Source: Cytophagaceae bacterium (lineage in GTDB: Bacteria; Bacteroidota; Bacteroidia; Cytophagales; Spirosomataceae). From it: DNA of 64,000 nt. Within the stretch, counting starts at the first letter, position 1, and each line of letters starts with the position of its first letter. The DNA lies in NCBI GenBank assembly GCA_947460975.1, contig CANHGO010000001.1, positions 1 to 64,000 on the forward strand. The letters are read 5' to 3'. The position numbers and the translations under genes were made by a program. Of the stretch, positions 1-64,000 are shown one piece after another. Below the pieces are notes generated by a model. It saw only the letters and a program-made list of their open reading frames with translations. It was not told the DNA's origin and searched no databases.

Positions 1-1410
1 GAAGAATTTGTAACCAAACAATTTACCAATGGCATCGTTGAAGATAATTTTTATAAAACTGTCAAAGATGCAGAGCAAGCTTTAACTGGTGTGTATGATC
101 CCATCAGTAGAAAAGGGGTTTATCGAGAATCATTTGTCGTTTTAGGCGAGTGTTCATCTGATAATATTGAAGAGCAAACGGGTGATAATGGTGACTATGG
201 ATTTCAATTCAAAGCCGTTAGTGATTACCGTTGGTTGCCGGAGAATATATTTATTTGGTCTCGTTGGTATGATTGTTATGCGGGTATTTTTAGAGCTAAT
301 ACATACTTACAAAAGGTACCGACAATTGTCATGGATGAAAACTTGAAAAAACAGTATTTAGCCGAAGCAACTTTTTTACGAGCCCTTTATTATTGGAATT
401 TGGTCATTACTTTTGGAGACGTGCCTTTAGTGAATAAAGTTTTGACACAAAGCGAATACCGTAAACTAGCACGTACGCCGATAGCAGATGTATACAAACA
501 AATAGAAGCGGACCTAAATGCTGCTATACCGAACCTGCCTGTAACTAATAGTAATCCAGTAGGTCGGGTAACAAAAGGTGCTGCATTAGGTATTTTGGGA
601 CGTGTGTATTTATACCAAAATAAATGGCAACAAGCTGCCGATGCATCAAAACAAGTTGTTGATTTAGGTAGATACAGATTGGTTCCCGATTTTATTTCCT
701 TGTTCAACGGAAAAAATGAAAATAGCGTAGAATCTTTAATGGAGTTTCAATCGGTTACATTTGCACCTGCTTATTTTGCAGCAGATAGTAAAAACTCGAT
801 CGCTGCTATGTGGAGCCCTGTTATAGGTTGGGCAAACTGGTACACGCCAAGTAAAGAAACGGTCACTATATTTCCAAAGGGTGATCAACGCAGAAAGTCT
901 ATTTTAGTGGTTGGCGCAGTACCTGCCGATTCTATCGATGTAGATGGCAAAGGGCCAAAACCCTTCCCTAGTGCACCTATGCGCCCTACGCATTTCAACA
1001 ATGCCAACGTTCGTAAATTTTTACCTGAAGGTAAGGATATGAATAACGCTAATTCTTTTGATGTTAATAATCATATCATTCGATATGCTGAAGTTTTACT
1101 CAATCAAGCCGAAGCGTTAAACGAAGTAGGCAAAGGTTCTGAAGCCCTTGTTCCGCTTAATCAAGTTAGAGAAAGAGCAAAAATGCCGGCTGTAACGGAA
1201 ACTAATCAAACAGCATTGCGGACAATTATTCGTCAAGAAAGACGCTTAGAGCTTATGTTTGAGGGACATCGTTTCTTTGACCTGGCTCGTTGGGGAATTG
1301 CGGAAACCGTATTGAAATCAAAAGGTTTTGTTAAAGGTAGAAATGAATTTTTCCCTGTACCCCAAGCTGAATTGGGTGTAATGCCAAATCTGACGCAGTA
1401 CCCTAAATAA
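1..1410 (+). CDS. SusD/RagB-family outer-membrane glycan-binding lipoprotein (5' end outside window)
   Basis: The frame is open from the first base, so the N-terminus, including any lipoprotein signal, lies upstream; a GTG at 91 is internal. SusD proteins sit on the cell surface, bind oligosaccharides and hand them to a SusC TonB-dependent transporter, usually encoded just upstream. What shows the family is the helical TPR-like first half (for example ATFLRALYYWNLVITFGDVP) and the typical C-terminal RagB/SusD region, with RYAEVLLNQAEALNEVG, a RERA segment, ERRLELMFEGHRFFDLARWG and a final FFPVP. The visible 470 codons are most of a usual 500-600 residue protein. A perfect hairpin follows the stop, so this gene probably ends the susCD transcript. 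The ligand cannot be read from the sequence. Confidence in family is very high. Confidence 0.95.
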   Translation, partial: EEFVTKQFTNGIVEDNFYKTVKDAEQALTGVYDPISRKGVYRESFVVLGECSSDNIEEQTGDNGDYGFQFKAVSDYRWLPENIFIWSRWYDCYAGIFRANTYLQKVPTIVMDENLKKQYLAEATFLRALYYWNLVITFGDVPLVNKVLTQSEYRKLARTPIADVYKQIEADLNAAIPNLPVTNSNPVGRVTKGAALGILGRVYLYQNKWQQAADASKQVVDLGRYRLVPDFISLFNGKNENSVESLMEFQSVTFAPAYFAADSKNSIAAMWSPVIGWANWYTPSKETVTIFPKGDQRRKSILVVGAVPADSIDVDGKGPKPFPSAPMRPTHFNNANVRKFLPEGKDMNNANSFDVNNHIIRYAEVLLNQAEALNEVGKGSEALVPLNQVRERAKMPAVTETNQTALRTIIRQERRLELMFEGHRFFDLARWGIAETVLKSKGFVKGRNEFFPVPQAELGVMPNLTQYPK

Positions 1411-1437
1411 TTTATCAAATTATTTAGGTGATAAAAT

Positions 1438-1482
1438 TTAAATGTCGGCTCTAAAACTTAATTGGTTTGAGCCGACATTTAA
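1438..1482 (+). terminator. Perfect 14-bp hairpin after susD
   Basis: Bases 1438-1451 and 1469-1482 are exact reverse complements (core AAATGTCGGCTC / GAGCCGACATTT) around a 17-base loop, 28 bases after the SusD stop. The T-run behind it is weak (AATTTT), so it may act as a terminator or as a 3'-end stabiliser. The rest of the 1411-1672 gap shows no gene. Confidence 0.7.
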
Positions 1483-1672
1483 TTTTAAGGCATATCTAAA
1501 ATCCGATCCAACCCTAACCTGATTCATCCAAAAAAAGAAAAATGGATTAATCAATTCAGGCAACTGAAAATCAATCCTTGATGCGCTTTTACATGTTGCT
1601 TGAATTAAAAATGTGATTTGTTTTATTTATAATAAAGTTAATGCTACATTCAAATCAGCGCATGAAAACTAA

Positions 1673-3442
1673 ATGAAAAGACTTATTCTACTGCATTGCT
1701 TTTTGATGATCGGGTCTTATACCTTCTCTCAATCCATATCCTTCGACTTTCGTGAACGATTGAATGGAAAATCAATTTATCGGAACGGGTATATTGATCA
1801 ACCCTATGTAGTGGTTTTAAATACGAAGGAGTGGCTATGTGTGTTCACAACTGGAGCAGGAGCAGAAGGTTCTGGAGGACAACATATCGTTTCCTCCGTC
1901 TCCCATGACAAAGGAAATACTTGGTCAAAGCCTGTTTCTATTGAAGAGTCATCGGCAGAATCAGCATCATGGGCAATACCCTATAAGACCCATTTTGGTC
2001 GTGTCTATGTATTCTATAATTACAATGGGGATAAAATACATAGGTTGAATTCTATTGAGAATATCAGAGAAGATATGCTTGGTTGGTATTGTTTCAAATA
2101 TTCGGATGACCAGGGTGCAACTTGGTCTAAACGGTATCGATTACCCATAAGAACTACGTTGGTCGACCGTAAAAATGATTGGGCTGGCAAGGTGCAAATT
2201 CTATGGGGAATTGGGAAACCAATTCAAGTAGGTCAAAAAGGAATGATGCTAGCCTTTACCAAACTAGGGAAATATTTGCAAGAGGAAGGGGAAGGTTGGT
2301 TTATGCGATGTGACAATATCAATAGTGAACGTGACCCTGAAAAACTTCATTGGAATAACTTGCCAGAAGGGGATCAAGGTTTACGTAACCCTGATTTTGG
2401 TTCAGTACAAGAAGAGCAAAATATCGTGGAGCTTAGCAATGGGACCTTATACTGCATGTATCGCACTGGGATGGGACACCCTGCTGAATCATATTCTTAT
2501 GATGGAGGGAAAACATGGACTACACCACAAATTCCCACCTATTATACGGGAGAGCTCATTAAGCACCCAAGGGCCTGTCCACGCATTTTCAAAACAAAAA
2601 ATGGGAAATACCTTTTTTGGCATCATGTAAATGGCGGTACTACTTATGAGAATCGCAATCCTGCTTGGATAAGTGGCGGGATCGAGAAGAATGGAAAAAT
2701 TATATGGAGCCAACCAGAAATTTTATTTTATACGCCCGACCTATTAAAGGAAAGAATGAGCTATCCTGACCTTATCGAACAAGACGGAAGGTATTGGATT
2801 ACCGAGACTAACAAAGAGCAAGCTTTGAGTCACGAGATTGATTCTGCTTTTTTCAATCGCTTATGGAATCAGTTAAATATACGTGAGATATCAACCAAGG
2901 GGATTGCTTTAAATGTAACGGGAGATAATTTGATAAACAAGGAATTTAAACTCCTCTCCATTCAGGAGCCTTCGAAAGGGGAAGGTTTCACTGTCAATTT
3001 AGTTGCTAACATAAAAAAGCTGAAAGAAGGGGAAGTGATCTTTGAAAACAGGGATGCAGGTAAAGGTTTTTGGCTTGAAATGTCTGCAAACAACGCCGTT
3101 AAATTTACGATGACTGATGGGGTTAAAACTTCATCATGGACATCGGATACTGGGGTGGTTAAATTATTTGGGTCAACCGAAATTTCTCTTATTGTAGATT
3201 ATCGTTCAAAAGTTATCAGTTATGTAATCAATGGTAAGTTCAACGACGGAGGCAAAGAACGGGTATTCGGATGGGGCCAATTAGACAATACAATGAATGC
3301 GATAGGTACGAATAAGATAAAGATAGGTGACTTAGCAAATGGCGGTGATTTAAGTGCAAAAAATAGTGTGAAGGCATTTCGATTTTACAATCGACCCCTG
3401 ACAATAAGTGAATGTATTGGAAATTATAGGCAAAACCATTGA
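1673..3442 (+). CDS. Secreted sialidase-fold (BNR/Asp-box) protein with C-terminal LamG-like domain
   Basis: The 589-residue protein opens with a signal peptide (about residues 1-20, ending YTFSQ). A six-bladed sialidase-type propeller follows. Asp boxes of the form S-x-D-x-G-x-T-W occur at about residues 77-84 (SHDKGNTW), 144-151 (SDDQGATW) and 275-282 (SYDGGKTW), and YRTGMG near residue 264 resembles the arginine-bearing strand of this fold. From about residue 430 the sequence looks like a concanavalin/LamG-type beta-sandwich, often carbohydrate-binding. It lies between SusD and other exported glycan enzymes, which supports a role in trimming or sensing glycans in the periplasm or outside. 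The substrate is unknown: the family includes true exo-sialidases but also many propellers with other or no activity. Confidence 0.8.
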   Translation: MKRLILLHCFLMIGSYTFSQSISFDFRERLNGKSIYRNGYIDQPYVVVLNTKEWLCVFTTGAGAEGSGGQHIVSSVSHDKGNTWSKPVSIEESSAESASWAIPYKTHFGRVYVFYNYNGDKIHRLNSIENIREDMLGWYCFKYSDDQGATWSKRYRLPIRTTLVDRKNDWAGKVQILWGIGKPIQVGQKGMMLAFTKLGKYLQEEGEGWFMRCDNINSERDPEKLHWNNLPEGDQGLRNPDFGSVQEEQNIVELSNGTLYCMYRTGMGHPAESYSYDGGKTWTTPQIPTYYTGELIKHPRACPRIFKTKNGKYLFWHHVNGGTTYENRNPAWISGGIEKNGKIIWSQPEILFYTPDLLKERMSYPDLIEQDGRYWITETNKEQALSHEIDSAFFNRLWNQLNIREISTKGIALNVTGDNLINKEFKLLSIQEPSKGEGFTVNLVANIKKLKEGEVIFENRDAGKGFWLEMSANNAVKFTMTDGVKTSSWTSDTGVVKLFGSTEISLIVDYRSKVISYVINGKFNDGGKERVFGWGQLDNTMNAIGTNKIKIGDLANGGDLSAKNSVKAFRFYNRPLTISECIGNYRQNH

Positions 3443-3575
3443 ATGATAAAATAAACGAGTCAGTTAAAACCTCATGGATACATGATACAACACTCTTAGC
3501 AAAACCAGATATAAACAAGCCCCAAATGCAATTTATTTTCAATTGTGGCTCCCCTTTTCCTAGAAAGAGACAAAT

Positions 3576-6500
3576 ATGTTAAAAATGAAATTTCAATTTA
3601 CTTGGTTACTTATTGTTTTATTTCTTGCCTCATGCGAGAAAAAAAAACATCTATTTATTAAAATTCCAGCATCTGAATCAGGCCTAAATTTCATAAATAA
3701 AATTGCAGAAAATGAGAAGGAGAATTTTACCGAATTTTCTTACATCTACAATGGTGGAGGCGTGGCTGTGGGCGATATAAATAACGACGGCTTACCTGAC
3801 TTATATTTTTCAGGAAATCAAACGGGAGATAAGCTATTCCTAAATAAAACAGAAAAAAATGGTGAAATAAAGTTTGAGGATATAACGAAAACCGCCCATA
3901 TTCAACAAGGCGGCTGGAGTACTGGTGTAACGATGGCTGACGTGAATGCGGATGGAAAACTTGACATATATGTTTGTAAATCAGGCGTTCATGGGGCAAA
4001 ATCCAGAGAAAATCAATTATACATCAATCAAGGAAATAATACATTTTTAGAACAGGCTAAGGCATATAACCTTGCCGACACGAGCTTTTCAACTCAAGCC
4101 GCATTTTTTGATTTTGATCATGATAATGATCTTGATGTTTTCATCATAACCAGCGAAAACAACACAAAAAATCCGATGGAATTAAAAGAAATATCGGAAT
4201 ATGACCATATGGTTTCGGGAGATAAACTTTACGAAAATCTGGGAAACAATACCTTCAAAGACATTTCAAGGCAAGCTGGAATTTTTCATCAAGGAATGAG
4301 TTTAGGCTTGTCTATTGCAGATTTTAATAACGACGGATGGGAAGATATTTTTGTAGGGAATGATTTTTTAGCCAATGATCTTTTGTATCTCAACAATAAA
4401 AACGGGACATTTTCGCAAACAGCCAATCAATCCATGGCCCATCATGGACAATTTACAATGGGTTCAGATGCTGCCGATATCAATAACGACGGACTTTTAG
4501 ATTTGTTAACCGTAGACATGATGCCATCCGATTATTCGGCGCTCAAAAAAATGGCCAATCCATCGAATAATTATTATTTTGAAAAAAGTAAAACCTTGGG
4601 TTTCCATCCACAATTTATGAGAAATATGCTTTTTCTTAATCAAGGAAATTATGGTCTTAATAAGCTCAATAGTAGTGTTCCGCGATTTTCAGAAATTGGG
4701 CAATTTGCCGACATTCATCAAACTGATTGGAGCTGGTCCCCGCTCATTGCCGATTTCGACAATGATGGCAAAAAAGATATATTTATTAGTAACGGATACC
4801 TTAGAGATATCACCGATTTAGATTTTATAACAGGGAACATAACTTTTGCCGAAAAAAATCAAGGACAAAATGTTAAAAATTACATGAAGGAAAATGCTAA
4901 AAAAATGCCTTCTATATCGAAGAAAAATGTTTTTCATAAAAACATTGGTGACAATTCATTTGAAGATATGAGCAATTTTTGGCTTGAAAACGAACCTTCA
5001 TTATCTAATGGTGCTGCTTACGCAGATCTTGACAATGACGGCGACCTCGATATAGTCGTTAACAACATGAATCAATTGGCTTATATTTATCAAAATCAAT
5101 CAACGAACAACTATTTGTCTGTAAAAATCAATGGCTTAGATCAAAATCAACTGGCAGTTGGTGCAAGGGTAGAACTTTACAGCAATCATACCAAACAAGT
5201 TTTATACCAGAATAGCACAAGAGGCTTTCAATCCTCAAGCACCAATATACTTCATTTTGGATTAGGCCAGGCTACCAAAATCGACTCTGTGTATGTTCGT
5301 TTAGGCAACAAGAAAATTTCGGTAAAGAATCCTAAAATCAATCAACAGTTGACAATTAACCTATCTGATGCTCAGGAGGCAAATGAAATTCCATTTAAAA
5401 CTGAATTTTTATTCTCAGAATCTTTCTTCAAAAACAATTTTAAACACGACGATATTCCATTCACAGATTTTTCTACTGAACCATTGTTGCCACACAAATT
5501 ATCTCAAGAGGGACCAAAACTGACAAAAGGCGACGTCAACGGGGATGGTTTAGATGATTTTTTTGTGGGCGGGGCCTACAAACAAAGTGGCGTATTTTTT
5601 ATTCAAAAGCCCAATGGAGAATTTGAAAAAAAACCACTTCTCAATTCTGTAAAAACCAAAGAGGAAGAAGATACAGATGTAGAATTATTTGATTTTGATA
5701 ACGATAAAGATCTTGACCTATACATTGTCAGTGGTTCGAATGAATATTTTGACGGATCAGCGTTTTATCAAGATAGGCTTTATACAAACGATGGAAAGGG
5801 TAATTTTAAATTATCCTTACTCCTTCCCGAAATCAGAAATGCTGGCTCGGTAGTGGCAATGACCGACTTTGACAAAGATGGAGATCAAGATATATTTAGA
5901 GGTGGTCGGGCTATTCCTACCCAATACCCTAAGCCTGGCATTAGCAGATTGCTTACAGGCAATAATGGTCGTTTTGTTGACAATACAAGTACTATTTGCC
6001 CTGAATTACGAGAAATTGGGATGGTTACAGACGCAATCTGGGTTGATTTAGATAATGATACTTGGAAAGACCTCGTAATAGTAGGAGAATTAATGGAAAT
6101 TTCCATTTTCAAAAACGTAAGGGGGAAACTTCAAAAAAGTGATTTTGGGAAAAAAACCTCGGGTTTTTGGCGATGCGTTAAAGCCCATGATATAGATAAA
6201 GACGGAGATTTAGATTTGATTTTAGGTAATCTAGGAACCAATATCTCGGTCAAAGTTTCCCAAGAAAAGCCTTTTAAAGTTTATGGAGGAGATTTTGATT
6301 CTAATTCAATTTGGGATGCCATATCAACGAATTATTGGGGCGAAGTAGAATATCCGGTTCATGCTTTTGATGATTTACGCCGACAATTACCTTCACTTCG
6401 AAAAAAATTCCAAACATTCTCCTCGTACTCAAACGCCAGTATCTCTGATATTTTATCAGAAAGTGACATTAAAAATTCGATGATTAAGAAAGCGGCAAAC

Positions 6501-6872
6501 TCTCAAAGTTTGGTTTTGATCAATCAAGGCAATTTCAAATTTACGTGGGTAGCTCTTCCGCAAGAAGCTCAATGGGCGCCCGTGAATGATATTTTGGTTA
6601 TAGATATCAATGGGGATGGTCTTGATGACCTTGTAACCCTAGGCAATGATTACGGAATTGAATCTTTTACAGGGCAATACGATGCTTCCTATGGCACTGT
6701 CCTTTTAAATGTTGGGAAAGGTCATTTTAAAAATATATCTTCTAATAAATCGGGATTATGGATACTGGGGGATGCAAAATCAATTATTCCTATAAATAGT
6801 AAGGGGAAAAATAAAAAGTTAATCATAGCCAGAAATAATCAAGATTTACAATTTTATTCGATCAAAAAATAG
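3576..6872 (+). CDS. Large FG-GAP/VCBS repeat lipoprotein with ASPIC/UnbV domain
   Basis: This 1098-residue protein starts with a lipoprotein signal (about residues 1-20; LASC lipobox), so it is probably anchored in the outer membrane. It contains many FG-GAP/VCBS blades with calcium-loop motifs, such as DINNDGLPDLYFSG, DVNADGKLDIYV, DFNNDGWEDIFVGND, DLDNDGDLDIVV and DVNGDGLDDFFVGG, forming two propeller blocks. Between the blocks, at about residues 512-585, is an ASPIC/UnbV-type segment (RGFQSSSTNILHFGLG). Such proteins are common in Bacteroidota near SusC/D genes, but their biochemical role is poorly known; surface adhesion or glycan binding is inferred. A second ATG three codons downstream could be the start without changing the signal peptide. 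Family call is firm, function weak. Confidence 0.88.
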   Translation: MLKMKFQFTWLLIVLFLASCEKKKHLFIKIPASESGLNFINKIAENEKENFTEFSYIYNGGGVAVGDINNDGLPDLYFSGNQTGDKLFLNKTEKNGEIKFEDITKTAHIQQGGWSTGVTMADVNADGKLDIYVCKSGVHGAKSRENQLYINQGNNTFLEQAKAYNLADTSFSTQAAFFDFDHDNDLDVFIITSENNTKNPMELKEISEYDHMVSGDKLYENLGNNTFKDISRQAGIFHQGMSLGLSIADFNNDGWEDIFVGNDFLANDLLYLNNKNGTFSQTANQSMAHHGQFTMGSDAADINNDGLLDLLTVDMMPSDYSALKKMANPSNNYYFEKSKTLGFHPQFMRNMLFLNQGNYGLNKLNSSVPRFSEIGQFADIHQTDWSWSPLIADFDNDGKKDIFISNGYLRDITDLDFITGNITFAEKNQGQNVKNYMKENAKKMPSISKKNVFHKNIGDNSFEDMSNFWLENEPSLSNGAAYADLDNDGDLDIVVNNMNQLAYIYQNQSTNNYLSVKINGLDQNQLAVGARVELYSNHTKQVLYQNSTRGFQSSSTNILHFGLGQATKIDSVYVRLGNKKISVKNPKINQQLTINLSDAQEANEIPFKTEFLFSESFFKNNFKHDDIPFTDFSTEPLLPHKLSQEGPKLTKGDVNGDGLDDFFVGGAYKQSGVFFIQKPNGEFEKKPLLNSVKTKEEEDTDVELFDFDNDKDLDLYIVSGSNEYFDGSAFYQDRLYTNDGKGNFKLSLLLPEIRNAGSVVAMTDFDKDGDQDIFRGGRAIPTQYPKPGISRLLTGNNGRFVDNTSTICPELREIGMVTDAIWVDLDNDTWKDLVIVGELMEISIFKNVRGKLQKSDFGKKTSGFWRCVKAHDIDKDGDLDLILGNLGTNISVKVSQEKPFKVYGGDFDSNSIWDAISTNYWGEVEYPVHAFDDLRRQLPSLRKKFQTFSSYSNASISDILSESDIKNSMIKKAANSQSLVLINQGNFKFTWVALPQEAQWAPVNDILVIDINGDGLDDLVTLGNDYGIESFTGQYDASYGTVLLNVGKGHFKNISSNKSGLWILGDAKSIIPINSKGKNKKLIIARNNQDLQFYSIKK

Positions 6873-6968
6873 AGACTCTTTATTTAGGAATTCTAAATTT
6901 TATCGAGTAAAATAATTTGACTAAACTTGAACTGAAATATCATGCAAACCTTCAATTTTGAAAATAAA

Positions 6969-7964
6969 ATGAGACTATTAATCAAACCATTTTTAATCCT
7001 ATTTATTTTCACAAACCCATTTAGTGTTTACTCACAAGTTCGACCATTAGAAAAGGCTAAGCAGCAAAAAGGATATTTTGTTCCTGTGATCGATGGGGAT
7101 TATGTCCACATCTATGATCCCAAAGGGGATCTATTCACAGGTCCGGACACAAAAGATTTAAAAGCGGGAGAATATTATCCCCTATGGCAAACCAATGATC
7201 ATTGTTTTATAAAAGGGCCAGATAAACGCTGGCATTCCTTCGGGATCACACACCCGGCATCAGCTCTAGGTCAGTCTCGTCATCAGGGTGAATTTGCCTC
7301 TTTCCATGCGGTATCAGACACAAAAACGCTTGAAAGCTCATTCAGGCAGAATTCATGGATTGATAAGCCCAAAGTGCTTACTCCAGCCCAGCGTCCCGGA
7401 GAGGGTAATTCCAACCATGCCCCAACCATTGTCAAACAAAGTGGGCTTTTCAAAATGATCTATGGACCTATCCCTTTTCGAATGGCAATTTCAAAGGATT
7501 TATTTGACTGGAAGCCGCAAGGACCTATTCAGATCAATGAAAAGTATGGCCGCGATCCGAGCTTAATGGTCTGGAAGGATACGTACTATTTAGTTTATTG
7601 CTCCGGTAACGTCGTTAAGGCGTCCACATCCAAAGACTTGAAGAACTGGTCAGAACCGGTAGAAATTTACAAAGGGGACGTTGAATCATTCCAATGCGAG
7701 TCACCAACCATTGTACCATATGACGGTAAATTTTATCTTTTCTGGTGCCTTTGGGACACCGCTAATAAAAATGGTAACGGATATGATGAGCGTTCATTTG
7801 TGTATGGTTCTGATAATCCCCTTGATTTCCATGGGAGCCCATTACTTACGGAACTAGCTACTCATGCACCGGAAATATTTCAAGGAGAGGATAAACAGTG
7901 GTATATTTCGAGTGCTCAATATCCTAACAGGGGGGTAAATGTCGCCCGCTTATCCTGGAAATGA
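6969..7964 (+). CDS. Secreted GH43/GH32-like five-bladed beta-propeller glycosidase
   Basis: The preferred start is the ATG at 6969 because it puts the signal peptide (MRLLIKPFLILFIF...VYSQ) at the N-terminus; the upstream ATG at 6942 would add nine residues before it. The mature part of about 310 residues repeats the blade pattern of clan GH-F/J propellers: GRDPSLMVWKDTYYLVYCSG, CESPTIVPYDGKFYLFWCLW and HAPEIFQGEDKQWYISS. The aspartate in the RDPS motif and the glutamates in CESP and APEI are candidates for the acidic triad. Its neighbours are an FG-GAP lipoprotein and a PQQ-type sugar dehydrogenase, all on the same strand. Bond specificity (arabinosyl, xylosyl, fructosyl or other) cannot be assigned. 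Confidence 0.75.
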   Translation: MRLLIKPFLILFIFTNPFSVYSQVRPLEKAKQQKGYFVPVIDGDYVHIYDPKGDLFTGPDTKDLKAGEYYPLWQTNDHCFIKGPDKRWHSFGITHPASALGQSRHQGEFASFHAVSDTKTLESSFRQNSWIDKPKVLTPAQRPGEGNSNHAPTIVKQSGLFKMIYGPIPFRMAISKDLFDWKPQGPIQINEKYGRDPSLMVWKDTYYLVYCSGNVVKASTSKDLKNWSEPVEIYKGDVESFQCESPTIVPYDGKFYLFWCLWDTANKNGNGYDERSFVYGSDNPLDFHGSPLLTELATHAPEIFQGEDKQWYISSAQYPNRGVNVARLSWK

Positions 7965-7992
7965 TTGTAATGATTAGTTTAATTCGACTCAC

Positions 7993-10776
7993 ATGAATTT
8001 TAGAATTGCTTTAATTTTAATTGCTTTTTTTACCCAATTAAATGTTGGAATTTGTCAGCGCGCAGATATAAAAAATGCTGCCCAATCTGTGAGTCATTTA
8101 ACAGATGACCTGAAAAAGCCAGAGGCGAATAGATTCACCAAAGTGGTGTTGGCCAAGAATCTCGACGAGCCCATGCAAATGGAGATTTTGCAAGATGGTC
8201 GGGTATTTTTTGCTGAGAGAAAAGGGAGACTAAAAGTTTATGACCCGACGACTAAACAGGTTCATATAATAGCCGAAATTCCCGTTCGGCACACGTTTGA
8301 TGGAATAAGCGCTGGAGGGACAAACGAATCTGAAGATGGCATCCAGGGCGTCTTACTAGATCCAAACTTTACGCAAAACCATTGGATCTATTTATATTAT
8401 TCACCGCTAAAGGGCCCGCCCAGAAATGTATTATCCCGCTTTGAGTGGAACGGCGGCAAGTTAAATAAGGAATCAGAAAAAATATTGCTCGAAATTCTGG
8501 TTGACCCTTCTGTTTGTTGCCATATTGGCGGAGGAATGGCATTTGAAACGAAGGGAAATCTTCTTCTTGCTACCGGGGAAAATGGACAGACCAGTGGTGG
8601 ATTTTCGACGATTGATGAACGTCCAGGACATAGCAATGCCGATGCTCAAAAATCATCCGGTAACACGAATGATCTTCGGGGAAAAATCATTCGCATTCAT
8701 CCAGAACCGAATGGCACCTATACGATTCCAGAGGGAAATCTTTTTGCGATAGGCACCCCTGAAACCCGTCCAGAAATTTATGTCATGGGAGTCAGAAACC
8801 CATGGCGACTCAGTGTCGACAGCAAAACCAGTTGGCTCTACTGGGGCGAAGTGGGTCCGAATGGCGCCAACGACGTTGAGGAACGAGGTCCTAGAGCATA
8901 CGATGAATTTAACCAGGCCCGGAAAGCTGGAAATTTTGGATATCCTTATTTCGTTGGCGATAATAAAGCGTATCGACGCTATGACTTTGCATCAGGAAAA
9001 TCAGGGGATAAATTTGATGCGAATCATCCTGTCAATCATTCTCCAAATAATACCGGCTTAGTTAATCTACCACCTGCACAGCCAGCTTTCATCTGGTATC
9101 CTTACGCAGTTTCAGATACATTCCCCAAATTGGGGAGTGGAGGCATGAGTGCTGTTGGCGGACCCATTTACCGACGAGCTAATTTCCAAAAGGCCAAGCG
9201 ACCTTTCCCTAGCTACTACGAAGGAAAATGGTTTATAACGGACTGGGTGCGAGGCTGGATCATGGTGGTCACCATGGATGAAAATGGGAACTATGCCTCC
9301 ATGGAACGGTTCTTGCCTGAGGTAAAACAATATGGAGATATCGACATGGACTTTGGCCCTAATGGGGACTTGTATGTGCTGGAATATGGCATAAACGTAT
9401 TTAAAGGTAGTCCTGAATCCCAACTAGTTAAAATTGAATATAATAGCGGTAACCGCGCGCCCATTGTACAGGCATCCGCAAATAAAACCGCAGGGGCAGT
9501 TCCACTAAAAGTTCAGTTATCTGCCGATGGGTCTAAAGATGATGATTTGGATCCCATTACGTATGAATGGAAAATAACATCCCAAGGCAAAAAAATTCAG
9601 ACATTTAAACAGGCTAATCCAACGGTTACATTTACAAAGCCAGGGATTTATAAAGTTGCGCTACATGTAAGGGATACACAAGGAGCAAAAAACACTAAGT
9701 ATATGGAAATTGTCGCAGGGAACGAACCTCCTTTAGTCAAATTTGATTTTAAAGGGGCAAACAAAAGTTTCTATTCCCCAGGCAAAACAATTAATTACTC
9801 CTTAATAGTTAGCGATAAGGAAGATGGAAGTCTTAGTAACAATCAAATTAATCCTTCCCAAATATCAGTGAGTATTGATTATCCAGAAGGATTTAATCTT
9901 TCTGAAATTCAACAAATGCGATGGGATAGTAACGTACCCATGAAGTCCGTATTGGCTAACCAACTAATTAATAAAAGTGATTGTCAGTCTTGTCATTCTG
10001 TTCTATTAAAATCCATGGGTCCCTCCTATTCAGAAATAGCAAAAAGATATCAGGGAGATGTTAGTGCACAAAATCGATTAGCAAAAAAAATCATTGCTGG
10101 TGGCAATGGCTCCTGGGGAGATTTTATGATGCCAGCCCATCCTGCACTGTCAGAAACGGATGCAAATACCATTGTAAAGTACATTTTAACCATTGGAGAA
10201 CAAATTAAGACTAAATCCTTGCCATTGACAGGAGCCTATAAAACAGATGCTCCTGAGGGCGAAAAAGATAAAGGTTTCTTTGTCTTTAGAGCGGCTTACA
10301 CGGACAAGGGAACTAAACTAGCTTCTGCACAAACTTCAGAAGATAAAATAATTTTGCGAAATTCTTTAGTTCCTATATCGCGGGTCGATCAATACAAGGG
10401 CGTTGAATTTAATCGGCAAATTTTCCTGGACAAATCAGATGTTACAGCCACAGCTTCTGGTTCCTTTTTGGGGCTTAACCAAATTGACCTAACGGGTATA
10501 AAACAGGTTGAGTTTACTGCTTCATCAATTTCAAGTACGAGCAACCATTCAGGATGGAGCATTGAAATCCGGATTGATTCTCCAACAGGGAAATTAATAG
10601 GCCAAACGTCAAATATTTTGTCTGAAAGTTATTATTTAAACCGGAAAGGGGAAAGAGTTAATGCGGTTCTGGGCCCAATTAATGAGGTGCATGATGTCTA
10701 TTTTGTATTTGCAAATAAAGAATCAAAGGATAAAAAAGAGCAAATCAAAGTGAAGGATATTAAATTTATTTGGTGA
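7993..10776 (+). CDS. PQQ-type glucose/sorbosone dehydrogenase with PKD, cytochrome c and C-terminal binding domain
   Basis: This is a modular exported enzyme of 927 residues. After a signal peptide (ends NVGICQ) comes a GSDH-type six-bladed propeller (about 45-480; FAERKGRLKVYDP, GNTNDLRGKIIRIHP, YVMGVRNPWRLSVD), the fold that binds PQQ and oxidises sugars. A PKD domain follows (about 490-575). Then comes a single-heme cytochrome c with CQSCH at residues 664-668 and a likely methionine ligand in MMP at 712-714. A C-terminal beta-sandwich resembling CBM6 (about 790-927) completes it. The cytochrome would pass electrons from the oxidised sugar to the respiratory chain in the periplasm. The enzyme ends a run of three closely spaced genes after the GH43-like propeller. 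PQQ use is family knowledge; no PQQ synthesis gene is visible here. Confidence 0.87.
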   Translation: MNFRIALILIAFFTQLNVGICQRADIKNAAQSVSHLTDDLKKPEANRFTKVVLAKNLDEPMQMEILQDGRVFFAERKGRLKVYDPTTKQVHIIAEIPVRHTFDGISAGGTNESEDGIQGVLLDPNFTQNHWIYLYYSPLKGPPRNVLSRFEWNGGKLNKESEKILLEILVDPSVCCHIGGGMAFETKGNLLLATGENGQTSGGFSTIDERPGHSNADAQKSSGNTNDLRGKIIRIHPEPNGTYTIPEGNLFAIGTPETRPEIYVMGVRNPWRLSVDSKTSWLYWGEVGPNGANDVEERGPRAYDEFNQARKAGNFGYPYFVGDNKAYRRYDFASGKSGDKFDANHPVNHSPNNTGLVNLPPAQPAFIWYPYAVSDTFPKLGSGGMSAVGGPIYRRANFQKAKRPFPSYYEGKWFITDWVRGWIMVVTMDENGNYASMERFLPEVKQYGDIDMDFGPNGDLYVLEYGINVFKGSPESQLVKIEYNSGNRAPIVQASANKTAGAVPLKVQLSADGSKDDDLDPITYEWKITSQGKKIQTFKQANPTVTFTKPGIYKVALHVRDTQGAKNTKYMEIVAGNEPPLVKFDFKGANKSFYSPGKTINYSLIVSDKEDGSLSNNQINPSQISVSIDYPEGFNLSEIQQMRWDSNVPMKSVLANQLINKSDCQSCHSVLLKSMGPSYSEIAKRYQGDVSAQNRLAKKIIAGGNGSWGDFMMPAHPALSETDANTIVKYILTIGEQIKTKSLPLTGAYKTDAPEGEKDKGFFVFRAAYTDKGTKLASAQTSEDKIILRNSLVPISRVDQYKGVEFNRQIFLDKSDVTATASGSFLGLNQIDLTGIKQVEFTASSISSTSNHSGWSIEIRIDSPTGKLIGQTSNILSESYYLNRKGERVNAVLGPINEVHDVYFVFANKESKDKKEQIKVKDIKFIW

Positions 10777-10948
10777 TCATTCAAGGTCTAATTAGTCTTA
10801 ATAAGGCCATGAATAATTATCTGAAAACCACTAACAATATTAAGTTAGGAGAAAACTTCTCAGCAAAAGTGTATGCTGGTAAAGGCGATTTAATCATCGA
10901 TTCTGACTTAAAAGGACTGAAAAAATAAACCTATTTAGCTTTTAAAAA

Positions 10949-12238
10949 ATGAAACAATACCAAGCAGGAATTAATCGACGTAATTTTCTGAAAATCACCT
11001 CGATGTCGCCCTTTGTTTTTGGAGCAAATTCAAATCATGGTGCGTCGCTGCAATCCATGCTAGCACCCGTTCGCAAAATCACAAAAGGCTCAAAATTTCA
11101 TTGGTTTGGGTATTATGATAAACTGCAGTTTGACCCGACAGGCCGCTATGTATTAAGTATGCAAGTTGATTTTGAACATCGTACACCAACAGCTCAAGAC
11201 ATAGTAAAAATTGGGATCATTGATTTGCAAGAGGGTGATCGTTGGACTGAAATAGGAACTAGTAATGCATGGGGGTGGCAACAAGGTTGTATGTTGCAAT
11301 GGGTTCCCAAATCAAATTCGGAAATTATTTGGAATAACCGAATTGATAATCAATTTGTCAGCCATATTTATAATGTAAAAACAGGACTTACTAGGACATT
11401 GTCTAAAGCAATATATACCATTAGTCCGAATGGGAAATGGGCTATTGGCACCGAGTTTTCACGTATTCAAGATCTTCGACCTGGGTATGGATATGCGGGC
11501 ATTCCTGATCCATTTTCGGAAGAGAAAACTCCCAAAGACATAGGATTATATAAAATAGATCTTAAAACCGGCAAAAGTAAAATGCTTTTTTCCATTGCTG
11601 ATATAGCCAAAATTCCTAGTAAAGGGCAATCCGTTGAAGATCAGTGGCATTGGTTTAATCATCTCTTAGTTAGTCCAGATTCAAAGCGATTTTTGTTCCT
11701 AAACCGATGGAGGGCTAAAAAAGATGAGCGTCAAAAAATGGCAATAGGAGGTTTTGTCACAAGAATGTTTACATGTGATTCAAATGGCAAAGACCTCTAT
11801 TGCATAGACCCCTCGGGCTTCAGTTCTCACTTTGTGTGGAAGAATAATGAACAAGTAAGCGTTTATACCAAACCTGAAGGAGAGGAAATGGGATTTTATG
11901 AAATTGAAGATAAAACAGGGAAATATAAAAGAATTGGAAAAGAAAAAATGCCAGTAAATGGCCATCAGACCTATTTACCTGTTGGAAACAAAATGGATTG
12001 GATTCTAAATGATAATTATCCTAATAGAGATCGTTTGCAAACACTCTATTTATATCATATTCCGACCGATAAACGAATCGACTTAGGTCAATTTCGTTCA
12101 CCCATCGAATATACAGGTGAATGGCGCTGTGACTTGCATCCCCGATTTAGTCCAGATGGCAAGAAAGTGGTCATTGACTCAACTCATGAAGGCGATGGAA
12201 GACAATTGTATTTAATTGATATTAAAAATTTGATTTAA
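10949..12238 (+). CDS. Tat-exported WD40/TolB-like beta-propeller protein of unknown activity
   Basis: The 429-residue protein begins with a Tat-type leader (INRRNFLKIT, about residues 8-17), so it is probably exported folded, perhaps with a bound cofactor or metal. The rest shows repeated propeller blades resembling TolB/WD40-like or oligogalacturonate-lyase-like folds: HWFGYYDKLQFDPTGRYVLS, TISPNGKWAIGTE, LLVSPDSKRFLFLNRWR and LHPRFSPDGKKVVIDS. I do not recognise a characterised family member. The next gene starts 18 bases downstream and encodes a pectate-lyase-like beta-helix, so the two are probably co-transcribed and may attack the same polymer. A lyase role is inference from fold and context only. 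Confidence 0.6.
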   Translation: MKQYQAGINRRNFLKITSMSPFVFGANSNHGASLQSMLAPVRKITKGSKFHWFGYYDKLQFDPTGRYVLSMQVDFEHRTPTAQDIVKIGIIDLQEGDRWTEIGTSNAWGWQQGCMLQWVPKSNSEIIWNNRIDNQFVSHIYNVKTGLTRTLSKAIYTISPNGKWAIGTEFSRIQDLRPGYGYAGIPDPFSEEKTPKDIGLYKIDLKTGKSKMLFSIADIAKIPSKGQSVEDQWHWFNHLLVSPDSKRFLFLNRWRAKKDERQKMAIGGFVTRMFTCDSNGKDLYCIDPSGFSSHFVWKNNEQVSVYTKPEGEEMGFYEIEDKTGKYKRIGKEKMPVNGHQTYLPVGNKMDWILNDNYPNRDRLQTLYLYHIPTDKRIDLGQFRSPIEYTGEWRCDLHPRFSPDGKKVVIDSTHEGDGRQLYLIDIKNLI

Positions 12239-12256
12239 TAATTAATTCAAAAAAAC

Positions 12257-13993
12257 ATGAAAAAAAGATGTTTATTGATCCTTTTAGTTGGGTCCTTCCT
12301 ATTGGTTTCTTTGGGAAATGTAATGAGTCAATCTGCATCCAAGACATCCTTTAAATTATCGCAGTTTAAGCCAAATGCAAATGGGAAATCAGATGATACG
12401 CCTGCATTTCAGAGACTTTTTGAAGCTGTTTCAAAGGTCGGCGGAGGAACGGTAACGATTCCAGCTGGTGAGTATTATGTATCAGGCTTAAGCTCGATTA
12501 GCCTACCATCTAATACTACGGTGTTTGCTTACGGTGCCAATTTTCATTTACCCATAACCTTGGGTGATCAAGCCAGGATTGTCGTATTTAAAGGCGAAAA
12601 TATTAAAAATTTCACTTGGTTTGGGGGTCATTTTGAAGGCTATTGTTTTGATCATCGCAATCCGCCAAATACGTGGGAGCCTAATGTGAATACTCGGATT
12701 TTTGTTATTTCAACGAGCGAATCGGGAAAAACAGATCATATTCTTTTTAGGGATGTTTCATCCAATAAAGTCGCTGGTGCAATTGTCAATATAGAGGGCT
12801 TTAAGAAAGTTCATGATTTGCCGACTGTTGAAAATTTTGCAACTAATGTATCCGTTGAGAATTGCACATTTATTGACTCAGGTAAATTCATGTGGGATTA
12901 TGGCCTGCTATGGCAAATAATTGTTTTTTCGGATGAATATACACCGGCCGATCTAGCGATGGCTAAAAAATATTTTAGGAATGATTTAATTAGATCGAAC
13001 TTGAAAATGAATGATGGGGATAATAAAATTTTGTTCGACAATAAACTAAACCCCATTTCAATCAGTAACTCTAATTTACCTAAGGATGCTGTTTGTTTTT
13101 TTGGTGATAAACTACCTGAAAATATAATTAAGGGGAAACAATATTTTATTGTGACATCCAATGAACAGTATATACAAGTAAGTGATCAACCCAAAGGGGA
13201 ACCTATTACTTTCAAGGGGAGCGCTTCGGCGACTCAAACCAATTTAATCTACAACCTACAAGATGCGTTTTATGTACTTTATGCACCCATAGGTTCAGGA
13301 CCTGGTAAAGGATGTATTGATTTAGTTGCTTGCAAAAATACTAGAATTACAGGTTGCAAAATAAGTGCTTTAGGTGATGCCATGCATATACACAGTTGCC
13401 ACAATAATATTTTCTCTAATAATCAAATATTAGGGGCCAGAATGGGTGCATTTTTTTTGGCAGAATATTCTAAAAATTCAAGCATTATAGGAAATACGGT
13501 CAATGGAACCAATGGTTCAAGAATCATGAGTATCGAACGTTCAAATGAAGATGTAACAGTCATAGGTAACACATTTAGAAATGGAGGAAGAGGAAGTTGG
13601 ATAAACCAACCCAAAAATCTGATCATGCAAGGAAACATTTTTATAAATAATACGACAAAATGTGATCCTGGTCCATGGATAGGGAGAAAAACCTTTAAAA
13701 CAGGCACTTGGGAAAGTTATTCTGAAATTTACTTCACTACCTATCAAAAAGGAGGTAAATACGGTCCAGTCATTTTAAAAGACAACATATTTGAGACAGG
13801 TCCTGGGGCCGCGGCAGCCATACAGTTTGAAAAAAATGGGGAAGATGTATTAGTAGAGGGCAATTTTTTTAAAGGCAATACAGGTGTCATTAATTTAGAT
13901 GCAGATGATAAGACCATTACGATTGGTAGGAATTTTGGTGCAAAAGTGATGGAAAGTAAAGATGGGGGGAAGTCTAAGTATAGAAATGAATAA
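12257..13993 (+). CDS. Secreted right-handed parallel beta-helix (pectate-lyase/GH28-like) protein
   Basis: The 578-residue protein carries a signal peptide (about 1-25, ending NVMSQ) and then the opening typical of pectate-lyase superfamily or GH28-related proteins: a DDTPAFQRLFEAV segment followed by GGGTVTIPAGEYYVSG. The C-terminal half has parallel beta-helix rungs with N/G turns (GNTVNGTNGSRIM, GNTFRNGG, MQGNIFINN, LVEGNFFKGN). The fold is shared by polysaccharide lyases, polygalacturonases and epimerases. A stretch at about 200-340 does not look like helix rungs and may be an inserted domain. It sits 18 bases behind the Tat propeller protein. Catalytic residues cannot be fixed, so the exact activity is open. 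Confidence 0.75.
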   Translation: MKKRCLLILLVGSFLLVSLGNVMSQSASKTSFKLSQFKPNANGKSDDTPAFQRLFEAVSKVGGGTVTIPAGEYYVSGLSSISLPSNTTVFAYGANFHLPITLGDQARIVVFKGENIKNFTWFGGHFEGYCFDHRNPPNTWEPNVNTRIFVISTSESGKTDHILFRDVSSNKVAGAIVNIEGFKKVHDLPTVENFATNVSVENCTFIDSGKFMWDYGLLWQIIVFSDEYTPADLAMAKKYFRNDLIRSNLKMNDGDNKILFDNKLNPISISNSNLPKDAVCFFGDKLPENIIKGKQYFIVTSNEQYIQVSDQPKGEPITFKGSASATQTNLIYNLQDAFYVLYAPIGSGPGKGCIDLVACKNTRITGCKISALGDAMHIHSCHNNIFSNNQILGARMGAFFLAEYSKNSSIIGNTVNGTNGSRIMSIERSNEDVTVIGNTFRNGGRGSWINQPKNLIMQGNIFINNTTKCDPGPWIGRKTFKTGTWESYSEIYFTTYQKGGKYGPVILKDNIFETGPGAAAAIQFEKNGEDVLVEGNFFKGNTGVINLDADDKTITIGRNFGAKVMESKDGGKSKYRNE

Positions 13994-14100
13994 TCAAGTC
14001 AATTTAGGGATAGACCTTTTTTAAAGAAAAACGAAAATTTTGACCCTCATAAGATAAAAATAGATTTAGAGGATTTGAAAATATTTTAAAAACATAAGAA

Positions 14101-17100
14101 ATGAGAGAAATCATTATTATATATGCGTGGATTCTTACTATGACCACTTATATATGTGCACAGACGGCAGTTAGCATACAGCAACAAGCCGACACTTCTT
14201 ATTCAAAAGATGACCATCATTCCCTATTTCTGGATCAAAAGTACTATTCAGGTTTCCGCAAAGCTGAATTTGTTGTTGATCCTGAGATATTTATTCATCA
14301 TACCGCCGAACGTGCTTTTATCGGCCCCGGAAGCTTTTTGTTTGACAATGGAGATATCCTTATGGCCGCTCCATGGGGTAGACCTCCAACTAATTTCGAA
14401 CAGCTTGCCGCAAAATTTCCGGTACCCATGTTCTACCGAAGCAAAGATGGCGGACGCACCTGGAATGAAGAAGGACGGATGAAAATGGCCTGGAATTTGC
14501 CGGGTATGATCAGTGATGGCGGGATTTCGTTTTTACGTTTAAAAGATGGTCGTCTGGCATTTTTGGCACATCGTCATGTGCAAGATTTAAAGGGGGGTGG
14601 ATTACCCATTATTTCATTTTCAGAAGATGATGGAAAAAACTGGACTCCAGCAAAACTGGTTGGCGAGCCCGAAGGAATTTGGTATGTAATGAACGACCGT
14701 CTAATTCAGTTGAGTAATGGCCGCCTTATTGTACCGGTCAGCCATATGACTCAGGGTTTGGGTAAATCCGAAGGCGATCATAATCTTGGACTTTGCTTTT
14801 TTAGTGATGATGGTGGTAAAACATGGGAAAAATCGCAAAAGCCAGCCGATTTAAACGATGGCCGAGGTATGGCAGAGCCATGCGTTGCCGAGACAGGAAA
14901 CAATCAATTGGTGATGCTGGCACGAACCGGAAGTGGGAGTGTATTTTGTTCACGTTCTAATGATGGAGGTGATACATGGTCCTCTCCGTCTCCGACAACT
15001 TTAGTTTCGGCATGCTCATCATTAACGCTTAAAACCTTACCCGATGGCCGTTTAATTGTTTTTTATAACCATGCTAAACCCATCAAGCAGGGAGCATTCT
15101 TCCCACGTACACCACTCGTGTATGCTGTATCTGAGGATAAAGGGATGACATGGGGGGAACCGGTAATTATTGATGATTCAGGAATGGACAAGAAAGACCG
15201 GCAGAATATTTATCCTACAATAAGCTTCACAAAGGAAGGAATGCTGGTGATATGGTCGAACCATGGTGCCGATCCCGGTGGGAGTTTTGCTGGTCAATAT
15301 GATGCCAATATTGGAGGTGGGAAACGTGCTATAATAGCAATGCCTGCCAAGACTTTTCCTAAAAATACGTCTAAGTCGAGTCTAAAATCCGCACAACTCT
15401 CCGAGCTTGCAATGCCTGCAGAAGAGCACGGAAAGTCCTATGACATCGTTGTTTTCGGCGGCACCTCCGGTGGTGTGGTCTCTGCTGTGCAGGCGGCCCG
15501 AATGGGAAAGAGTGTGATCATCGTAGAGCCGGGAAACCATCTCGGCGGGATGATGGCTAGCGGATTGAGTTGGAGCGATGTTGGGTCGGCCGAGCGAGCA
15601 AAACTTTTCGGAGGACTAGCGCGTGAGGTTTTTGAGCGCATCGGTAAATATTATGGTCAGGATCCGAAGACTGTTTACGATGTCACAGTGCCAATGGATG
15701 CTGAGCGGGCGAAGTCGGGGGTAGATTTCAACCGCCCACCGTCGCTAGCCTTTGAACCTAAAGTCGCGGAACAGGTCTTTATGGAAATGGCACGTGAAGC
15801 AGGAGTTGTCATACGATATGGCGCGCATCTGAAGTCCGTGCAAAAACAAGGTGCGCGGCTAACTCAACTCACGCTGGAAGACGGCACTTTCTTGAAGGCA
15901 CAGATGTTTGTGGATGCTACGTATGAGGGCGATTTGATGGCTGCGTCTGGCGTTAGTTATACACTTGGTCGCGAGTCAAATGATCAATACAGTGAGACAG
16001 GCAACGGCGTTCGCGGACCGTCACACGGACCGGCTAGTGGTCGCTTTATAGCACCTATCGATCCTTATGTGAAGGCAGGTGACCCCAATAGTGGCTTGCT
16101 TCCATTAATCTCCCGTGAAAAACTGGCACCGCTGGGATCGGCTGACAAACACCTACAGTCCTACAATTACCGACTCTGCCTTACGGACGACCCGGCATTG
16201 CGTGTGCCACTCGATCCGCCAAGCGACTTCAATCCTGCACATTGGGAACTACTCGGTCGCTACATTGTATCCCTTACGAACATGGGGCAGAAGATTACAT
16301 TAAGCTCATTTTGCAAATACGATCCACTGCCGAACCGCAAGTTTGACTTCAACAACCGTTGGCCCATCTCCACCGACCTACTTGGTGGTGCTGACGGTTG
16401 GCCAGAAGGCTCGAAAGCCGAACGTGCAACAATTGCAAAAACCCACGAGGATTATCTTCGTGGCTTATTTCATTTTTTGCGTACCGATTCCCGCGTGCCA
16501 AAGAATGTGCGCGAGGAGGCTTCACGCTTCGGTTTACCGCGCGACGAGTTCCCCGACAACGGACACTGGCCTCATCAAATCTATGTCCGGGAAGCACGAC
16601 GCATGGTTAGTGATCTCGTGATGAACGAGCACCACATTCGCAATGAATTTGTAGCACCAAACCCTGTCGCTCTAGCTACCTACCCGATGGACATCCACGC
16701 CGTACGCCGATTGTTTCATGACGGTAAGCTTTTCAACGAAGGTTTTGGTGAAGGCTTTGGCAAGCCTGCTCCCATCGGCTATGGTGCCATCGTTCCTAAG
16801 TCCTCCGAATGTGAGAACCTGTTCGTCACCTTTGCACTCTCCTCATCGCATGCAGCATTTGGCAGCATACGTATGGAGCCGGTGTTTATGGTCACTAGTC
16901 AGTCAGCGGCAACCGCTGCCAGCCTTGCAATCGATGAAAGGGTGTCCGTACAGCAGGTTAATCAACTCAAACTCCACACTCGCCTCCTCGCCGATGGTAC
17001 TATCCTTGAAAATTCTATGAGTCAGACAACTTTTCCAGTTGCTTCGGACCTGAGTAATAAGGGGATTTCTGATGAAACTTTAAGCCATGTTATTGTACCG

Positions 17101-18954
17101 GCTTCAGAGCAGTGGATGAGAAATGGTGAGGCATCGATCATTGAGCGACGCGATGGATCACTTTTGTTAATATATGGTGCACATCAAAAAAACGGAGATT
17201 GGGATCAAGGAGTGATTCGGCAGATTCATTCCACGGATGGTGGCAAGACTTGGTCAGCGCCCAAAACGGTTTTTTTCGATGAAAAACGTTCATTGTTTCA
17301 AGTATCATTAGTCAGATTAGCCAACGGAGAACTTGGCATGACACATACGTCACTGGCAAATGGCCGGGATGCTTTTAAGGTTTTTCGGCGCTCAACCGAT
17401 GAAGGCAGTTCATGGTCGGAACCAATAAAGATAAGTTCTAATTTACATCCTTATACAACTGGTCCCTGGGATAAGCTCTATGTGCTTGCGAGTGGGCGAG
17501 TCATCGCATTGTTGCACTGCAACCTTAAGCCGGATGCAATAAAGCAAGGTGGTCCTCTAGGAAGCTATGCGGTTTATTCCGATGACAACGGTCACTCCTG
17601 GCAACAAGCTCTTGCCAGCAACGTACTTTATGTTTCAGACAATCCAACAAATAAGCATGAATGGGGTTTTTGGGAACCATCGCTCGTGGAAATTATGCCA
17701 GGAAAACTATTAATGATGGCACGCACTGCTACGGGGTGGATTTGGGAAAGTCGCTCAAAGGACAATGGTAATACATGGAGTAAACCGAAAAAAACGAATA
17801 TACCAAATCCACTAGCTCCGCCAGTGCTGACCCGCATACCAGGCACAGATACCTTAATGCTTATCCATAATCCCGATGTTAATCTTCCAGAAAGCTGGCA
17901 TGGTGGACAACGCTCGGTTCTAGCCTTCCGCATTAGTACTGATGGCGGTCGTAAATGGTCTTCTGCAACCGATCTCTTCCAGTCATCTGATGAGCAAGAT
18001 TGGGTGGATTATCCTGCAGTACGTTGGATAAATGGTCAATTACATTTGGCATGGCGGCAATGGCGTCAGGATAAGTATGGCGGAAGAAGCATTTATTACC
18101 ATGTTCTGAGTAGTGAATCAACCGGACGAATTCTTAAAGTGATAAAAAATGAGGATGCTTCATCCACCAATAAATCTAAAGTTCTTCGCATCATGCCATT
18201 AGGAGACAGTGTCACACGCGGCACCTACTTGACAAAAAAAGAGGGACAAGCTACTGGCTTACCCAACCCCGATGGTGGTGGTTACCGTAAGCCTTTGCAG
18301 GATAAACTTCGTGCCGCCGGAATTGTCTTTGATTTTGTGGGTGACTTAAACTACAATGCATTTGGGAAAGATGGTATTATTGACCCTGGGTTTGATCCGG
18401 ATCACCATGGGTTGGCAGGTTTCGGCAATTATTCGATTTTGCGCGGAGGCGTTGTCCCAACCCCTAAAGATGTTCTTGCCGAAAAAAAGCTAGAGCAGAT
18501 TATCGTTCCGGGACTTGTGGAAGTGCTGAAAAAGCATAATCCTGATATTATTCTATTGATGTCGGGAGCCAATGGGTTCGACGCCACAGGTCGTGATGAA
18601 CTGATTCGAACCATCGGGGAGAATAGCCAAGCGCATCTTTTAGTTGCTACAATATTACCGCAAAAAATACCTAGAAATGGTTGGGAACAGGTAGACAATT
18701 ATAACGCATCGCTGCAGGCTGTTGTAGATGCTCTGCAGAAAGCTGGCAAACATATAACACTTGTCGATATGAATAAAGCTATAAGTGTTGAGAATCTGAT
18801 GCCTGATGGTGTACACCCTGACAAGTTCGCAATGGGAAATATTGCAGAGGTGTGGTTTGAATTAGTTATTCAAGAATTAAATACTTTCAAATCATTGAGG
18901 CCAAAGAATTATAAAATTAAAAAACAGGCTTATAATAAATTGAGTATTGAATGA
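14101..18954 (+). CDS. Giant fusion: sialidase + FAD-dependent oxidoreductase + sialidase + SGNH/GDSL esterase
   Basis: One uninterrupted 1617-codon frame with a signal peptide (ends TYICAQ) encodes four modules. Module 1 (about 30-430) is a sialidase propeller with Asp boxes near residues 113, 174, 235, 286 and 344. Module 2 (about 447-970) is an FAD-dependent oxidoreductase: a Rossmann glycine motif GGTSGGVVSA at 453-462, then LGGMMASGLSWSDVG, VDATYEGDLMAASG at about 604 and SHAAFGSIRMEP. Module 3 (about 990-1350) is a second sialidase propeller with Asp boxes near 1044, 1098, 1160, 1219 and 1279. Module 4 (about 1360-1600) is an SGNH hydrolase with GDS at 1368-1370 and a DGVHPD catalytic D-H block. 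The FAD segment is much richer in G+C than the rest, suggesting domain acquisition. It probably deacylates, cleaves and oxidises a glycan in the periplasm; substrate unknown. Confidence 0.85.
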   Translation: MREIIIIYAWILTMTTYICAQTAVSIQQQADTSYSKDDHHSLFLDQKYYSGFRKAEFVVDPEIFIHHTAERAFIGPGSFLFDNGDILMAAPWGRPPTNFEQLAAKFPVPMFYRSKDGGRTWNEEGRMKMAWNLPGMISDGGISFLRLKDGRLAFLAHRHVQDLKGGGLPIISFSEDDGKNWTPAKLVGEPEGIWYVMNDRLIQLSNGRLIVPVSHMTQGLGKSEGDHNLGLCFFSDDGGKTWEKSQKPADLNDGRGMAEPCVAETGNNQLVMLARTGSGSVFCSRSNDGGDTWSSPSPTTLVSACSSLTLKTLPDGRLIVFYNHAKPIKQGAFFPRTPLVYAVSEDKGMTWGEPVIIDDSGMDKKDRQNIYPTISFTKEGMLVIWSNHGADPGGSFAGQYDANIGGGKRAIIAMPAKTFPKNTSKSSLKSAQLSELAMPAEEHGKSYDIVVFGGTSGGVVSAVQAARMGKSVIIVEPGNHLGGMMASGLSWSDVGSAERAKLFGGLAREVFERIGKYYGQDPKTVYDVTVPMDAERAKSGVDFNRPPSLAFEPKVAEQVFMEMAREAGVVIRYGAHLKSVQKQGARLTQLTLEDGTFLKAQMFVDATYEGDLMAASGVSYTLGRESNDQYSETGNGVRGPSHGPASGRFIAPIDPYVKAGDPNSGLLPLISREKLAPLGSADKHLQSYNYRLCLTDDPALRVPLDPPSDFNPAHWELLGRYIVSLTNMGQKITLSSFCKYDPLPNRKFDFNNRWPISTDLLGGADGWPEGSKAERATIAKTHEDYLRGLFHFLRTDSRVPKNVREEASRFGLPRDEFPDNGHWPHQIYVREARRMVSDLVMNEHHIRNEFVAPNPVALATYPMDIHAVRRLFHDGKLFNEGFGEGFGKPAPIGYGAIVPKSSECENLFVTFALSSSHAAFGSIRMEPVFMVTSQSAATAASLAIDERVSVQQVNQLKLHTRLLADGTILENSMSQTTFPVASDLSNKGISDETLSHVIVPASEQWMRNGEASIIERRDGSLLLIYGAHQKNGDWDQGVIRQIHSTDGGKTWSAPKTVFFDEKRSLFQVSLVRLANGELGMTHTSLANGRDAFKVFRRSTDEGSSWSEPIKISSNLHPYTTGPWDKLYVLASGRVIALLHCNLKPDAIKQGGPLGSYAVYSDDNGHSWQQALASNVLYVSDNPTNKHEWGFWEPSLVEIMPGKLLMMARTATGWIWESRSKDNGNTWSKPKKTNIPNPLAPPVLTRIPGTDTLMLIHNPDVNLPESWHGGQRSVLAFRISTDGGRKWSSATDLFQSSDEQDWVDYPAVRWINGQLHLAWRQWRQDKYGGRSIYYHVLSSESTGRILKVIKNEDASSTNKSKVLRIMPLGDSVTRGTYLTKKEGQATGLPNPDGGGYRKPLQDKLRAAGIVFDFVGDLNYNAFGKDGIIDPGFDPDHHGLAGFGNYSILRGGVVPTPKDVLAEKKLEQIIVPGLVEVLKKHNPDIILLMSGANGFDATGRDELIRTIGENSQAHLLVATILPQKIPRNGWEQVDNYNASLQAVVDALQKAGKHITLVDMNKAISVENLMPDGVHPDKFAMGNIAEVWFELVIQELNTFKSLRPKNYKIKKQAYNKLSIE

Positions 18955-19091
18955 ATGATTATGAAGTGCATGAACGGCTGATTGAAGAATCATAAGAAAA
19001 TGAAAATCTACCATCCGCAAGCACGCCAAGAGCAGGCTTTAAGTCAAACGTACGCCAATATGGAATAATATATCATAATTAATGGCTAAGA

Positions 19092-19128
19092 TTTGCCAAA
19101 TTCCGCATTACTTTTTCGTCTAATTTTG
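19092..19128 (+). promoter_or_regulatory. Possible Bacteroidota promoter of the GH20 gene
   Basis: TTTG at 19092-19095 and TAATTTTG at 19121-19128 match the -33 and -7 boxes, though the 25-base spacing is longer than usual. The -7 box ends 41 bases before the start codon. The 18955-19169 gap otherwise shows nothing clear. Confidence 0.35.
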
Positions 19129-19169
19129 AGTAATTAAAAGAGCGAATTAATCATAAATAATTTAACTGT

Positions 19170-20765
19170 ATGCGTCCTAAAATATGTCTGTTCTTTAGCT
19201 TGTTTTTATTTTATAATGAGACTTTTTCTCAAACCAGTTATCCAATTATCCCTTACCCGAACAAATTGGTAGAAGCAGAAGGTGAATTTGAATTTAGAGG
19301 AAAATTAAGTTCCAATTTTGACATTGCCTTTAAATCCGAGATGAAAACAGTGGGTAAAATATTCGAAGAAGAATATTTTACCCGATTAGTCCCGTCAAAA
19401 AACGGCAATTTGGTCGTAAGGCAAAATAGCTTTTTGGGAAAAGAAGCTTATAAATTAACAGTTACCAAGAATAAAATACTTGTTGAAGCCTCAACCGGAA
19501 CGGGATGTTTCTACGCTTTCCAAACCATCCGCCAACTGATGAAACTGACAGTAAATGGCAGCTACAAGATTTCCTATTGCACCATTGAAGATAGCCCTGC
19601 CTATCCCTGGCGTGCCTTTATGCTCGACGAAGCCCGCAATTTTAAGGGAATGAAAGTAGTAAAAGATATACTAGATCAAATGGCCTTACTCAAGATGAAC
19701 ATTTTCCACTGGCACTTAACAGACGATCAGGGCTGGCGCATCGAAATCAAAAAATATCCCTTATTGACCGAAGTAGGCGCATGGCGCGACAGTACCCGGT
19801 TGAGGCAAATGGTTTGGCGCAACGATCGCTGGCATTGGGACGATTCGGGGGTTTATTCAAATCAATCCCAAGGAGGGTTTTACACGCAGGAAGATATTCG
19901 CAATATTGTGGCATATGCGGCGAAAAGGCATATAAGCATAGTTCCAGAGATCGAAATGCCTGGACACGCAATGGCCGCGATTGCAGCCTACCCTTGGTTG
20001 GTTTCTTCGGGTGAAAAAATAAAAGTGCCTTCGTCTCTTGGCATTAAAAAACTGGCTTATAACGTAGCCAACGAAAAGGTTTATACTTTTTTGGAAGATG
20101 TTTTGACCGAAGTGATGAATTTGTTTCCTGGAAAGATCATTCACATTGGGGGCGATGAAGTAAAGTACGACACCTGGAAGAATAATTCGGATGTGGAGAA
20201 ATTGATGAAGAAACAAGGATTAAAAACTTACCCTGATGTGCAGATATACTTTACCAACCGGATAGCCTCATTCATCCAAAAAAAAGGGTTTCGGATGATG
20301 GGTTGGAACGAGATAATGGGCAATGTCCATGTGGAGGAAGGTGAAAAAGTTGCCGAATCGCAGTTGGCAAAAAGTTCGATTATTCACTTTTGGAAAGGCG
20401 ACTCGCTTTTGGTTGCAGAAGCATTGGCTAAAGGATATGATGTTGTCAATGCCCGCAGTGTATATACTTATCTTGATTTTCCAGGAAAGCGTACGCCTAT
20501 AAAAACAGCCTATCAGTTTTCTCCGGCGCCCAAAGGATTAACGGCCGAACAGAGCAAACACGTGCTTGGTTTGGGTTGCCATATGTGGGGCGAGACATCT
20601 CCAACGGTCAAATTGATGCAAGGCTTTACTTTCCCTCGAATTGCAGCTTATGCTGAAGTAGGCTGGACAAAAGAAGCAAATAAGGACTTTGAACGATTTT
20701 CAAAAGTACTTTCAAATCTGAAATTGTATTGGGACAGAAAAGGTATTTATTATTTGGAGGAATAA
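19170..20765 (+). CDS. Beta-N-acetylhexosaminidase, glycoside hydrolase family 20
   Basis: The 531-residue exported enzyme (signal peptide about 1-21, ending ETFSQ) removes terminal N-acetylglucosamine or N-acetylgalactosamine from glycans. It has the GH20b domain (about 25-145) and then the catalytic TIM barrel. The family motif HWHLTDDQGWRIEIKKYP starts at residue 180, and HIGGDE lies at 325-330, where Asp329 and Glu330 are the substrate-assisted catalytic pair. MMGWNEIM and LGCHMWGE supply aromatic active-site walls. The length is normal and all key residues are present. Together with the two sialidase modules just upstream, it suggests attack on amino-sugar-containing glycans. A promoter-like pair precedes it, so it may be transcribed separately from the giant fusion gene. 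Confidence 0.95.
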   Translation: MRPKICLFFSLFLFYNETFSQTSYPIIPYPNKLVEAEGEFEFRGKLSSNFDIAFKSEMKTVGKIFEEEYFTRLVPSKNGNLVVRQNSFLGKEAYKLTVTKNKILVEASTGTGCFYAFQTIRQLMKLTVNGSYKISYCTIEDSPAYPWRAFMLDEARNFKGMKVVKDILDQMALLKMNIFHWHLTDDQGWRIEIKKYPLLTEVGAWRDSTRLRQMVWRNDRWHWDDSGVYSNQSQGGFYTQEDIRNIVAYAAKRHISIVPEIEMPGHAMAAIAAYPWLVSSGEKIKVPSSLGIKKLAYNVANEKVYTFLEDVLTEVMNLFPGKIIHIGGDEVKYDTWKNNSDVEKLMKKQGLKTYPDVQIYFTNRIASFIQKKGFRMMGWNEIMGNVHVEEGEKVAESQLAKSSIIHFWKGDSLLVAEALAKGYDVVNARSVYTYLDFPGKRTPIKTAYQFSPAPKGLTAEQSKHVLGLGCHMWGETSPTVKLMQGFTFPRIAAYAEVGWTKEANKDFERFSKVLSNLKLYWDRKGIYYLEE

Positions 20766-20902
20766 TTCCCAAAGCGAATCAATAAATATAAGATAAGTAG
20801 ACTGAATTGTTTAAAACTAACACATATGAGTGAACTGAATTAGAGGTTTGGAAACGAGATGTCGTTGAAAATGGATATTTTAAAAATGAGTACTGTAAAT
20901 TA

Positions 20903-21787
20903 TTATAATTTATCAACAATATCCCCTTTCAATTTTCGATAATTGGTCGGATTTGTCCCCGTAATTTTTTTAAAAATATAGTTGAAATGGGTGAGATTGT
21001 TAAAACCGCAATCATAACAAATTTCAGAAATATTACGTGGGCTATCAAGGAGTAGTCGACACGCATAAGCGATGCGAATGTCATTGAGCAATTCGATAAA
21101 AGTCTTATTGGTTTTGGATTTAATGTATCTGCAAAATGCTGTTGCATTCATATTGGCTAAATTTGCGACCGTTTCAAGCGTTATTTTCTCCTGTAAGTGC
21201 TTATGGATATAACCCAACACTTGATTCATTCGATCAGAATCATTGATTGGCTTGGACTCTCCGAATATTTTCGTAGAGAGCGACCGGCCATCTTTGGCCT
21301 GCGCAAGAATTTTAAATAATTCTAAAAAATCAATGACTTGATCAATACCTCTCGCCAAATGTATTTTTTGTAAAATAGGTGTAACTCGATCTGAGGTAAT
21401 TTGGCTAAAAGAAATACCATGTGCAGCATCCTCAAATAATTGCTTAACCTCACGCATTTCAGGAATCTGTAACCATGGCTTTCCTAAAAAATCGAGTCGA
21501 AAACGGAGGATCATTGCTTCTGCCTTTTCAGTCGACTTGGGTTCATAATATATGGAATCATTTCGCCAATAATGTGGCAAATTGGAGCCTAATAAAACCA
21601 AATCTCCTTCATTGAACCGTTCGATATTATCCCCGACAAACCGAGTCCCTTTACTTTTTGTAATTAACGTAAGTTCAATTTCAGGATGATAGTGCCAAGG
21701 ATTATCAAAATAGGGCACTTTCTCATATCTGATATCGAATGATGCCGCATTATTTTCTAATACCTTCAACAACTTTGGCCTATTCAT
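20903..21787 (-). CDS. AraC-family transcriptional regulator with cupin sensor domain
   Basis: I place the start at the ATG at 21787 (294 residues); a TTG at 21808 would lie at the predicted transcription start. The N-terminal half is a cupin-like sugar-sensing domain (YFDNPWHYHPEIELTLITKS, RFNEGDLVLLGSNLPHYWRN). The last 100 residues hold two helix-turn-helix units of the AraC/XylS type (LETVANLANMNATAFCRYIK and ISEICYDCGFNNLTHFNYIF). It is transcribed away from the DUF1080-Gfo/Idh-isomerase-MFS-PhyH operon with a gap of about 155 bases, so it is the likely activator of that operon and perhaps of GH20. The inducer is presumably a sugar released by the exported enzymes. Confidence 0.93.
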   Translation of the reverse strand: MNRPKLLKVLENNAASFDIRYEKVPYFDNPWHYHPEIELTLITKSKGTRFVGDNIERFNEGDLVLLGSNLPHYWRNDSIYYEPKSTEKAEAMILRFRLDFLGKPWLQIPEMREVKQLFEDAAHGISFSQITSDRVTPILQKIHLARGIDQVIDFLELFKILAQAKDGRSLSTKIFGESKPINDSDRMNQVLGYIHKHLQEKITLETVANLANMNATAFCRYIKSKTNKTFIELLNDIRIAYACRLLLDSPRNISEICYDCGFNNLTHFNYIFKKITGTNPTNYRKLKGDIVDKL

Positions 21788-21810
21788 TTGCTTTTTATTT
21801 AAAGACAATG

Positions 21811-21818
21811 CAAATATA
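21811..21818 (-). promoter_or_regulatory. -7 box upstream of araC-type regulator
   Basis: On the minus strand this reads TATATTTG, an exact TAnnTTTG match, 23 bases before the ATG at 21787. No convincing -33 TTTG lies at the normal distance. It supports choosing the ATG over the TTG start. Confidence 0.35.
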
Positions 21819-21943
21819 TCTAAAGTATTGGCAAATTTCTATGAAACATCAGGCAGGAATTATCCCATATTTTTGTTCAATTAAGTATTTTAATATTGCT
21901 ATTTACCTGTTCATTCGTTTCTATTTATAAAAGATAAAATTCT

Positions 21944-22660
21944 ATGTTTTCCTACCTTAAAAAAATTAGTATTTCCCTGTATTTCATTAGTTTCCTGCTG
22001 CCCAATGCTTTAGCAAAACCTAATCAAAAAGGAAAATGGGTTTTACTCTTTGATGGCAAAACGACAAAAGGTTGGCGCGGAGCCTACCGCAAAGATTTCC
22101 CTAAACATGGTTGGGTGGTAAAGGATGGAGAACTTCGAGGTGAATTACTAGCCGGCGTAGAATCAAGCGATGCGGGCGACATCGTGACGCTTAAAAAGTA
22201 CCGTAATTTCGAATTGGTTTTTGATTGGAAAATAGGCCAAGGGGGTAATTCTGGTGTCAAATATTTTATCGAAGAACGTTTGCCCAAACCCCAAGGATCA
22301 CAGCCTGGATATGAATATCAATTAATTGACGATGCCGAATACATTTACAATGAAAAGCATTTGCCACAAGATCTAAAAACGGCCTCCATTTATGATGTCA
22401 TTGCAGCAGATAAACCCGATACCAAAATAGATATCTGGCACACTTCTCGAATCCTAATTAAAGATAGTTACATTGAACATTGGCTTGACAACAAACGCGT
22501 GTTGGCGATTGACAGATCAACAGATGTTTTCAAAAATGGAGTTTTAGACAGTAAATTTAAAGACTATCCCAATTTCGCTACCCTTTCAGAAGGACATATT
22601 TTATTGCAAGATCATGGGCATCATGTAGCGTTTAAAAATATTAAAATAAAAGAACTATGA
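21944..22660 (+). CDS. DUF1080 / 3-keto-disaccharide hydrolase family protein
   Basis: The 238-residue exported protein (signal peptide to about residue 24, LPNALA) is almost entirely one DUF1080 beta-sandwich: KWVLLFDGKTTKGWRG, VKDGELRGELL, ELVFDWKIGQGGNSGVKYF, GYEYQLIDDAEY and LLQDHGHHVAFKNIKIKEL. The family is now linked to cleavage of 3-keto-glycosides, made when a dehydrogenase oxidises the C3 hydroxyl of a sugar. The next gene, a Gfo/Idh/MocA oxidoreductase, overlaps this one by four bases (ATGA), so the two are translationally coupled and probably act in sequence. Older annotations call it a GH16-like or laminin-like fold. Activity on a particular sugar is inferred. Confidence 0.88.
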   Translation: MFSYLKKISISLYFISFLLPNALAKPNQKGKWVLLFDGKTTKGWRGAYRKDFPKHGWVVKDGELRGELLAGVESSDAGDIVTLKKYRNFELVFDWKIGQGGNSGVKYFIEERLPKPQGSQPGYEYQLIDDAEYIYNEKHLPQDLKTASIYDVIAADKPDTKIDIWHTSRILIKDSYIEHWLDNKRVLAIDRSTDVFKNGVLDSKFKDYPNFATLSEGHILLQDHGHHVAFKNIKIKEL

Positions 22661-23979
22661 AACGTCGAGATTTTTTAAAAAATACAGCATTGACAAGCGC
22701 TGCGATTGGTATTCCCTCCATTGTTCCTTCTTCTGTTTTTGGTAAAAATGCACCATCGAATCGAGTTACGGTAGGTTTTATTGGCACAGGCCGACAAGTT
22801 TTTGCGTCTAATTTACCTCAAATGTTGGCAGTAGAGGGCGTCCAAGTGACGACTGTTTGTGATGTGGACATCTGGCGACAAACGGAGGCTCAAAAATTTG
22901 TCAATGAATTTTACACCAAAAAAAATGGCGTAAATGCTTACAAGGGTTGCCAAACGGTAGGCGATTATCGGGATGTCATCAACGATAAAAAAATTGATGC
23001 GCTGATGATTTCTACTCCTGACCATTGGCATATTCCCATGGGCTTACTGGCAGCAAAAGCTAAAAAGCATTTTGCGATTGAAAAACCTTTGAGTTTGAGT
23101 GTCCAACAAGGAAGACAGCTGGCCGATGCAGTCAAAAAATACGGTGTTATTGCTCGGACAGATAGTGAATTTAGATCTGTTCGCAACCAAAATATTGCGG
23201 TAGAATTAGTTCGAAACGGATATATAGGGGATTTAAAGCGCATCGAGATTACATTTCCATCTGACCCTACACCCGTGGCCACGCAAGCGGATATGCCCGT
23301 TCCTACTGGATTAAATTATGATATGTGGCTAGGGCCCGCTCCTTTTGTGCCTTATACGCAAATGCGGGTGCATGACCTGAATCAAACCAATAAACGCCCA
23401 AATTGGATGCGAATCGATACCTATGCGCAAGGAATGATTTCCAATTGGGGTGCGCATTATTTTGATATGGCTCAGTGGGCCAATAATAGTGAGCATTCAG
23501 GACCGGTAGAGGTTGAAGGATCCGGCGTTTTTCCTAAAAGTCTTTGGAATTCGATGATCAACTTCAAGGTACTCTATAAATATGCCAATGGGGTTGAAAT
23601 GACATGCGAACAATCGCCCACCAGCACGCCTTCAATTACGTATTTCGGTTCGAAGGAATGGGTGAAAATAGATGGCTATCCGGGTAAGGCAACGAGCAGT
23701 AATCCCGCCATATTGGATCTTAAACCTAAAAAGGGGGAAATGGATTTATCAGGTGTTTTGTGGGACAAAAATGATTTTATTCAAGGGGTTCGCAACCAGC
23801 AAGAAACACTTATACCTATTGAAGTCGGCCATCGGGGCATAACGATTTCTCAAATCGGTTTAATCGCTTGCCAACTCGGGGAAAAACTAATTTGGCAGCC
23901 AGAAAAAGAGCTTTTTGCTGGCAATAATGCGGCAAATGCCCTTTTAGCAGCACCTATTTTGAGGGATAAATGGTTGTAA
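22657..23979 (+). CDS. Tat-exported Gfo/Idh/MocA-family oxidoreductase
   Basis: The 440-residue NAD(P)-dependent oxidoreductase has a twin-arginine leader (RRDFLK at residues 3-8, then a hydrophobic stretch to about 29), implying export after folding with its nicotinamide cofactor bound. The Rossmann motif GFIGTGRQ is at about 40-47. The family EKP motif is at 142-144, with Lys143 as the catalytic lysine candidate. SNWGAHYFDMAQWA belongs to the substrate-binding half. Exported Gfo/Idh enzymes next to DUF1080 proteins are candidates for interconverting sugars and 3-keto-sugars. The 4-base overlap with the upstream gene supports one operon. Substrate is not determinable here. Confidence 0.9.
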   Translation: MKRRDFLKNTALTSAAIGIPSIVPSSVFGKNAPSNRVTVGFIGTGRQVFASNLPQMLAVEGVQVTTVCDVDIWRQTEAQKFVNEFYTKKNGVNAYKGCQTVGDYRDVINDKKIDALMISTPDHWHIPMGLLAAKAKKHFAIEKPLSLSVQQGRQLADAVKKYGVIARTDSEFRSVRNQNIAVELVRNGYIGDLKRIEITFPSDPTPVATQADMPVPTGLNYDMWLGPAPFVPYTQMRVHDLNQTNKRPNWMRIDTYAQGMISNWGAHYFDMAQWANNSEHSGPVEVEGSGVFPKSLWNSMINFKVLYKYANGVEMTCEQSPTSTPSITYFGSKEWVKIDGYPGKATSSNPAILDLKPKKGEMDLSGVLWDKNDFIQGVRNQQETLIPIEVGHRGITISQIGLIACQLGEKLIWQPEKELFAGNNAANALLAAPILRDKWL

Positions 23980-24073
23980 GGATTACGTCGACTGGTCGAA
24001 ATAGACATAAAAATCTATGATTTTCAAACGATAGATCCATGTGAAAATTCAAAATTATAAATCACAATAAACC

Positions 24074-24952
24074 ATGCGTACCTACCTCTTATTGATTTTG
24101 ATTTGTTCCAATAGTCTTTTTGCTCAAAAAGTAAAAAATGAGTTTTTCGCCTTGCACAATATTATCAGAGGCGATAGCACGTATAATACTTTTTACAAGC
24201 AAGTTGAACTAGTGAAAAATGCGGGTTTTGACGGAATTGAAATCAATCAAATTGAAAGCTTTGACGGCATGAAAACAGCGCTTGACCATTTTAATTTCAA
24301 GGGGTCCTATTTTTATGTAAAACTCCAATTGGGTGAGCCCATTGACAATCGACTAGAAAATGCCATCCATCAGCTTAAAGGCACAAATACCATCGTTGCT
24401 CCTTATATTCTGGCGGATACCAAACGTTTTAAACCAAATTCTCCTGAGGGTGATTCGGAGGCCATAAAGCTTTTGCAGCTCATTTCCATGTGGTCAAAAA
24501 AGTCTGAATTGCAGGTAGCCATTTATCCACATTTGGGTTTTTATGTTGAGCGCACAGATCATGCCTTGCAATTGGCCCGAAAAATAAATCGCAAAAATGT
24601 AGGATTATCTTTTAACCTGTGTCATTGGCTGGCCACAACTAGTTTGACTGAACGCGTTGATTTGAAAAATCATTTAAAGGAGCTTAAACCCTACTTAAAA
24701 ATGATAACCATTTCTGGTGCAAACGACATCATTTCTCAGAAAAAATCAGTATTTGACGATTATATTTTACCCCTAGGTACCGGCAGCTTTGACACATATG
24801 ACCTGTTGAAATACATGGTCAAAACAATCAAATACAAAAAGCCCATTGGCGTGCAGTGTTACAATATTAAAGGAAATAAACCTCAATTGATTAAAAATAC
24901 CATGGCGGTTTGGAAGGGTTATAAAACACGATTGGAAAATGAAAATAAATGA
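24074..24952 (+). CDS. Exported sugar phosphate isomerase/epimerase-like TIM barrel
   Basis: After a signal peptide (RTYLLLILICSNSLFAQ) the 292-residue protein shows the xylose-isomerase-like/AP-endonuclease-2 TIM barrel: VKNAGFDGIEINQIESFDGM, LQVAIYPHLGFYVERTDHAL, VGLSFNLCHW and MITISGAND. Members use a divalent metal to isomerise, epimerise or dehydrate sugars. Because the protein is exported, it likely works on free sugars or keto-sugars rather than sugar phosphates. The metal ligands expected are the Glu in IEIN, the His in PHLG and the His in NLCHW. It lies in the operon behind the Gfo/Idh enzyme and overlaps the MFS gene by four bases. Confidence 0.8.
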   Translation: MRTYLLLILICSNSLFAQKVKNEFFALHNIIRGDSTYNTFYKQVELVKNAGFDGIEINQIESFDGMKTALDHFNFKGSYFYVKLQLGEPIDNRLENAIHQLKGTNTIVAPYILADTKRFKPNSPEGDSEAIKLLQLISMWSKKSELQVAIYPHLGFYVERTDHALQLARKINRKNVGLSFNLCHWLATTSLTERVDLKNHLKELKPYLKMITISGANDIISQKKSVFDDYILPLGTGSFDTYDLLKYMVKTIKYKKPIGVQCYNIKGNKPQLIKNTMAVWKGYKTRLENENK

Positions 24953-26223
24953 TAAATAGCCAACCAAATATTGATCAAAAGCCTACGATGATTCGTTGGT
25001 GGATATGTGCGCTATTGTTTTTTGCCACGACCATCAATTACATTGACCGACAGGTATTTGCTATTTTGGCTCCCCAACTACAAACTGAAATTGGTTGGTC
25101 AGAAATTGAATACGGTTACATCGTGACGGCTTTTCAATTATCATATGCCATTGGATTGATGTTGGTGGGTAAATTGATTGATTTTTTGGGTACGAAAAAA
25201 GGATTCATACTTTCCATAATCGTGTGGTCATTTGCAGCAATGGCACATGCTTTAGCTCGCACACCTGTAGGATTTGGGGTGGCAAGATTAGCACTAGGAA
25301 TTGGAGAATCAGGTAATTTCCCTGCTGCCATCAAAACCATTTCAGAGTGGTTTCCTCGAAAGGAAAGGGCTTTGGCGACTGGTATTTTTAATTCCGGCTC
25401 GAACATTGGCGCGATCGTTGCCCCTTTTCTTGTACCTATCATTGCGCTAAACTTTGGTTGGCAAGCAGCCTTTATCATCACGGGTTTATTAGGTTTTATT
25501 TGGTTGTTTTTCTGGCTTAGATTAATGAACCGCCCCGAAGAACACCCCGGAATTAATGCAGCTGAATTGGAATGGATTAAAGCAGATACGGAAGAGAGTC
25601 TTGAAAAACCGACATCCATTTGGAAAATCATTCGTACACGAAAAGTGTGGGCAATCGCGATTGGAAAGTTCTTGACTGACCCAATTTGGTGGTTTTTTCT
25701 CTACTGGCTCCCCAAATTTCTTAATACCACATACGGGTTAAAATTGGATAAAATTGGCTTGCCACTCATTGTCGCTTATTTGATTGCCGACATTGGGAGT
25801 ATTGGAGGCGGTTGGCTTTCATCCTATTTTCTAAAAATGGGTTGGAGTATAAACGCGGCTCGCAAAACTACATTACTCATTTGCGCCATCATGGTAGTAC
25901 CCATTTATTGGGCTTCGGGCATTGATGACTTATGGCCAGCGGTTATATTAATAGGCCTAGGAATGGCCGCGCATACGGGTTGGTCTGCCAACATGTACAC
26001 GTTGGCAACCGACTTTTTTCCTAAAAAAGATATGGGAACAGTCGTTGGATTTATTGGAATGGCAGGTGCTGTGGGCGGGATGCTCATGGCATCAGCCACG
26101 GGACATTTGCTTGAAGCTACAGGTAGTTATAAAATTCTTTTTGTCATTGCTGCGTCTATGTACGGGATAGCATTGATGATTATTCATTTATTAGTACCCA
26201 ATATTGATGCTGTAAAATCTTAA
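24949..26223 (+). CDS. MFS transporter, anion:cation symporter (ACS, hexuronate-type) family
   Basis: The 424-residue protein has about twelve hydrophobic segments and the ACS-family signature near the first membrane span (ATTINYIDRQVFAILAP), then LGIGESGNFPAAIKTISEWF and RKERALATGIFNSGSNIGA. ACS members import acidic sugars such as glucuronate, galacturonate or galactonate by proton symport. Placed between a periplasmic isomerase and a dioxygenase-like enzyme, it probably takes up the monosaccharide or sugar acid produced by the exported enzymes. Its start overlaps the end of the isomerase gene (ATGA). The exact substrate is inferred from family and setting. Confidence 0.9.
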   Translation: MINSQPNIDQKPTMIRWWICALLFFATTINYIDRQVFAILAPQLQTEIGWSEIEYGYIVTAFQLSYAIGLMLVGKLIDFLGTKKGFILSIIVWSFAAMAHALARTPVGFGVARLALGIGESGNFPAAIKTISEWFPRKERALATGIFNSGSNIGAIVAPFLVPIIALNFGWQAAFIITGLLGFIWLFFWLRLMNRPEEHPGINAAELEWIKADTEESLEKPTSIWKIIRTRKVWAIAIGKFLTDPIWWFFLYWLPKFLNTTYGLKLDKIGLPLIVAYLIADIGSIGGGWLSSYFLKMGWSINAARKTTLLICAIMVVPIYWASGIDDLWPAVILIGLGMAAHTGWSANMYTLATDFFPKKDMGTVVGFIGMAGAVGGMLMASATGHLLEATGSYKILFVIAASMYGIALMIIHLLVPNIDAVKS

Positions 26224-26233
26224 AAAATAGATC

Positions 26234-27022
26234 ATGAAATTTACAAAAGAACATCTAGAGGCCTATCACCGCGATGGATATGTGGTAGTTCGTAATTTCT
26301 TCACACATGAAGAGGTTGATTTATTGTATAAAATCGCCATTGATGATGACTTAATGAGCAAAAAAAGTTTTGACCGTACAGATGCATCTGGACTTAAAAC
26401 AAAATTAGCTTTATGGTATTCATTAGATGAAAGCTTATATAGTAAGTTTGCTCGTTCTGAGCGTATTGTAAATGCTGTAGAGCAAATTTTGAATGGCAAA
26501 GCAGCACATTACCATTCAAAGCTCATGCAGAAAGAACCTAAAACGGGTGGAGCTTGGGAGTGGCATCAGGACTATGGATATTGGTACAAAAATAATGGAT
26601 TTCTATTCCCTGATATGCTAAGTGTGCTGACCGCACTTACTCCAGCAACTAAGGAAAATGGGTGTTTGCAAATGATTCGAGGTTCGCACAAAATGGGAAG
26701 AATTGAGCATGGTTTTTCGGGGGAGCAAGTTGGCGCAGATATGGAAAAAGTAAATGAAGCGCTCAAAATCATGCCCTTAGAATATTTGGAGATGGATTTC
26801 GGGGATACGGCGTTTTTCCATTGCAATACACTACATGCTTCTGCGGCCAACCTATCGGATAAGCCTCGCTGGTCTATTATTACAGCATACAATTTGGTCA
26901 GTAATAAACCCTACAAAGACGTACACGCCAGTAGCTATATGCCAATAGAATCCTTTAAAGGAGATTTATTGACTCAAGACGCGATAAGTATTACGGATGA
27001 TGCCGAGTTTTTGATAAAATAA
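26234..27022 (+). CDS. Phytanoyl-CoA dioxygenase (PhyH)-family Fe(II)/2-oxoglutarate enzyme
   Basis: The 262-residue cytoplasmic protein has no signal peptide. The iron-binding triad is visible: His111 and Asp113 in WHQDYGYW, and His201 in NTLHASAANL. Arg212 is the likely 2-oxoglutarate-binding arginine. Family members hydroxylate or otherwise oxidise varied substrates and are often found in sugar-catabolic loci of Bacteroidota and PVC bacteria, where their substrate is usually unproven. It is last in the operon that begins with the DUF1080 gene, 10 bases after the MFS stop, so it may act on the imported sugar derivative. A convergent lgt gene follows after a 77-base gap. Confidence 0.9.
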   Translation: MKFTKEHLEAYHRDGYVVVRNFFTHEEVDLLYKIAIDDDLMSKKSFDRTDASGLKTKLALWYSLDESLYSKFARSERIVNAVEQILNGKAAHYHSKLMQKEPKTGGAWEWHQDYGYWYKNNGFLFPDMLSVLTALTPATKENGCLQMIRGSHKMGRIEHGFSGEQVGADMEKVNEALKIMPLEYLEMDFGDTAFFHCNTLHASAANLSDKPRWSIITAYNLVSNKPYKDVHASSYMPIESFKGDLLTQDAISITDDAEFLIK

Positions 27023-27099
27023 GTTTCGAACCGATCAGGAAAAAGGTTCATGGTTGAATTGGATACGCTTGCCTAGAGAGGTGAATTCCGTTTACCCAA

Positions 27100-27939
27100 T
27101 TAACCATTCATTTTTGCCTTCTTACACGAGTAGAACAAGACAATTAAACCAAAAATTACCGAGGGTATGGATAGTATTTGGCCCATATTAAGCGCCATTT
27201 GATTTTCGAAATCGCTTTGGTTTTCTTTCAAGAACTCATAGAAAAAACGAAGTCCGAACAACACTACCATAAACAATCCGGTCATTAAACCTTCCTGAGT
27301 TTTCCCTTTCTTTTTTGACCAAAACCACAATAATAGAGTAAAAATCACCAGACAAGAAAGTGCTTCATATAATTGAGAGGGATGTCTAGCCGCAACCATG
27401 GCAGGATCACCCAAGGGGTTAAATTCATAATCCCTAAAAAATTTAAATCCCCAAGGAAGGTCGGTGGGCTTTCCAATGATTTCAGAATTCATTAAGTTCC
27501 CCATACGAATAAAAAATCCGGCCAATGAAACGACAATCACCATCCGGTCGGTCACATATAAATACGACTGGCCTGGATTTTTTTTTACGTAGAGATAAAA
27601 GGCCGAAAAAAGACCTACTGCCGCCCCGTGAGAAGCTAAACCTGAAAAGGGAGGCGTAATCATTTGAACAAAAAACCGCAAGGGATCCGCTTGCAATAAT
27701 GGAAATTCATAAAAGAAATAATGCCCCATTCGAGCGCCGACCACCGTCGCAACCATCGCATATAAAAGCAATTGGTCCGCTTGCTCAATAGGCCTGCCCT
27801 CCTTTTTAAATATATACGTCATTACTTGGAACCCCGCCAGAAATGCCATGGCAAAGAAAAGACCATAATAACGAACAGGGAATTCTAAAATTTTAAAAAT
27901 TTCAGGATTTGGATTCCAGTCAATTGAACAAAAGATCAT
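27100..27939 (-). CDS. lgt: Prolipoprotein diacylglyceryl transferase
   Basis: Lgt transfers diacylglycerol from phosphatidylglycerol to the lipobox cysteine of prelipoproteins, the first step of lipoprotein maturation in the inner membrane. The 279-residue protein has about seven membrane spans and the conserved signature RMGNLMNSEIIG, as well as YGLFFAMAFLAGF near the N-terminus, RMGHYFFYE, the loop SGLASHGAAVG and HPSQLYEA. Length is typical. It is a stand-alone core gene between the sugar operon and an unrelated plus-strand gene. Confidence 0.96.
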   Translation of the reverse strand: MIFCSIDWNPNPEIFKILEFPVRYYGLFFAMAFLAGFQVMTYIFKKEGRPIEQADQLLLYAMVATVVGARMGHYFFYEFPLLQADPLRFFVQMITPPFSGLASHGAAVGLFSAFYLYVKKNPGQSYLYVTDRMVIVVSLAGFFIRMGNLMNSEIIGKPTDLPWGFKFFRDYEFNPLGDPAMVAARHPSQLYEALSCLVIFTLLLWFWSKKKGKTQEGLMTGLFMVVLFGLRFFYEFLKENQSDFENQMALNMGQILSIPSVIFGLIVLFYSCKKAKMNG

Positions 27940-28155
27940 AAAAATAGAATTTCGATATCTTCAAAATTAAGTATTTTCTACAATATTCACATGAATACTA
28001 GGACTTAGGTGATTGATCCTTTGAGTAAAATGGAAAAATTGATCGAATCCTATTTTGTCCACTGTAACTTAATTTTGGACAGAAAACACATGTTCTTAGT
28101 GCGCAAGTAATATTTATCTACAAATTGTTTTTAGTTTCGTAGAAAACATAGCTTA

Positions 28156-28731
28156 ATGCAGGAAATTGAACCCTCCTATCAGTGGGAAAACATATACGAA
28201 GCAGCCAAAGACAAAAAGTCGCCATTTTATGGAAGATCCTATTCGCAAACCGAATATGAGCATGATATTTATGGCTATTACATTCATCCAAATTGGGATG
28301 AAATTGACTCCGAGACCCTTTATTGCAAGATTTTATTTACCGATTACGAGGCCAAATTCACTATCATTGAATTATTTGGCGAATGGAATGACACCCTTCA
28401 TAACGATATTATGCATTTGAAGCGAAATGTCATTGATCATTTGTTAGCCGAAGGAATTAAATATTTCACTTTGGTTGGAGAAAATGTTTTTAATTTTCAC
28501 GGAAGCATCGAAGATGATTATTACGCCGAATGGTTTGAGGAGGTGGAAGATGGCTGGATTACTGGCATTAATTTTGCTGAATTTGTGGAAAGGGAATGGG
28601 AAAAATACCACATTGACTATTACATTAATTTTGGCGGAAATTTACATCTACCGCAATGGAGGACACTAAAACCAGAACTAATATTTTTGTCCATTAACCA
28701 CATTATTTCGCATCGATTAGGTGCTGTGTAA
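28156..28731 (+). CDS. Acidic, aromatic-rich cytoplasmic protein of unknown function
   Basis: I do not recognise this 191-residue protein. It has no signal peptide or membrane span, is strongly acidic and is rich in Trp and Tyr (YEHDIYGYYIHPNWDEID, DDYYAEWFEEVEDGW, FVEREWEKYHIDYY). The codon use matches its neighbours and the frame is intact, so it is a real gene. The 216-base gap upstream, shared with the divergent lgt, probably holds its promoter, but I could not identify convincing boxes. It is not obviously tied to the NIPSNAP gene 55 bases downstream. Confidence 0.7.
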   Translation: MQEIEPSYQWENIYEAAKDKKSPFYGRSYSQTEYEHDIYGYYIHPNWDEIDSETLYCKILFTDYEAKFTIIELFGEWNDTLHNDIMHLKRNVIDHLLAEGIKYFTLVGENVFNFHGSIEDDYYAEWFEEVEDGWITGINFAEFVEREWEKYHIDYYINFGGNLHLPQWRTLKPELIFLSINHIISHRLGAV

Positions 28732-28742
28732 AAAAAAATATT

Positions 28743-28750
28743 TAGCTTTG
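28743..28750 (+). promoter_or_regulatory. -7 box before the NIPSNAP gene
   Basis: TAGCTTTG matches TAnnTTTG and lies 36 bases before the ATG at 28787. An imperfect TTAG lies about 22 bases upstream in place of TTTG, so support is partial. Confidence 0.35.
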
Positions 28751-28786
28751 CCCACTTAATTACACATATTTAAACCTATCAAATTG

Positions 28787-29533
28787 ATGAAAAAATTTAT
28801 GCTAATGTCTCTTTTATGTTTGTCCTTTTTAGGATTTTCTAAAAAGCCTGATACGCGTTATTTTGAATTACGCGTTTACTATTGCCATCCAGGAAGATTA
28901 GATGCTTTAATTCAGCGTTTTACCAATCATACAACTAAGATTTTCGAAAGAACGGGGATGACTAATATCGGCTATTGGATTCCGAATAAAAATGATGAAA
29001 ATGCACTTTATTATATCTTATCCTATCCAAACCAAGCGGCAAGAGATTCCTCTTGGAAGCAATTTAGCCGTGATCAAGAATGGAAAGAGGTTGCTAAAAA
29101 ATCAGAAGAATCAGGTAAAATTGTTGCCAAAGTTGTTAGTACATTCATGAATGCGACTGATTTCTCTCCCAAAATCAAAGCGTCAAAAGGCTCTGTAGAT
29201 CGTACGTTTGAATTACGTACTTATACACCCTCAGCTGATAAATTACCGAATGTATTAAGTCGTTTCAGAGATCATACCTTGAAATTGTTTAAGAAGCATG
29301 GTATGACCAATATTGCTTATTTTTCAACGATCGATAAAGACCCGACGAAGCAAGGGAAATTATTGTATCTATTAGCTCATTCAAGTGAAGATGCGGCAAA
29401 AGCATCATTTGACAATTTCAGAAAAGATCCTAATTGGATTAAGGTAAAAGAAGCCTCTGAAAAAGATGGAAAAATTGTTGACAAAGTAGAATCTGTGTTT
29501 ATGCACCCAACAAGCTTTTCAACTATCCGATAA
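28787..29533 (+). CDS. Secreted protein with two tandem NIPSNAP domains
   Basis: The ATG at 28787 is chosen over an in-frame TTG at 28784. A signal peptide (MKKFMLMSLLCLSFLGFS) is followed by two similar halves of about 105 residues. The first begins RYFELRVYYCHPGRLDAL and contains RTGMTNIGYWIPNKND; the second begins RTFELRTYTPSADKLPNV and contains KHGMTNIAYFSTIDKD. Each is a ferredoxin-like alpha/beta dimeric-barrel (NIPSNAP) unit, so the single chain would form an intramolecular pseudo-dimer. Bacterial NIPSNAP proteins have no settled function. A perfect 13-bp hairpin follows the stop codon. Confidence 0.88.
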   Translation: MKKFMLMSLLCLSFLGFSKKPDTRYFELRVYYCHPGRLDALIQRFTNHTTKIFERTGMTNIGYWIPNKNDENALYYILSYPNQAARDSSWKQFSRDQEWKEVAKKSEESGKIVAKVVSTFMNATDFSPKIKASKGSVDRTFELRTYTPSADKLPNVLSRFRDHTLKLFKKHGMTNIAYFSTIDKDPTKQGKLLYLLAHSSEDAAKASFDNFRKDPNWIKVKEASEKDGKIVDKVESVFMHPTSFSTIR

Positions 29534-29543
29534 AGTGATATCT

Positions 29544-29578
29544 TTGTGGCGTAATTAACTCATACAATTACGCCACAA
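29544..29578. repeat. Perfect 13-bp inverted repeat just before the next start codon
   Basis: TTGTGGCGTAATT (29544-29556) and AATTACGCCACAA (29566-29578) pair exactly around a 9-base loop. No T-run follows on either strand, so it is not a classic terminator. It ends six bases before the ATG at 29585, and a TATCTTTG -7-like box at 29539-29546 overlaps its left arm. Confidence 0.65.
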
Positions 29579-29584
29579 GATTCC

Positions 29585-30526
29585 ATGGAATGGATTAAAA
29601 AAGGATTGATTTTTTGCCCAGATGGCAATGAATTTTGGAATAAAAAAGGCTACGCACACGTAGTCTGTGCGGATACATTTGATCCAGATAAGCTCCGTTT
29701 ATATTACTCGGCGAGAGATGAAAAGGGAAGATGTCAGGCTTCCTTCATCGATTTAAATCCTCGAAATTTATCAGAAGTTCTTTATGTTCACCCCACTCCT
29801 ATTTTGGATTTAGGACAGCCGGGTACTTTCGACGATTGTGGAATCATGCCAACCTGGTTCCTACAAAATGGAGATGAAAAATGGCTTTATTACATTGGCT
29901 GGACCGTAAGAAATACCATCCCCTATCACAATGCTTTAGGTTTGGCCACATCAGCAGACGGAATCAATTTCACCAAAAAATTCGAAGGTCCCATCATTAG
30001 CACGACGGCCACAGAACCGTATTTCAACGGATCTGCCTGTTTTCTCATGCATGAAGGAAAATTCAAAGTATGGTACTTAAATTGTACCCATTGGATCAAA
30101 GATGGCGATTTAATGGAACCTAGCTACCATATAAAATATGCTGAATCAGTCGATGGAATACATTGGGAAAGAGAGGGAAAAGTTGCCATCGAATATCGTG
30201 ATTCAACCGAAGGTGGTATTTCCAGACCTTCGGTGATTATCGAAGATGGAATCTACAAAATGTGGTTTTCTGCCCGCGCAAAAACAGATTATAGGACGAA
30301 TAGAGACCGCTCCTACCGCATTTATTACGCTGAGTCCGCGGATGGAATCGAATGGACCCGAAAGGATGCGGAAGCGGGAATTGATGTCAGTGAAAATTCG
30401 TCCGATTGGGATTATGAAATGATCGAATACCCATTAGTCATCAATCATCTTGACGAGAAAATCTTATTTTATAATGGAAATCATTTTGGTCAAAGTGGAG
30501 TTGGATATGCTGTTTTAAAAAAATAA
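29585..30526 (+). CDS. Cytoplasmic GH43/GH32-superfamily-like five-bladed propeller protein
   Basis: The 313-residue protein has no signal peptide. It repeats the blade motifs of GH32/43/68/130-type propellers: YAHVVCADTFDPDKLRLYYS, GIMPTWFLQNGDEKWLYYIG, ACFLMHEGKFKVWYLNC, GISRPSVIIEDGIYKMWFSA and MIEYPLVINHLDEKILFYNG. The repeated S-x-D-G-I-x-F/W/E turn (ATSADGINF, ESVDGIHW, ESADGIEW) is typical of this fold. It abuts a glycosyltransferase gene (one base between stop and start), which suggests a role in making or modifying a surface polysaccharide rather than catabolism. Catalytic identity is not proven; it may be a non-enzymatic or sugar-nucleotide-related propeller. Confidence 0.65.
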   Translation: MEWIKKGLIFCPDGNEFWNKKGYAHVVCADTFDPDKLRLYYSARDEKGRCQASFIDLNPRNLSEVLYVHPTPILDLGQPGTFDDCGIMPTWFLQNGDEKWLYYIGWTVRNTIPYHNALGLATSADGINFTKKFEGPIISTTATEPYFNGSACFLMHEGKFKVWYLNCTHWIKDGDLMEPSYHIKYAESVDGIHWEREGKVAIEYRDSTEGGISRPSVIIEDGIYKMWFSARAKTDYRTNRDRSYRIYYAESADGIEWTRKDAEAGIDVSENSSDWDYEMIEYPLVINHLDEKILFYNGNHFGQSGVGYAVLKK

Positions 30527-30527
30527 A

Positions 30528-31565
30528 ATGAATTTCTCCTACCTAAATAATCAAGTATATCCCGGGCATAATGTTCCCTTAAAACCTAAGGTGAGCGTTT
30601 GTCTGATCACGTATGCCCATGAAAATTATTTAGATACTTGTTTACAAAACATATTAAATCAAGAAGTTGACTTTGCCTTTGAAATAATAATAGGCGAAGA
30701 TTGTTCGCCAGACAAAACCGCGGAAATAGTTAAAAGATATGCGGAGCAATTTCCTGAAAAAATAAAGGCTTATATCCGACCCAAAAATACAGGTGCCAAA
30801 ATCAATTTTTTGCATTGTTTTTTTGAGTGCCGAGGAGAATATATTGTGCATATTGAAGGCGATGATTATTGGACCGATCCACAAAAACTTCAGACGCAAG
30901 TCGACTTTTTAGATGCCAATCCAAACGCCTCAGCATGTTTTCATAATGCAGAAATCATTTTTGAGGATGGCAGTGGATTCGCACCTCAATTGATCAACAA
31001 ACCTGATCAAAAAAAATGGGTACATTCGGCAGATTTTTTAGGCGAAAAAGAGACATGGTTTATGGCGACCGCCAGTGTAATGATGCGCGCCAAATATGTC
31101 CAATCATTACCAGAATGGTTTTTAAAATCTAAAAGTGGCGATATTCCCCTCTATGTAATTTTGGCAGAACAGGGACCCATTGGCTACATAGACAGAATCA
31201 TGTCAGTTTATCGAAAGAACGAAGGAGGCATGAGTTATACGGATAGCGAACAATCTGAGGCGTTTTTAAATAACCGAATTTTCATGTATTCAAAAATTAA
31301 TGAACATACTCAGTTTAAATACAAGGCGCTCATTCAAAATATCGTCTACGAATACTTGTTATTAAAAGTTCAAAGTAGGAGAAACCAAAAAAATTATTTG
31401 AGAAAATTGGCCTTTTTCATGAAAGCCATAGCCTACCAAAATCCATCGAGCTGGAAACAGCTTAAGACCTTAGCAAAAGAATACTTAATCTCTCCCAAAA
31501 CCTTACTCACATACTTGAATTTCAGAAAAAAAATCAACGATTTTTTACGTTTTTCATTCAAATAA
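30528..31565 (+). CDS. Glycosyltransferase family 2
   Basis: The 345-residue protein has the GT-A nucleotide-sugar-binding start (KVSVCLITYAHENYLDTCLQ), the acidic GEDCSPDKTAEIV segment, and IEGDDYWTDPQKLQ carrying the metal-binding D-D motif. The second half is helical and basic (SRRNQKNYLRKLAFFMKAIA), fitting peripheral membrane attachment. It likely adds a sugar to a lipopolysaccharide, exopolysaccharide or glycoprotein chain on the cytoplasmic face. It starts one base after the propeller gene's stop, so the pair is co-translated. Donor and acceptor cannot be read. Confidence 0.9.
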   Translation: MNFSYLNNQVYPGHNVPLKPKVSVCLITYAHENYLDTCLQNILNQEVDFAFEIIIGEDCSPDKTAEIVKRYAEQFPEKIKAYIRPKNTGAKINFLHCFFECRGEYIVHIEGDDYWTDPQKLQTQVDFLDANPNASACFHNAEIIFEDGSGFAPQLINKPDQKKWVHSADFLGEKETWFMATASVMMRAKYVQSLPEWFLKSKSGDIPLYVILAEQGPIGYIDRIMSVYRKNEGGMSYTDSEQSEAFLNNRIFMYSKINEHTQFKYKALIQNIVYEYLLLKVQSRRNQKNYLRKLAFFMKAIAYQNPSSWKQLKTLAKEYLISPKTLLTYLNFRKKINDFLRFSFK

Positions 31566-31648
31566 TTCAATAAATTTTCCTTCTGAGTAGGATATTAAAT
31601 AGAATTCATAGAAATTTAGGTTAATACAACATAAACCTTTTGATACTC

Positions 31649-34600
31649 ATGAATAAATTCGCTAAAAAGCCTTGGCTTTTTCCTAGTATACTATTAATCG
31701 GGGTACTTGCAATCAGCTCAGCGTTTAACAAAAATCAAAAAACCATTTGGGGACAAAATCTATTAGATTCATTAACTGATTCGCAAAAAAGGGAAACCCA
31801 AAATTCCTTAAAGGGATTAAAAATTCATCCCGATTTAGAAATTACCACTTTCGCAACAGAACCTATGTTGCAAAATCCTACGAACATTGACATCGATTCA
31901 AAAGGCAGAATATGGGTATTAGAGGCGTACAATTATCGGCCTGCGATCACAGGAAACCCAAGCAACCCAGCGGGTGACAAGATATTAATTTTAGAAGATA
32001 CCAATGGCGACGGAGTTGCTGACTCAAGAAAAATATTTTATCAATCTCCTGATTTAAATGCACCGTTGGGAATTGCGGTGTTAGATTCGATGGTTATCGT
32101 CGCTCAAAGTCCATATATGTGGAAAATGTTTGATGACAATCACGATGGAAAAGCAGATCGCAAAGAAATTTTATTCCAAGGAATTGGAGGTGAACAACAT
32201 GACCATGGTGCGCATGCTTTTGTTTTTGGCCCAGATGGAAAATTGTATTTCAACTTCGGAAATGAGGGAAAACAACTTTTAGATGCCAAAGGAAAGCCTG
32301 TTTTAGACCAAGATGGCGATATTATTGGACCCAATAAATACAAGCAAGGCATGGTGTTTCGATGCAATTTAGACGGAAGCAAAGTGGAATGTTTAGGTCA
32401 TAATTTTAGAAATAATTATGAAGTAGCTGTTGATTCATATGGTTCTCTTTGGCAATCAGATAATGATGATGATGGAAACAAAGGGGTTCGCATTAACCAT
32501 GTTTTTCCATACGGCAACTATGGATACAAGGATGAAATCACGAATGATGGTTGGCAAGTCAATCGGACCAACATCGAACCTGAAATACCCAAAAGACATT
32601 GGCATCTAAACGATCCAGGTGTGGTGCCCAATTTATTACAAACGGGCTCAGGTTCCCCTACAGGAATTTTGGTCTACGAAGGAAACTTGTTGCCTGCGGC
32701 ATTCCAAAATCAAATTATCCACTGCGATGCGGGACCGAATGTTTTAAGAAGTTATCCAGTGAAAAATAATGGTGCTGGTTATTCAGCAGAAATTTTAAAT
32801 ATTGCCCAAGGAGTAAATGACCAATGGTTTAGACCTGCGGATGTTTGTGTGGCACCGGACGGTTCCATCTTTGTGGCCGACTGGTATGATCCAGGAGTAG
32901 GTGGGCATCAAGCGGGAGATCAAACGCGTGGTAGAATCTATCGAATAGCCCCTAAAAATCACCCTTATAAGGTTGCCAAATTAGATTTATCTACACCTGA
33001 GCTAGCATTAAGCGGCTTAGAAAATCCTAATTTAGAAACGAGGTATTTAGCCTATCGTAAATTGCAAAAATTAGGTGCAGGAGCCACAAAGGTTCTTGAA
33101 AATAGCTTTGCAACTAATTCAAATCCAAGATTTAGAGCAAGAGCGTTTTGGTTGTTGGCCAACGGGCCTCAGGGATTTAATTACATTCAAAAAGCGGCAG
33201 AGGATGCTAATCCTGACATACGTATGACGGCTATTCGTGCGATGAGCCGATTATTTCCCATTGGCCAATGGAAAAAATTAGGAGATAAATTAGTGGATGA
33301 TTCTGACCCACAGGTTAGAAGAGAATTGGCCATAGCTTTGAGGCATAATTCAAGTCCAAATGCGGATAAAATGTGGACAAAATTAGCCTTGCAACACAAT
33401 GGTCAGGATCGTTGGGCTTTAGAAGCTCTAGGCATTGGTGCTGATGGCGTTTGGGAAAATAGATTGGATCATTATTTGGAATCCGTCAAAACCTTGAGCG
33501 CAAAGCCTACCGGATTCAATGATTTAATGTGGCGTGCAAGAAGTGAGAAAGCCCTTCCATATATGGCAGAACTGATTAAAGCCGATGGAAATTTGGAGGG
33601 AAAGTTGGCTTATTTCAGAGCCTTAGATTTCATTCCAGGGGAAAGCAAGCATACGTTGCTGGTCGACTTGATTTCAAATCGGTTCAAAAATGACCCCGCA
33701 AGCCAATTGGTTGCCTTGCGACATGTAAAACTTTCAGTACTTCAATCCAATCCTGCAGCTAAGAAAACGTTGTTAGCTTTGATGGCTAAAACAAGCAATG
33801 AGTTAGATTTTTTAGAGTTGGTTGAAAAATATGAACTGACGGAAGCCAATCCAAAATTGCTAAAAATGATTCTTGAGGGCAAGCAAACTAGAAAAGCTGG
33901 CCAGATTATTTACAAGCTACAAGGTGGATCGGAATTAATTGACAAAACCTTTAGAACAGGAAATGAAACAGCTCAAAGAGCCATCATCGAAAGTGTTCGT
34001 TGGCAAGGTAAGAACGAATCCTTGAGCCTTTTAAATGAGGCGATGACGTCCGAAAAATATAGTTTAGCCATTCAAAGAGAAGCTGCTAGATCTCTTGGCA
34101 ATTCGTTAGCGGGAGAAAATTATGTTTTAGAGGCCTTGAAAAACAAAAAGGTACCTGAAAAATTCATTCCTTCCGTAGTGGAATCTGTGAGTAGAACTTC
34201 AAGAAAAGCGATCAAAGCAGAAGCTTCCACTTATTTAAGCTCCTCTCAGAAGTCGGCAAGTCTCAATAAACACCCAGCCTTAACTGAACTGGTAGCCACC
34301 CGTGGAAATGCCAAGGATGGATTAAAAACTTTTATTAATCAATGTTCTATGTGCCATCAAGTATATAATGAAGGCATTGACTTTGGTCCAAAACTTACGG
34401 AAATCGGCAGTAAATTGTCAAGAGATGGACTATATCTTTCTATTTTACATCCGAATGCGGGGATAGGTTTTGGGTATGAAACCTATGAATTAAAGACCAA
34501 AACTGGGGACACCTATCAAGGCATAGTCATTTCAAAAAATGAGACTGATGTGATGTTAAAATTACCTGGTGGTTCCACTCAAAGTTTTAAAACTTCAGCG

Positions 34601-34717
34601 TTGAAATCCATGAAGCAATTACCGGATTCGTTGATGCCTGAAGGATTAGCTGATCAAATGAATACACAAGAATTTACCAATTTAATCGAATATTTAGCAA
34701 CATTAAAAAAGAAATAA
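31649..34717 (+). CDS. PVC-type membrane-bound dehydrogenase with HEAT repeats and heme-binding c domain
   Basis: The start chosen is the ATG at 31649; a TTG at 31640 adds three residues. After an N-terminal signal or anchor (about 5-27) comes a dehydrogenase-type propeller (about 50-445; NPTNIDIDSKGRIWVLEAYN, AHAFVFGPDGKLYFNFG, DVCVAPDGSIFVADWYDPG). An alpha-helical HEAT-like region follows (about 450-870; PDIRMTAIRAMSRLF, DPQVRRELAIALRH). The C-terminus has a PVC-type heme domain with CSMCH at about residues 899-903. These proteins are thought to oxidise sugars in the periplasm and pass electrons to heme c. The next gene, a Tat-exported TIM barrel, starts one base after the stop, implying one operon. 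Substrate unknown. Confidence 0.88.
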   Translation: MNKFAKKPWLFPSILLIGVLAISSAFNKNQKTIWGQNLLDSLTDSQKRETQNSLKGLKIHPDLEITTFATEPMLQNPTNIDIDSKGRIWVLEAYNYRPAITGNPSNPAGDKILILEDTNGDGVADSRKIFYQSPDLNAPLGIAVLDSMVIVAQSPYMWKMFDDNHDGKADRKEILFQGIGGEQHDHGAHAFVFGPDGKLYFNFGNEGKQLLDAKGKPVLDQDGDIIGPNKYKQGMVFRCNLDGSKVECLGHNFRNNYEVAVDSYGSLWQSDNDDDGNKGVRINHVFPYGNYGYKDEITNDGWQVNRTNIEPEIPKRHWHLNDPGVVPNLLQTGSGSPTGILVYEGNLLPAAFQNQIIHCDAGPNVLRSYPVKNNGAGYSAEILNIAQGVNDQWFRPADVCVAPDGSIFVADWYDPGVGGHQAGDQTRGRIYRIAPKNHPYKVAKLDLSTPELALSGLENPNLETRYLAYRKLQKLGAGATKVLENSFATNSNPRFRARAFWLLANGPQGFNYIQKAAEDANPDIRMTAIRAMSRLFPIGQWKKLGDKLVDDSDPQVRRELAIALRHNSSPNADKMWTKLALQHNGQDRWALEALGIGADGVWENRLDHYLESVKTLSAKPTGFNDLMWRARSEKALPYMAELIKADGNLEGKLAYFRALDFIPGESKHTLLVDLISNRFKNDPASQLVALRHVKLSVLQSNPAAKKTLLALMAKTSNELDFLELVEKYELTEANPKLLKMILEGKQTRKAGQIIYKLQGGSELIDKTFRTGNETAQRAIIESVRWQGKNESLSLLNEAMTSEKYSLAIQREAARSLGNSLAGENYVLEALKNKKVPEKFIPSVVESVSRTSRKAIKAEASTYLSSSQKSASLNKHPALTELVATRGNAKDGLKTFINQCSMCHQVYNEGIDFGPKLTEIGSKLSRDGLYLSILHPNAGIGFGYETYELKTKTGDTYQGIVISKNETDVMLKLPGGSTQSFKTSALKSMKQLPDSLMPEGLADQMNTQEFTNLIEYLATLKKK

Positions 34718-34718
34718 G

Positions 34719-35645
34719 ATGAATCGAAGATCGTTTGCCAACATGCTTGGTGGAAGTTTATTAACAGCTGGGGTTGGCTCTCAAGCATTAGCATCCACAA
34801 CCAAAAGTAAAAGTTTATATGCCTTAGCGGAAGCTCCTTATAAAATGTTGTACGCTCCGCATTTTGGTATGTTCAAAAATCATGCTGGAAATGATGAGAT
34901 AGACCAATTGAAATTCATGTATGACATGGGCTTCAGGTCTTTAGAGGATAATGGACTCATGGGCCGCACGCCAGAATTACAAAATAAAATCGGCGAAACC
35001 ATGGCGAAATTAGGTATGACGATGGGCGTATTTGTCTTGAATCATGAAGGATTTCCAGACAGACTGACCATGACCACAGGTACCAAAGAATGGAAAGAGG
35101 CATTCAAGAAAGCTTGTAAAAACGCTATAGAAACATCTAAAAGGGTAAATGCTAAATGGTGCACCGTAGTACCAGGAAATTACTACAGAAAATTACCTAT
35201 CGGCATTCAAACAGGACACGTGATTGATAGCTTAAAAATTGGCGCTGAATTATTGGAACCCCAAGGATTAGTTATGGTGCTGGAACCCTTAAGTGATACA
35301 CCCGATTTATTTTTACGCTTTTCAGACCAAACCTATGAAATATGTAGAGCGGTAGGAAGCCCATCATGTAAAATTCTTTTTGACATGTACCACATGCAAA
35401 AAAATGAAGGAAACATGATTACGAACATCGATTTAACTTGGGATGAAATTGCTTACTTCCAAATAGGCGATAATCCAGGTCGAAAAGAGCCAACTACCGG
35501 AGAAATAAATTATGCGAATATCTTCAAGCATTTGCATAAAAAAGGCTATAGAGGTGTATTAGGTATGGAACACGGCAATTTCTACCCTGGCAAAGAGGGT
35601 GAAATTAAAGTGATGGAAGCCTATCGAAAATCAGATCTTAGCTAA
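34719..35645 (+). CDS. Tat-exported hydroxypyruvate-isomerase-like TIM barrel
   Basis: The 308-residue protein opens with a Tat-like leader (MNRRSFANMLGGSLLTAG) and then shows the sugar isomerase/epimerase TIM barrel related to hydroxypyruvate isomerase: DQLKFMYDMGFRSLEDNG, TMGVFVLNHEGFPDRL, LVMVLEPLSDTPDLF, CKILFDMYHMQKNEG and YFQIGDNPGRKEPTTGEINY. Glu in LEPL, Asp/His in DMYH and Glu in GMEHGNF are likely metal or catalytic ligands. It follows the PVC-type dehydrogenase by one base, so it probably rearranges the keto-sugar that enzyme makes. This repeats the oxidoreductase + TIM-barrel pairing seen at 22657-24952. Confidence 0.87.
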   Translation: MNRRSFANMLGGSLLTAGVGSQALASTTKSKSLYALAEAPYKMLYAPHFGMFKNHAGNDEIDQLKFMYDMGFRSLEDNGLMGRTPELQNKIGETMAKLGMTMGVFVLNHEGFPDRLTMTTGTKEWKEAFKKACKNAIETSKRVNAKWCTVVPGNYYRKLPIGIQTGHVIDSLKIGAELLEPQGLVMVLEPLSDTPDLFLRFSDQTYEICRAVGSPSCKILFDMYHMQKNEGNMITNIDLTWDEIAYFQIGDNPGRKEPTTGEINYANIFKHLHKKGYRGVLGMEHGNFYPGKEGEIKVMEAYRKSDLS

Positions 35646-35658
35646 TTATTTTTGGAAA

Positions 35659-35700
35659 TTCAATTAAATATTTAGACATTCGTTTAAATATTTAATTGAA
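35659..35700. promoter_or_regulatory. Perfect 16-bp palindromic operator candidate for the ArsR-type repressor
   Basis: TTCAATTAAATATTTA (35659-35674) and its exact reverse complement (35685-35700) flank a 10-base spacer and end two bases before the repressor's ATG. ArsR/SdpR-type repressors bind AT-rich inverted repeats in their own promoter, so autorepression is likely. Confidence 0.6.
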
Positions 35701-35702
35701 CC

Positions 35703-35990
35703 ATGGAGATAACATTTAAAGCAATCAATGATCCAACTCGGCGAGAGATACTTGTTTTTTTAATTGGCGGCGCTCAAAACGCCGGAGAAATTGCGAAGCA
35801 ATTTTCAATGTCAAAACCAAGTATTTCTCATCATTTGGACTTACTTAAGCAAGGAAATCTTATCCTTGCAGAAAAAAAGGGGCAATACATTATTTATTCA
35901 TTAAATAGATCGGGCTTTGAATTAGTTCATGCCTGGTTCCAGGGATTTGCTCAGTATTTTGAATTTCCCAAACCCAAAATTCGTTTATAA
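35703..35990 (+). CDS. ArsR/SdpR-type winged-helix transcriptional repressor
   Basis: The 95-residue protein is a single winged-helix domain: FKAINDPTRREILVFLIGG, a helix-turn-helix AGEIAKQFSMSKPSISHHLD, and a wing LLKQGNLILAEKKGQYIIYS. No metal-binding cysteine pair is present, which fits the autorepressor (SdpR-like) branch rather than a metal sensor. An unusually long perfect inverted repeat occupies its promoter region. In SdpR-type pairs the downstream gene is often a membrane protein; here it is an unrecognised soluble protein, 67 bases away. Confidence 0.9.
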   Translation: MEITFKAINDPTRREILVFLIGGAQNAGEIAKQFSMSKPSISHHLDLLKQGNLILAEKKGQYIIYSLNRSGFELVHAWFQGFAQYFEFPKPKIRL

Positions 35991-36057
35991 TGAATGTTCC
36001 TAATGAATTTGGGAATCCATTTGCTTTACATTAATTTCAACAAAAAATTTAGATCTG

Positions 36058-36690
36058 ATGAGTGAAAAATTGCAAAAATCGTTGGCCTTTTTAAATTCAG
36101 AAATGCCAAATAACTGGCTCAGTTTAGCGGTAACAACTTTACCTAAGCGAAATATATTTCAATCCATAGGAGATTTTTTCGCTAGTAAATCAGGCAATCA
36201 TCGAATTTCATATTTTGCCGCGTCAGAAAATGAGGTTAAAGTCATTCATTATCAAGGTTCAACTGTATTGGGGACACAATCCATTCCAGTGAACTCGATG
36301 GAATCATTTGAGATTTCAGATGGTACTACAGAGGATGGAGTTGTCGCTATATATCAGGTAAACATTGAGGAAATAATCTCCGTAAATAAAAAAGGAGTAA
36401 AAAAACTGCAAAGTCACTATTTCAAGTTGATGCCCCCATTATTAGGATTAAATGCCTCTCCTATTCAGGCGGTAGACGAAATTTTATGGGCTCAAAATGC
36501 AAGAAAAAATATGCTTGTAGCGCTAAAACCATATGCTGAAAAAATTCAAGCGCGCTTAGCTGAAGAGTTTAGAATTGCAGAAGAAATTAGAGTGGCCGAG
36601 GAGCTTAAAATTGCGGAGGAATTACGGATTAAGGAAGAGGCAAAGCAAGCGAAAATAGATGAAAAAGAAAGAAGGAAAGCGGAGAAATAG
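36058..36690 (+). CDS. Unrecognised protein with a charged hexapeptide-repeat coiled-coil tail
   Basis: I do not recognise this 210-residue protein. Residues about 40-130 look like a compact beta-rich domain, possibly PH-like (HRISYFAASENEVKVIHYQG, QSIPVNSMESFEISDG). From residue 168 to the end it is almost pure charged helix built of six-residue units (AEEFRI AEEIRV AEELKI), ending KIDEKERRKAEK-like. No signal peptide or membrane segment is seen. It follows the ArsR-type repressor on the same strand and may be its target or partner; that is inference from position. Confidence 0.6.
   Translation: MSEKLQKSLAFLNSEMPNNWLSLAVTTLPKRNIFQSIGDFFASKSGNHRISYFAASENEVKVIHYQGSTVLGTQSIPVNSMESFEISDGTTEDGVVAIYQVNIEEIISVNKKGVKKLQSHYFKLMPPLLGLNASPIQAVDEILWAQNARKNMLVALKPYAEKIQARLAEEFRIAEEIRVAEELKIAEELRIKEEAKQAKIDEKERRKAEK
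36559..36648 (+). repeat. 18-base in-frame tandem repeat coding for a six-residue helix unit
   Basis: Five successive 18-base units encode AEEFRI, AEEIRV, AEELKI, AEELRI and KEEAKQ. The DNA copies have diverged at third positions while the protein pattern is kept, suggesting selection on the helix. Confidence 0.7.
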
Positions 36691-36720
36691 GGCTTATATA
36701 AATTTGAATTTCCATTGACA

Positions 36721-37986
36721 TTACTCACGCAACTTCAATTCATCCTCTATTTTCAAATTAAATAAGTCGCCAGATTTAATGGCGACAATGCTGACCAATA
36801 CTAAAGTAACGCAACCTCCTATAATCACGGATGGAATTGTACCAAAAAATTTAGCAGCCACTCCAGATTCAAAAGCACCCATTTCATTCGATGTACTAAC
36901 AAATACGCCGTTGACCGACGAAACTCGACCTCGCATTTCGTCCGGTGTATAAAAACGTAAAACCGTCTGCCTAATAACCACTGAAATAGAATCAAAAGCC
37001 CCGGTAAAAAATAGCGCGCCCACGGAAAGCCAAAAGTTGGTCGACAAGGCAAAAACCAGCGTAGCCACCCCAAAACCAGCAATGGCCAGTAATAAATTGC
37101 GCCAAGCTTTATTCAGCGGAGGAAAATAAATAAGGGTGACCATCGTAATCACAGCTCCTATGGATGGAGCGGCCCTTAATATTCCTAATCCCTCAGCCCC
37201 CACATGCAAAATATCTTCCGCAAAAATGGGCAAAATGGCAATAACACCTCCAAAAAGAACGGAAAAAAGATCTAATGAAATGGCGTATAAAATTATTTTA
37301 GTTTTAAAGACATATGAAATGCCTTCAGCTAAACTTTGCCAGATGGATTCATGGATCACATTTTTGATAGGCACAGGCCTACTTGTAATTTGTAGAATAC
37401 AAATCATAACCACAAGCAGCAATAGAATTACGATAAATAATGAGCCTTCAATTCCGGCATAGGCGTATAAGAATCCAGCAACTCCCGGACCAATAATTGA
37501 ACCAAACTGCCAAAATGAACTGTTCCAGGTGGCTGCATTGGCAAAAACTTCTTTGGGAACTAAAAACGGATTTAAAGAAGAAGCTGCTGGATTAAAAAAA
37601 CCTTTGGATAAGCCAATTAAAAAAATGACAAAATAGATTACATAGATGTGCATGTGAGCATTTCCAGACCTCAACTGACTACTAGAGTAAAGTAAAATGC
37701 AAGAAGCCAAAATAATAATGGATAGGGTAACCTGCATAATCCTTTTTTTATTATGGTTATCAGCAAAATGACCCCCAAACAAAACCAATGAGATGAAAGG
37801 AACAGCCTCAGCAAGACCAATTAAACCTAAGGCTAAAGGATTATGCGTGATTTTATAAATTTCATAGGCAATCAATACTTCTTGAATCAGCAAAGCAATC
37901 GTAAAAAACGTATTACCAATCACATAAGCACGAAATTCAGGAAATCCCAATGCGCGATAAGCTTCTTTATTTTGAAATAACCGCAT
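36721..37986 (-). CDS. MFS transporter, EntS/multidrug-exporter-like
   Basis: The 421-residue protein has about twelve membrane spans and motifs of the EntS-like exporter branch (FRAYVIGNTFFTIALLIQEV, GGHFADNHNKKRIMQ, FYTPDEMRGRVSSVNGVFV). The last is the loop 10-11 motif of this group. It likely exports a small molecule such as a siderophore or drug, driven by protons. Its first 20 bases overlap the end of the upstream membrane-protein gene, so it is the third member of a translationally coupled minus-strand trio. Substrate unknown. Confidence 0.88.
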   Translation of the reverse strand: MRLFQNKEAYRALGFPEFRAYVIGNTFFTIALLIQEVLIAYEIYKITHNPLALGLIGLAEAVPFISLVLFGGHFADNHNKKRIMQVTLSIIILASCILLYSSSQLRSGNAHMHIYVIYFVIFLIGLSKGFFNPAASSLNPFLVPKEVFANAATWNSSFWQFGSIIGPGVAGFLYAYAGIEGSLFIVILLLLVVMICILQITSRPVPIKNVIHESIWQSLAEGISYVFKTKIILYAISLDLFSVLFGGVIAILPIFAEDILHVGAEGLGILRAAPSIGAVITMVTLIYFPPLNKAWRNLLLAIAGFGVATLVFALSTNFWLSVGALFFTGAFDSISVVIRQTVLRFYTPDEMRGRVSSVNGVFVSTSNEMGAFESGVAAKFFGTIPSVIIGGCVTLVLVSIVAIKSGDLFNLKIEDELKLRE

Positions 37987-38749
37987 ATAAATAATAAAAT
38001 AAGGGACTAAAAAAGGCTATTTCACCTACCCATGCCCACTGTTTACTTTTAGAAATATAATGAATCCAAAGGTGTATTACAAAAGTAAGTAAAAAAGGTA
38101 GTAGCATAAAAATAGATAGATGGGTAAAAAATAATAGGGCCAACCATAAACTTATCCATATAACTTCAATACCAATTAGCATCGATTCCCCCTTAAGTTC
38201 TGAATTAGACAAACATGTAAATACCACTAAATTCTGCAATGCCAATAGGAAAAACAAGAATACCATGAGGGCTAACAACACCATATTTGAATTCGGAGCA
38301 TTCGAAAACACGTAAAGAAAAATTCCCGTCGTATAGATAATGGCTGTGGAAATTTCCTTACTAAACTTTACCCGTTTGAAAAATCCAAAAATTAAAAAGG
38401 CCCAATAAACGAGCATAAAAATGCCAACGAGCAATCCATTTATAATTAAGTATTTAGGTAAACATGCAACTAGTAATATCAAAACAAGTATATTCCCCCC
38501 AATCAAGTATTTGATTTGATGTACTTGTTTAAGGTGAAAGTCATGAAGGGCTGAATGAAGAACAGGCTTTTGATTATCAATGAATCGGTCGACCAAATAG
38601 ATAGTCCAAACTGCAAAAGCTAAGGCAAGTGTTACCAATAAGGGCGGAAATTGGCCCGAAAGAAAAATAGTCGTCAATAAACACTGAAAAAGGCAAGCAC
38701 CCAAAACGACGTCCAAACTTAAAAAATGCAAGGTTTTAAAAAATCGCAT
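37967..38749 (-). CDS. UbiA-like polytopic membrane protein
   Basis: The preferred start is the ATG at 38749 (260 residues); a GTG at 38779 would deepen the overlap with the MOSC gene. About seven to eight hydrophobic helices are seen. The segment WTIYLVDRFIDNQKPVLHS has the aspartates of the first prenyl-diphosphate-binding motif of UbiA-type transferases, but the second aspartate motif is not evident, so enzymatic activity is doubtful. It overlaps both neighbours (MOSC by 14 bases, MFS by 20), pointing to a single transcript. Confidence 0.6.
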   Translation of the reverse strand: MRFFKTLHFLSLDVVLGACLFQCLLTTIFLSGQFPPLLVTLALAFAVWTIYLVDRFIDNQKPVLHSALHDFHLKQVHQIKYLIGGNILVLILLVACLPKYLIINGLLVGIFMLVYWAFLIFGFFKRVKFSKEISTAIIYTTGIFLYVFSNAPNSNMVLLALMVFLFFLLALQNLVVFTCLSNSELKGESMLIGIEVIWISLWLALLFFTHLSIFMLLPFLLTFVIHLWIHYISKSKQWAWVGEIAFFSPLFYYLYAVISK

Positions 38750-39563
38750 CCTTGAGCTTATCAATATTGATCCTGTCACCTACTTTAATTTCACCCAAAG
38801 AGATGGGAACAAATTGCTGACCAAAATAAACCTTATTTTCAAATTTTCTCGTTTGAGATAAGGACTTCAATATAGTTGAATCTGAGGTTCCGTCATTCGG
38901 GTCCACATTAATTAGTTGGCACCTAGCACAAGGTTTAGCCCCAAACAATTTCACTGAGTTTCCAATCGATATTTCTTGCCAAGTATCTTCTTCGAATGCC
39001 ATTTGATTTGATACAATGATATTGGGCCTAAATCGGCGCCAATCCAGCGGCTGATCCAAGAGAGAATCTACATGATGAAAAGAGGCTTCGGAACATAATA
39101 ATATGGGCAAAGAGTCCGCAAAAGAGCTAATCTTTGATTCTGCTGTTTGGTATACTGGTTGAATGTACCTAGAAAAAAGAGATGACAGTTGAAACAAGCG
39201 AACCTCCTCTCCTATTTTTTCTGAAAACCAAACCGACCAGTCGTCAAGGACTTCGTGCGCCATCACTTGATCATCCCAAATCTGAACTTCTTCCGTAGAT
39301 CCCAACGGCGGGTTGAAATCTAAAAATTTGACACATTGATTCCTTTGGTCTTTCACTTCAAATCCTCCCCCTTTAGCTTCCAATTGGAAACGAGTTAATT
39401 CAGGCCGAGTTCGTTGCGTGATAAACTTGTTCGCAGAATCAACTAACATAAATCGCCTATCATACTGCAAGCCTGCTGGCTCAACAGTAATTTGGGAGAC
39501 ATTGATACCTCCCAAAGATTTAATGGGATAAATGATGATGGAATGAATTTGGAGCAACGACAT
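38736..39563 (-). CDS. MOSC-domain molybdenum cofactor-binding protein (mARC-like)
   Basis: The 275-residue protein has an N-terminal MOSC beta-barrel (IIYPIKSLGGINVSQITVEP, QYDRRFMLVD) and a C-terminal MOSC domain with the conserved cysteine region KPCARCQLINVDPNDGT. MOSC proteins of this mARC/YcbX type carry molybdenum cofactor and reduce N-hydroxylated compounds with electrons from a separate ferredoxin or reductase. No C-terminal 2Fe-2S domain is present, unlike YcbX. It heads a minus-strand trio with a membrane protein and an MFS exporter. Confidence 0.9.
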   Translation of the reverse strand: MSLLQIHSIIIYPIKSLGGINVSQITVEPAGLQYDRRFMLVDSANKFITQRTRPELTRFQLEAKGGGFEVKDQRNQCVKFLDFNPPLGSTEEVQIWDDQVMAHEVLDDWSVWFSEKIGEEVRLFQLSSLFSRYIQPVYQTAESKISSFADSLPILLCSEASFHHVDSLLDQPLDWRRFRPNIIVSNQMAFEEDTWQEISIGNSVKLFGAKPCARCQLINVDPNDGTSDSTILKSLSQTRKFENKVYFGQQFVPISLGEIKVGDRINIDKLKDAIF

Positions 39564-39643
39564 GCCGCAAATTAAAAAAAAGGATACAAATTATACTATA
39601 GGTACTTATAGGTATTAGGCATAGAATTCTTAATCAAAATCAT

Positions 39644-39651
39644 TAAATTTG
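39644..39651 (+). promoter_or_regulatory. -7 box before the TolC-family gene
   Basis: TAAATTTG matches TAnnTTTG and ends 27 bases before the ATG at 39679. It overlaps the in-frame TTG at 39649, so that TTG is unlikely to be the start. No clear -33 box. Confidence 0.35.
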
Positions 39652-39678
39652 TTATTGATCAATCGAAAACCATTTATC

Positions 39679-40992
39679 ATGAAATTTCTTTACCTCTGTT
39701 TAATCGTCTTATTTACCTTTTTCTATAGCTCAGTTTCAGCACAAAAACTTTTAAGTTTAGAGGAATCCATCCAATTAGGAATACAAAATCATTACTCGAT
39801 TCAAATTTCTAAGAAAAGAGAACTGCAAGCATTAAATGACAATACACCGGGCAATGCAGGTTTTTTGCCAACCATCACAGGTACCTTAAATAAAAACTAT
39901 ACCATTTCTGGTTTAGATCAAGAGTTTTTTGGTGGCTTAAGACCACCCTTGGTTCAAAGTGGTGTAAACTCAAATTCTGCCAATGCAGGTGTAGCGATGG
40001 TTTGGACCCTATATGATGGCAAGGGAATGTTTATTCTAAAAGACCGATTTAAGGAATTACAAAATTTAGGCGCGAAGCAAACCGAGACCGCCATAGAGAA
40101 CTTGATTTCACTTATATCATCCTCATACTATGATTTAATCAGACAAAATTTAAGGGTTAATAATTTCAAAAAAGGACTTGAAATTTCAAATGACCGCTTA
40201 AAATTAGCCAAAGATCGATATGAGGTGGGCCAAGGATCCAAAGTAGACTATTACTCTGCGCAGGTGGATTATAATGAGGATAAAGCACTTTTAATTGCCC
40301 AGGAACAATCTTATTTAAACACTAAAATTAGCTATAACACTTTATTAGTCAGAAATCATCAAGAAGAATTTAATGTAGATTCAAAAATTGATTTGTTGCC
40401 TAAACTAAATCTTCCCGAGTTAAAAGAATTCGCTTTAAAACAGAATCCCACATTGATTAGCGCGCTCCTAACAAAAAAGATTACTGACTTGGACACTAAA
40501 AGCATTCAGAGTTTACAAATGCCACAAATTGATTTATTAGCCGGTTATAATATGAGCCAAGTAAATAATGGGGCGGGATTTGGAGTTCAAAGAGGAAGTA
40601 GTGATGTATTAAACTATGGATTAAGGGCTACGATTAACATTTTCGATGGTTACAACCAGAAGCGCCGTGTTCAAAATGCAAAAATCAATGCTGAAATTGC
40701 ACAAATGCAAATTGACGACTTGAAAAATTCGCTTATTTCTACCTTAGAAAGAGCCTTTGTGGCTTATGAAAATGCATTGAATTTAATTTCTTTAGAGACC
40801 GAAAACTATGCCATAGCCAAGCAAAATATTGACATTGCATTTGATCGATTTAAAGTAGGTATCGCAACCTCATATGAATTGAGGGAAGTGCAACGAAATG
40901 CAGTATCAGCTGAAACTAGGTTGATTGAAACTAAATTTGCCGCTAAAGCTGCGGAAATAGAGTTGATCCGACTAAGCGGAAACTTATTATAA
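39679..40992 (+). CDS. TolC-family outer-membrane efflux protein
   Basis: Starting at the ATG at 39679, the 437-residue protein begins with a signal peptide (MKFLYLCLIVLFTFF...VSAQ) and then the twofold repeated TolC/OEP pattern of long coiled-coil helices and beta strands: SLEESIQLGIQNHYSIQISK, RYEVGQGSKVDYYSAQVD, LNYGLRATINIFDGYNQKRR, and RFKVGIATSYELREVQRNAV. It forms a trimeric outer-membrane channel for export. No adaptor (HlyD-type) gene is adjacent. The convergent ABC exporter gene overlaps its end by six bases, but opposite orientation means they are not one operon. Confidence 0.93.
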   Translation: MKFLYLCLIVLFTFFYSSVSAQKLLSLEESIQLGIQNHYSIQISKKRELQALNDNTPGNAGFLPTITGTLNKNYTISGLDQEFFGGLRPPLVQSGVNSNSANAGVAMVWTLYDGKGMFILKDRFKELQNLGAKQTETAIENLISLISSSYYDLIRQNLRVNNFKKGLEISNDRLKLAKDRYEVGQGSKVDYYSAQVDYNEDKALLIAQEQSYLNTKISYNTLLVRNHQEEFNVDSKIDLLPKLNLPELKEFALKQNPTLISALLTKKITDLDTKSIQSLQMPQIDLLAGYNMSQVNNGAGFGVQRGSSDVLNYGLRATINIFDGYNQKRRVQNAKINAEIAQMQIDDLKNSLISTLERAFVAYENALNLISLETENYAIAKQNIDIAFDRFKVGIATSYELREVQRNAVSAETRLIETKFAAKAAEIELIRLSGNLL

Positions 40993-42774
40993 TTCGTTTT
41001 CCTCCTCGTTCAATTGATTTTGGTATAGCTCATAATAATAGCCCTTTCGTTTCATGAGTTGGACATGATTTCCTGTCTCAACAATCTGACCATCTTGCAA
41101 AACCATAATCCGATTGGCCAATTTCGCTGAAGACACGCGGTGTGAAATGATTAAACTGGTCTTCCCTACCATGATTTTTTTCAGATTATTCAAAATTTTA
41201 TGTTCCGTATGAGTATCGACGGCCGATAAACAATCATCCAAAATCAGCATACTTGGATTTTTTGCTAGGGCGCGCGCAATAGATACTCTTTGCTTTTGAC
41301 CACCTGAAAGCGTTACACCACGTTCCCCTAAAATCGTTTCAAATTGGTCAGGAAATTCCATGATATTTTCATACACATCCGCCATTTTAGCTGCCTGCAT
41401 TATTTGTTCGTTGGACATTCCATCTTGACCAAAACTAATATTTTCGGCAATCGTCGTAGAAAACAAAAACACATCTTGGGGTACATAGGCAAGTGCTTTT
41501 CGCACATGTTTAATATCCCAATCTTTTAGCGAAACACCGTCCAACAATAGATCACCGCTGCTAGGATCATAAAATCGAGCCATCAACTGGGCCAAGGAAC
41601 TTTTTCCAGATCCGGTGGTCCCCAATAGGGCGACAGATTCGCCTGATTTAATTTCAAATGTAATTTGTTTTAAAATTTCGCGATCAGATCCGGGATAGGT
41701 AAAACTTACATTCTTAAATTCCCAATTTCCAGAGATGGGTTTAGAAATTTGTTGGCCTATTTCCAATTCAGAATGGGCTTGTAAAAATTCGTTAATCCGT
41801 TTTTGGGAGGCAGCTGCCCTTTGGATTTGAGAGCTAGTCCAACCCAACGCAGTCACGGGCCAAGTCAGCATAAATACATACATAATGAATTCGGTAATAT
41901 TACCCACAGTAATTTCACCGGCCATGACTTCCTTTGAGCCTATATAAACAACTAATAGCGTACTAAATCCAACCAGCAAAGAAATTAAAGGCGTGAATAA
42001 AGCATCTACTTTGACTAAATCCAAAGACTTCTTGCGATAATTTGTAGATGCCTCAGCAAATTGCTGGCCCGAATGATATTCCCTGACAAATGACTTTAGT
42101 ACTCGGATACCCGAGAATGCTTCTTGGGCTAATGTAGAAATCGAAGATAAACCAGCCTGAATTTCCTCCGATTTTTTCATCACAATCGAATTAACGTAGT
42201 AAATACTGAGAGATAAAATAGGCAATGGCAATAACACATACCACATTAAAGTCACATTTACTTTGGCCATATAATAAATCACCAGGGCAAAAACGGTGAT
42301 CAAATTAAACCCATACATGATGCTGGGGCCCACATACATCCGAACTTTACTAACATCCTCGGAAATCCTAGCCATTAAATCTCCGGTGTTTTGCTTTCGA
42401 TAAAAGGATAAGGGTAAGGTTTGATAATGGGCATAAATCTCATTTTTCATTTCATATTCAATGTGTCTGGACATGACAATTAAAGTTTGTCGAATCAAAA
42501 ACAAAAATATACCCTTAATGAAAGCCATTAAGACAATTAAACCCCCATAATAAAATAAAGTGGATGCAAATACTTCATAGAAAGCAGATTGCAATGCAAA
42601 GCCTTTGAATAAAAAATAAACATCGATCGTTTCTGTAACTAGGTCCAAGGCATATCGGACCAATTGGGCAGGGACTACCCCAAAGAAATTAGAACAAAAA
42701 GTAAAAAATATGCCAAGAAATAAATGCCATTTATACTTCCAAAAATATTTATTTAAATGACCTAATGCTCCCAT
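40987..42774 (-). CDS. ABC transporter, fused permease and ATPase (MsbA/LmrA-like exporter)
   Basis: The 595-residue half-transporter has six membrane helices (about 15-320) and a C-terminal ATPase with Walker A LLGTTGSGKSS, signature LSGGQKQRVSIARA, Walker B SMLILDDCLSAVD and a switch histidine in ISHRVSSA. It would work as a homodimer exporting lipids, peptides or drugs from the inner membrane. The conventional Walker B glutamate position is Cys in this protein (LDDC, where most have LDEA or LDDS), which is common in the heterodimer-type or YheI-like branch and could slow hydrolysis. A TATATTTG -7 box lies 18 bases upstream of the start. Confidence 0.92.
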   Translation of the reverse strand: MGALGHLNKYFWKYKWHLFLGIFFTFCSNFFGVVPAQLVRYALDLVTETIDVYFLFKGFALQSAFYEVFASTLFYYGGLIVLMAFIKGIFLFLIRQTLIVMSRHIEYEMKNEIYAHYQTLPLSFYRKQNTGDLMARISEDVSKVRMYVGPSIMYGFNLITVFALVIYYMAKVNVTLMWYVLLPLPILSLSIYYVNSIVMKKSEEIQAGLSSISTLAQEAFSGIRVLKSFVREYHSGQQFAEASTNYRKKSLDLVKVDALFTPLISLLVGFSTLLVVYIGSKEVMAGEITVGNITEFIMYVFMLTWPVTALGWTSSQIQRAAASQKRINEFLQAHSELEIGQQISKPISGNWEFKNVSFTYPGSDREILKQITFEIKSGESVALLGTTGSGKSSLAQLMARFYDPSSGDLLLDGVSLKDWDIKHVRKALAYVPQDVFLFSTTIAENISFGQDGMSNEQIMQAAKMADVYENIMEFPDQFETILGERGVTLSGGQKQRVSIARALAKNPSMLILDDCLSAVDTHTEHKILNNLKKIMVGKTSLIISHRVSSAKLANRIMVLQDGQIVETGNHVQLMKRKGYYYELYQNQLNEEENEL

Positions 42775-42791
42775 GCTAATTTTATAGACAA

Positions 42792-42799
42792 CAAATATA
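42792..42799 (-). promoter_or_regulatory. -7 box for the ABC exporter gene
   Basis: On the minus strand this reads TATATTTG, 18 bases before the start codon at 42774. No convincing -33 box. Confidence 0.35.
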
Positions 42800-42822
42800 G
42801 GGGCTTTATAAATTAAAATCCT

Positions 42823-42830
42823 TAATTTTG
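42823..42830 (+). promoter_or_regulatory. -7 box for the nusB operon
   Basis: TAATTTTG matches TAnnTTTG and ends 35 bases before the nusB ATG. No convincing -33 box. It lies back-to-back with the ABC exporter box. Confidence 0.35.
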
Positions 42831-42865
42831 TGCTTTCAAATTATTAGAACGCTCTTTATTTACGG

Positions 42866-44029
42866 ATGGTAAACAGAAGATTACTTCGGGTTAAAGCATT
42901 TCAACAAATGTATGCCTACTGGACCCAAGAACGGGCACAACACCAATTGGCGTTTGACGAGTTGACGTATATTTTCTTACCCGACCTATCCTTAATGATT
43001 GTCAAAGAGGAACAAATGCCTCGTTTAGAAGGTCTTAGGAAATTAGCCGAAATCCAATTAACCGAATTTTTTCAAGGTATTCCTACCGAAGAATCGATCC
43101 CGGAAGAGTCCATGAAAGCTGCTCAGTCAGTGTATAAGAAATACCAAATCAATACAAAAAAGATCGCTGAAAAGCTCAAAAAAGATATGGTTTCAGAAGT
43201 AGAAGCCATCAATAACACGTATCTGAAAATTTTATTTTACTTGCAATCTCTTTCTGAAATCGCCCAATGGGATGAAAACAGGAGGCTTTTAGAAAACAAC
43301 ACCAAAACATCTTTATTTAAAAACAATAAAATATTAGCCGTATTTCCTAAATGGAAATCTTTGCAAGTTGCATTTAAAGACAATCATATCGGTTGGTCAG
43401 AAGACGAAGAAACAAGATTGAAAAAATTATTTATTGAAGCGATTCTAGTCGACCAAACTTTTTTAGATTATTTACCCAATGCCGGTAAAAATTTCGAAGA
43501 TGATTTAGAAATCATCAAATATATTTTGAAAAACTTTCTGTTAAAACATCCTAGTATGACAGAATTTTTTGAGGAAAAAGATTTAAATTGGAATTTAAAT
43601 AAGGACGTTGTTAAGAGTATGTCCACCAAAACTTTCAAAATTGAAGCTTTGGAAGATTTAAGTTTGCAACCATTAGCCCTACAGTGGGAAGATGATAAAA
43701 GTTTTTTTGAAGATTTATATGAATTCACATTAGATTCAGATAAAGATTTAAATGGCTGGGTGGAAGCGCAAACTAAGAACTGGGAATCAGACCGATTGGC
43801 AATGACCGATTTTATACTACTTAAAATGGCCATTGCTGAAATGATTAAATTCCCCAGTATACCCGTTAAAGTGAGTATTAATGAATACATTGAATTAGCA
43901 AAAAACTATTCCACTCCTAAGTCGGGGCAGTTCATCAACGGAATATTAGATGAAATCTCGATTCGACTCATGAGCGAAAAAATTATACAAAAATCAGGTC
44001 GAGGATTAATCGACATAGCCAGTAAATAA
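42866..44029 (+). CDS. nusB: Transcription antitermination/ribosome biogenesis factor NusB (long form)
   Basis: At 387 residues this is much longer than the about 140-residue enterobacterial NusB but typical of Bacteroidota. It starts RRLLRVKAFQQMYAYW, the N-terminal helix that contacts boxA RNA. The C-terminal half holds the NusB fold: SDRLAMTDFILLKMAIAEM, PVKVSINEYIELAKNYSTPK and GQFINGILDEI. The middle (about 100-240) is helical and lacks obvious homology. NusB with NusE supports rRNA antitermination. It heads a core operon with a YtxH protein one base downstream, then a DUF1573 protein, YajC and CoaE. Confidence 0.93.
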   Translation: MVNRRLLRVKAFQQMYAYWTQERAQHQLAFDELTYIFLPDLSLMIVKEEQMPRLEGLRKLAEIQLTEFFQGIPTEESIPEESMKAAQSVYKKYQINTKKIAEKLKKDMVSEVEAINNTYLKILFYLQSLSEIAQWDENRRLLENNTKTSLFKNNKILAVFPKWKSLQVAFKDNHIGWSEDEETRLKKLFIEAILVDQTFLDYLPNAGKNFEDDLEIIKYILKNFLLKHPSMTEFFEEKDLNWNLNKDVVKSMSTKTFKIEALEDLSLQPLALQWEDDKSFFEDLYEFTLDSDKDLNGWVEAQTKNWESDRLAMTDFILLKMAIAEMIKFPSIPVKVSINEYIELAKNYSTPKSGQFINGILDEISIRLMSEKIIQKSGRGLIDIASK

Positions 44030-44030
44030 T

Positions 44031-44330
44031 ATGAGCAGATCTTCTAAAACCCTATGGGCATTTATCGTGGGTGCTGCAGCCGGAGCGGTTGTCGGAATTT
44101 TATATGCACCAGACAAAGGTGAAAACACACGAAACAAACTGTATTTTCAATTGAATAAATACAGGGACCAATTAAAATCATTGATTAATGACATTGTGGA
44201 TGGCAAAGAAATACCCGATTCAATGGCTAAATCTGAAGGCAAAAAAGTAGTTAACGACACAAAGGTGAAAGCCGAGAAATTATTAGAGGATGTCGAAAAA
44301 ATGATGAGTCAAATTAAATCGAAACCTTAA
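44031..44330 (+). CDS. YtxH-domain membrane protein
   Basis: The 99-residue protein has one N-terminal membrane span (LWAFIVGAAAGAVVGILYAP), ending in the YtxH signature GILYAPDKGENTRNKL. A charged helical tail follows, probably in the cytoplasm. Members are small stress-associated or structural membrane proteins with no defined activity. The start codon comes one base after the nusB stop, and this nusB-YtxH order is common in Bacteroidota. Confidence 0.88.
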   Translation: MSRSSKTLWAFIVGAAAGAVVGILYAPDKGENTRNKLYFQLNKYRDQLKSLINDIVDGKEIPDSMAKSEGKKVVNDTKVKAEKLLEDVEKMMSQIKSKP

Positions 44331-44334
44331 TTCA

Positions 44335-44790
44335 ATGCGAGGATATCTTTTTTTGATCATTTCATTTTTCTTTTTCGTTTCATCTTGTACAAACAAGCAA
44401 AAAGAAAGCTTAAATGCTTCAGAAAATGCCATACCTATGGACTTACGTCCATCTCCTGAGAAGAAACCAAAAATGGTTTTTGAGCAACCCACTGTTTATT
44501 TAGGGAGAATTACCGAGGGTGACTCCATCACGTATACATTTCATTTCAAGAACAAAGGAAACCTTCCTTTGAAAATCTTATCGGTTAATGCCTCATGCGG
44601 TTGCACAACACCCAAATGGAGTCAAGAATTAGTTCAGCCAGGAAAAAAAGGATTTATAAAAGTTATCTTTGATTCTAAAGGCAAGCAAGGAAAAGTTCAA
44701 AAAACGGTCACCGCATATTGCAATACATTGCCATCAGATAACACAGTCGCATTTAAAATAGAAGTTTTACCTAAAAGAAATTCAAACTAA
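44335..44790 (+). CDS. DUF1573 lipoprotein
   Basis: The 151-residue protein carries a lipoprotein signal (LIISFFFFVSSC, lipobox cysteine about residue 19). It then has an immunoglobulin-like DUF1573 domain with the hallmark NASCGCTTPKW and VQPGKKGFIKVIFDSKGKQG. Family members are abundant in Bacteroidota envelopes; a role as envelope structural or chaperone-like protein is only guessed. It sits four bases after the YtxH gene and 12 before yajC. Confidence 0.92.
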   Translation: MRGYLFLIISFFFFVSSCTNKQKESLNASENAIPMDLRPSPEKKPKMVFEQPTVYLGRITEGDSITYTFHFKNKGNLPLKILSVNASCGCTTPKWSQELVQPGKKGFIKVIFDSKGKQGKVQKTVTAYCNTLPSDNTVAFKIEVLPKRNSN

Positions 44791-44802
44791 TCCCTTACCT
44801 AT

Positions 44803-45105
44803 ATGCTAATCTTACAAGCAGGAAACCCCCAAATGATGCAAATAATCCTTTTTGGAGGAATATTTGTTGTATTTTATTTTTTTATGATTCGTCCGCAACA
44901 AAAAAAAGCGAAGGAAGCGAAGAAATTTATTGAAGAATTAAAAACTGGAGACAAAGTGGTAACCATCGGCGGTGCTCATGGATCCATTGTAACCATCAGA
45001 GAAAAAACAGTTATCGTTGAAGTAGATTCAAGCAAAGGTGTTAGAATTGTTTTTGAAAAAACAGCTATCTCTAAGGATGCCTCGTCAAGATTAACTGAGG
45101 AATAA
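44803..45105 (+). CDS. yajC: Preprotein translocase subunit YajC
   Basis: YajC is the small inner-membrane partner of SecDF. The 100-residue protein has one membrane span (MQIILFGGIFVVFYFFMI) followed by the family motif RPQQKKAKEAKKFIEEL and the cytoplasmic domain LKTGDKVVTIGGAHGSIV. Position between the DUF1573 gene and coaE is the usual Bacteroidota arrangement. Length is typical. Confidence 0.95.
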   Translation: MLILQAGNPQMMQIILFGGIFVVFYFFMIRPQQKKAKEAKKFIEELKTGDKVVTIGGAHGSIVTIREKTVIVEVDSSKGVRIVFEKTAISKDASSRLTEE

Positions 45106-45108
45106 AAC

Positions 45109-46542
45109 ATGACAAATAGCCTGATCCCTTTTATTGGTGTTACAGGTGGAATTGGATCCGGCAAATCGATGATTTGTCGGATTTTTTCTTGCTTAGGGAT
45201 TCCTGTTTTTGAGGCTGATAAAGAAGCTAAAATCATTTTAAATGAAAATGAAATGGTCAAAAAATCAATCAAAGAGTTATTAGGAAACCAGGCTTATTCA
45301 GATAATGAAGTGTACAATCCAACATGGGTACGAGCAAAAATCAAAGAAGATCCTACATTAATTCCTTTAATCAACTCCATTGTACATCCAGCCGTCAGAC
45401 AAAAAGCTATTGAATGGCAGTTAAGCCAAAAAAACAAGCCTTTTCTAGTATATGAGAGTGCCTTGATACATGGTAAAAATAAGCCTGAAATAATCACTAA
45501 ATTAATTGTAATCAAAGCCGACAAAGCGGACCGAATAAAAAGAATTCATATGAGAGATACATCGCACACAACAGATATTAACACAATAATGAATGCCCAA
45601 CCCAGCGAAGAGACCTATTCGGAGCATGCCGACTTCATCATTGAAAATAGCCATAATGATGTAATTTGGCCACAAATTGAAAAAATATACAAATCCGTTA
45701 CTGGCCTAACATTGGCTTTATATCTCTTATTAAACGCTTGTTCCATTCCAGTGTTCGGCCAAATAAAAGCTATGACGTTTAACATCCGAATGGATACCCC
45801 CTCAGATGGAGTTAATCAATGGAAGTTTAGAACCAAAAATTGCGCTGCACTGATCAAGTACAACCAAGCTGATTTCATAGGCATGCAGGAAGCATTTATT
45901 CATCAAATAAAAGACATTTCTGCAGAATTGCCCAATTACGCTTGGTTCGGGAAAGGCCGAGATGACGGAAAAGAGTTAGGTGAATTCTCCCCTTTATTTT
46001 ATAATAAAATTAAATTTACCCTCATCAAGGAAAAAACATTTTGGCTTTCAGATTCATGTGAAAAAGTGGGTTTCGGTTGGGATGCCGCTTGCCGAAGAGT
46101 GGTTACATGGGGATATTTTAAAGAAAATAAAACAGGTAAAAAATTCTATGTCTTCAACACCCACTTTGATCATTTAGGAAAAATTGCGAGAAGGGAAAGC
46201 GCTAAACTCGTTCTCAAGAAAATAAAAGAAATTGCCGGAAAATCTCCCGTGATATTAACCGGTGATTTTAACGCAACACCAGATGATGAACCCATTAAAA
46301 TTATCCTAAACCCAGAAGATCATGATAAATTAATCGATGCTGAAAAGATTAGCAAAAATGGACACTATGGACCTTATGGAACATTCAATGCCTTTAAATC
46401 AGAACAACTAGGGAAGCATATCGACTACGTATTTGTCAAAAATGGGGTTTCATGCAGCCAGCATACCACCCATTCAGAAACGTGGGAATCTAAATTTCCC
46501 TCAGATCATTTTCCCGTGAGCGCGGTACTACATCTACCCTAA
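45109..46542 (+). CDS. coaE: Dephospho-CoA kinase fused to an endonuclease/exonuclease/phosphatase-family domain
   Basis: The single 477-codon frame joins two enzymes. Residues 1-196 are CoaE, which phosphorylates dephospho-CoA in the last step of CoA synthesis: P-loop GVTGGIGSGKS at 10-20, EADKEAK from 35, and IVHPAVR at 91-97. Residues about 222-477 are an EEP (DNase I-like) domain with Glu261 in MQEA, His352, GDFNAT at 385-390 and SDHF at 465-468. Between them, TLALYLLLNACSIPVFGQ (201-218) looks exactly like a signal peptide. The EEP domain may therefore really be a separate exported phosphatase started at a non-ATG codon, for example the TTG at 45712, with the coaE stop lost. Both domains look catalytically complete. 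Confidence 0.88.
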   Translation: MTNSLIPFIGVTGGIGSGKSMICRIFSCLGIPVFEADKEAKIILNENEMVKKSIKELLGNQAYSDNEVYNPTWVRAKIKEDPTLIPLINSIVHPAVRQKAIEWQLSQKNKPFLVYESALIHGKNKPEIITKLIVIKADKADRIKRIHMRDTSHTTDINTIMNAQPSEETYSEHADFIIENSHNDVIWPQIEKIYKSVTGLTLALYLLLNACSIPVFGQIKAMTFNIRMDTPSDGVNQWKFRTKNCAALIKYNQADFIGMQEAFIHQIKDISAELPNYAWFGKGRDDGKELGEFSPLFYNKIKFTLIKEKTFWLSDSCEKVGFGWDAACRRVVTWGYFKENKTGKKFYVFNTHFDHLGKIARRESAKLVLKKIKEIAGKSPVILTGDFNATPDDEPIKIILNPEDHDKLIDAEKISKNGHYGPYGTFNAFKSEQLGKHIDYVFVKNGVSCSQHTTHSETWESKFPSDHFPVSAVLHLP

Positions 46543-46582
46543 TTTGATTTTGGAATTATAGGCATATACCTTAACTTGCACC

Positions 46583-48490
46583 ATGGAAAATTTTATTGTT
46601 TCGGCTCGAAAATATAGACCCACAACCTTCGACTCGGTGGTAGGTCAAGCGCACATAACCACTACATTAAAGAATGCGATCAAGTCAAATCATTTAGCCC
46701 AAGCATTTCTTTTTTGCGGACCAAGGGGAGTTGGAAAAACAACCTGTGCGCGAATTTTAGCGAAAACAATCAATTGTGAGAATTTAAACCAAGAAGGTGA
46801 AGCTTGTGGAAAATGCGCTTCATGTCATTCTTTTCAGGAAAGCACTTCCTTAACGATTCACGAATTAGATGCCGCATCCAATAACTCGGTGGATGATATT
46901 AGAAATTTAATTGACCAAGTAAGGTACCCACCTCAAAGTGGTCGATACAAAATATACATCATTGACGAGGTACACATGCTATCCCCAGCTGCCTTCAATG
47001 CCTTTTTAAAGACTTTAGAAGAGCCGCCATCCTATGCTATTTTCATCTTAGCTACGACGGAGAAACATAAAATCATCCCAACGATTCTTTCTCGTTGTCA
47101 AATTTTCGACTTTAATCGGATTCAATGGAAAGACATGGCCCAACACTTGGCCCATATTGCCGAAAAAGAAAATATTACAGCCGAGCCTGCCGCATTAGAA
47201 TTAATTTCGATTAAAGCAGATGGAGGACTTAGAGATGCGCTGTCGATGTTTGACTTGAATGTCACATTTTCGGTCGACAATTCATTAAGGCATAAAGATG
47301 TTTTAGAGAACCTGCATATATTAGATAGCGATTATTATTTTACCCTAACAGACCATTTAGTAGCCCAAAACCATACTGAGACACTTTTATTAGTGGATGA
47401 AATTATGCGAAAAGGTTTTGATGGACATCAATTCATTAGTGGTTTAATGGAGCACTTCAGAAACTTACTTTTCGCAAAAGATCCAAAGACGCTCGCGTTG
47501 ATGGAATTAAGTGATGAGTCTAGAAATAAATTTGCCGCCCAAAGTGAAAAGACACAAACCTCCTTTTTACTTTCAGCCATGAGTATTTGCTCTCAATGTG
47601 AAATTCATTACAAAAGTGCCAAAAACCCTAGACTGCATTTAGAACTTAGCCTTTTAAAAATAAATTACCTACCCTCCTTATTCAAACCAAATAACCTAGT
47701 TGCCACGGAGGGCTCATCCGGAAAAAAGTCTGAGTCCCCAGTTGGCACAACGGGGACTTCAACCAATGAAACTTTAGTAACCCCCAGTGTTACCGTTCCA
47801 GCGAAAGAGGAAATAGTTGCTATTGCGCCTACAGAAATCCCTTCTGATTTACAGTCGGAAGCCGCCATAGAAATCGAAGCGACTTTGGAGCCGATTGCGC
47901 CTTCACCTATTTTAGCGATGGAGGAGGACATTGATTTATCAAATTCAATATCACAAGAAATAGTAACCGTTACCGCTGATGCACCTGCATCAGAAACTGC
48001 AGTACCTAAAAATCCTAGCCCCACTTCAGGATTAAGAAGTGCAAGAAATATTTTAGACTCAAAAATTGACCCGAGTGAAAAAAACGTAGACTCTGAACAT
48101 CATGCAGGTCAGGAAGTAAAGGAAATTACACTAGAAGAATTGCAAAGTGAATGGACAGAAATTGCCGATAATTTCAAAAAAGCCAATCTCATCAATAAAT
48201 ATGTCATGATGAATAGGCCCATTCAGGTGTTAGGAAACTCCATTCATATATCTTTTGAAAATGAAGTCCAAATGCAGCAATTCAATGAGAACATTAGGCT
48301 GGAAGTACTGACTACGTTGAGAACTAAATTGAAAAATCATTTGATTGACATCGAGCTAGATATGGTCGAGCAAGAAAAAAATGATAAAAAGATGTTGTAT
48401 ACTCAATCAGACAAATATAATTTCTTAGTTGAAAAACACCCTGTTATTTCAGAATTAAAGCAACGATTTGGGCTTGACCACGAATTTTAG
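46583..48490 (+). CDS. dnaX: DNA polymerase III gamma/tau subunit
   Basis: DnaX is the ATPase of the clamp loader that opens and places the sliding clamp at replication forks. The 635-residue protein has the AAA+ core with P-loop GPRGVGKT at 46-53, the four-cysteine zinc module (Cys65, 75, 78, 81), DAASNNSVDDIRNL, Walker B DEVH at 128-131 and LSRCQIFDF. A low-complexity linker (about 365-500) precedes a C-terminal tau-like domain. A TTTG at 46549-46552 with TAACTTG 19 bases further resembles a promoter, which would give a nearly leaderless transcript. Confidence 0.96.
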   Translation: MENFIVSARKYRPTTFDSVVGQAHITTTLKNAIKSNHLAQAFLFCGPRGVGKTTCARILAKTINCENLNQEGEACGKCASCHSFQESTSLTIHELDAASNNSVDDIRNLIDQVRYPPQSGRYKIYIIDEVHMLSPAAFNAFLKTLEEPPSYAIFILATTEKHKIIPTILSRCQIFDFNRIQWKDMAQHLAHIAEKENITAEPAALELISIKADGGLRDALSMFDLNVTFSVDNSLRHKDVLENLHILDSDYYFTLTDHLVAQNHTETLLLVDEIMRKGFDGHQFISGLMEHFRNLLFAKDPKTLALMELSDESRNKFAAQSEKTQTSFLLSAMSICSQCEIHYKSAKNPRLHLELSLLKINYLPSLFKPNNLVATEGSSGKKSESPVGTTGTSTNETLVTPSVTVPAKEEIVAIAPTEIPSDLQSEAAIEIEATLEPIAPSPILAMEEDIDLSNSISQEIVTVTADAPASETAVPKNPSPTSGLRSARNILDSKIDPSEKNVDSEHHAGQEVKEITLEELQSEWTEIADNFKKANLINKYVMMNRPIQVLGNSIHISFENEVQMQQFNENIRLEVLTTLRTKLKNHLIDIELDMVEQEKNDKKMLYTQSDKYNFLVEKHPVISELKQRFGLDHEF

Positions 48491-48491
48491 T

Positions 48492-49751
48492 TTAGCGAAT
48501 TTGCCCATTTCCTTTCACCACCCACTTCTCTGTGACTAATTTTTCAAGTCCAAAGGGCCCTCTCGCATGTAGTTTTTGAGTAGATATACCCACCTCGGCA
48601 CCCAGTTCAAAAACACCTCCATCGGTAAAGCGCGTGGATGCATTCCAGTATACGGCTGCTGCATCCACAGAGGCTAAAAATAGATTTGCTTCGGACTCAT
48701 CCGAACTGATTATGGCTTCAGAATGCCTTGAGGAATACCTTTCGATGTGAAGTAAAGCCTCATTTAAATTTTGAACTACTCGAATAGAGCAAGCAAAATC
48801 CAAAAATTCTCGACCAAAATCAGCCTCTTCCGCCTTCTGTAAAAAAGGATAATTTAGACCGGCTAACACGTTAAATGAAATTGCATCCGCATAGATCTTC
48901 ACCTTATATTTAATTAATTCATTGGCAGATTTTGTCAAAAAATCAAGGGCAATCGATTCGTGCAATAAGATAGTATCCAGCGAATTACAAACAGAGGGGC
49001 GACTAACTTTAGCATTGACAACGACGGAAACAGCCATCGCGATATCAGCTGTTTGGGCAACATAGGTATGGCAAACACCAGCTCCAGTTTCAATGGTAGG
49101 CACCAACGATTCTCGTCTCACCCGTTGAATTAAAGCTTCAGATCCTCTCGGAATAATGACATCTACATATTTTACAGCACTCAATAAGGTGGAAACATGC
49201 GTGCGGTCGGTAGGTAATAGACGAATTAAATCAGGTGAAAATCCTGCCGAAATAAGCGCCCGGTGAATCAATTCAACTAAAATAGAATTTGTATGCCAAG
49301 CATCTGAACCTCCTCTTAAAATAGCTGCATTGCCCGACCTAATACAAAGTGCTGCAACATCCACAGTGACGTTGGGCCTAGATTCGAAAATTACGCCAAC
49401 TACCCCCAGAGGCACGGAAATTTTTGTCAATTTTAAACCATTGCCAATTACTTTATCGCTTAACGTTTGTCCTGTAGGATCCGTAAGTTTCGCTACTTCG
49501 TGTAAACTTTGGGACAAGTTAATAATTCGATCTGAATTCAAAAGTAAACGATCCCTCATAGGATCATCCACGGAAATTGAGGCTAAATCTTTTTCATTTT
49601 CAGCAACGATTAATGCTGAGTTTTCAAGTAATAACTGGGCTAAAGAGAATAAAATTTCGTTTTTCTTTTCAGATGTAGCCAAAGCCAATGAGGTGGAGGC
49701 TGCTCTAGTTAAAGCTAATTGTTCAATAATTTCATTCTCAGAAAAAGACAT
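48492..49751 (-). CDS. proA: Glutamate-5-semialdehyde dehydrogenase (gamma-glutamyl phosphate reductase)
   Basis: ProA reduces gamma-glutamyl phosphate to glutamate semialdehyde with NADPH in proline synthesis. The ATG at 49751 (419 residues) is preferred over a TTG at 49757. Seen motifs are PLGVVGVIFESRPNVTVDVA, RGGSDAWHTN, ETGAGVCHTYV and the catalytic cysteine Cys255 in RPSVCNSLDT. The C-terminus RGPFGLEKLVTEKWVVKGNG is typical. No proB lies adjacent, so the partner kinase is elsewhere. It converges on dnaX with one base between the stops. Confidence 0.96.
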   Translation of the reverse strand: MSFSENEIIEQLALTRAASTSLALATSEKKNEILFSLAQLLLENSALIVAENEKDLASISVDDPMRDRLLLNSDRIINLSQSLHEVAKLTDPTGQTLSDKVIGNGLKLTKISVPLGVVGVIFESRPNVTVDVAALCIRSGNAAILRGGSDAWHTNSILVELIHRALISAGFSPDLIRLLPTDRTHVSTLLSAVKYVDVIIPRGSEALIQRVRRESLVPTIETGAGVCHTYVAQTADIAMAVSVVVNAKVSRPSVCNSLDTILLHESIALDFLTKSANELIKYKVKIYADAISFNVLAGLNYPFLQKAEEADFGREFLDFACSIRVVQNLNEALLHIERYSSRHSEAIISSDESEANLFLASVDAAAVYWNASTRFTDGGVFELGAEVGISTQKLHARGPFGLEKLVTEKWVVKGNGQIR

Positions 49752-49792
49752 AGTCAATTATTTATTGATTAAGATTTGACCCAGCAACATCA

Positions 49793-52700
49793 TTAAAAAT
49801 CATATCCAAAAGTCAAATAGGTAATCGGAGTTTTCACTTCACCATTATCAACTCCAAAAGCATAATCAAATTTGATGAAGTAGCCTAGCAAATTAGCCCG
49901 TGTACCGACCCCATATCCAAACAAAAACGGATTTCTGAAATCAGTCACCGTCGCCTTAAATGGATTCGTACCACCTCCATAAACATTGGTGTTAAATCCA
50001 TTTGTTCGAGAAAAAGGATTGGTTCCCGTCCAAGCACTTCCTATATCGGTAAATCCAACAAACTGAAAAGAATTCATGAATCTCGACTTTGAAAAATCTG
50101 GACTTAATAAAGATTTAAGAGGAATCCGAAGTTCTAAATTGACCAATAAATGACTATTTCCCGATAACTTATTCATATTAAAACCCCTTAATGACGTAGC
50201 AAAATCACTCATAAATACATCCCTTTGTGCAATACCTTGCATGCCTAAAGGATTTTCTTTATTTCTAGAATCTGTGTTAATAAATAACCAATTATCCATG
50301 CCACCTAATATGGTTTGTCGGGCCGCCGCACCAACTGCATGCGAAGCTGAAATTCGACTGGCTATTAAAAATGTATTCGACAGTTTAAGGTAATGGCGCG
50401 CGTCAATTTTAAATCGATTAAAACCTAAACCATTCGTTAATCCCAATTGGTTTTCTGCTGACACATTCATCCTAAAGCCAGTTCTCAAATTTTCTGCCCA
50501 ATGAATCGTATTGTCAAACGTATACTCCAATTTTGTCCCACCATAAGTAGCTAAATCTTCTGGCGTGGCTAAATTAAATTGATCAAAAGCCCTATTTGAT
50601 GTAAATATCCCTGAAAATGACAATTTATTTGACAGGTCAAATGGATAAACTCCTTTAATTTCCAACCGATTAAATCGTATTTTTTGAGAATATGTTTCAG
50701 TCTGCTGATCTAATACCTTACGATCAATCCTAACAAACCAATCAATTTTATTAGCCAAATAGGAATACTCTCCCCACAAATCCGTGTTTTTCAAATTTGA
50801 AGTAACAAATATCCCCGTGCGTACTAAATGATTTTCTAGTAAATCATTCATCTTAACCTCAAAAGAATAACCTAAGCCCCTCACTGGGTCAACTCGAAAA
50901 TTGCCTTCCGAATTGTTTATAACAAAAGAATTTTGATATTCAATTGGCCCTGTCAATTTTCCTGTTTCCTTCCGAAGTCTTAAACTCGCTTGGCGATCTA
51001 AACGCGCCTTTTTCAATTCTGCATTTCGCTTATCACGCGCCGTTAAGTTCTGATTTAACGTACTATCTGCTACCGAGTCTTGAATAGTTAGGTCCGCACT
51101 TTGATTGTTATCTAACGTAGGAATCCATTGACTCGTCTGAAGATTGGAAATTACGTCTGTTGGCATGTACTGTATTTTATCCGTCAAATTATCCCGACTT
51201 TTAAAAACAATTTTGTCCTTGACCCAATCAAAACTATCCCAAGTACCCGTACGAATGGGATTAAAAGAAAATTTGTTCGTATTGATGTGATAGGAAACTA
51301 ATTCGTTTCCAGAATATTGCTTGACCAAAAGATAGATTAAACTATCAGAAACAGCCCTAATATTAAAATAATCCCCTTTATGAGAGAAGACTCTTTGTAC
51401 TTTTGAAGGCTCATCAGCTCGCCAACAGTACAAAGATTTGATCCCATCTTTGGCCAAATTATTTTGCAAAGTATCATCATAACGCTCAGAAACATAATAT
51501 ACATCCCCAGTAGTTCCTACCCAATGCGCCTCCGTTTCATCATATGCATCTTGAGTAATAGGAGAAAAACGATTTCGTTTTAAATCATAAATCCCCACAT
51601 CCACTTGGCCATTTCGTAGGGTACGTACCAGCATTCGCTGCGCGTTACTAGATAATTCAAAATCTAAAAATTGCCAATCCCCTAGGCTCTTTCGAGCTTC
51701 CATCCGAATGGAATTTCTTTTCTCGGTTAATGGAGCAAAAGTCTGCAACCATGATTTTCCTTCATTCTGATATAAAATAGATAGGCTATTCGTCTTTGAC
51801 CAAAAAACAAGAGGCCCTCTCCCATTTGAAATTCGCAATGGATCCTTTAACCCCGTTTTAAATATTTCATTCGTCTTCTTAGTCTTCAAATTCATGAGTT
51901 GAATTTGAAATTTACCTGACTCATCAATCACATAAGCCAACCAATTTCCATCGGAACTTACTTTGAAATCGCGCAACACTTCTCCTCGATTCAATTCTTT
52001 TTGAATTAATTCAGTGATGCCCTGAGTCGCCACCGTATTTACCTCATACTGCTTGGATTCAGATAAATAAAATTCATACCATTCCTTCAAAAACTTGGCA
52101 AATGGCCTACGCAATGTGCTTGAAATACTAGATTGATCATTCCGAATGATGCGCGTTAAATTCAAAATATTACCAACGGGCTGCTTGCCATATGTTTTGG
52201 CAATATAATTCCAAATCGATTGACCCAATAATTCAGCCTCTTTACCTCTAGCCAAGGAAGGCTTCCTTACTTTATTCGATGACACAACCTGATACATATA
52301 TTGATTCATCTCAGGGGAGTCACCATAAGCAACGTAGGCTGAAATTCCAGCTAAATACCATTCAGGAAGACTTAGCAACAGTGAATTTTGCAAAACATCC
52401 TTTATGCTACCCCCATAAAGCATATCATGCACATATACTTTAGAAATTTCTTTGATTAAGTTTTTTCGGAAGTTCGTTAAATCCTCACTGAAGGAAATTT
52501 CAAGCCTAAATTTGGATAAATTTTCACTTTCCACTTCATCCGGATTGTCCAAACTGATTCCACTATTTGACTGCAAAAGTTCAGACTGAGACGGATAAAC
52601 AAATATTTTAGTTTTCTGAAAAGGAGTATAACTAAGCAATTGTGTAATTTTCTGAAAATCACTTTCTGCAAATTGAATAGTCGTTTTGGCTAAATTTTCA

Positions 52701-52879
52701 TTTTTCCCAAAATAATACACTTCAAAATTTTGGCTTGAAAAAAAATGCCATACAAACTTTTGGTATTGAATTCGAGTCTTGTCAAATGGTCTTTGAGATG
52801 GGTAAAAATCTTGCGCAATTAAACTTGTACAAAAGTTCGCCAACAATAAAACCAATATGTATTTAAATATAAGACGCAT
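49793..52879 (-). CDS. Outer-membrane protein: peptidase-MA-like and TolB-like N-terminal part, BamA/D15-like barrel
   Basis: This 1028-residue protein starts with a signal peptide (to about residue 22, LIAQ). Residues about 50-290 resemble a gluzincin-like (peptidase MA) helical domain, but I see no HExxH motif, so protease activity is unlikely. Residues about 290-620 contain TolB/WD40-like propeller strands (LRDFKVSSDGNWLAYVIDES, WQFLDFELSSNAQRMLVRTL). From about 660 the chain becomes amphipathic beta strands ending RANLLGYFIKFDYAFGVDNG and TYLTFGYDF, a BamA/D15-type barrel closing in aromatic Phe. It likely resides in the outer membrane. Function is not established. Confidence 0.75.
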   Translation of the reverse strand: MRLIFKYILVLLLANFCTSLIAQDFYPSQRPFDKTRIQYQKFVWHFFSSQNFEVYYFGKNENLAKTTIQFAESDFQKITQLLSYTPFQKTKIFVYPSQSELLQSNSGISLDNPDEVESENLSKFRLEISFSEDLTNFRKNLIKEISKVYVHDMLYGGSIKDVLQNSLLLSLPEWYLAGISAYVAYGDSPEMNQYMYQVVSSNKVRKPSLARGKEAELLGQSIWNYIAKTYGKQPVGNILNLTRIIRNDQSSISSTLRRPFAKFLKEWYEFYLSESKQYEVNTVATQGITELIQKELNRGEVLRDFKVSSDGNWLAYVIDESGKFQIQLMNLKTKKTNEIFKTGLKDPLRISNGRGPLVFWSKTNSLSILYQNEGKSWLQTFAPLTEKRNSIRMEARKSLGDWQFLDFELSSNAQRMLVRTLRNGQVDVGIYDLKRNRFSPITQDAYDETEAHWVGTTGDVYYVSERYDDTLQNNLAKDGIKSLYCWRADEPSKVQRVFSHKGDYFNIRAVSDSLIYLLVKQYSGNELVSYHINTNKFSFNPIRTGTWDSFDWVKDKIVFKSRDNLTDKIQYMPTDVISNLQTSQWIPTLDNNQSADLTIQDSVADSTLNQNLTARDKRNAELKKARLDRQASLRLRKETGKLTGPIEYQNSFVINNSEGNFRVDPVRGLGYSFEVKMNDLLENHLVRTGIFVTSNLKNTDLWGEYSYLANKIDWFVRIDRKVLDQQTETYSQKIRFNRLEIKGVYPFDLSNKLSFSGIFTSNRAFDQFNLATPEDLATYGGTKLEYTFDNTIHWAENLRTGFRMNVSAENQLGLTNGLGFNRFKIDARHYLKLSNTFLIASRISASHAVGAAARQTILGGMDNWLFINTDSRNKENPLGMQGIAQRDVFMSDFATSLRGFNMNKLSGNSHLLVNLELRIPLKSLLSPDFSKSRFMNSFQFVGFTDIGSAWTGTNPFSRTNGFNTNVYGGGTNPFKATVTDFRNPFLFGYGVGTRANLLGYFIKFDYAFGVDNGEVKTPITYLTFGYDF

Positions 52880-52911
52880 TTAGGGAAAGTCGGAAAATCA
52901 AATTTAACGAT

Positions 52912-53928
52912 TTAAATGTAAAATAAATGATTAAATCGCCGAATTGATGCATCAGGATGAACCATTTTTTTTTCTTGAAGTTCACTTACAAATTCATTAG
53001 CAAAATAAGGAATTAAAGAAGCCCCTTTAGAACCAAATCCATTAAAAATACCGACTGGTTTTTCGGGATGCATGCCGACAAAAGGTCTTCGATCCTGTGT
53101 AGCTGGCCTAACACCGACCATTTTCTCTATTTCAAGGTAATCGTTTACTTTGAATTGGGCCAACTTATCTTTCAATTCCTCATGGGCAGAGACCGTAGGC
53201 TCGGATCCAAATTCATCCCAACGATAAGTTGCACCTACTTTAAATGAATCCTGTCCAATGGGCAACAAAAATCCATTTTTATTTAAAATGAAAGATGGGT
53301 CTGCTTGTGCCGTTTTAACTTTAAGTAATTCTCCCTTAGCCGGTAAAAAATTTAGACATGACCACAAAGGGTTTTTCATCCCATGAAATCCCTCACAAAA
53401 TATAACATGAGAAAAAGTAGAAATATCTGTTTGGCCCTCAACAAACTCCTTGTCAAAAAACACACCCATCTCACGAAAAAAGCATTGAGATGAACGTAAT
53501 AAATGAGGCACATCCACCCAGCCAGCTTTTTTTACCCACACCCCATCTGATTTCCAATCCAAAAATACATTGTCTATGTCGGCTCGCCGAGCGTTCAACC
53601 AATCCGCCATTTCTGAATTAGCAAAGGGACGAAATAATGGCATTGGGAAAAAGAAAGAGGCGTTTAGTTTTTTTTCAAGCGCCTGATAATAGGGAAATAA
53701 ATACGTAAAGATTTCATCAGATAACCAGGTAGTTTCTAGTTTTCGACCTGTAATCGGATTAAAAATACCGCCTGCAGCATTAGAAGATGTAAAATGCGTA
53801 GAACTAGAATCCCAGATTTGGAATTCAATATTTTGCTGATGTATATGATGGGCTAATATCGTGCCGGCCAAACCATGGCCCACAATCAAAATAGGTTTAT
53901 TAGATTTCACCTTGAACTCTCCGTACAT
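52912..53928 (-). CDS. FAD-dependent amino-acid oxidase-type (DAO-family) oxidoreductase
   Basis: The 338-residue flavoprotein has the dinucleotide-binding start PILIVGHGLAGTILAHHI and the DAO-family pattern GGIFNPITGRKLETTW and C-terminal GVRPATQDRRPFVGMHPE, FNGFGSKGASLIPYFA. Such enzymes oxidise amine groups of glycine, amino acids or modified tRNA bases (MnmC-like). Its ATG lies 29 bases inside the end of cmk, so translation is coupled to it; a GTG at 53910 is a possible shorter start. The exact amine substrate is unknown. Confidence 0.8.
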   Translation of the reverse strand: MYGEFKVKSNKPILIVGHGLAGTILAHHIHQQNIEFQIWDSSSTHFTSSNAAGGIFNPITGRKLETTWLSDEIFTYLFPYYQALEKKLNASFFFPMPLFRPFANSEMADWLNARRADIDNVFLDWKSDGVWVKKAGWVDVPHLLRSSQCFFREMGVFFDKEFVEGQTDISTFSHVIFCEGFHGMKNPLWSCLNFLPAKGELLKVKTAQADPSFILNKNGFLLPIGQDSFKVGATYRWDEFGSEPTVSAHEELKDKLAQFKVNDYLEIEKMVGVRPATQDRRPFVGMHPEKPVGIFNGFGSKGASLIPYFANEFVSELQEKKMVHPDASIRRFNHLFYI

Positions 53929-54586
53929 GTGCTAAAACAAACTCTACTTGTTCATCCATACTCCTAAAAGAAGTATCAAGATCAATCGCGTCCACTGCCC
54001 GCTTCAGTGGGCCTTCACTCCGATTCGAATCTATTTCATCACGCTTCACCAAATTTTCAATAATTTCTTCCAATGGTAAATCTTCCCCTTTTTGCAAAAG
54101 CTCTAACTTGCGTCTTTGAGCGCGTATATGTGGTTCAGCGGTCATAAATATTTTCAATTCCGCATTTGGAAAAACAACGGTACCTATATCTCGGCCATCC
54201 ATCACAATTCCTTTTTTCTCCCCCATTTTTTGTTGGAGCGCAACCATCGCATGGCGAACGATTGGCAAAGCACTCACTTGGCTAACCATATCCGAAATAA
54301 ACATCATTCTTATTTCGTTTTCGACATTTTCCCCATTTAAATACGTGTCGGAAGATTGTTTAGCAGGATTAAAAACAAAAGTTATTTCAATTTCTTTAAG
54401 CGCATTCGCCACTTGGTTCAAATCCAATAAAGAGATTTCATTGCGATGAAAATACAAGGCTACTGCTCGATACATGGCACCAGAATCCACAAAAGCATAA
54501 TGCAAAACAGCTGCTACGTGACGAGCCGTTGTGCTTTTTCCACAAGAAGAAAATCCGTCTAATGCGATGACTATTTTTTTCGACAT
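53900..54586 (-). CDS. cmk: Cytidylate kinase
   Basis: Cmk phosphorylates CMP and dCMP with ATP, feeding nucleotide synthesis. The 228-residue protein has the P-loop ALDGFSSCGKSTTARHVA (most homologues read GPAGAGKS), YAFVDSGAMYRAVALYFHRN, the NMP-binding region with VMDGRDIGTVVFPNAELKIF, and the lid RKLELLQKGEDLPLEEIIEN with KRDEIDSNRSEGPLKRA. Length is normal. It is followed by the overlapping FAD oxidase gene and preceded by the alpha/beta hydrolase gene by two bases. Confidence 0.95.
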   Translation of the reverse strand: MSKKIVIALDGFSSCGKSTTARHVAAVLHYAFVDSGAMYRAVALYFHRNEISLLDLNQVANALKEIEITFVFNPAKQSSDTYLNGENVENEIRMMFISDMVSQVSALPIVRHAMVALQQKMGEKKGIVMDGRDIGTVVFPNAELKIFMTAEPHIRAQRRKLELLQKGEDLPLEEIIENLVKRDEIDSNRSEGPLKRAVDAIDLDTSFRSMDEQVEFVLAHVRRVQGEI

Positions 54587-54588
54587 AA

Positions 54589-55296
54589 TTAAATAAAAGC
54601 ATTAATGGCCTCAAAACAAGCGCTGGGAGCTTCATATGGCCCCTGATGACCTACGTCTTGTAAAATTACTAATTTATGTTGGGCTTTATCTTGTAAAACC
54701 GCTTTAATTAAATCGGTGGAAATTAATGCATCCTCACTCCCCTGAATAAATAAAAAAGGGATTTTAGTTTTGGCTAAAAAAAGCTGATAATCAGGTCTGT
54801 TTTTCATCGCTAAAGAAGAAGCAATTAAGCCTTCCTTTAACAAATTTTGATACCGAACAACCAAACTACTTAGTAATTCGGCATGAGTTTCGGCAAATTT
54901 TGGTGCAAACAAATTAGGTACAAATGGACCTAAAAAATCTTTTACTGAATATTTATTCAAAAATTCAATGGTACGATCGCGCCCCAGTTTTTTCTCCTCC
55001 GTATCAGCCCAAGGACTTGAATGAAGCATCACGACTTGATGAATTTGACCAGAAAATTGTTCGGCCATGGCTAACGCGACATAGCCGCCCATTGAGTGAC
55101 CAACTAAAATGAATTTAGTGTTTCCTGGTAAATCCGACATGATTTTAATGGCATAATCTTTAATATCTAGACAATCCGTCCAGGTAGAATAGTCGACGAC
55201 AATGTATTCAAAAGGCCAAGAAAACAAGGGTAAAAAATCTGACCATACGCGTTGGTCTTCCCCAAATCCGTGTAAGAAAACGAATTTAGTAGACAT
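54589..55296 (-). CDS. Alpha/beta hydrolase
   Basis: The 235-residue cytoplasmic hydrolase has the nucleophile elbow VGHSMGGYVALAMA with Ser68, an oxyanion segment FLHGFGEDQRVWSDF near the N-terminus, an acid candidate in IQGSEDALIST and the catalytic His217 in DVGHQGPYEAP. It could be an esterase, lipase or a MenH-like enzyme; no distinctive substrate motif is visible. It sits two bases from cmk and one base from the lipoprotein gene in a compact minus-strand operon running from clpP. Confidence 0.88.
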   Translation of the reverse strand: MSTKFVFLHGFGEDQRVWSDFLPLFSWPFEYIVVDYSTWTDCLDIKDYAIKIMSDLPGNTKFILVGHSMGGYVALAMAEQFSGQIHQVVMLHSSPWADTEEKKLGRDRTIEFLNKYSVKDFLGPFVPNLFAPKFAETHAELLSSLVVRYQNLLKEGLIASSLAMKNRPDYQLFLAKTKIPFLFIQGSEDALISTDLIKAVLQDKAQHKLVILQDVGHQGPYEAPSACFEAINAFI

Positions 55297-55297
55297 G

Positions 55298-55813
55298 TTA
55301 ATAATAGGTATTTAACAATCCCAAAATGGTGAAAAGCAAACCGATAAAGGCAGAAATACCTCCGATTAAACCTAGTCCAAACACACTAAGTACGATACCA
55401 ATCACTAATAATGTAACCCCTATTTTCAATCGAGGTTCCCAATGATTAGCACCCGCCTTTTTTTCAGCCCTTTTATTTTGAGCCTTAAATTTTCGAATAG
55501 TTTGAACCACTTCTTGTTGATGCAAATACTTTTGGATTTTTACATTTCTTTTAGCAGTAGAATTCCTTGATGAAGCTTGAATAATTTGAACATCACTCAA
55601 TTGATTTTCAGACGCAATCTCCAAGGAGGGAGTCAAAAAAGAAGATTGAGTAGGTATGAACATAGAACGACTGGCCAATAATTGTGGCTCTTTTTGGTTG
55701 ACGACAACACTCCGACTCCTAAAATTTGAAAAGTAACCTTTGGTGCGCGAGCAAGAGCTTACACTAAGAAAAAGTAAAAAGGGAATGATTAATAATTTAA
55801 ATTTAAGCGACAT
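55298..55813 (-). CDS. Small lipoprotein with C-terminal membrane segments, overlapping clpX
   Basis: Starting at the ATG at 55813 (171 residues) puts a lipoprotein signal at the N-terminus ([19 protein letters not shown]); a further upstream codon at 55858 would add 15 non-signal residues. A basic, Ser/Gln-rich middle (about 40-115) follows, then two hydrophobic stretches ([20 protein letters not shown] and [15 protein letters not shown]). The start overlaps the clpX stop by 11 bases, so it is translationally coupled to clpX. I do not recognise the family; the C-terminal pair resembles small Bacteroidota membrane proteins of unknown role. Confidence 0.7.
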
Positions 55814-57044
55814 GATCAATCTGATGGAAAACTGTGCGTTCAAACTTAGTTTTAGCATATGTTAAATCAACTTTGAAATCCTTCAAATTTTCTTGAGATG
55901 GAATTTCGTACATTGCGTCATTCATGATGGCTTCCATGATAGACCTTAAACCTCTGGCTCCTAATTTAAATTGCATCGCCTGCTCCACTAAATAGCTCAA
56001 TGCTTCCTTAGAGAAGCTTAATTTAACACCCTCCATATCAAAAAGCTTGCTATATTGTTTGACAAGCGCATTTTTGGGTTCAGTTAAAATGGACAATAAT
56101 GCGACACTATCTAAGGGATTCAAATATGTAATCACAGGAAGTCGCCCTAATAATTCAGGAATCAATCCAAATGATTTTAAATCTTGAGCCGAAACATATT
56201 TCATGATTTGATCTTGTTCAAAAGACTTATGAAACGTATCATCTCCTGAAAAACCAATCGGCCTAGCGTTCAATCTTTTGGCAATATGACGTCCAATTCC
56301 ATCAAAAGCACCTCCACAAATAAATAGGATGTTTTCCGTATTGACCGCAATCATTTTTTGATCCGGATGTTTACGTCCCCCCTGAGGTGGAACATTAACG
56401 ATGGAACCTTCCAATAATTTCAATAAAGCTTGTTGGACCCCTTCGCCAGAAACATCACGAGTAATCGATGGATTATCTGATTTTCTAGCAATTTTATCAA
56501 TCTCGTCGATGAACACAATGCCGCATTCAGCTTTGGCCACATCGTAATTAGCCGCCTGTAATAGTCTGGTTAAAATCGTCTCCACATCCTCACCTACATA
56601 ACCAGCCTCCGTAATCACGGTGGCGTCAGCAATACAAAATGGCACTTGAAGCCGTTGGGCTAATGTTCTGGCCAAATATGTTTTTCCAGTACCGGTCTCC
56701 CCTACCATTAAAATATTTGACTTCTCGATCTTCACTTCGTCATTTGACGCAGGTTGCATCAAACGTTTATAATGATTGTATACAGCCACAGAAAGATGTT
56801 TTTTTGCTTCATCTTGTCCGATTACATACTCATCTAAATACGCTTTTAAGTCTTTAGGTTTGACTAATTCAAACTTTTTATCTGATGTTTTTTCCTTGCC
56901 TTCTGGACCCAACTCCTCTTTAACAACCTCATATCCTTGCTGCAAGCAATTATTGCAAATATGGCCTTCTATTCCAGACAATAGCATGCCCACTTCATTT
57001 TTGGAACGACCACAAAAAGAGCAATTTATTTTTTTAGTTGCCAT
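55803..57044 (-). CDS. clpX: ATP-dependent Clp protease ATP-binding subunit ClpX
   Basis: ClpX unfolds tagged proteins and feeds them to ClpP. The 413-residue protein has the N-terminal zinc module (Cys8, 11, 30, 33), Walker A GETGTGKT at 115-122, pore loop GYVGEDV at 149-155, Walker B VFIDEIDK at 177-184, and the IGF loop in RPIGFSGDD that docks into ClpP. The sensor-2 [11 protein letters not shown] is present. It lies three bases after clpP and is followed by the overlapping lipoprotein gene. Confidence 0.98.
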
Positions 57045-57047
57045 GAA

Positions 57048-57755
57048 TTAGACAGTCCGAGTTAAAATTTCATCAATCAAACCATATGCTTTGGCTTCTT
57101 CTGATTTCATCCAATAATCTCGATCGGAATCTTTTTCAATTTCTTCAAAAGATTTACCTGAATGTTTCGCTAAAATTTCATACAATTCTTGACGTATTTT
57201 AACAATTTCTCTAGCTGTAATTTCGATGTCACGTGATTGTCCTTGCGCCCCACCCGATGGTTGGTGAATCATAATTCTTGCATGCTCTAAAGCTGAACGC
57301 TTTCCGGCAGCACCACCTGCCAACAAAACAGCGCCCATAGAGGCTGCTAAAGAAGTACAAACCGTAGAAACATCTGGACGTATGTAATTCATGGTATCAT
57401 AAATACCTAAACCTGCATAAACAGATCCTCCTGGGCTATTAATGTACATCACAATGTCTTTTTTGGCATCAGTAGATTCCATAAAAAGTAATTGGGCCAC
57501 GATGATGTTGGCCATATAATCATCCACAGGCACGCCCATAAATATAATACGATCCATGATTAACCTAGAAAAAACATCGATTTGAGCGAAACGCATTGGA
57601 CGCTCCTCAATGATGTACTGGGTCATATCTTCAATTTGATGAATGGGGCGATCGCCAATATTATTCATGTATTGGTCAACGGCAAGGCCATTTAAACCTC
57701 TATGATGCACGGCATACTTACGAAACTCTTCTCCAGATAAATCCTTAGGAATCAT
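57048..57755 (-). CDS. clpP: ATP-dependent Clp protease proteolytic subunit
   Basis: ClpP forms the tetradecameric serine protease chamber. The 235-residue protein has Ser139 in [10 protein letters not shown] and His164 in IMIHQPSGG, with the acid in the C-terminal KDSDRDYWM region. The N-terminal extension of about 30 residues ([14 protein letters not shown]) is typical of Bacteroidota. clpX follows immediately. A minus-strand TAGATTTG -7 box at 57775-57782 lies 20 bases before the start and may drive clpPX. Confidence 0.97.
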
Positions 57756-57774
57756 GATATTTTTATTTAAGATT

Positions 57775-57782
57775 CAAATCTA
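57775..57782 (-). promoter_or_regulatory. -7 box for the clpPX operon
   Basis: On the minus strand this reads TAGATTTG, matching TAnnTTTG, 20 bases upstream of the clpP start. No clear TTTG at the -33 position. It lies downstream of the trigger factor terminator. Confidence 0.4.
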
Positions 57783-57842
57783 CAATTTTTCGAGTTAAAA
57801 TTGATATGCACTAAACCGAAAAACCATTAGGTTAGTTCACAG

Positions 57843-57867
57843 AAAACCCCGCAAAAACGGGGCTTCC
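57843..57867 (-). terminator. Rho-independent terminator of trigger factor
   Basis: On the minus strand the hairpin CCCCG (57862-57858) with CGGGG (57851-57847) around a 6-base loop is followed by TTTTC. It lies about 20 bases after the tig stop, before clpP. A long T-tract also precedes it. Confidence 0.7.
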
Positions 57868-57886
57868 TAAAAAAAAAATAAAAAAC

Positions 57887-59227
57887 TTATAGTGCGGCAG
57901 CTATTGCTTTAAATTTATCCACATCTATTTTACTCGTTTTGAAAGAAATATTTTCTACAATTGCATTGGATACCTTGTCCGCAAATGCTTGATTATATAA
58001 ATTCATGAAATTATCAGATTTAGACTTATCACTTAAATAGCCCATCGCAATTTTTTCAATCATTTCTTCGATGCCAGGCTGATCCGATGACAAATAACCA
58101 CCAAATTGCTGACGCACCATATCTTTAGCTTTTTCTACAACCTCCGCATATTCTACTTTAACTTCAAATTTATCCGCTACGCTATTCTTAATTAAATTCC
58201 AGCGAATATCCTTCTTCACATTATCAAAATCTTTCTCAATATCATCAGCAGTAAATTTACCCTCATTGATACGAATAAGCCACGTCTTTAAAAAAGCATC
58301 TGGAAGGTCAATTTTAATTTGATCCAATAAAGCCTTCTCCGCATCTATTTTCAATAAATAATTAGCTTCTCGCTTATAATTTTCATCTACTATTTTAACC
58401 AACTCTTCTCTAAACGTTTTTTCATCTGAAGCCTTGCCAGCACCTAATACTTTATCAAAAAATTCTACATTTAATTCAGAAGGAATTTGGCGAGTAATAT
58501 CTTCCACCACATAGGTCACCTTTCCTTTTAAATCAGCAACTTCATCTTCCTTCTTTCCCGTGGCCAATGCCAAAGACTTATCATCCACAAACACCTTATC
58601 GATTTCAAATTTCAATGTATCGTCTTTTTTGGCACCCAAAAATATTTTCTTAGACTTGTCCTTAATGGCATGCAATGGAATGGCAGATTTCTCAACCCAA
58701 TCCCCTTGCGTAAATGTTCCAAAAACTAAATCACGATCTTCTACCGTATCTGGATGTGTTTGCTCACCAAATTGCTTTTTTAAATTTTCAATCGTCTCTT
58801 CGATTTCCTTTTTCTCAGCTTTGATTTCGTAAGAAGTAAGTGATTTGATTTTTGACAAGTCAACCGTAAAATCACCATGAAATCCTAAATCATAATGAAA
58901 GGTGAATTCAGTGTCTTTTTCCCAATCGATGGAATCGGTTTCCTCCACCGCAGGAAGTGGCTCGCCGACTAAATTCAATTTATTTTCTTTGATATAATCA
59001 CTTACCGTATGACCTAATAAATGATTGATTTCCTCGACAAGAACGGATTGACCATATAATTTTTTGACTAAAGCCATAGGAACCATTCCGGGACGAAATC
59101 CCTTTATGCTCGCCTTCTTGCGATAATCCTTTAATTTGGCGTCAACTTTTTCTTGATAATCGGCCTCTGATACAACAACTGACAAACGACCTTGTAAATC
59201 CTTTGCGTGGTTGAGTGAAATATTCAT
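57887..59227 (-). CDS. tig: Trigger factor (ribosome-associated chaperone)
   Basis: The start is the ATG at 59227 (446 residues); the upstream in-frame codon at 59266 would read through the tRNA terminator. Trigger factor binds the ribosome exit tunnel and shields nascent chains. The N-terminal ribosome-binding domain has the signature region KASIKGFRPGMVPMALVKKL (the family reads GFRxGKxP; here Gly-Met replaces Gly-Lys, as in other Bacteroidota). The PPIase region (about 150-245) is divergent, and the C-terminal arms are helical. It is a normal-length member. tig-clpP-clpX order is conserved across bacteria. Confidence 0.95.
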   Translation of the reverse strand: MNISLNHAKDLQGRLSVVVSEADYQEKVDAKLKDYRKKASIKGFRPGMVPMALVKKLYGQSVLVEEINHLLGHTVSDYIKENKLNLVGEPLPAVEETDSIDWEKDTEFTFHYDLGFHGDFTVDLSKIKSLTSYEIKAEKKEIEETIENLKKQFGEQTHPDTVEDRDLVFGTFTQGDWVEKSAIPLHAIKDKSKKIFLGAKKDDTLKFEIDKVFVDDKSLALATGKKEDEVADLKGKVTYVVEDITRQIPSELNVEFFDKVLGAGKASDEKTFREELVKIVDENYKREANYLLKIDAEKALLDQIKIDLPDAFLKTWLIRINEGKFTADDIEKDFDNVKKDIRWNLIKNSVADKFEVKVEYAEVVEKAKDMVRQQFGGYLSSDQPGIEEMIEKIAMGYLSDKSKSDNFMNLYNQAFADKVSNAIVENISFKTSKIDVDKFKAIAAAL

Positions 59228-59251
59228 ATGATTATATTTTAAATTTCTATT

Positions 59252-59289
59252 AAAAAAAGCCCCCAAAACCTTAAGAGTGTTGAGGGCTT
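59252..59289 (-). terminator. Terminator between tRNA-Leu and trigger factor
   Basis: On the minus strand AAGCCCTCAACAC (59289-59277) pairs with GTTTTGGGGGCTT (59269-59257), with two imperfect pairs, and runs into seven T. It lies six bases after the tRNA 3' end, ending its transcript. Confidence 0.75.
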
Positions 59290-59294
59290 GCTAT

Positions 59295-59379
59295 TGGTAC
59301 GGGCGAAGGGACTCGAACCCCCATGCCTCGCGGCGCCAGATCCTAAGTCTGGTATGTCTACCAATTCCACCACGCCCGC
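59295..59379 (-). tRNA. tRNA-Leu (anticodon UAG)
   Basis: The 85-base minus-strand sequence folds as a class II tRNA: acceptor arm GCGGGCG with CGCCCGT (one G-T pair), the D-loop TGGTAGACA, the anticodon arm CAGACTTAGGATCTG with anticodon TAG, a long variable arm and the T-arm GGGTTCGAGTCCC. The CCA end is encoded. Confidence 0.97.
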
Positions 59380-59392
59380 GTAATTTGGAGTG

Positions 59393-59424
59393 CAAAGGTA
59401 ATTAGCAAAAATAACTATTCCAAA
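59393..59424 (-). promoter_or_regulatory. Bacteroidota-type promoter of tRNA-Leu
   Basis: On the minus strand TTTG (59424-59421) and TACCTTTG (59400-59393) are separated by exactly 20 bases, matching the -33/-7 consensus. The tRNA 5' end is 13 bases downstream. This is the best promoter match found in the window. Confidence 0.65.
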
Positions 59425-59489
59425 ATGATTGATATATTTATGAATAAAGAAAAATCTGATTTAAATTTGACTAACAAAACCGCTCCAAA

Positions 59490-59600
59490 ATGGAATCTGA
59501 AGAAATAAATCCTCGTTGGGGTAAATGGTACATCGGCCTTATTGCATTCCTAATTTCGGTGATTGTTTTTTTCGTGATTATATCCAATCAATTTCAATAA
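59490..59600 (+). CDS. 36-residue single-span membrane peptide upstream of a sodium:solute symporter
   Basis: The short frame encodes MESEEINPRWGKWYIGLI and then a hydrophobic stretch (about residues 14-32), ending NQFQ. Its stop is three bases before the symporter ATG, so it is almost certainly co-translated. The shape (acidic N-terminus, Trp-rich edge, one helix) resembles small accessory subunits of transporters. It has no recognised family and could also act as a leader peptide. A T-rich stretch lies within its coding region. Confidence 0.65.
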   Translation: MESEEINPRWGKWYIGLIAFLISVIVFFVIISNQFQ

Positions 59601-59603
59601 AAT

Positions 59604-61301
59604 ATGGAATATTTAGATTGGATTGTATTGATTTTAACCATTGGCGGAATTGTCGCTTATGGTAGTTGGCAAGGAAAACAAACCAAACAATCGTTGAAAG
59701 GTTTTTTATTGGCCGACCGAGAATTACCTTGGTACCACATATTGTTGTCGGTCATGGCCACACAGGCTTCGGCAATCACCTTCTTATCAGCTCCGGGCCA
59801 AGCCTACACCGATGGCATGAGGTTTGTCCAATTTTATTTGGGTTTGCCCATCGCCATGATCGTTTTGTCAGTTACCTTCATTCCGCATTATTACCAATTA
59901 AAAGTATATACTGCCTACCAATTTTTGGAAAAAAGATTTGATTCAAAAACTCGGATTTTAACAAGTTTATTTTTTTTAATCCCAAGGGCTTTGTCGACAG
60001 GAGTAACAATCGCCGCCCCGTCCATTATTTTATCCACTTTATTAGGCTGGGATTTATCCTGGACCAATGCCATTACAGCGGCCATCGTGACTACTTATTG
60101 CATTCTAGGGGGATCTAAGGCCATATCCTATACGCAAATGCTGCAAATGTCGGTTGTATTAGCAGGTATGGTTATGGCGGGAGTCCTGATTATTTACAAG
60201 CTACCCGAGGAGGTTGGCTTAAAAGAATCCCTGCACATTGCGGGAAAAATGGGTAAGATCAATTTGATTGATTGGAAGTTCGATTTAAATAATCGCTACA
60301 ATATTTGGTCTGGGATTATCGGAGGTTTCTTTTTACAGTTATCATATTTTGGGACGGATCAGAGCCAAGTAGGCCGGTATTTAACTGGTCAATCGGCCTC
60401 AGAAAGTAAAAAAGGGTTGCTTTTAAACGGATTTCTGAAAATTCCGATGCAATTTTTCATCTTGCTCGTTGGCATTTTAGTGTTCGTTTTTTACCAATTC
60501 AATGAACCACCCATGTTCTTTAACAAGAACTCAGAAGCAAAGTGGGTCGCGACGAAGGGGTATGAAAAGTTTGAAAAAGAAAAATCAGCCATCTTTCTGG
60601 CTAAAAAGGACTTAGATATCCAGTTAATTCATTCGTTAGATAAGCCAGGCGAAACCTCAAAAATCAAAAATGAATTACAAAAATTACAGGTAAGGCAAGA
60701 TGAAGTCAGGAAAGAAGCGGTGGCATTCGTCAACAAAAATGAGCAAAAAATAGAGCCTCAGGATACTAATTACATATTTTTGCGATTTATTATAGACCAA
60801 TTACCCATTGGAATAGTTGGATTTTTAATCGCCATGATTTTGTTGGCCTCCATGGGATCTATGGCATCGGCATTTGGCTCTTTGACCTCGACCAGTATGG
60901 TGGATATTTATCAAAGGTTTTTAAATAAAAATTCGACCAACAAGCATTATTGGATTGTATCGAAATTGATTACCCTAGGCTGGGGAATTTTATGTTTAAT
61001 CGTAGCACAGTTTGCCGTTAATATGGGAAGCTTGATCGAGGTGGTCAACATCCTAGGCTCGTGGTTTTATGGGACTATTTTAGGAGTTTTTCTATGTGCA
61101 TTTTACTTGCCTAAGACAAAAGGAAGCCATGTATTTTGGGCTGCTTTGTTGGCAGAAGCATTTGTCATTTACGCTTGGAAAGTAGATTTGATGGCATTTT
61201 TGTGGTTAAATGTCCTAGGGTGCTTATTGGTCATGATCTTTTCGCTAATTTTACAAAACATTAGCAGCCTTTACCAAAGAATATCATCTACAAATAATTA
61301 A
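59604..61301 (+). CDS. Sodium:solute symporter (SSS family)
   Basis: The 565-residue protein has about thirteen membrane spans and SSS-family motifs: the first span YLDWIVLILTIGGIVAYGSW, then LADRELPWYHILLSVMATQA and SAITFLSAPGQAYTDGM, and the sodium-site region LASMGSMASAFGSLTS. A hydrophilic insert at about residues 300-390 (KNELQKLQVRQDEVRK) is predicted coiled coil, common in Bacteroidota members. It probably imports a sugar, sialic acid or organic acid with sodium. It overlaps the next gene by one base (TAATG), but the MBOAT pair seems functionally unrelated. Confidence 0.92.
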   Translation: MEYLDWIVLILTIGGIVAYGSWQGKQTKQSLKGFLLADRELPWYHILLSVMATQASAITFLSAPGQAYTDGMRFVQFYLGLPIAMIVLSVTFIPHYYQLKVYTAYQFLEKRFDSKTRILTSLFFLIPRALSTGVTIAAPSIILSTLLGWDLSWTNAITAAIVTTYCILGGSKAISYTQMLQMSVVLAGMVMAGVLIIYKLPEEVGLKESLHIAGKMGKINLIDWKFDLNNRYNIWSGIIGGFFLQLSYFGTDQSQVGRYLTGQSASESKKGLLLNGFLKIPMQFFILLVGILVFVFYQFNEPPMFFNKNSEAKWVATKGYEKFEKEKSAIFLAKKDLDIQLIHSLDKPGETSKIKNELQKLQVRQDEVRKEAVAFVNKNEQKIEPQDTNYIFLRFIIDQLPIGIVGFLIAMILLASMGSMASAFGSLTSTSMVDIYQRFLNKNSTNKHYWIVSKLITLGWGILCLIVAQFAVNMGSLIEVVNILGSWFYGTILGVFLCAFYLPKTKGSHVFWAALLAEAFVIYAWKVDLMAFLWLNVLGCLLVMIFSLILQNISSLYQRISSTNN

Positions 61302-62749
61302 TGCTTTTTAATTCCATATCTTTTTTGATTTTCTTACCCATCGTATATGGACTTTATTGGTGGATTCAATCTTGGGAAAATTTCAAACATACGATATCCG
61401 TACAAAACATTTTACTACTTGTAGCCAGTTATTTTTTTTATGCATATTGGAACATCTGGTTCTTAGCCTTACTCATTTTCTCCACTTCCCTTGATTATTT
61501 TTCTGGACTAAAAATTGAAAGCTCGGCTAATCAAGGTAAAAAAATATGGTTTTGGCTAAGCATTTGCATCAATCTGGGCTTACTTGGATTATTTAAATAC
61601 TTCAACTTTATCTCAACGAACATAAATGAATTATTTGAGAATTTTGGTTGGACATACCAACCTATGCTCTTATTAATCACATTGCCAATTGGCATTTCGT
61701 TCTATACATTCCATGGCTTATCCTATGTCATTGACATCTACAACGATAAAATAAAGTCAGAAAAAAATGTCCTAAATTATAGTCTATTTGTTTGCTTCTT
61801 TCCACTATTGGTGGCCGGGCCCATTGAAAGAGCCCAACATCTTATCCCACAATTAGTCCGAAGAAAAGTTTTTAATCGGGCTCAAACGATCAATGGTTTA
61901 CAACAAATGTTGTGGGGTTTTTTTAAGAAAATCGTCATTGCCGATAATTGCGCTGTATTTGTCAATCAAATTTTTTCTGATTACGAAAACTTAAATAGTT
62001 CAAGCTTATTGATAGGTGCAATTTTCTTCTCATTTCAAATTTATGGGGACTTTTCAGGGTATACAGACATCGCTTTGGGAACTGCAAGACTTTTTGGCAT
62101 CGAATTATTTAACAACTTTTCATACCCCTATTTTTCAAAAAGTATTAATGAATTTTGGAAACGCTGGCATATATCTTTAACCTCTTGGTTTAGGGATTAC
62201 ATCTATATTCCCATGGGAGGCAATCGCGTGAACCCAATCAGGAAAATTATAAATACCATTTTTGTATTTCTGATTAGTGGATTTTGGCACGGAGCCAATT
62301 GGACTTACATCACCTGGGGTTTCTTGAATTCCATTTTCATCCTGCCAAAATCATTTTCAGAGAAAAGAGCATTAATTCCTACGTCTAAAATATTTAGGAC
62401 ATTCTACAGTGGATTTCAAATACTAACAACCTTTTTAACCATTAGCATTTTGTGGGTTTTCTTTAGATCAAAAAGTGTTTATGATGCATGTCAATATTTA
62501 AAGAGTTTAGTATTCAAATGGGATGGTATTCTCCCCGATTTCAGAGGACGAAAAAGTGCATTAGTTATATCCATCATCATTTTTGTTTTTATGATTCTTG
62601 AATGGATTGGGAAAAGTTACAATTGCCCATTGGTATTTACGAATTCATTTAAAAACAAATGGCTTAAATGGGGATTTTATTATGCGATTATATTTAGCAT
62701 ATTGTATTTCTATAGGGGAAACGATCAATTCATATATTTTCAATTTTAA
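61301..62749 (+). CDS. MBOAT-family O-acyltransferase (AlgI/PatA-like)
   Basis: The 482-residue integral membrane protein has about eleven hydrophobic spans and the MBOAT signature with His290 in KRWHISLTSWFRDYIYIPMG and the catalytic His330 in SGFWHGANWTYITWG. The N-terminus (NSISFLIFLPIVYGLYW) is typical of AlgI-like proteins. It moves acetyl groups across the membrane to modify an exopolysaccharide, peptidoglycan or lipopolysaccharide. Its downstream neighbour, an SGNH-like protein, is the usual transferase partner. It starts inside the last base of the symporter stop. Confidence 0.94.
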   Translation: MLFNSISFLIFLPIVYGLYWWIQSWENFKHTISVQNILLLVASYFFYAYWNIWFLALLIFSTSLDYFSGLKIESSANQGKKIWFWLSICINLGLLGLFKYFNFISTNINELFENFGWTYQPMLLLITLPIGISFYTFHGLSYVIDIYNDKIKSEKNVLNYSLFVCFFPLLVAGPIERAQHLIPQLVRRKVFNRAQTINGLQQMLWGFFKKIVIADNCAVFVNQIFSDYENLNSSSLLIGAIFFSFQIYGDFSGYTDIALGTARLFGIELFNNFSYPYFSKSINEFWKRWHISLTSWFRDYIYIPMGGNRVNPIRKIINTIFVFLISGFWHGANWTYITWGFLNSIFILPKSFSEKRALIPTSKIFRTFYSGFQILTTFLTISILWVFFRSKSVYDACQYLKSLVFKWDGILPDFRGRKSALVISIIIFVFMILEWIGKSYNCPLVFTNSFKNKWLKWGFYYAIIFSILYFYRGNDQFIYFQF

Positions 62750-62753
62750 ATAG

Positions 62754-63578
62754 ATGAAACATTTATCTCGTGATATTTTTAAGTTTTTGGTGATATTTAT
62801 GATTTTATTTCATGTATATCCGGAATATAAATATTGGACAAATAAATACCAGGAAGAAGTAAATGGCGGCGAAGTATATCAAGTCATTAATGCGAGTAAA
62901 AAGAAAGGCAAAAAGAAAAAGTTGATTTTAGGAGATAGTGTAACAAAGCAATTTTCAGAATCGGATATTGACACCAGTATTTATTTAAATTTAGCTTCAA
63001 ACCAAGCCATTTCGCTCGTTGGCCAGTTTTGTCTTTTATCCAATTATATCCAAACCAAAAATGAACTAGATACCCTTTATTTAGTTTATCATCCACTGAG
63101 CTTTTCAAATAACTTAGATAATTCATTCACTTTTCACTATTTCGAAAAGCCGTTTTATGGAAATGAATACATGAATTTATTTACGGAAGAAGTAAAAACT
63201 CAGATTGAGAAAATTCCATTCCATTATCTAGCAAAATACCACCCCGTATTAACAAGTAATTGGTCGCCTACTTTTTCAAATGAAGAACAAAATAAGCCCT
63301 TCATTTCAAATATTTCTAAGGTCTATTTGGAGAAAATTGAACTAATCTGTCGGGCAAATAATATTCACTTGATTATTGTTTCCCCTCCTGTGAATCAAAA
63401 ATTCAAAAAAGAATTTTCCGAAATCAAAAAATCAAATGAAAGTTTGCACTTAAAATCTTATTTTGAAAACTTGAAATATTATCCTGAATCTTATTTTTTC
63501 CCTGATCACATCCATTTAAATAAGATCGGTTTAACTAGCTTTTCGTTTCAAGAACTACTTACTAATTCAGCACCGTAA
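62754..63578 (+). CDS. Membrane-anchored SGNH-like acyl-transfer partner of MBOAT
   Basis: The 274-residue protein has an N-terminal signal anchor (FKFLVIFMILFHVYPEY, about 9-25). It then has SGNH hydrolase marks: block I LILGDSVTKQ with GDS at 60-62 and block V DHIHLN with Asp251 and His254. Thus a Ser-Asp-His triad is plausible. It probably transfers acetyl groups supplied by the MBOAT protein, four bases upstream, as in AlgI/AlgJ/AlgX and PatA/PatB systems. The overall sequence has few other family landmarks. It converges with the cyclophilin gene, overlapping it by 17 bases. Confidence 0.75.
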   Translation: MKHLSRDIFKFLVIFMILFHVYPEYKYWTNKYQEEVNGGEVYQVINASKKKGKKKKLILGDSVTKQFSESDIDTSIYLNLASNQAISLVGQFCLLSNYIQTKNELDTLYLVYHPLSFSNNLDNSFTFHYFEKPFYGNEYMNLFTEEVKTQIEKIPFHYLAKYHPVLTSNWSPTFSNEEQNKPFISNISKVYLEKIELICRANNIHLIIVSPPVNQKFKKEFSEIKKSNESLHLKSYFENLKYYPESYFFPDHIHLNKIGLTSFSFQELLTNSAP

Positions 63579-64000
63579 TAGAGAATTTTACGGGCAATAC
63601 AGGTTTTTCATCATACGACTTTTCGGCTTTAATGGAATCCACTACAGCCATTCCCTTCGATACCTTTCCAAAAACTACATAATTTTTATAGAAGGGTGCT
63701 GCCTGCTCAGAATCTGTTACGATAAAAAATTCCGTAGGCGATGATGATTTCTCCGGATTTCCCTCATCATAACGCGCCATCGCAATAGTTCCTCTCACAG
63801 GTTTTAGCCCATCCACGTATTCAGCGGGTACTAAATAGCCCAATCGATCCATAAACTCTCCGCCCCCTTGAATACCGGAGTCATAAATATTGCGGTAAAA
63901 ATATCGATCATCAAAGTATCCCATTTTAACCAAGCGAATAAAATTAATTCGGTGCATGGGAGTCCTTGGGTCTAATTCAATTTCAAAATCTCCCAATCGA
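63562..64000 (-). CDS. Cyclophilin-type peptidyl-prolyl isomerase (5' end outside window)
   Basis: The minus-strand frame stays open to the window edge; an internal TTG at 63996 is not a start. The visible 145 residues show the cyclophilin core: FEIELDPRTPMHRINFIRLV, then GYFDDRYFYRNIYDSGIQGG, GTIAMARYDEGNPEKSS, EFFIVTD and FGKVSKGMAVVDSIK. The enzyme isomerises proline peptide bonds; whether it is periplasmic depends on the missing N-terminus. The usual Arg of the active site (FHRxI) is replaced here by FYRNI, so Arg is retained. Confidence 0.92.
   Translation of the reverse strand, partial: RLGDFEIELDPRTPMHRINFIRLVKMGYFDDRYFYRNIYDSGIQGGGEFMDRLGYLVPAEYVDGLKPVRGTIAMARYDEGNPEKSSSPTEFFIVTDSEQAAPFYKNYVVFGKVSKGMAVVDSIKAEKSYDEKPVLPVKFSITVLN

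Follow-up and report, generated by a model that had tools for sequence, protein, structure and literature searches.

A single open frame joining two sialidase-fold propellers, an FAD-dependent oxidoreductase and an SGNH esterase module, and its two-module relative

O-acetylation generally makes Neu5Ac resistant to sialidases, and a fusion of an O-acetylesterase with a sialidase has been reported in Bifidobacterium bifidum (PMC10017367, section 14). In the sialidase RgNanH the active site includes Arg257, Arg575, Arg637, Glu559, Tyr677, and Asp282 (PMC4510645, in the part used here).

The gene described here lies in a 64-kb stretch of bacterial DNA, analysed as a whole and called the window (Table 1). 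It opens with ATG and runs for 1617 codons with zero internal stops, encoding, from N- to C-terminus, a leader-like stretch, a first propeller (S1), an FAD module, a second propeller (S2), and an SGNH module. The gene is a real single chain, with the identities and order of its modules confirmed; an earlier note on the same DNA had given its coordinates, continuous frame, and four ordered modules correctly. The same note counted five Asp boxes in each propeller, and the Asp-box pattern indeed matches at exactly ten places in the whole protein; 500 shuffles of the protein gave a mean of 0.02 matches and a maximum of 1. A chance open frame is ruled out by the ten boxes together with the full PF12831 profile. 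The N-terminus resembles a leader, as does the start of most S2-type homologues in the alignment, and the internal joints are free of leaders. An exported single chain, as the note proposed, is thus plausible as far as the N-terminus goes, and passage through the outer membrane is not supported.

Table 1. Features of the window, with positions, strand, and the evidence used for each.
Feature	Position	Strand	Basis
Polysaccharide-utilisation-type locus, upstream genes	91..13993	+	domain searches
Whole four-module gene (1617 aa)	14101..18954	+	continuous ORF and domain searches
Signal-peptide-like N-terminus, aa 1-21 (...YICAQ)	14101..14163	+	translation inspected by eye
S1, BNR_2 propeller, five Asp boxes	14164..15354	+	Pfam, Asp-box pattern, alignment
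Extra stretch (FAD module and S2), absent from L034	15339..18168	+	blastn, junctions inspected
FAD-dependent oxidoreductase module PF12831, aa 441-971	15421..17013	+	Pfam, composition, motif
S2, BNR_2 propeller, five Asp boxes	17026..18144	+	Pfam, Asp-box pattern, alignments
SGNH esterase module	18172..18873	+	solved-structure matches, Pfam, motifs
GH20 beta-hexosaminidase-type gene	19170..20765	+	domain search
AraC-type regulator with cupin domain	20903..21808	-	domain search

A search of genome contigs with the whole protein returned two loci, one of which, L034 (CAMBYC010000003.1, a MAG labelled Sphingobacterium thalpophilum AE-24oct19-149), carries a 683-aa gene (L034:8001-10052) with S1 followed directly by SGNH. 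By blastn, window 14088-15338 corresponds to L034 7988-9238 (S1, 86% DNA identity) and window 18169-18969 to L034 9282-10083 (SGNH, 83%); amino acid identities are 86% over S1 residues 1-418 and 80% over the SGNH module. Between these matches the window has 2830 bp (FAD module and S2) against a 43-bp linker in L034, and the two frames agree, the length difference of 2787 bp being 3 x 929. The earlier note had the FAD module inserted between the propellers; its position is right, but relative to L034 the insert comprises FAD module and S2, not the FAD module alone. From dN/dS relative to L034 (0.082/0.55, about 0.15, in S1; 0.117/0.561, about 0.21, in SGNH), both modules are judged to be under constraint. 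A third short match pairs window 14072-14214 with L034 6830-6971 (79%), and beyond these three a comparison of the 64-kb window with the 18-kb L034 locus gave no match at E 1e-5; therefore the two have the gene in common and not the locus.

Two small side observations may be recorded. The L034 segment of the third match is a 142-bp near-copy of the start of the S1-SGNH gene, upstream of a DHDPS-type gene, and is a remnant of either an insertion or a tandem copy. The motif TCTAA is found at each of the two outer joints (window 15360-15375 and 18165-18180) but is too short to speak for a mechanism.

Third-position GC (GC3) is 0.365 in S1, 0.524 in the FAD module, 0.368 in S2, and 0.385 in SGNH. 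An unsupervised search placed the best GC3 segment at aa 433-964, which coincides with the FAD module (GC3 of 0.524 there and of 0.364 over the other codons of the gene); 0 of 1000 codon permutations reached this value, and the 32 other genes of the window have a mean GC3 of 0.347 (sd 0.038, maximum 0.435). Because the FAD module alone deviates in composition, at least two fusion steps are likely, and the FAD module would have a history different from that of S2. The overall GC of S1, S2, and SGNH (0.44-0.45) exceeds that of the window (0.382), so the whole gene may stem from elsewhere. The most likely reading is a natural fusion built stepwise, with FAD module and S2 inserted in frame into the linker of an exported S1-SGNH protein; we infer that the change ran from two modules to four. 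The opposite course, with an ancestral four-module gene from which an in-frame deletion in L034 removed FAD module and S2, appears unlikely. S2 itself could have been in the chain for a long time, since its GC3 resembles that of S1 and SGNH, but the deviating composition of the FAD module alone fits a later gain of at least this module; no third relative to decide between gain and loss was found in the genomes searched.

A chimera of assembly or binning, joining separate genes of different organisms in one contig, would have to be reconciled with joints that are all in frame and within linkers, with a contig (C1) of 639 kb, and with stretches flanking the gene that match sister genomes. The sequences to the left and right of the extra block both match a single L034 gene, and a chimera would therefore need an in-frame detour and return. 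We regard it as very improbable, even though the assembly is a draft of 62.6% completeness in 9 contigs, presumably a MAG, close relatives of the modules are absent from the matches listed in the searched relatives, and the composition of the FAD module deviates. According to the earlier note, the modules turning up as separate genes would make the fusion an artefact. Stand-alone genes for FAD and for S2-type modules do exist elsewhere, as does a two-module S1-SGNH gene, but such occurrences may hint at how the fusion arose, not at an artefact, and an assembly error is unlikely.

In the searches for relatives, genome counts include the own genome and genome sets overlap. The whole protein matched in 109 of 149 related genomes, among the matches listed at full length only in its own genome and otherwise mostly through the FAD part (40-47% identity). 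The FAD module matched in 22 of the 38 genomes of the genus (next best listed 41-44% identity over most of the module), and FAD plus S2 in 126 of 395 genomes of the phylum (best FAD matches listed 44-47%). S2 matched at E <= 0.001 in 195 of 222 genomes of the family, a count that takes in remote propellers too (next best listed 143 bits, 30%), and S1-SGNH in 191 of the same 222 (next best listed 131 bits, propeller only). At class level, S1-SGNH matched in 79 of 395 genomes (next best listed 109 bits), and one weak listed match (G133, 27%) covers the SGNH part. No donor of the FAD module was found: among the matches listed, the best of the own phylum have 41-47% identity over most of the module, and shorter pieces reach up to 54% in that phylum; the best plasmid match has 42% identity, and viral contigs gave zero matches. 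Planctomycetota or Verrucomicrobiota as donor would be a guess.

Fusions of parts of this set occur elsewhere. SGNH-BNR_2 fusions were found in g16, another genus of the family, at seven loci in six genomes (L102, L108, L130, L132, L134, L136, and L137, of which L108 and L137 are the same gene), and both domains were confirmed in all three that were scanned. Two propellers share a frame in two loci, L098 and L101, the former confirmed by domain scan. Among 422 ORFs of at least 250 aa, compared by blastp with the window modules (which missed remote SGNH modules), only copies of the window gene have FAD and propeller in one frame. Propeller-esterase and propeller-propeller fusions thus recur, and the flavin module is the odd part; within the genomes searched, no other chain adds a flavoenzyme to an esterase-propeller fusion. 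Another association of PF12831 was seen in L003 (G000:C1, ~452895-454388) and nine listed sister genomes, where the domain follows, with no break in the frame, a part that by eye is a GMC-type oxidoreductase; the open frames measure 1169-1230 aa. A signal-peptide-like stretch stands at the joint, and the arrangement is either a conserved fusion or a pair of genes lacking an intervening stop.

S2 (aa 976-1356) scores 114.4 bits to BNR_2 (Pfam) and has its Asp boxes at aa 1044, 1098, 1160, 1219, and 1279. It can be called GH33-like, as the alignments retain the complete GH33-type set of six active-site residues: R1007, R1208, and R1271 as putative Arg triad, the pair E1192/Y1304, and D1033 as candidate acid/base, an assignment at sequence level in which R1007 is the least certain. 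The spacings (R-D 26, E-R 16, R-R 63, R-Y 33) can be set beside the 25, 16, 62, and 40 computed from the residue numbers given for RgNanH (PMC4510645). D1033 precedes the first Asp box by 11 residues, as does the consensus Asp of the S2 group. HMMER aligns this consensus Asp to NanA SDWGDIGMVIRRS, in which the aligned Asp is presumably catalytic, and direct phmmer alignment of S2 with NanI meets the same loop in a slightly shifted register. Structure prediction, proposed in the earlier note, agrees on the fold: Foldseek groups both the S1 model and the S2-SGNH model (mean pLDDT only 67.3 and 64.5, respectively) with sialidases, which largely make up their listed matches. For S2 the E values go down to 2e-19 (8gn6), with a TM-score by target of 0.71 to sialidase 1eus, and Dfer_1899 (5hx0, function unknown) is among the best matches of both models.

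S1 (aa 21-427) scores 133.5 bits to BNR_2 (Pfam), with Asp boxes at aa 114, 174, 235, 286, and 344. The GH33-type Glu, two later Arg, and Tyr are present (E259, R275, R336, and Y371, with spacings of 16, 61, and 35). The acid/base Asp is absent: Asn98 occupies the MAFFT column of D1033, Ala103 the place found by counting 11 back from the first Asp box, and L034 has the same residues there. Glu100, near this place, might be a candidate replacement for the Asp. MAFFT pairs R1007 of S2 with R53 of S1, a position occupied by Leu in L034; by eye alone, R71 can be picked as candidate first triad Arg, and this residue is kept in L034. S1 is firm as a sialidase fold and as fold only, because no Asp stands at the acid/base place, and S1 as a demonstrated sialidase was rejected on the same ground. 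The earlier note called both propellers sialidases; the residues of S2 fit a GH33-type sialidase, and the view of both as working sialidases is not supported.

The missing Asp of S1 would also suit propellers that serve as binding modules, with only esterase and flavin module enzymatic; alternatively, internal starts might give separate proteins, as Met437 and Met973 sit directly ahead of the FAD module and S2, respectively. Either is quite improbable: S2 keeps all six GH33-type residues, and the products of internal starts would be leaderless, whereas a leader-like stretch, judged by eye, opens 11 of the 12 stand-alone FAD homologues shown (of 61).

The SGNH module scores 27.0 bits to PF13472, below the curated cut-off of 32.9 (Pfam), and its assignment by homology relies on its matches to the solved esterases 2vpt (E 4.1e-8), 5b5s (E 1.4e-5), and 5b5l (E 1.5e-5) instead of on the Pfam cut-off. 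We take these three to be acetylesterases of CE3 type, a family known from xylan. Blocks I, III, and V are GDS (Ser1370), GAN (Asn1491), and DGVH (Asp1569, His1572), so that the terminal esterase with GDS and D-H blocks was described correctly in the earlier note. The SGNH half of the S2-SGNH model is poorly predicted, with low pLDDT, and no residue could be assigned as the oxyanion Gly of block II.

The FAD module matches PF12831 (FAD_oxidored) with 313.7 bits (cut-off 27) over profile positions 1-416 of 416, has the motif GGTSGG at aa 453, and keeps 70 of the 79 columns conserved at >=95% among 70 homologous ORFs, a set in which some ORFs are partial and overlapping loci contribute the same gene more than once. 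No close solved relative was found (best E 0.0016 over 83 residues). From its profile, the module is predicted to bind FAD and to transfer electrons. The action of this module on the same glycan, as the earlier note would have it, is not supported. Glucose/sorbosone dehydrogenase-type and cytochrome c domains also occur in two large proteins encoded in the window (7993-10776 and 31640-34717), which might serve as electron partners where sugar is oxidised outside the cytoplasm.

The upstream genes encode SusD, another BNR_2 protein, and FG-GAP/ASPIC, GH43-like, GSDH-cytochrome c with CBM6, PD40, and beta-helix proteins. The contig begins at base 1 of the window, with the SusD gene near its end (1-1410), and a SusC partner would lie beyond the contig. 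The SusD-type genes and the Sphingobacterium label of L034 point to Bacteroidota as the phylum. Downstream of the regulator are 3-keto-disaccharide hydrolase, Gfo/Idh/MocA, TIM barrel, MFS, and PhyH genes, which suggest some other sugar pathway. Two sister genomes keep the flanks but lack the four-module gene: in G027 (L174) eight bases separate the stretches matching window 13810-14003 and 21725-25570, and in G014 (L165) six bases separate those matching 10759-12238 and 21792-23212. Neither was accepted as a pristine empty site; both look like deletions, because a scrap of the AraC start remains (22 aa in G027; 17 nt in G014, where the match begins at 21792), and they may be deletions in a variable spot.

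A sialic-acid-like substrate, put forward in the earlier note, is suggested by neighbour genes in other genomes. In L034 the S1-SGNH gene has two more BNR_2 genes, an MFS, a mandelate-racemase-type, and a DHDPS-family lyase gene beside it, and the two BNR_2 neighbours have FRIP- or YRI-like starts, presumably a sialidase-type motif, and an Asp further along. In the sister genomes G017 (L176) and G004 (L177) the AraC homologue adjoins MFS, NanM-like, and NanA-like genes; the G004 epimerase passes PF24996 (119.6 bits, cut-off 45), and the best NCBIfam model of the G004 lyase is N-acetylneuraminate lyase (136 bits, under the cut-off of 281). Certainty is lowered by the NanA-, sialate-transporter-, and neuraminidase-type neighbours, whose NCBIfam scores lie far under the curated cut-offs, by the other sugar genes, and by the search of the own, 62.6% complete genome with the G004 lyase, which gave no match and was run without a positive control. 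The S2 group has the consensus PRNSEGD. That S1 and S2 represent uncharacterised propeller groups acting on another acidic sugar or on a plant or algal glycan is a considerable possibility, somewhat short of an even one. It would accord with how common S2-type homologues are in the family (remote propellers counted), with the GH43-like, beta-helix, and 3-keto-disaccharide genes nearby, and with the SGNH module being nearest to 2vpt, 5b5s, and 5b5l; the GH33-type residue set of S2 and the sialic-acid-type neighbours in L034, G017, and G004 speak for the sialic-acid-like substrate instead.

With such a substrate, the four-module protein would be exported, and its SGNH module would free a terminal acidic sugar of blocking O-acetyl groups. 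S2 would cleave this sugar by a GH33-like Tyr/Glu-Asp mechanism, and S1 would bind it or act on a related linkage. The flavin module might oxidise the released or newly exposed sugar, the weakest step of the scheme. The deacetylation and cleavage steps have precedent in view of the resistance of O-acetylated Neu5Ac and the B. bifidum fusion (PMC10017367, section 14). The window gene joins both module kinds of the O-acetylesterase/sialidase fusion enzymes, and is predicted to act as such a dual enzyme on O-acetylated sialosides. Taken together, a stepwise natural fusion with this proposed mode of action is reasonably probable. A flavin sugar oxidase coupled to desialylation, so that the cap is deacetylated and removed and the sugar oxidised within one exported chain, is a speculative proposal and rather unlikely; no described counterpart of an oxidative step built into a sialidase-type enzyme was found in the literature searched, and none of the titles or abstract openings there describes a sialidase-flavoenzyme fusion, most subscription journals lying outside the search. 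Comparison of the window gene with L034 indicates how a large chain of several enzymes can arise when whole domains of foreign origin enter a linker and the frame stays intact. Should the flavin module work on this same glycan, one exported protein would couple the hydrolysis of a sugar to its oxidation, and this would be relevant to the bacterial handling of acidic glycans that carry O-acetyl groups and to what the common PF12831 enzymes do.

Known systems resemble the window gene in part. The GH33 sialidases RgNanH, NanI (2bf6), NanA (2ya4), and that of P. gingivalis (8gn6) have the fold and Asp boxes in common with S1 and S2, and their Arg triad, Tyr/Glu pair, and Asp are matched in S2 by alignment and spacing; identity to the S1 and S2 models is 12-20% among the Foldseek matches listed, they carry FRIP where S2 has RNGE, and they have the acid/base Asp that S1 lacks. 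PF12831 oxidoreductases of the same phylum cover the whole profile, keep most conserved columns, and have 34-46% identity to the FAD module; they occur mostly in frames of ~550-740 aa without a propeller, and some in frames of up to 1230 aa, behind a GMC-type part. The L034 gene has the same S1 and SGNH modules in the same order, without FAD module and S2. The g16 fusions likewise have an SGNH esterase and an S2-type propeller in one chain, but in reversed order, in 600-646 aa and without a flavin module, and their SGNH part scores 82-86 bits to PF13472 against 27 in the window gene. The B. bifidum fusion, from another phylum, has deacetylase and sialidase in one chain like the window gene, and section 14 of PMC10017367 mentions no flavin module for it. 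The earlier note knew of no characterised enzyme with the four-module layout, which holds within our searches, a fusion of two of the activities being known from B. bifidum (PMC10017367, section 14). Esterase-sialidase fusions are thus already known; what is new, within these searches, is the added flavoenzyme and the second propeller.
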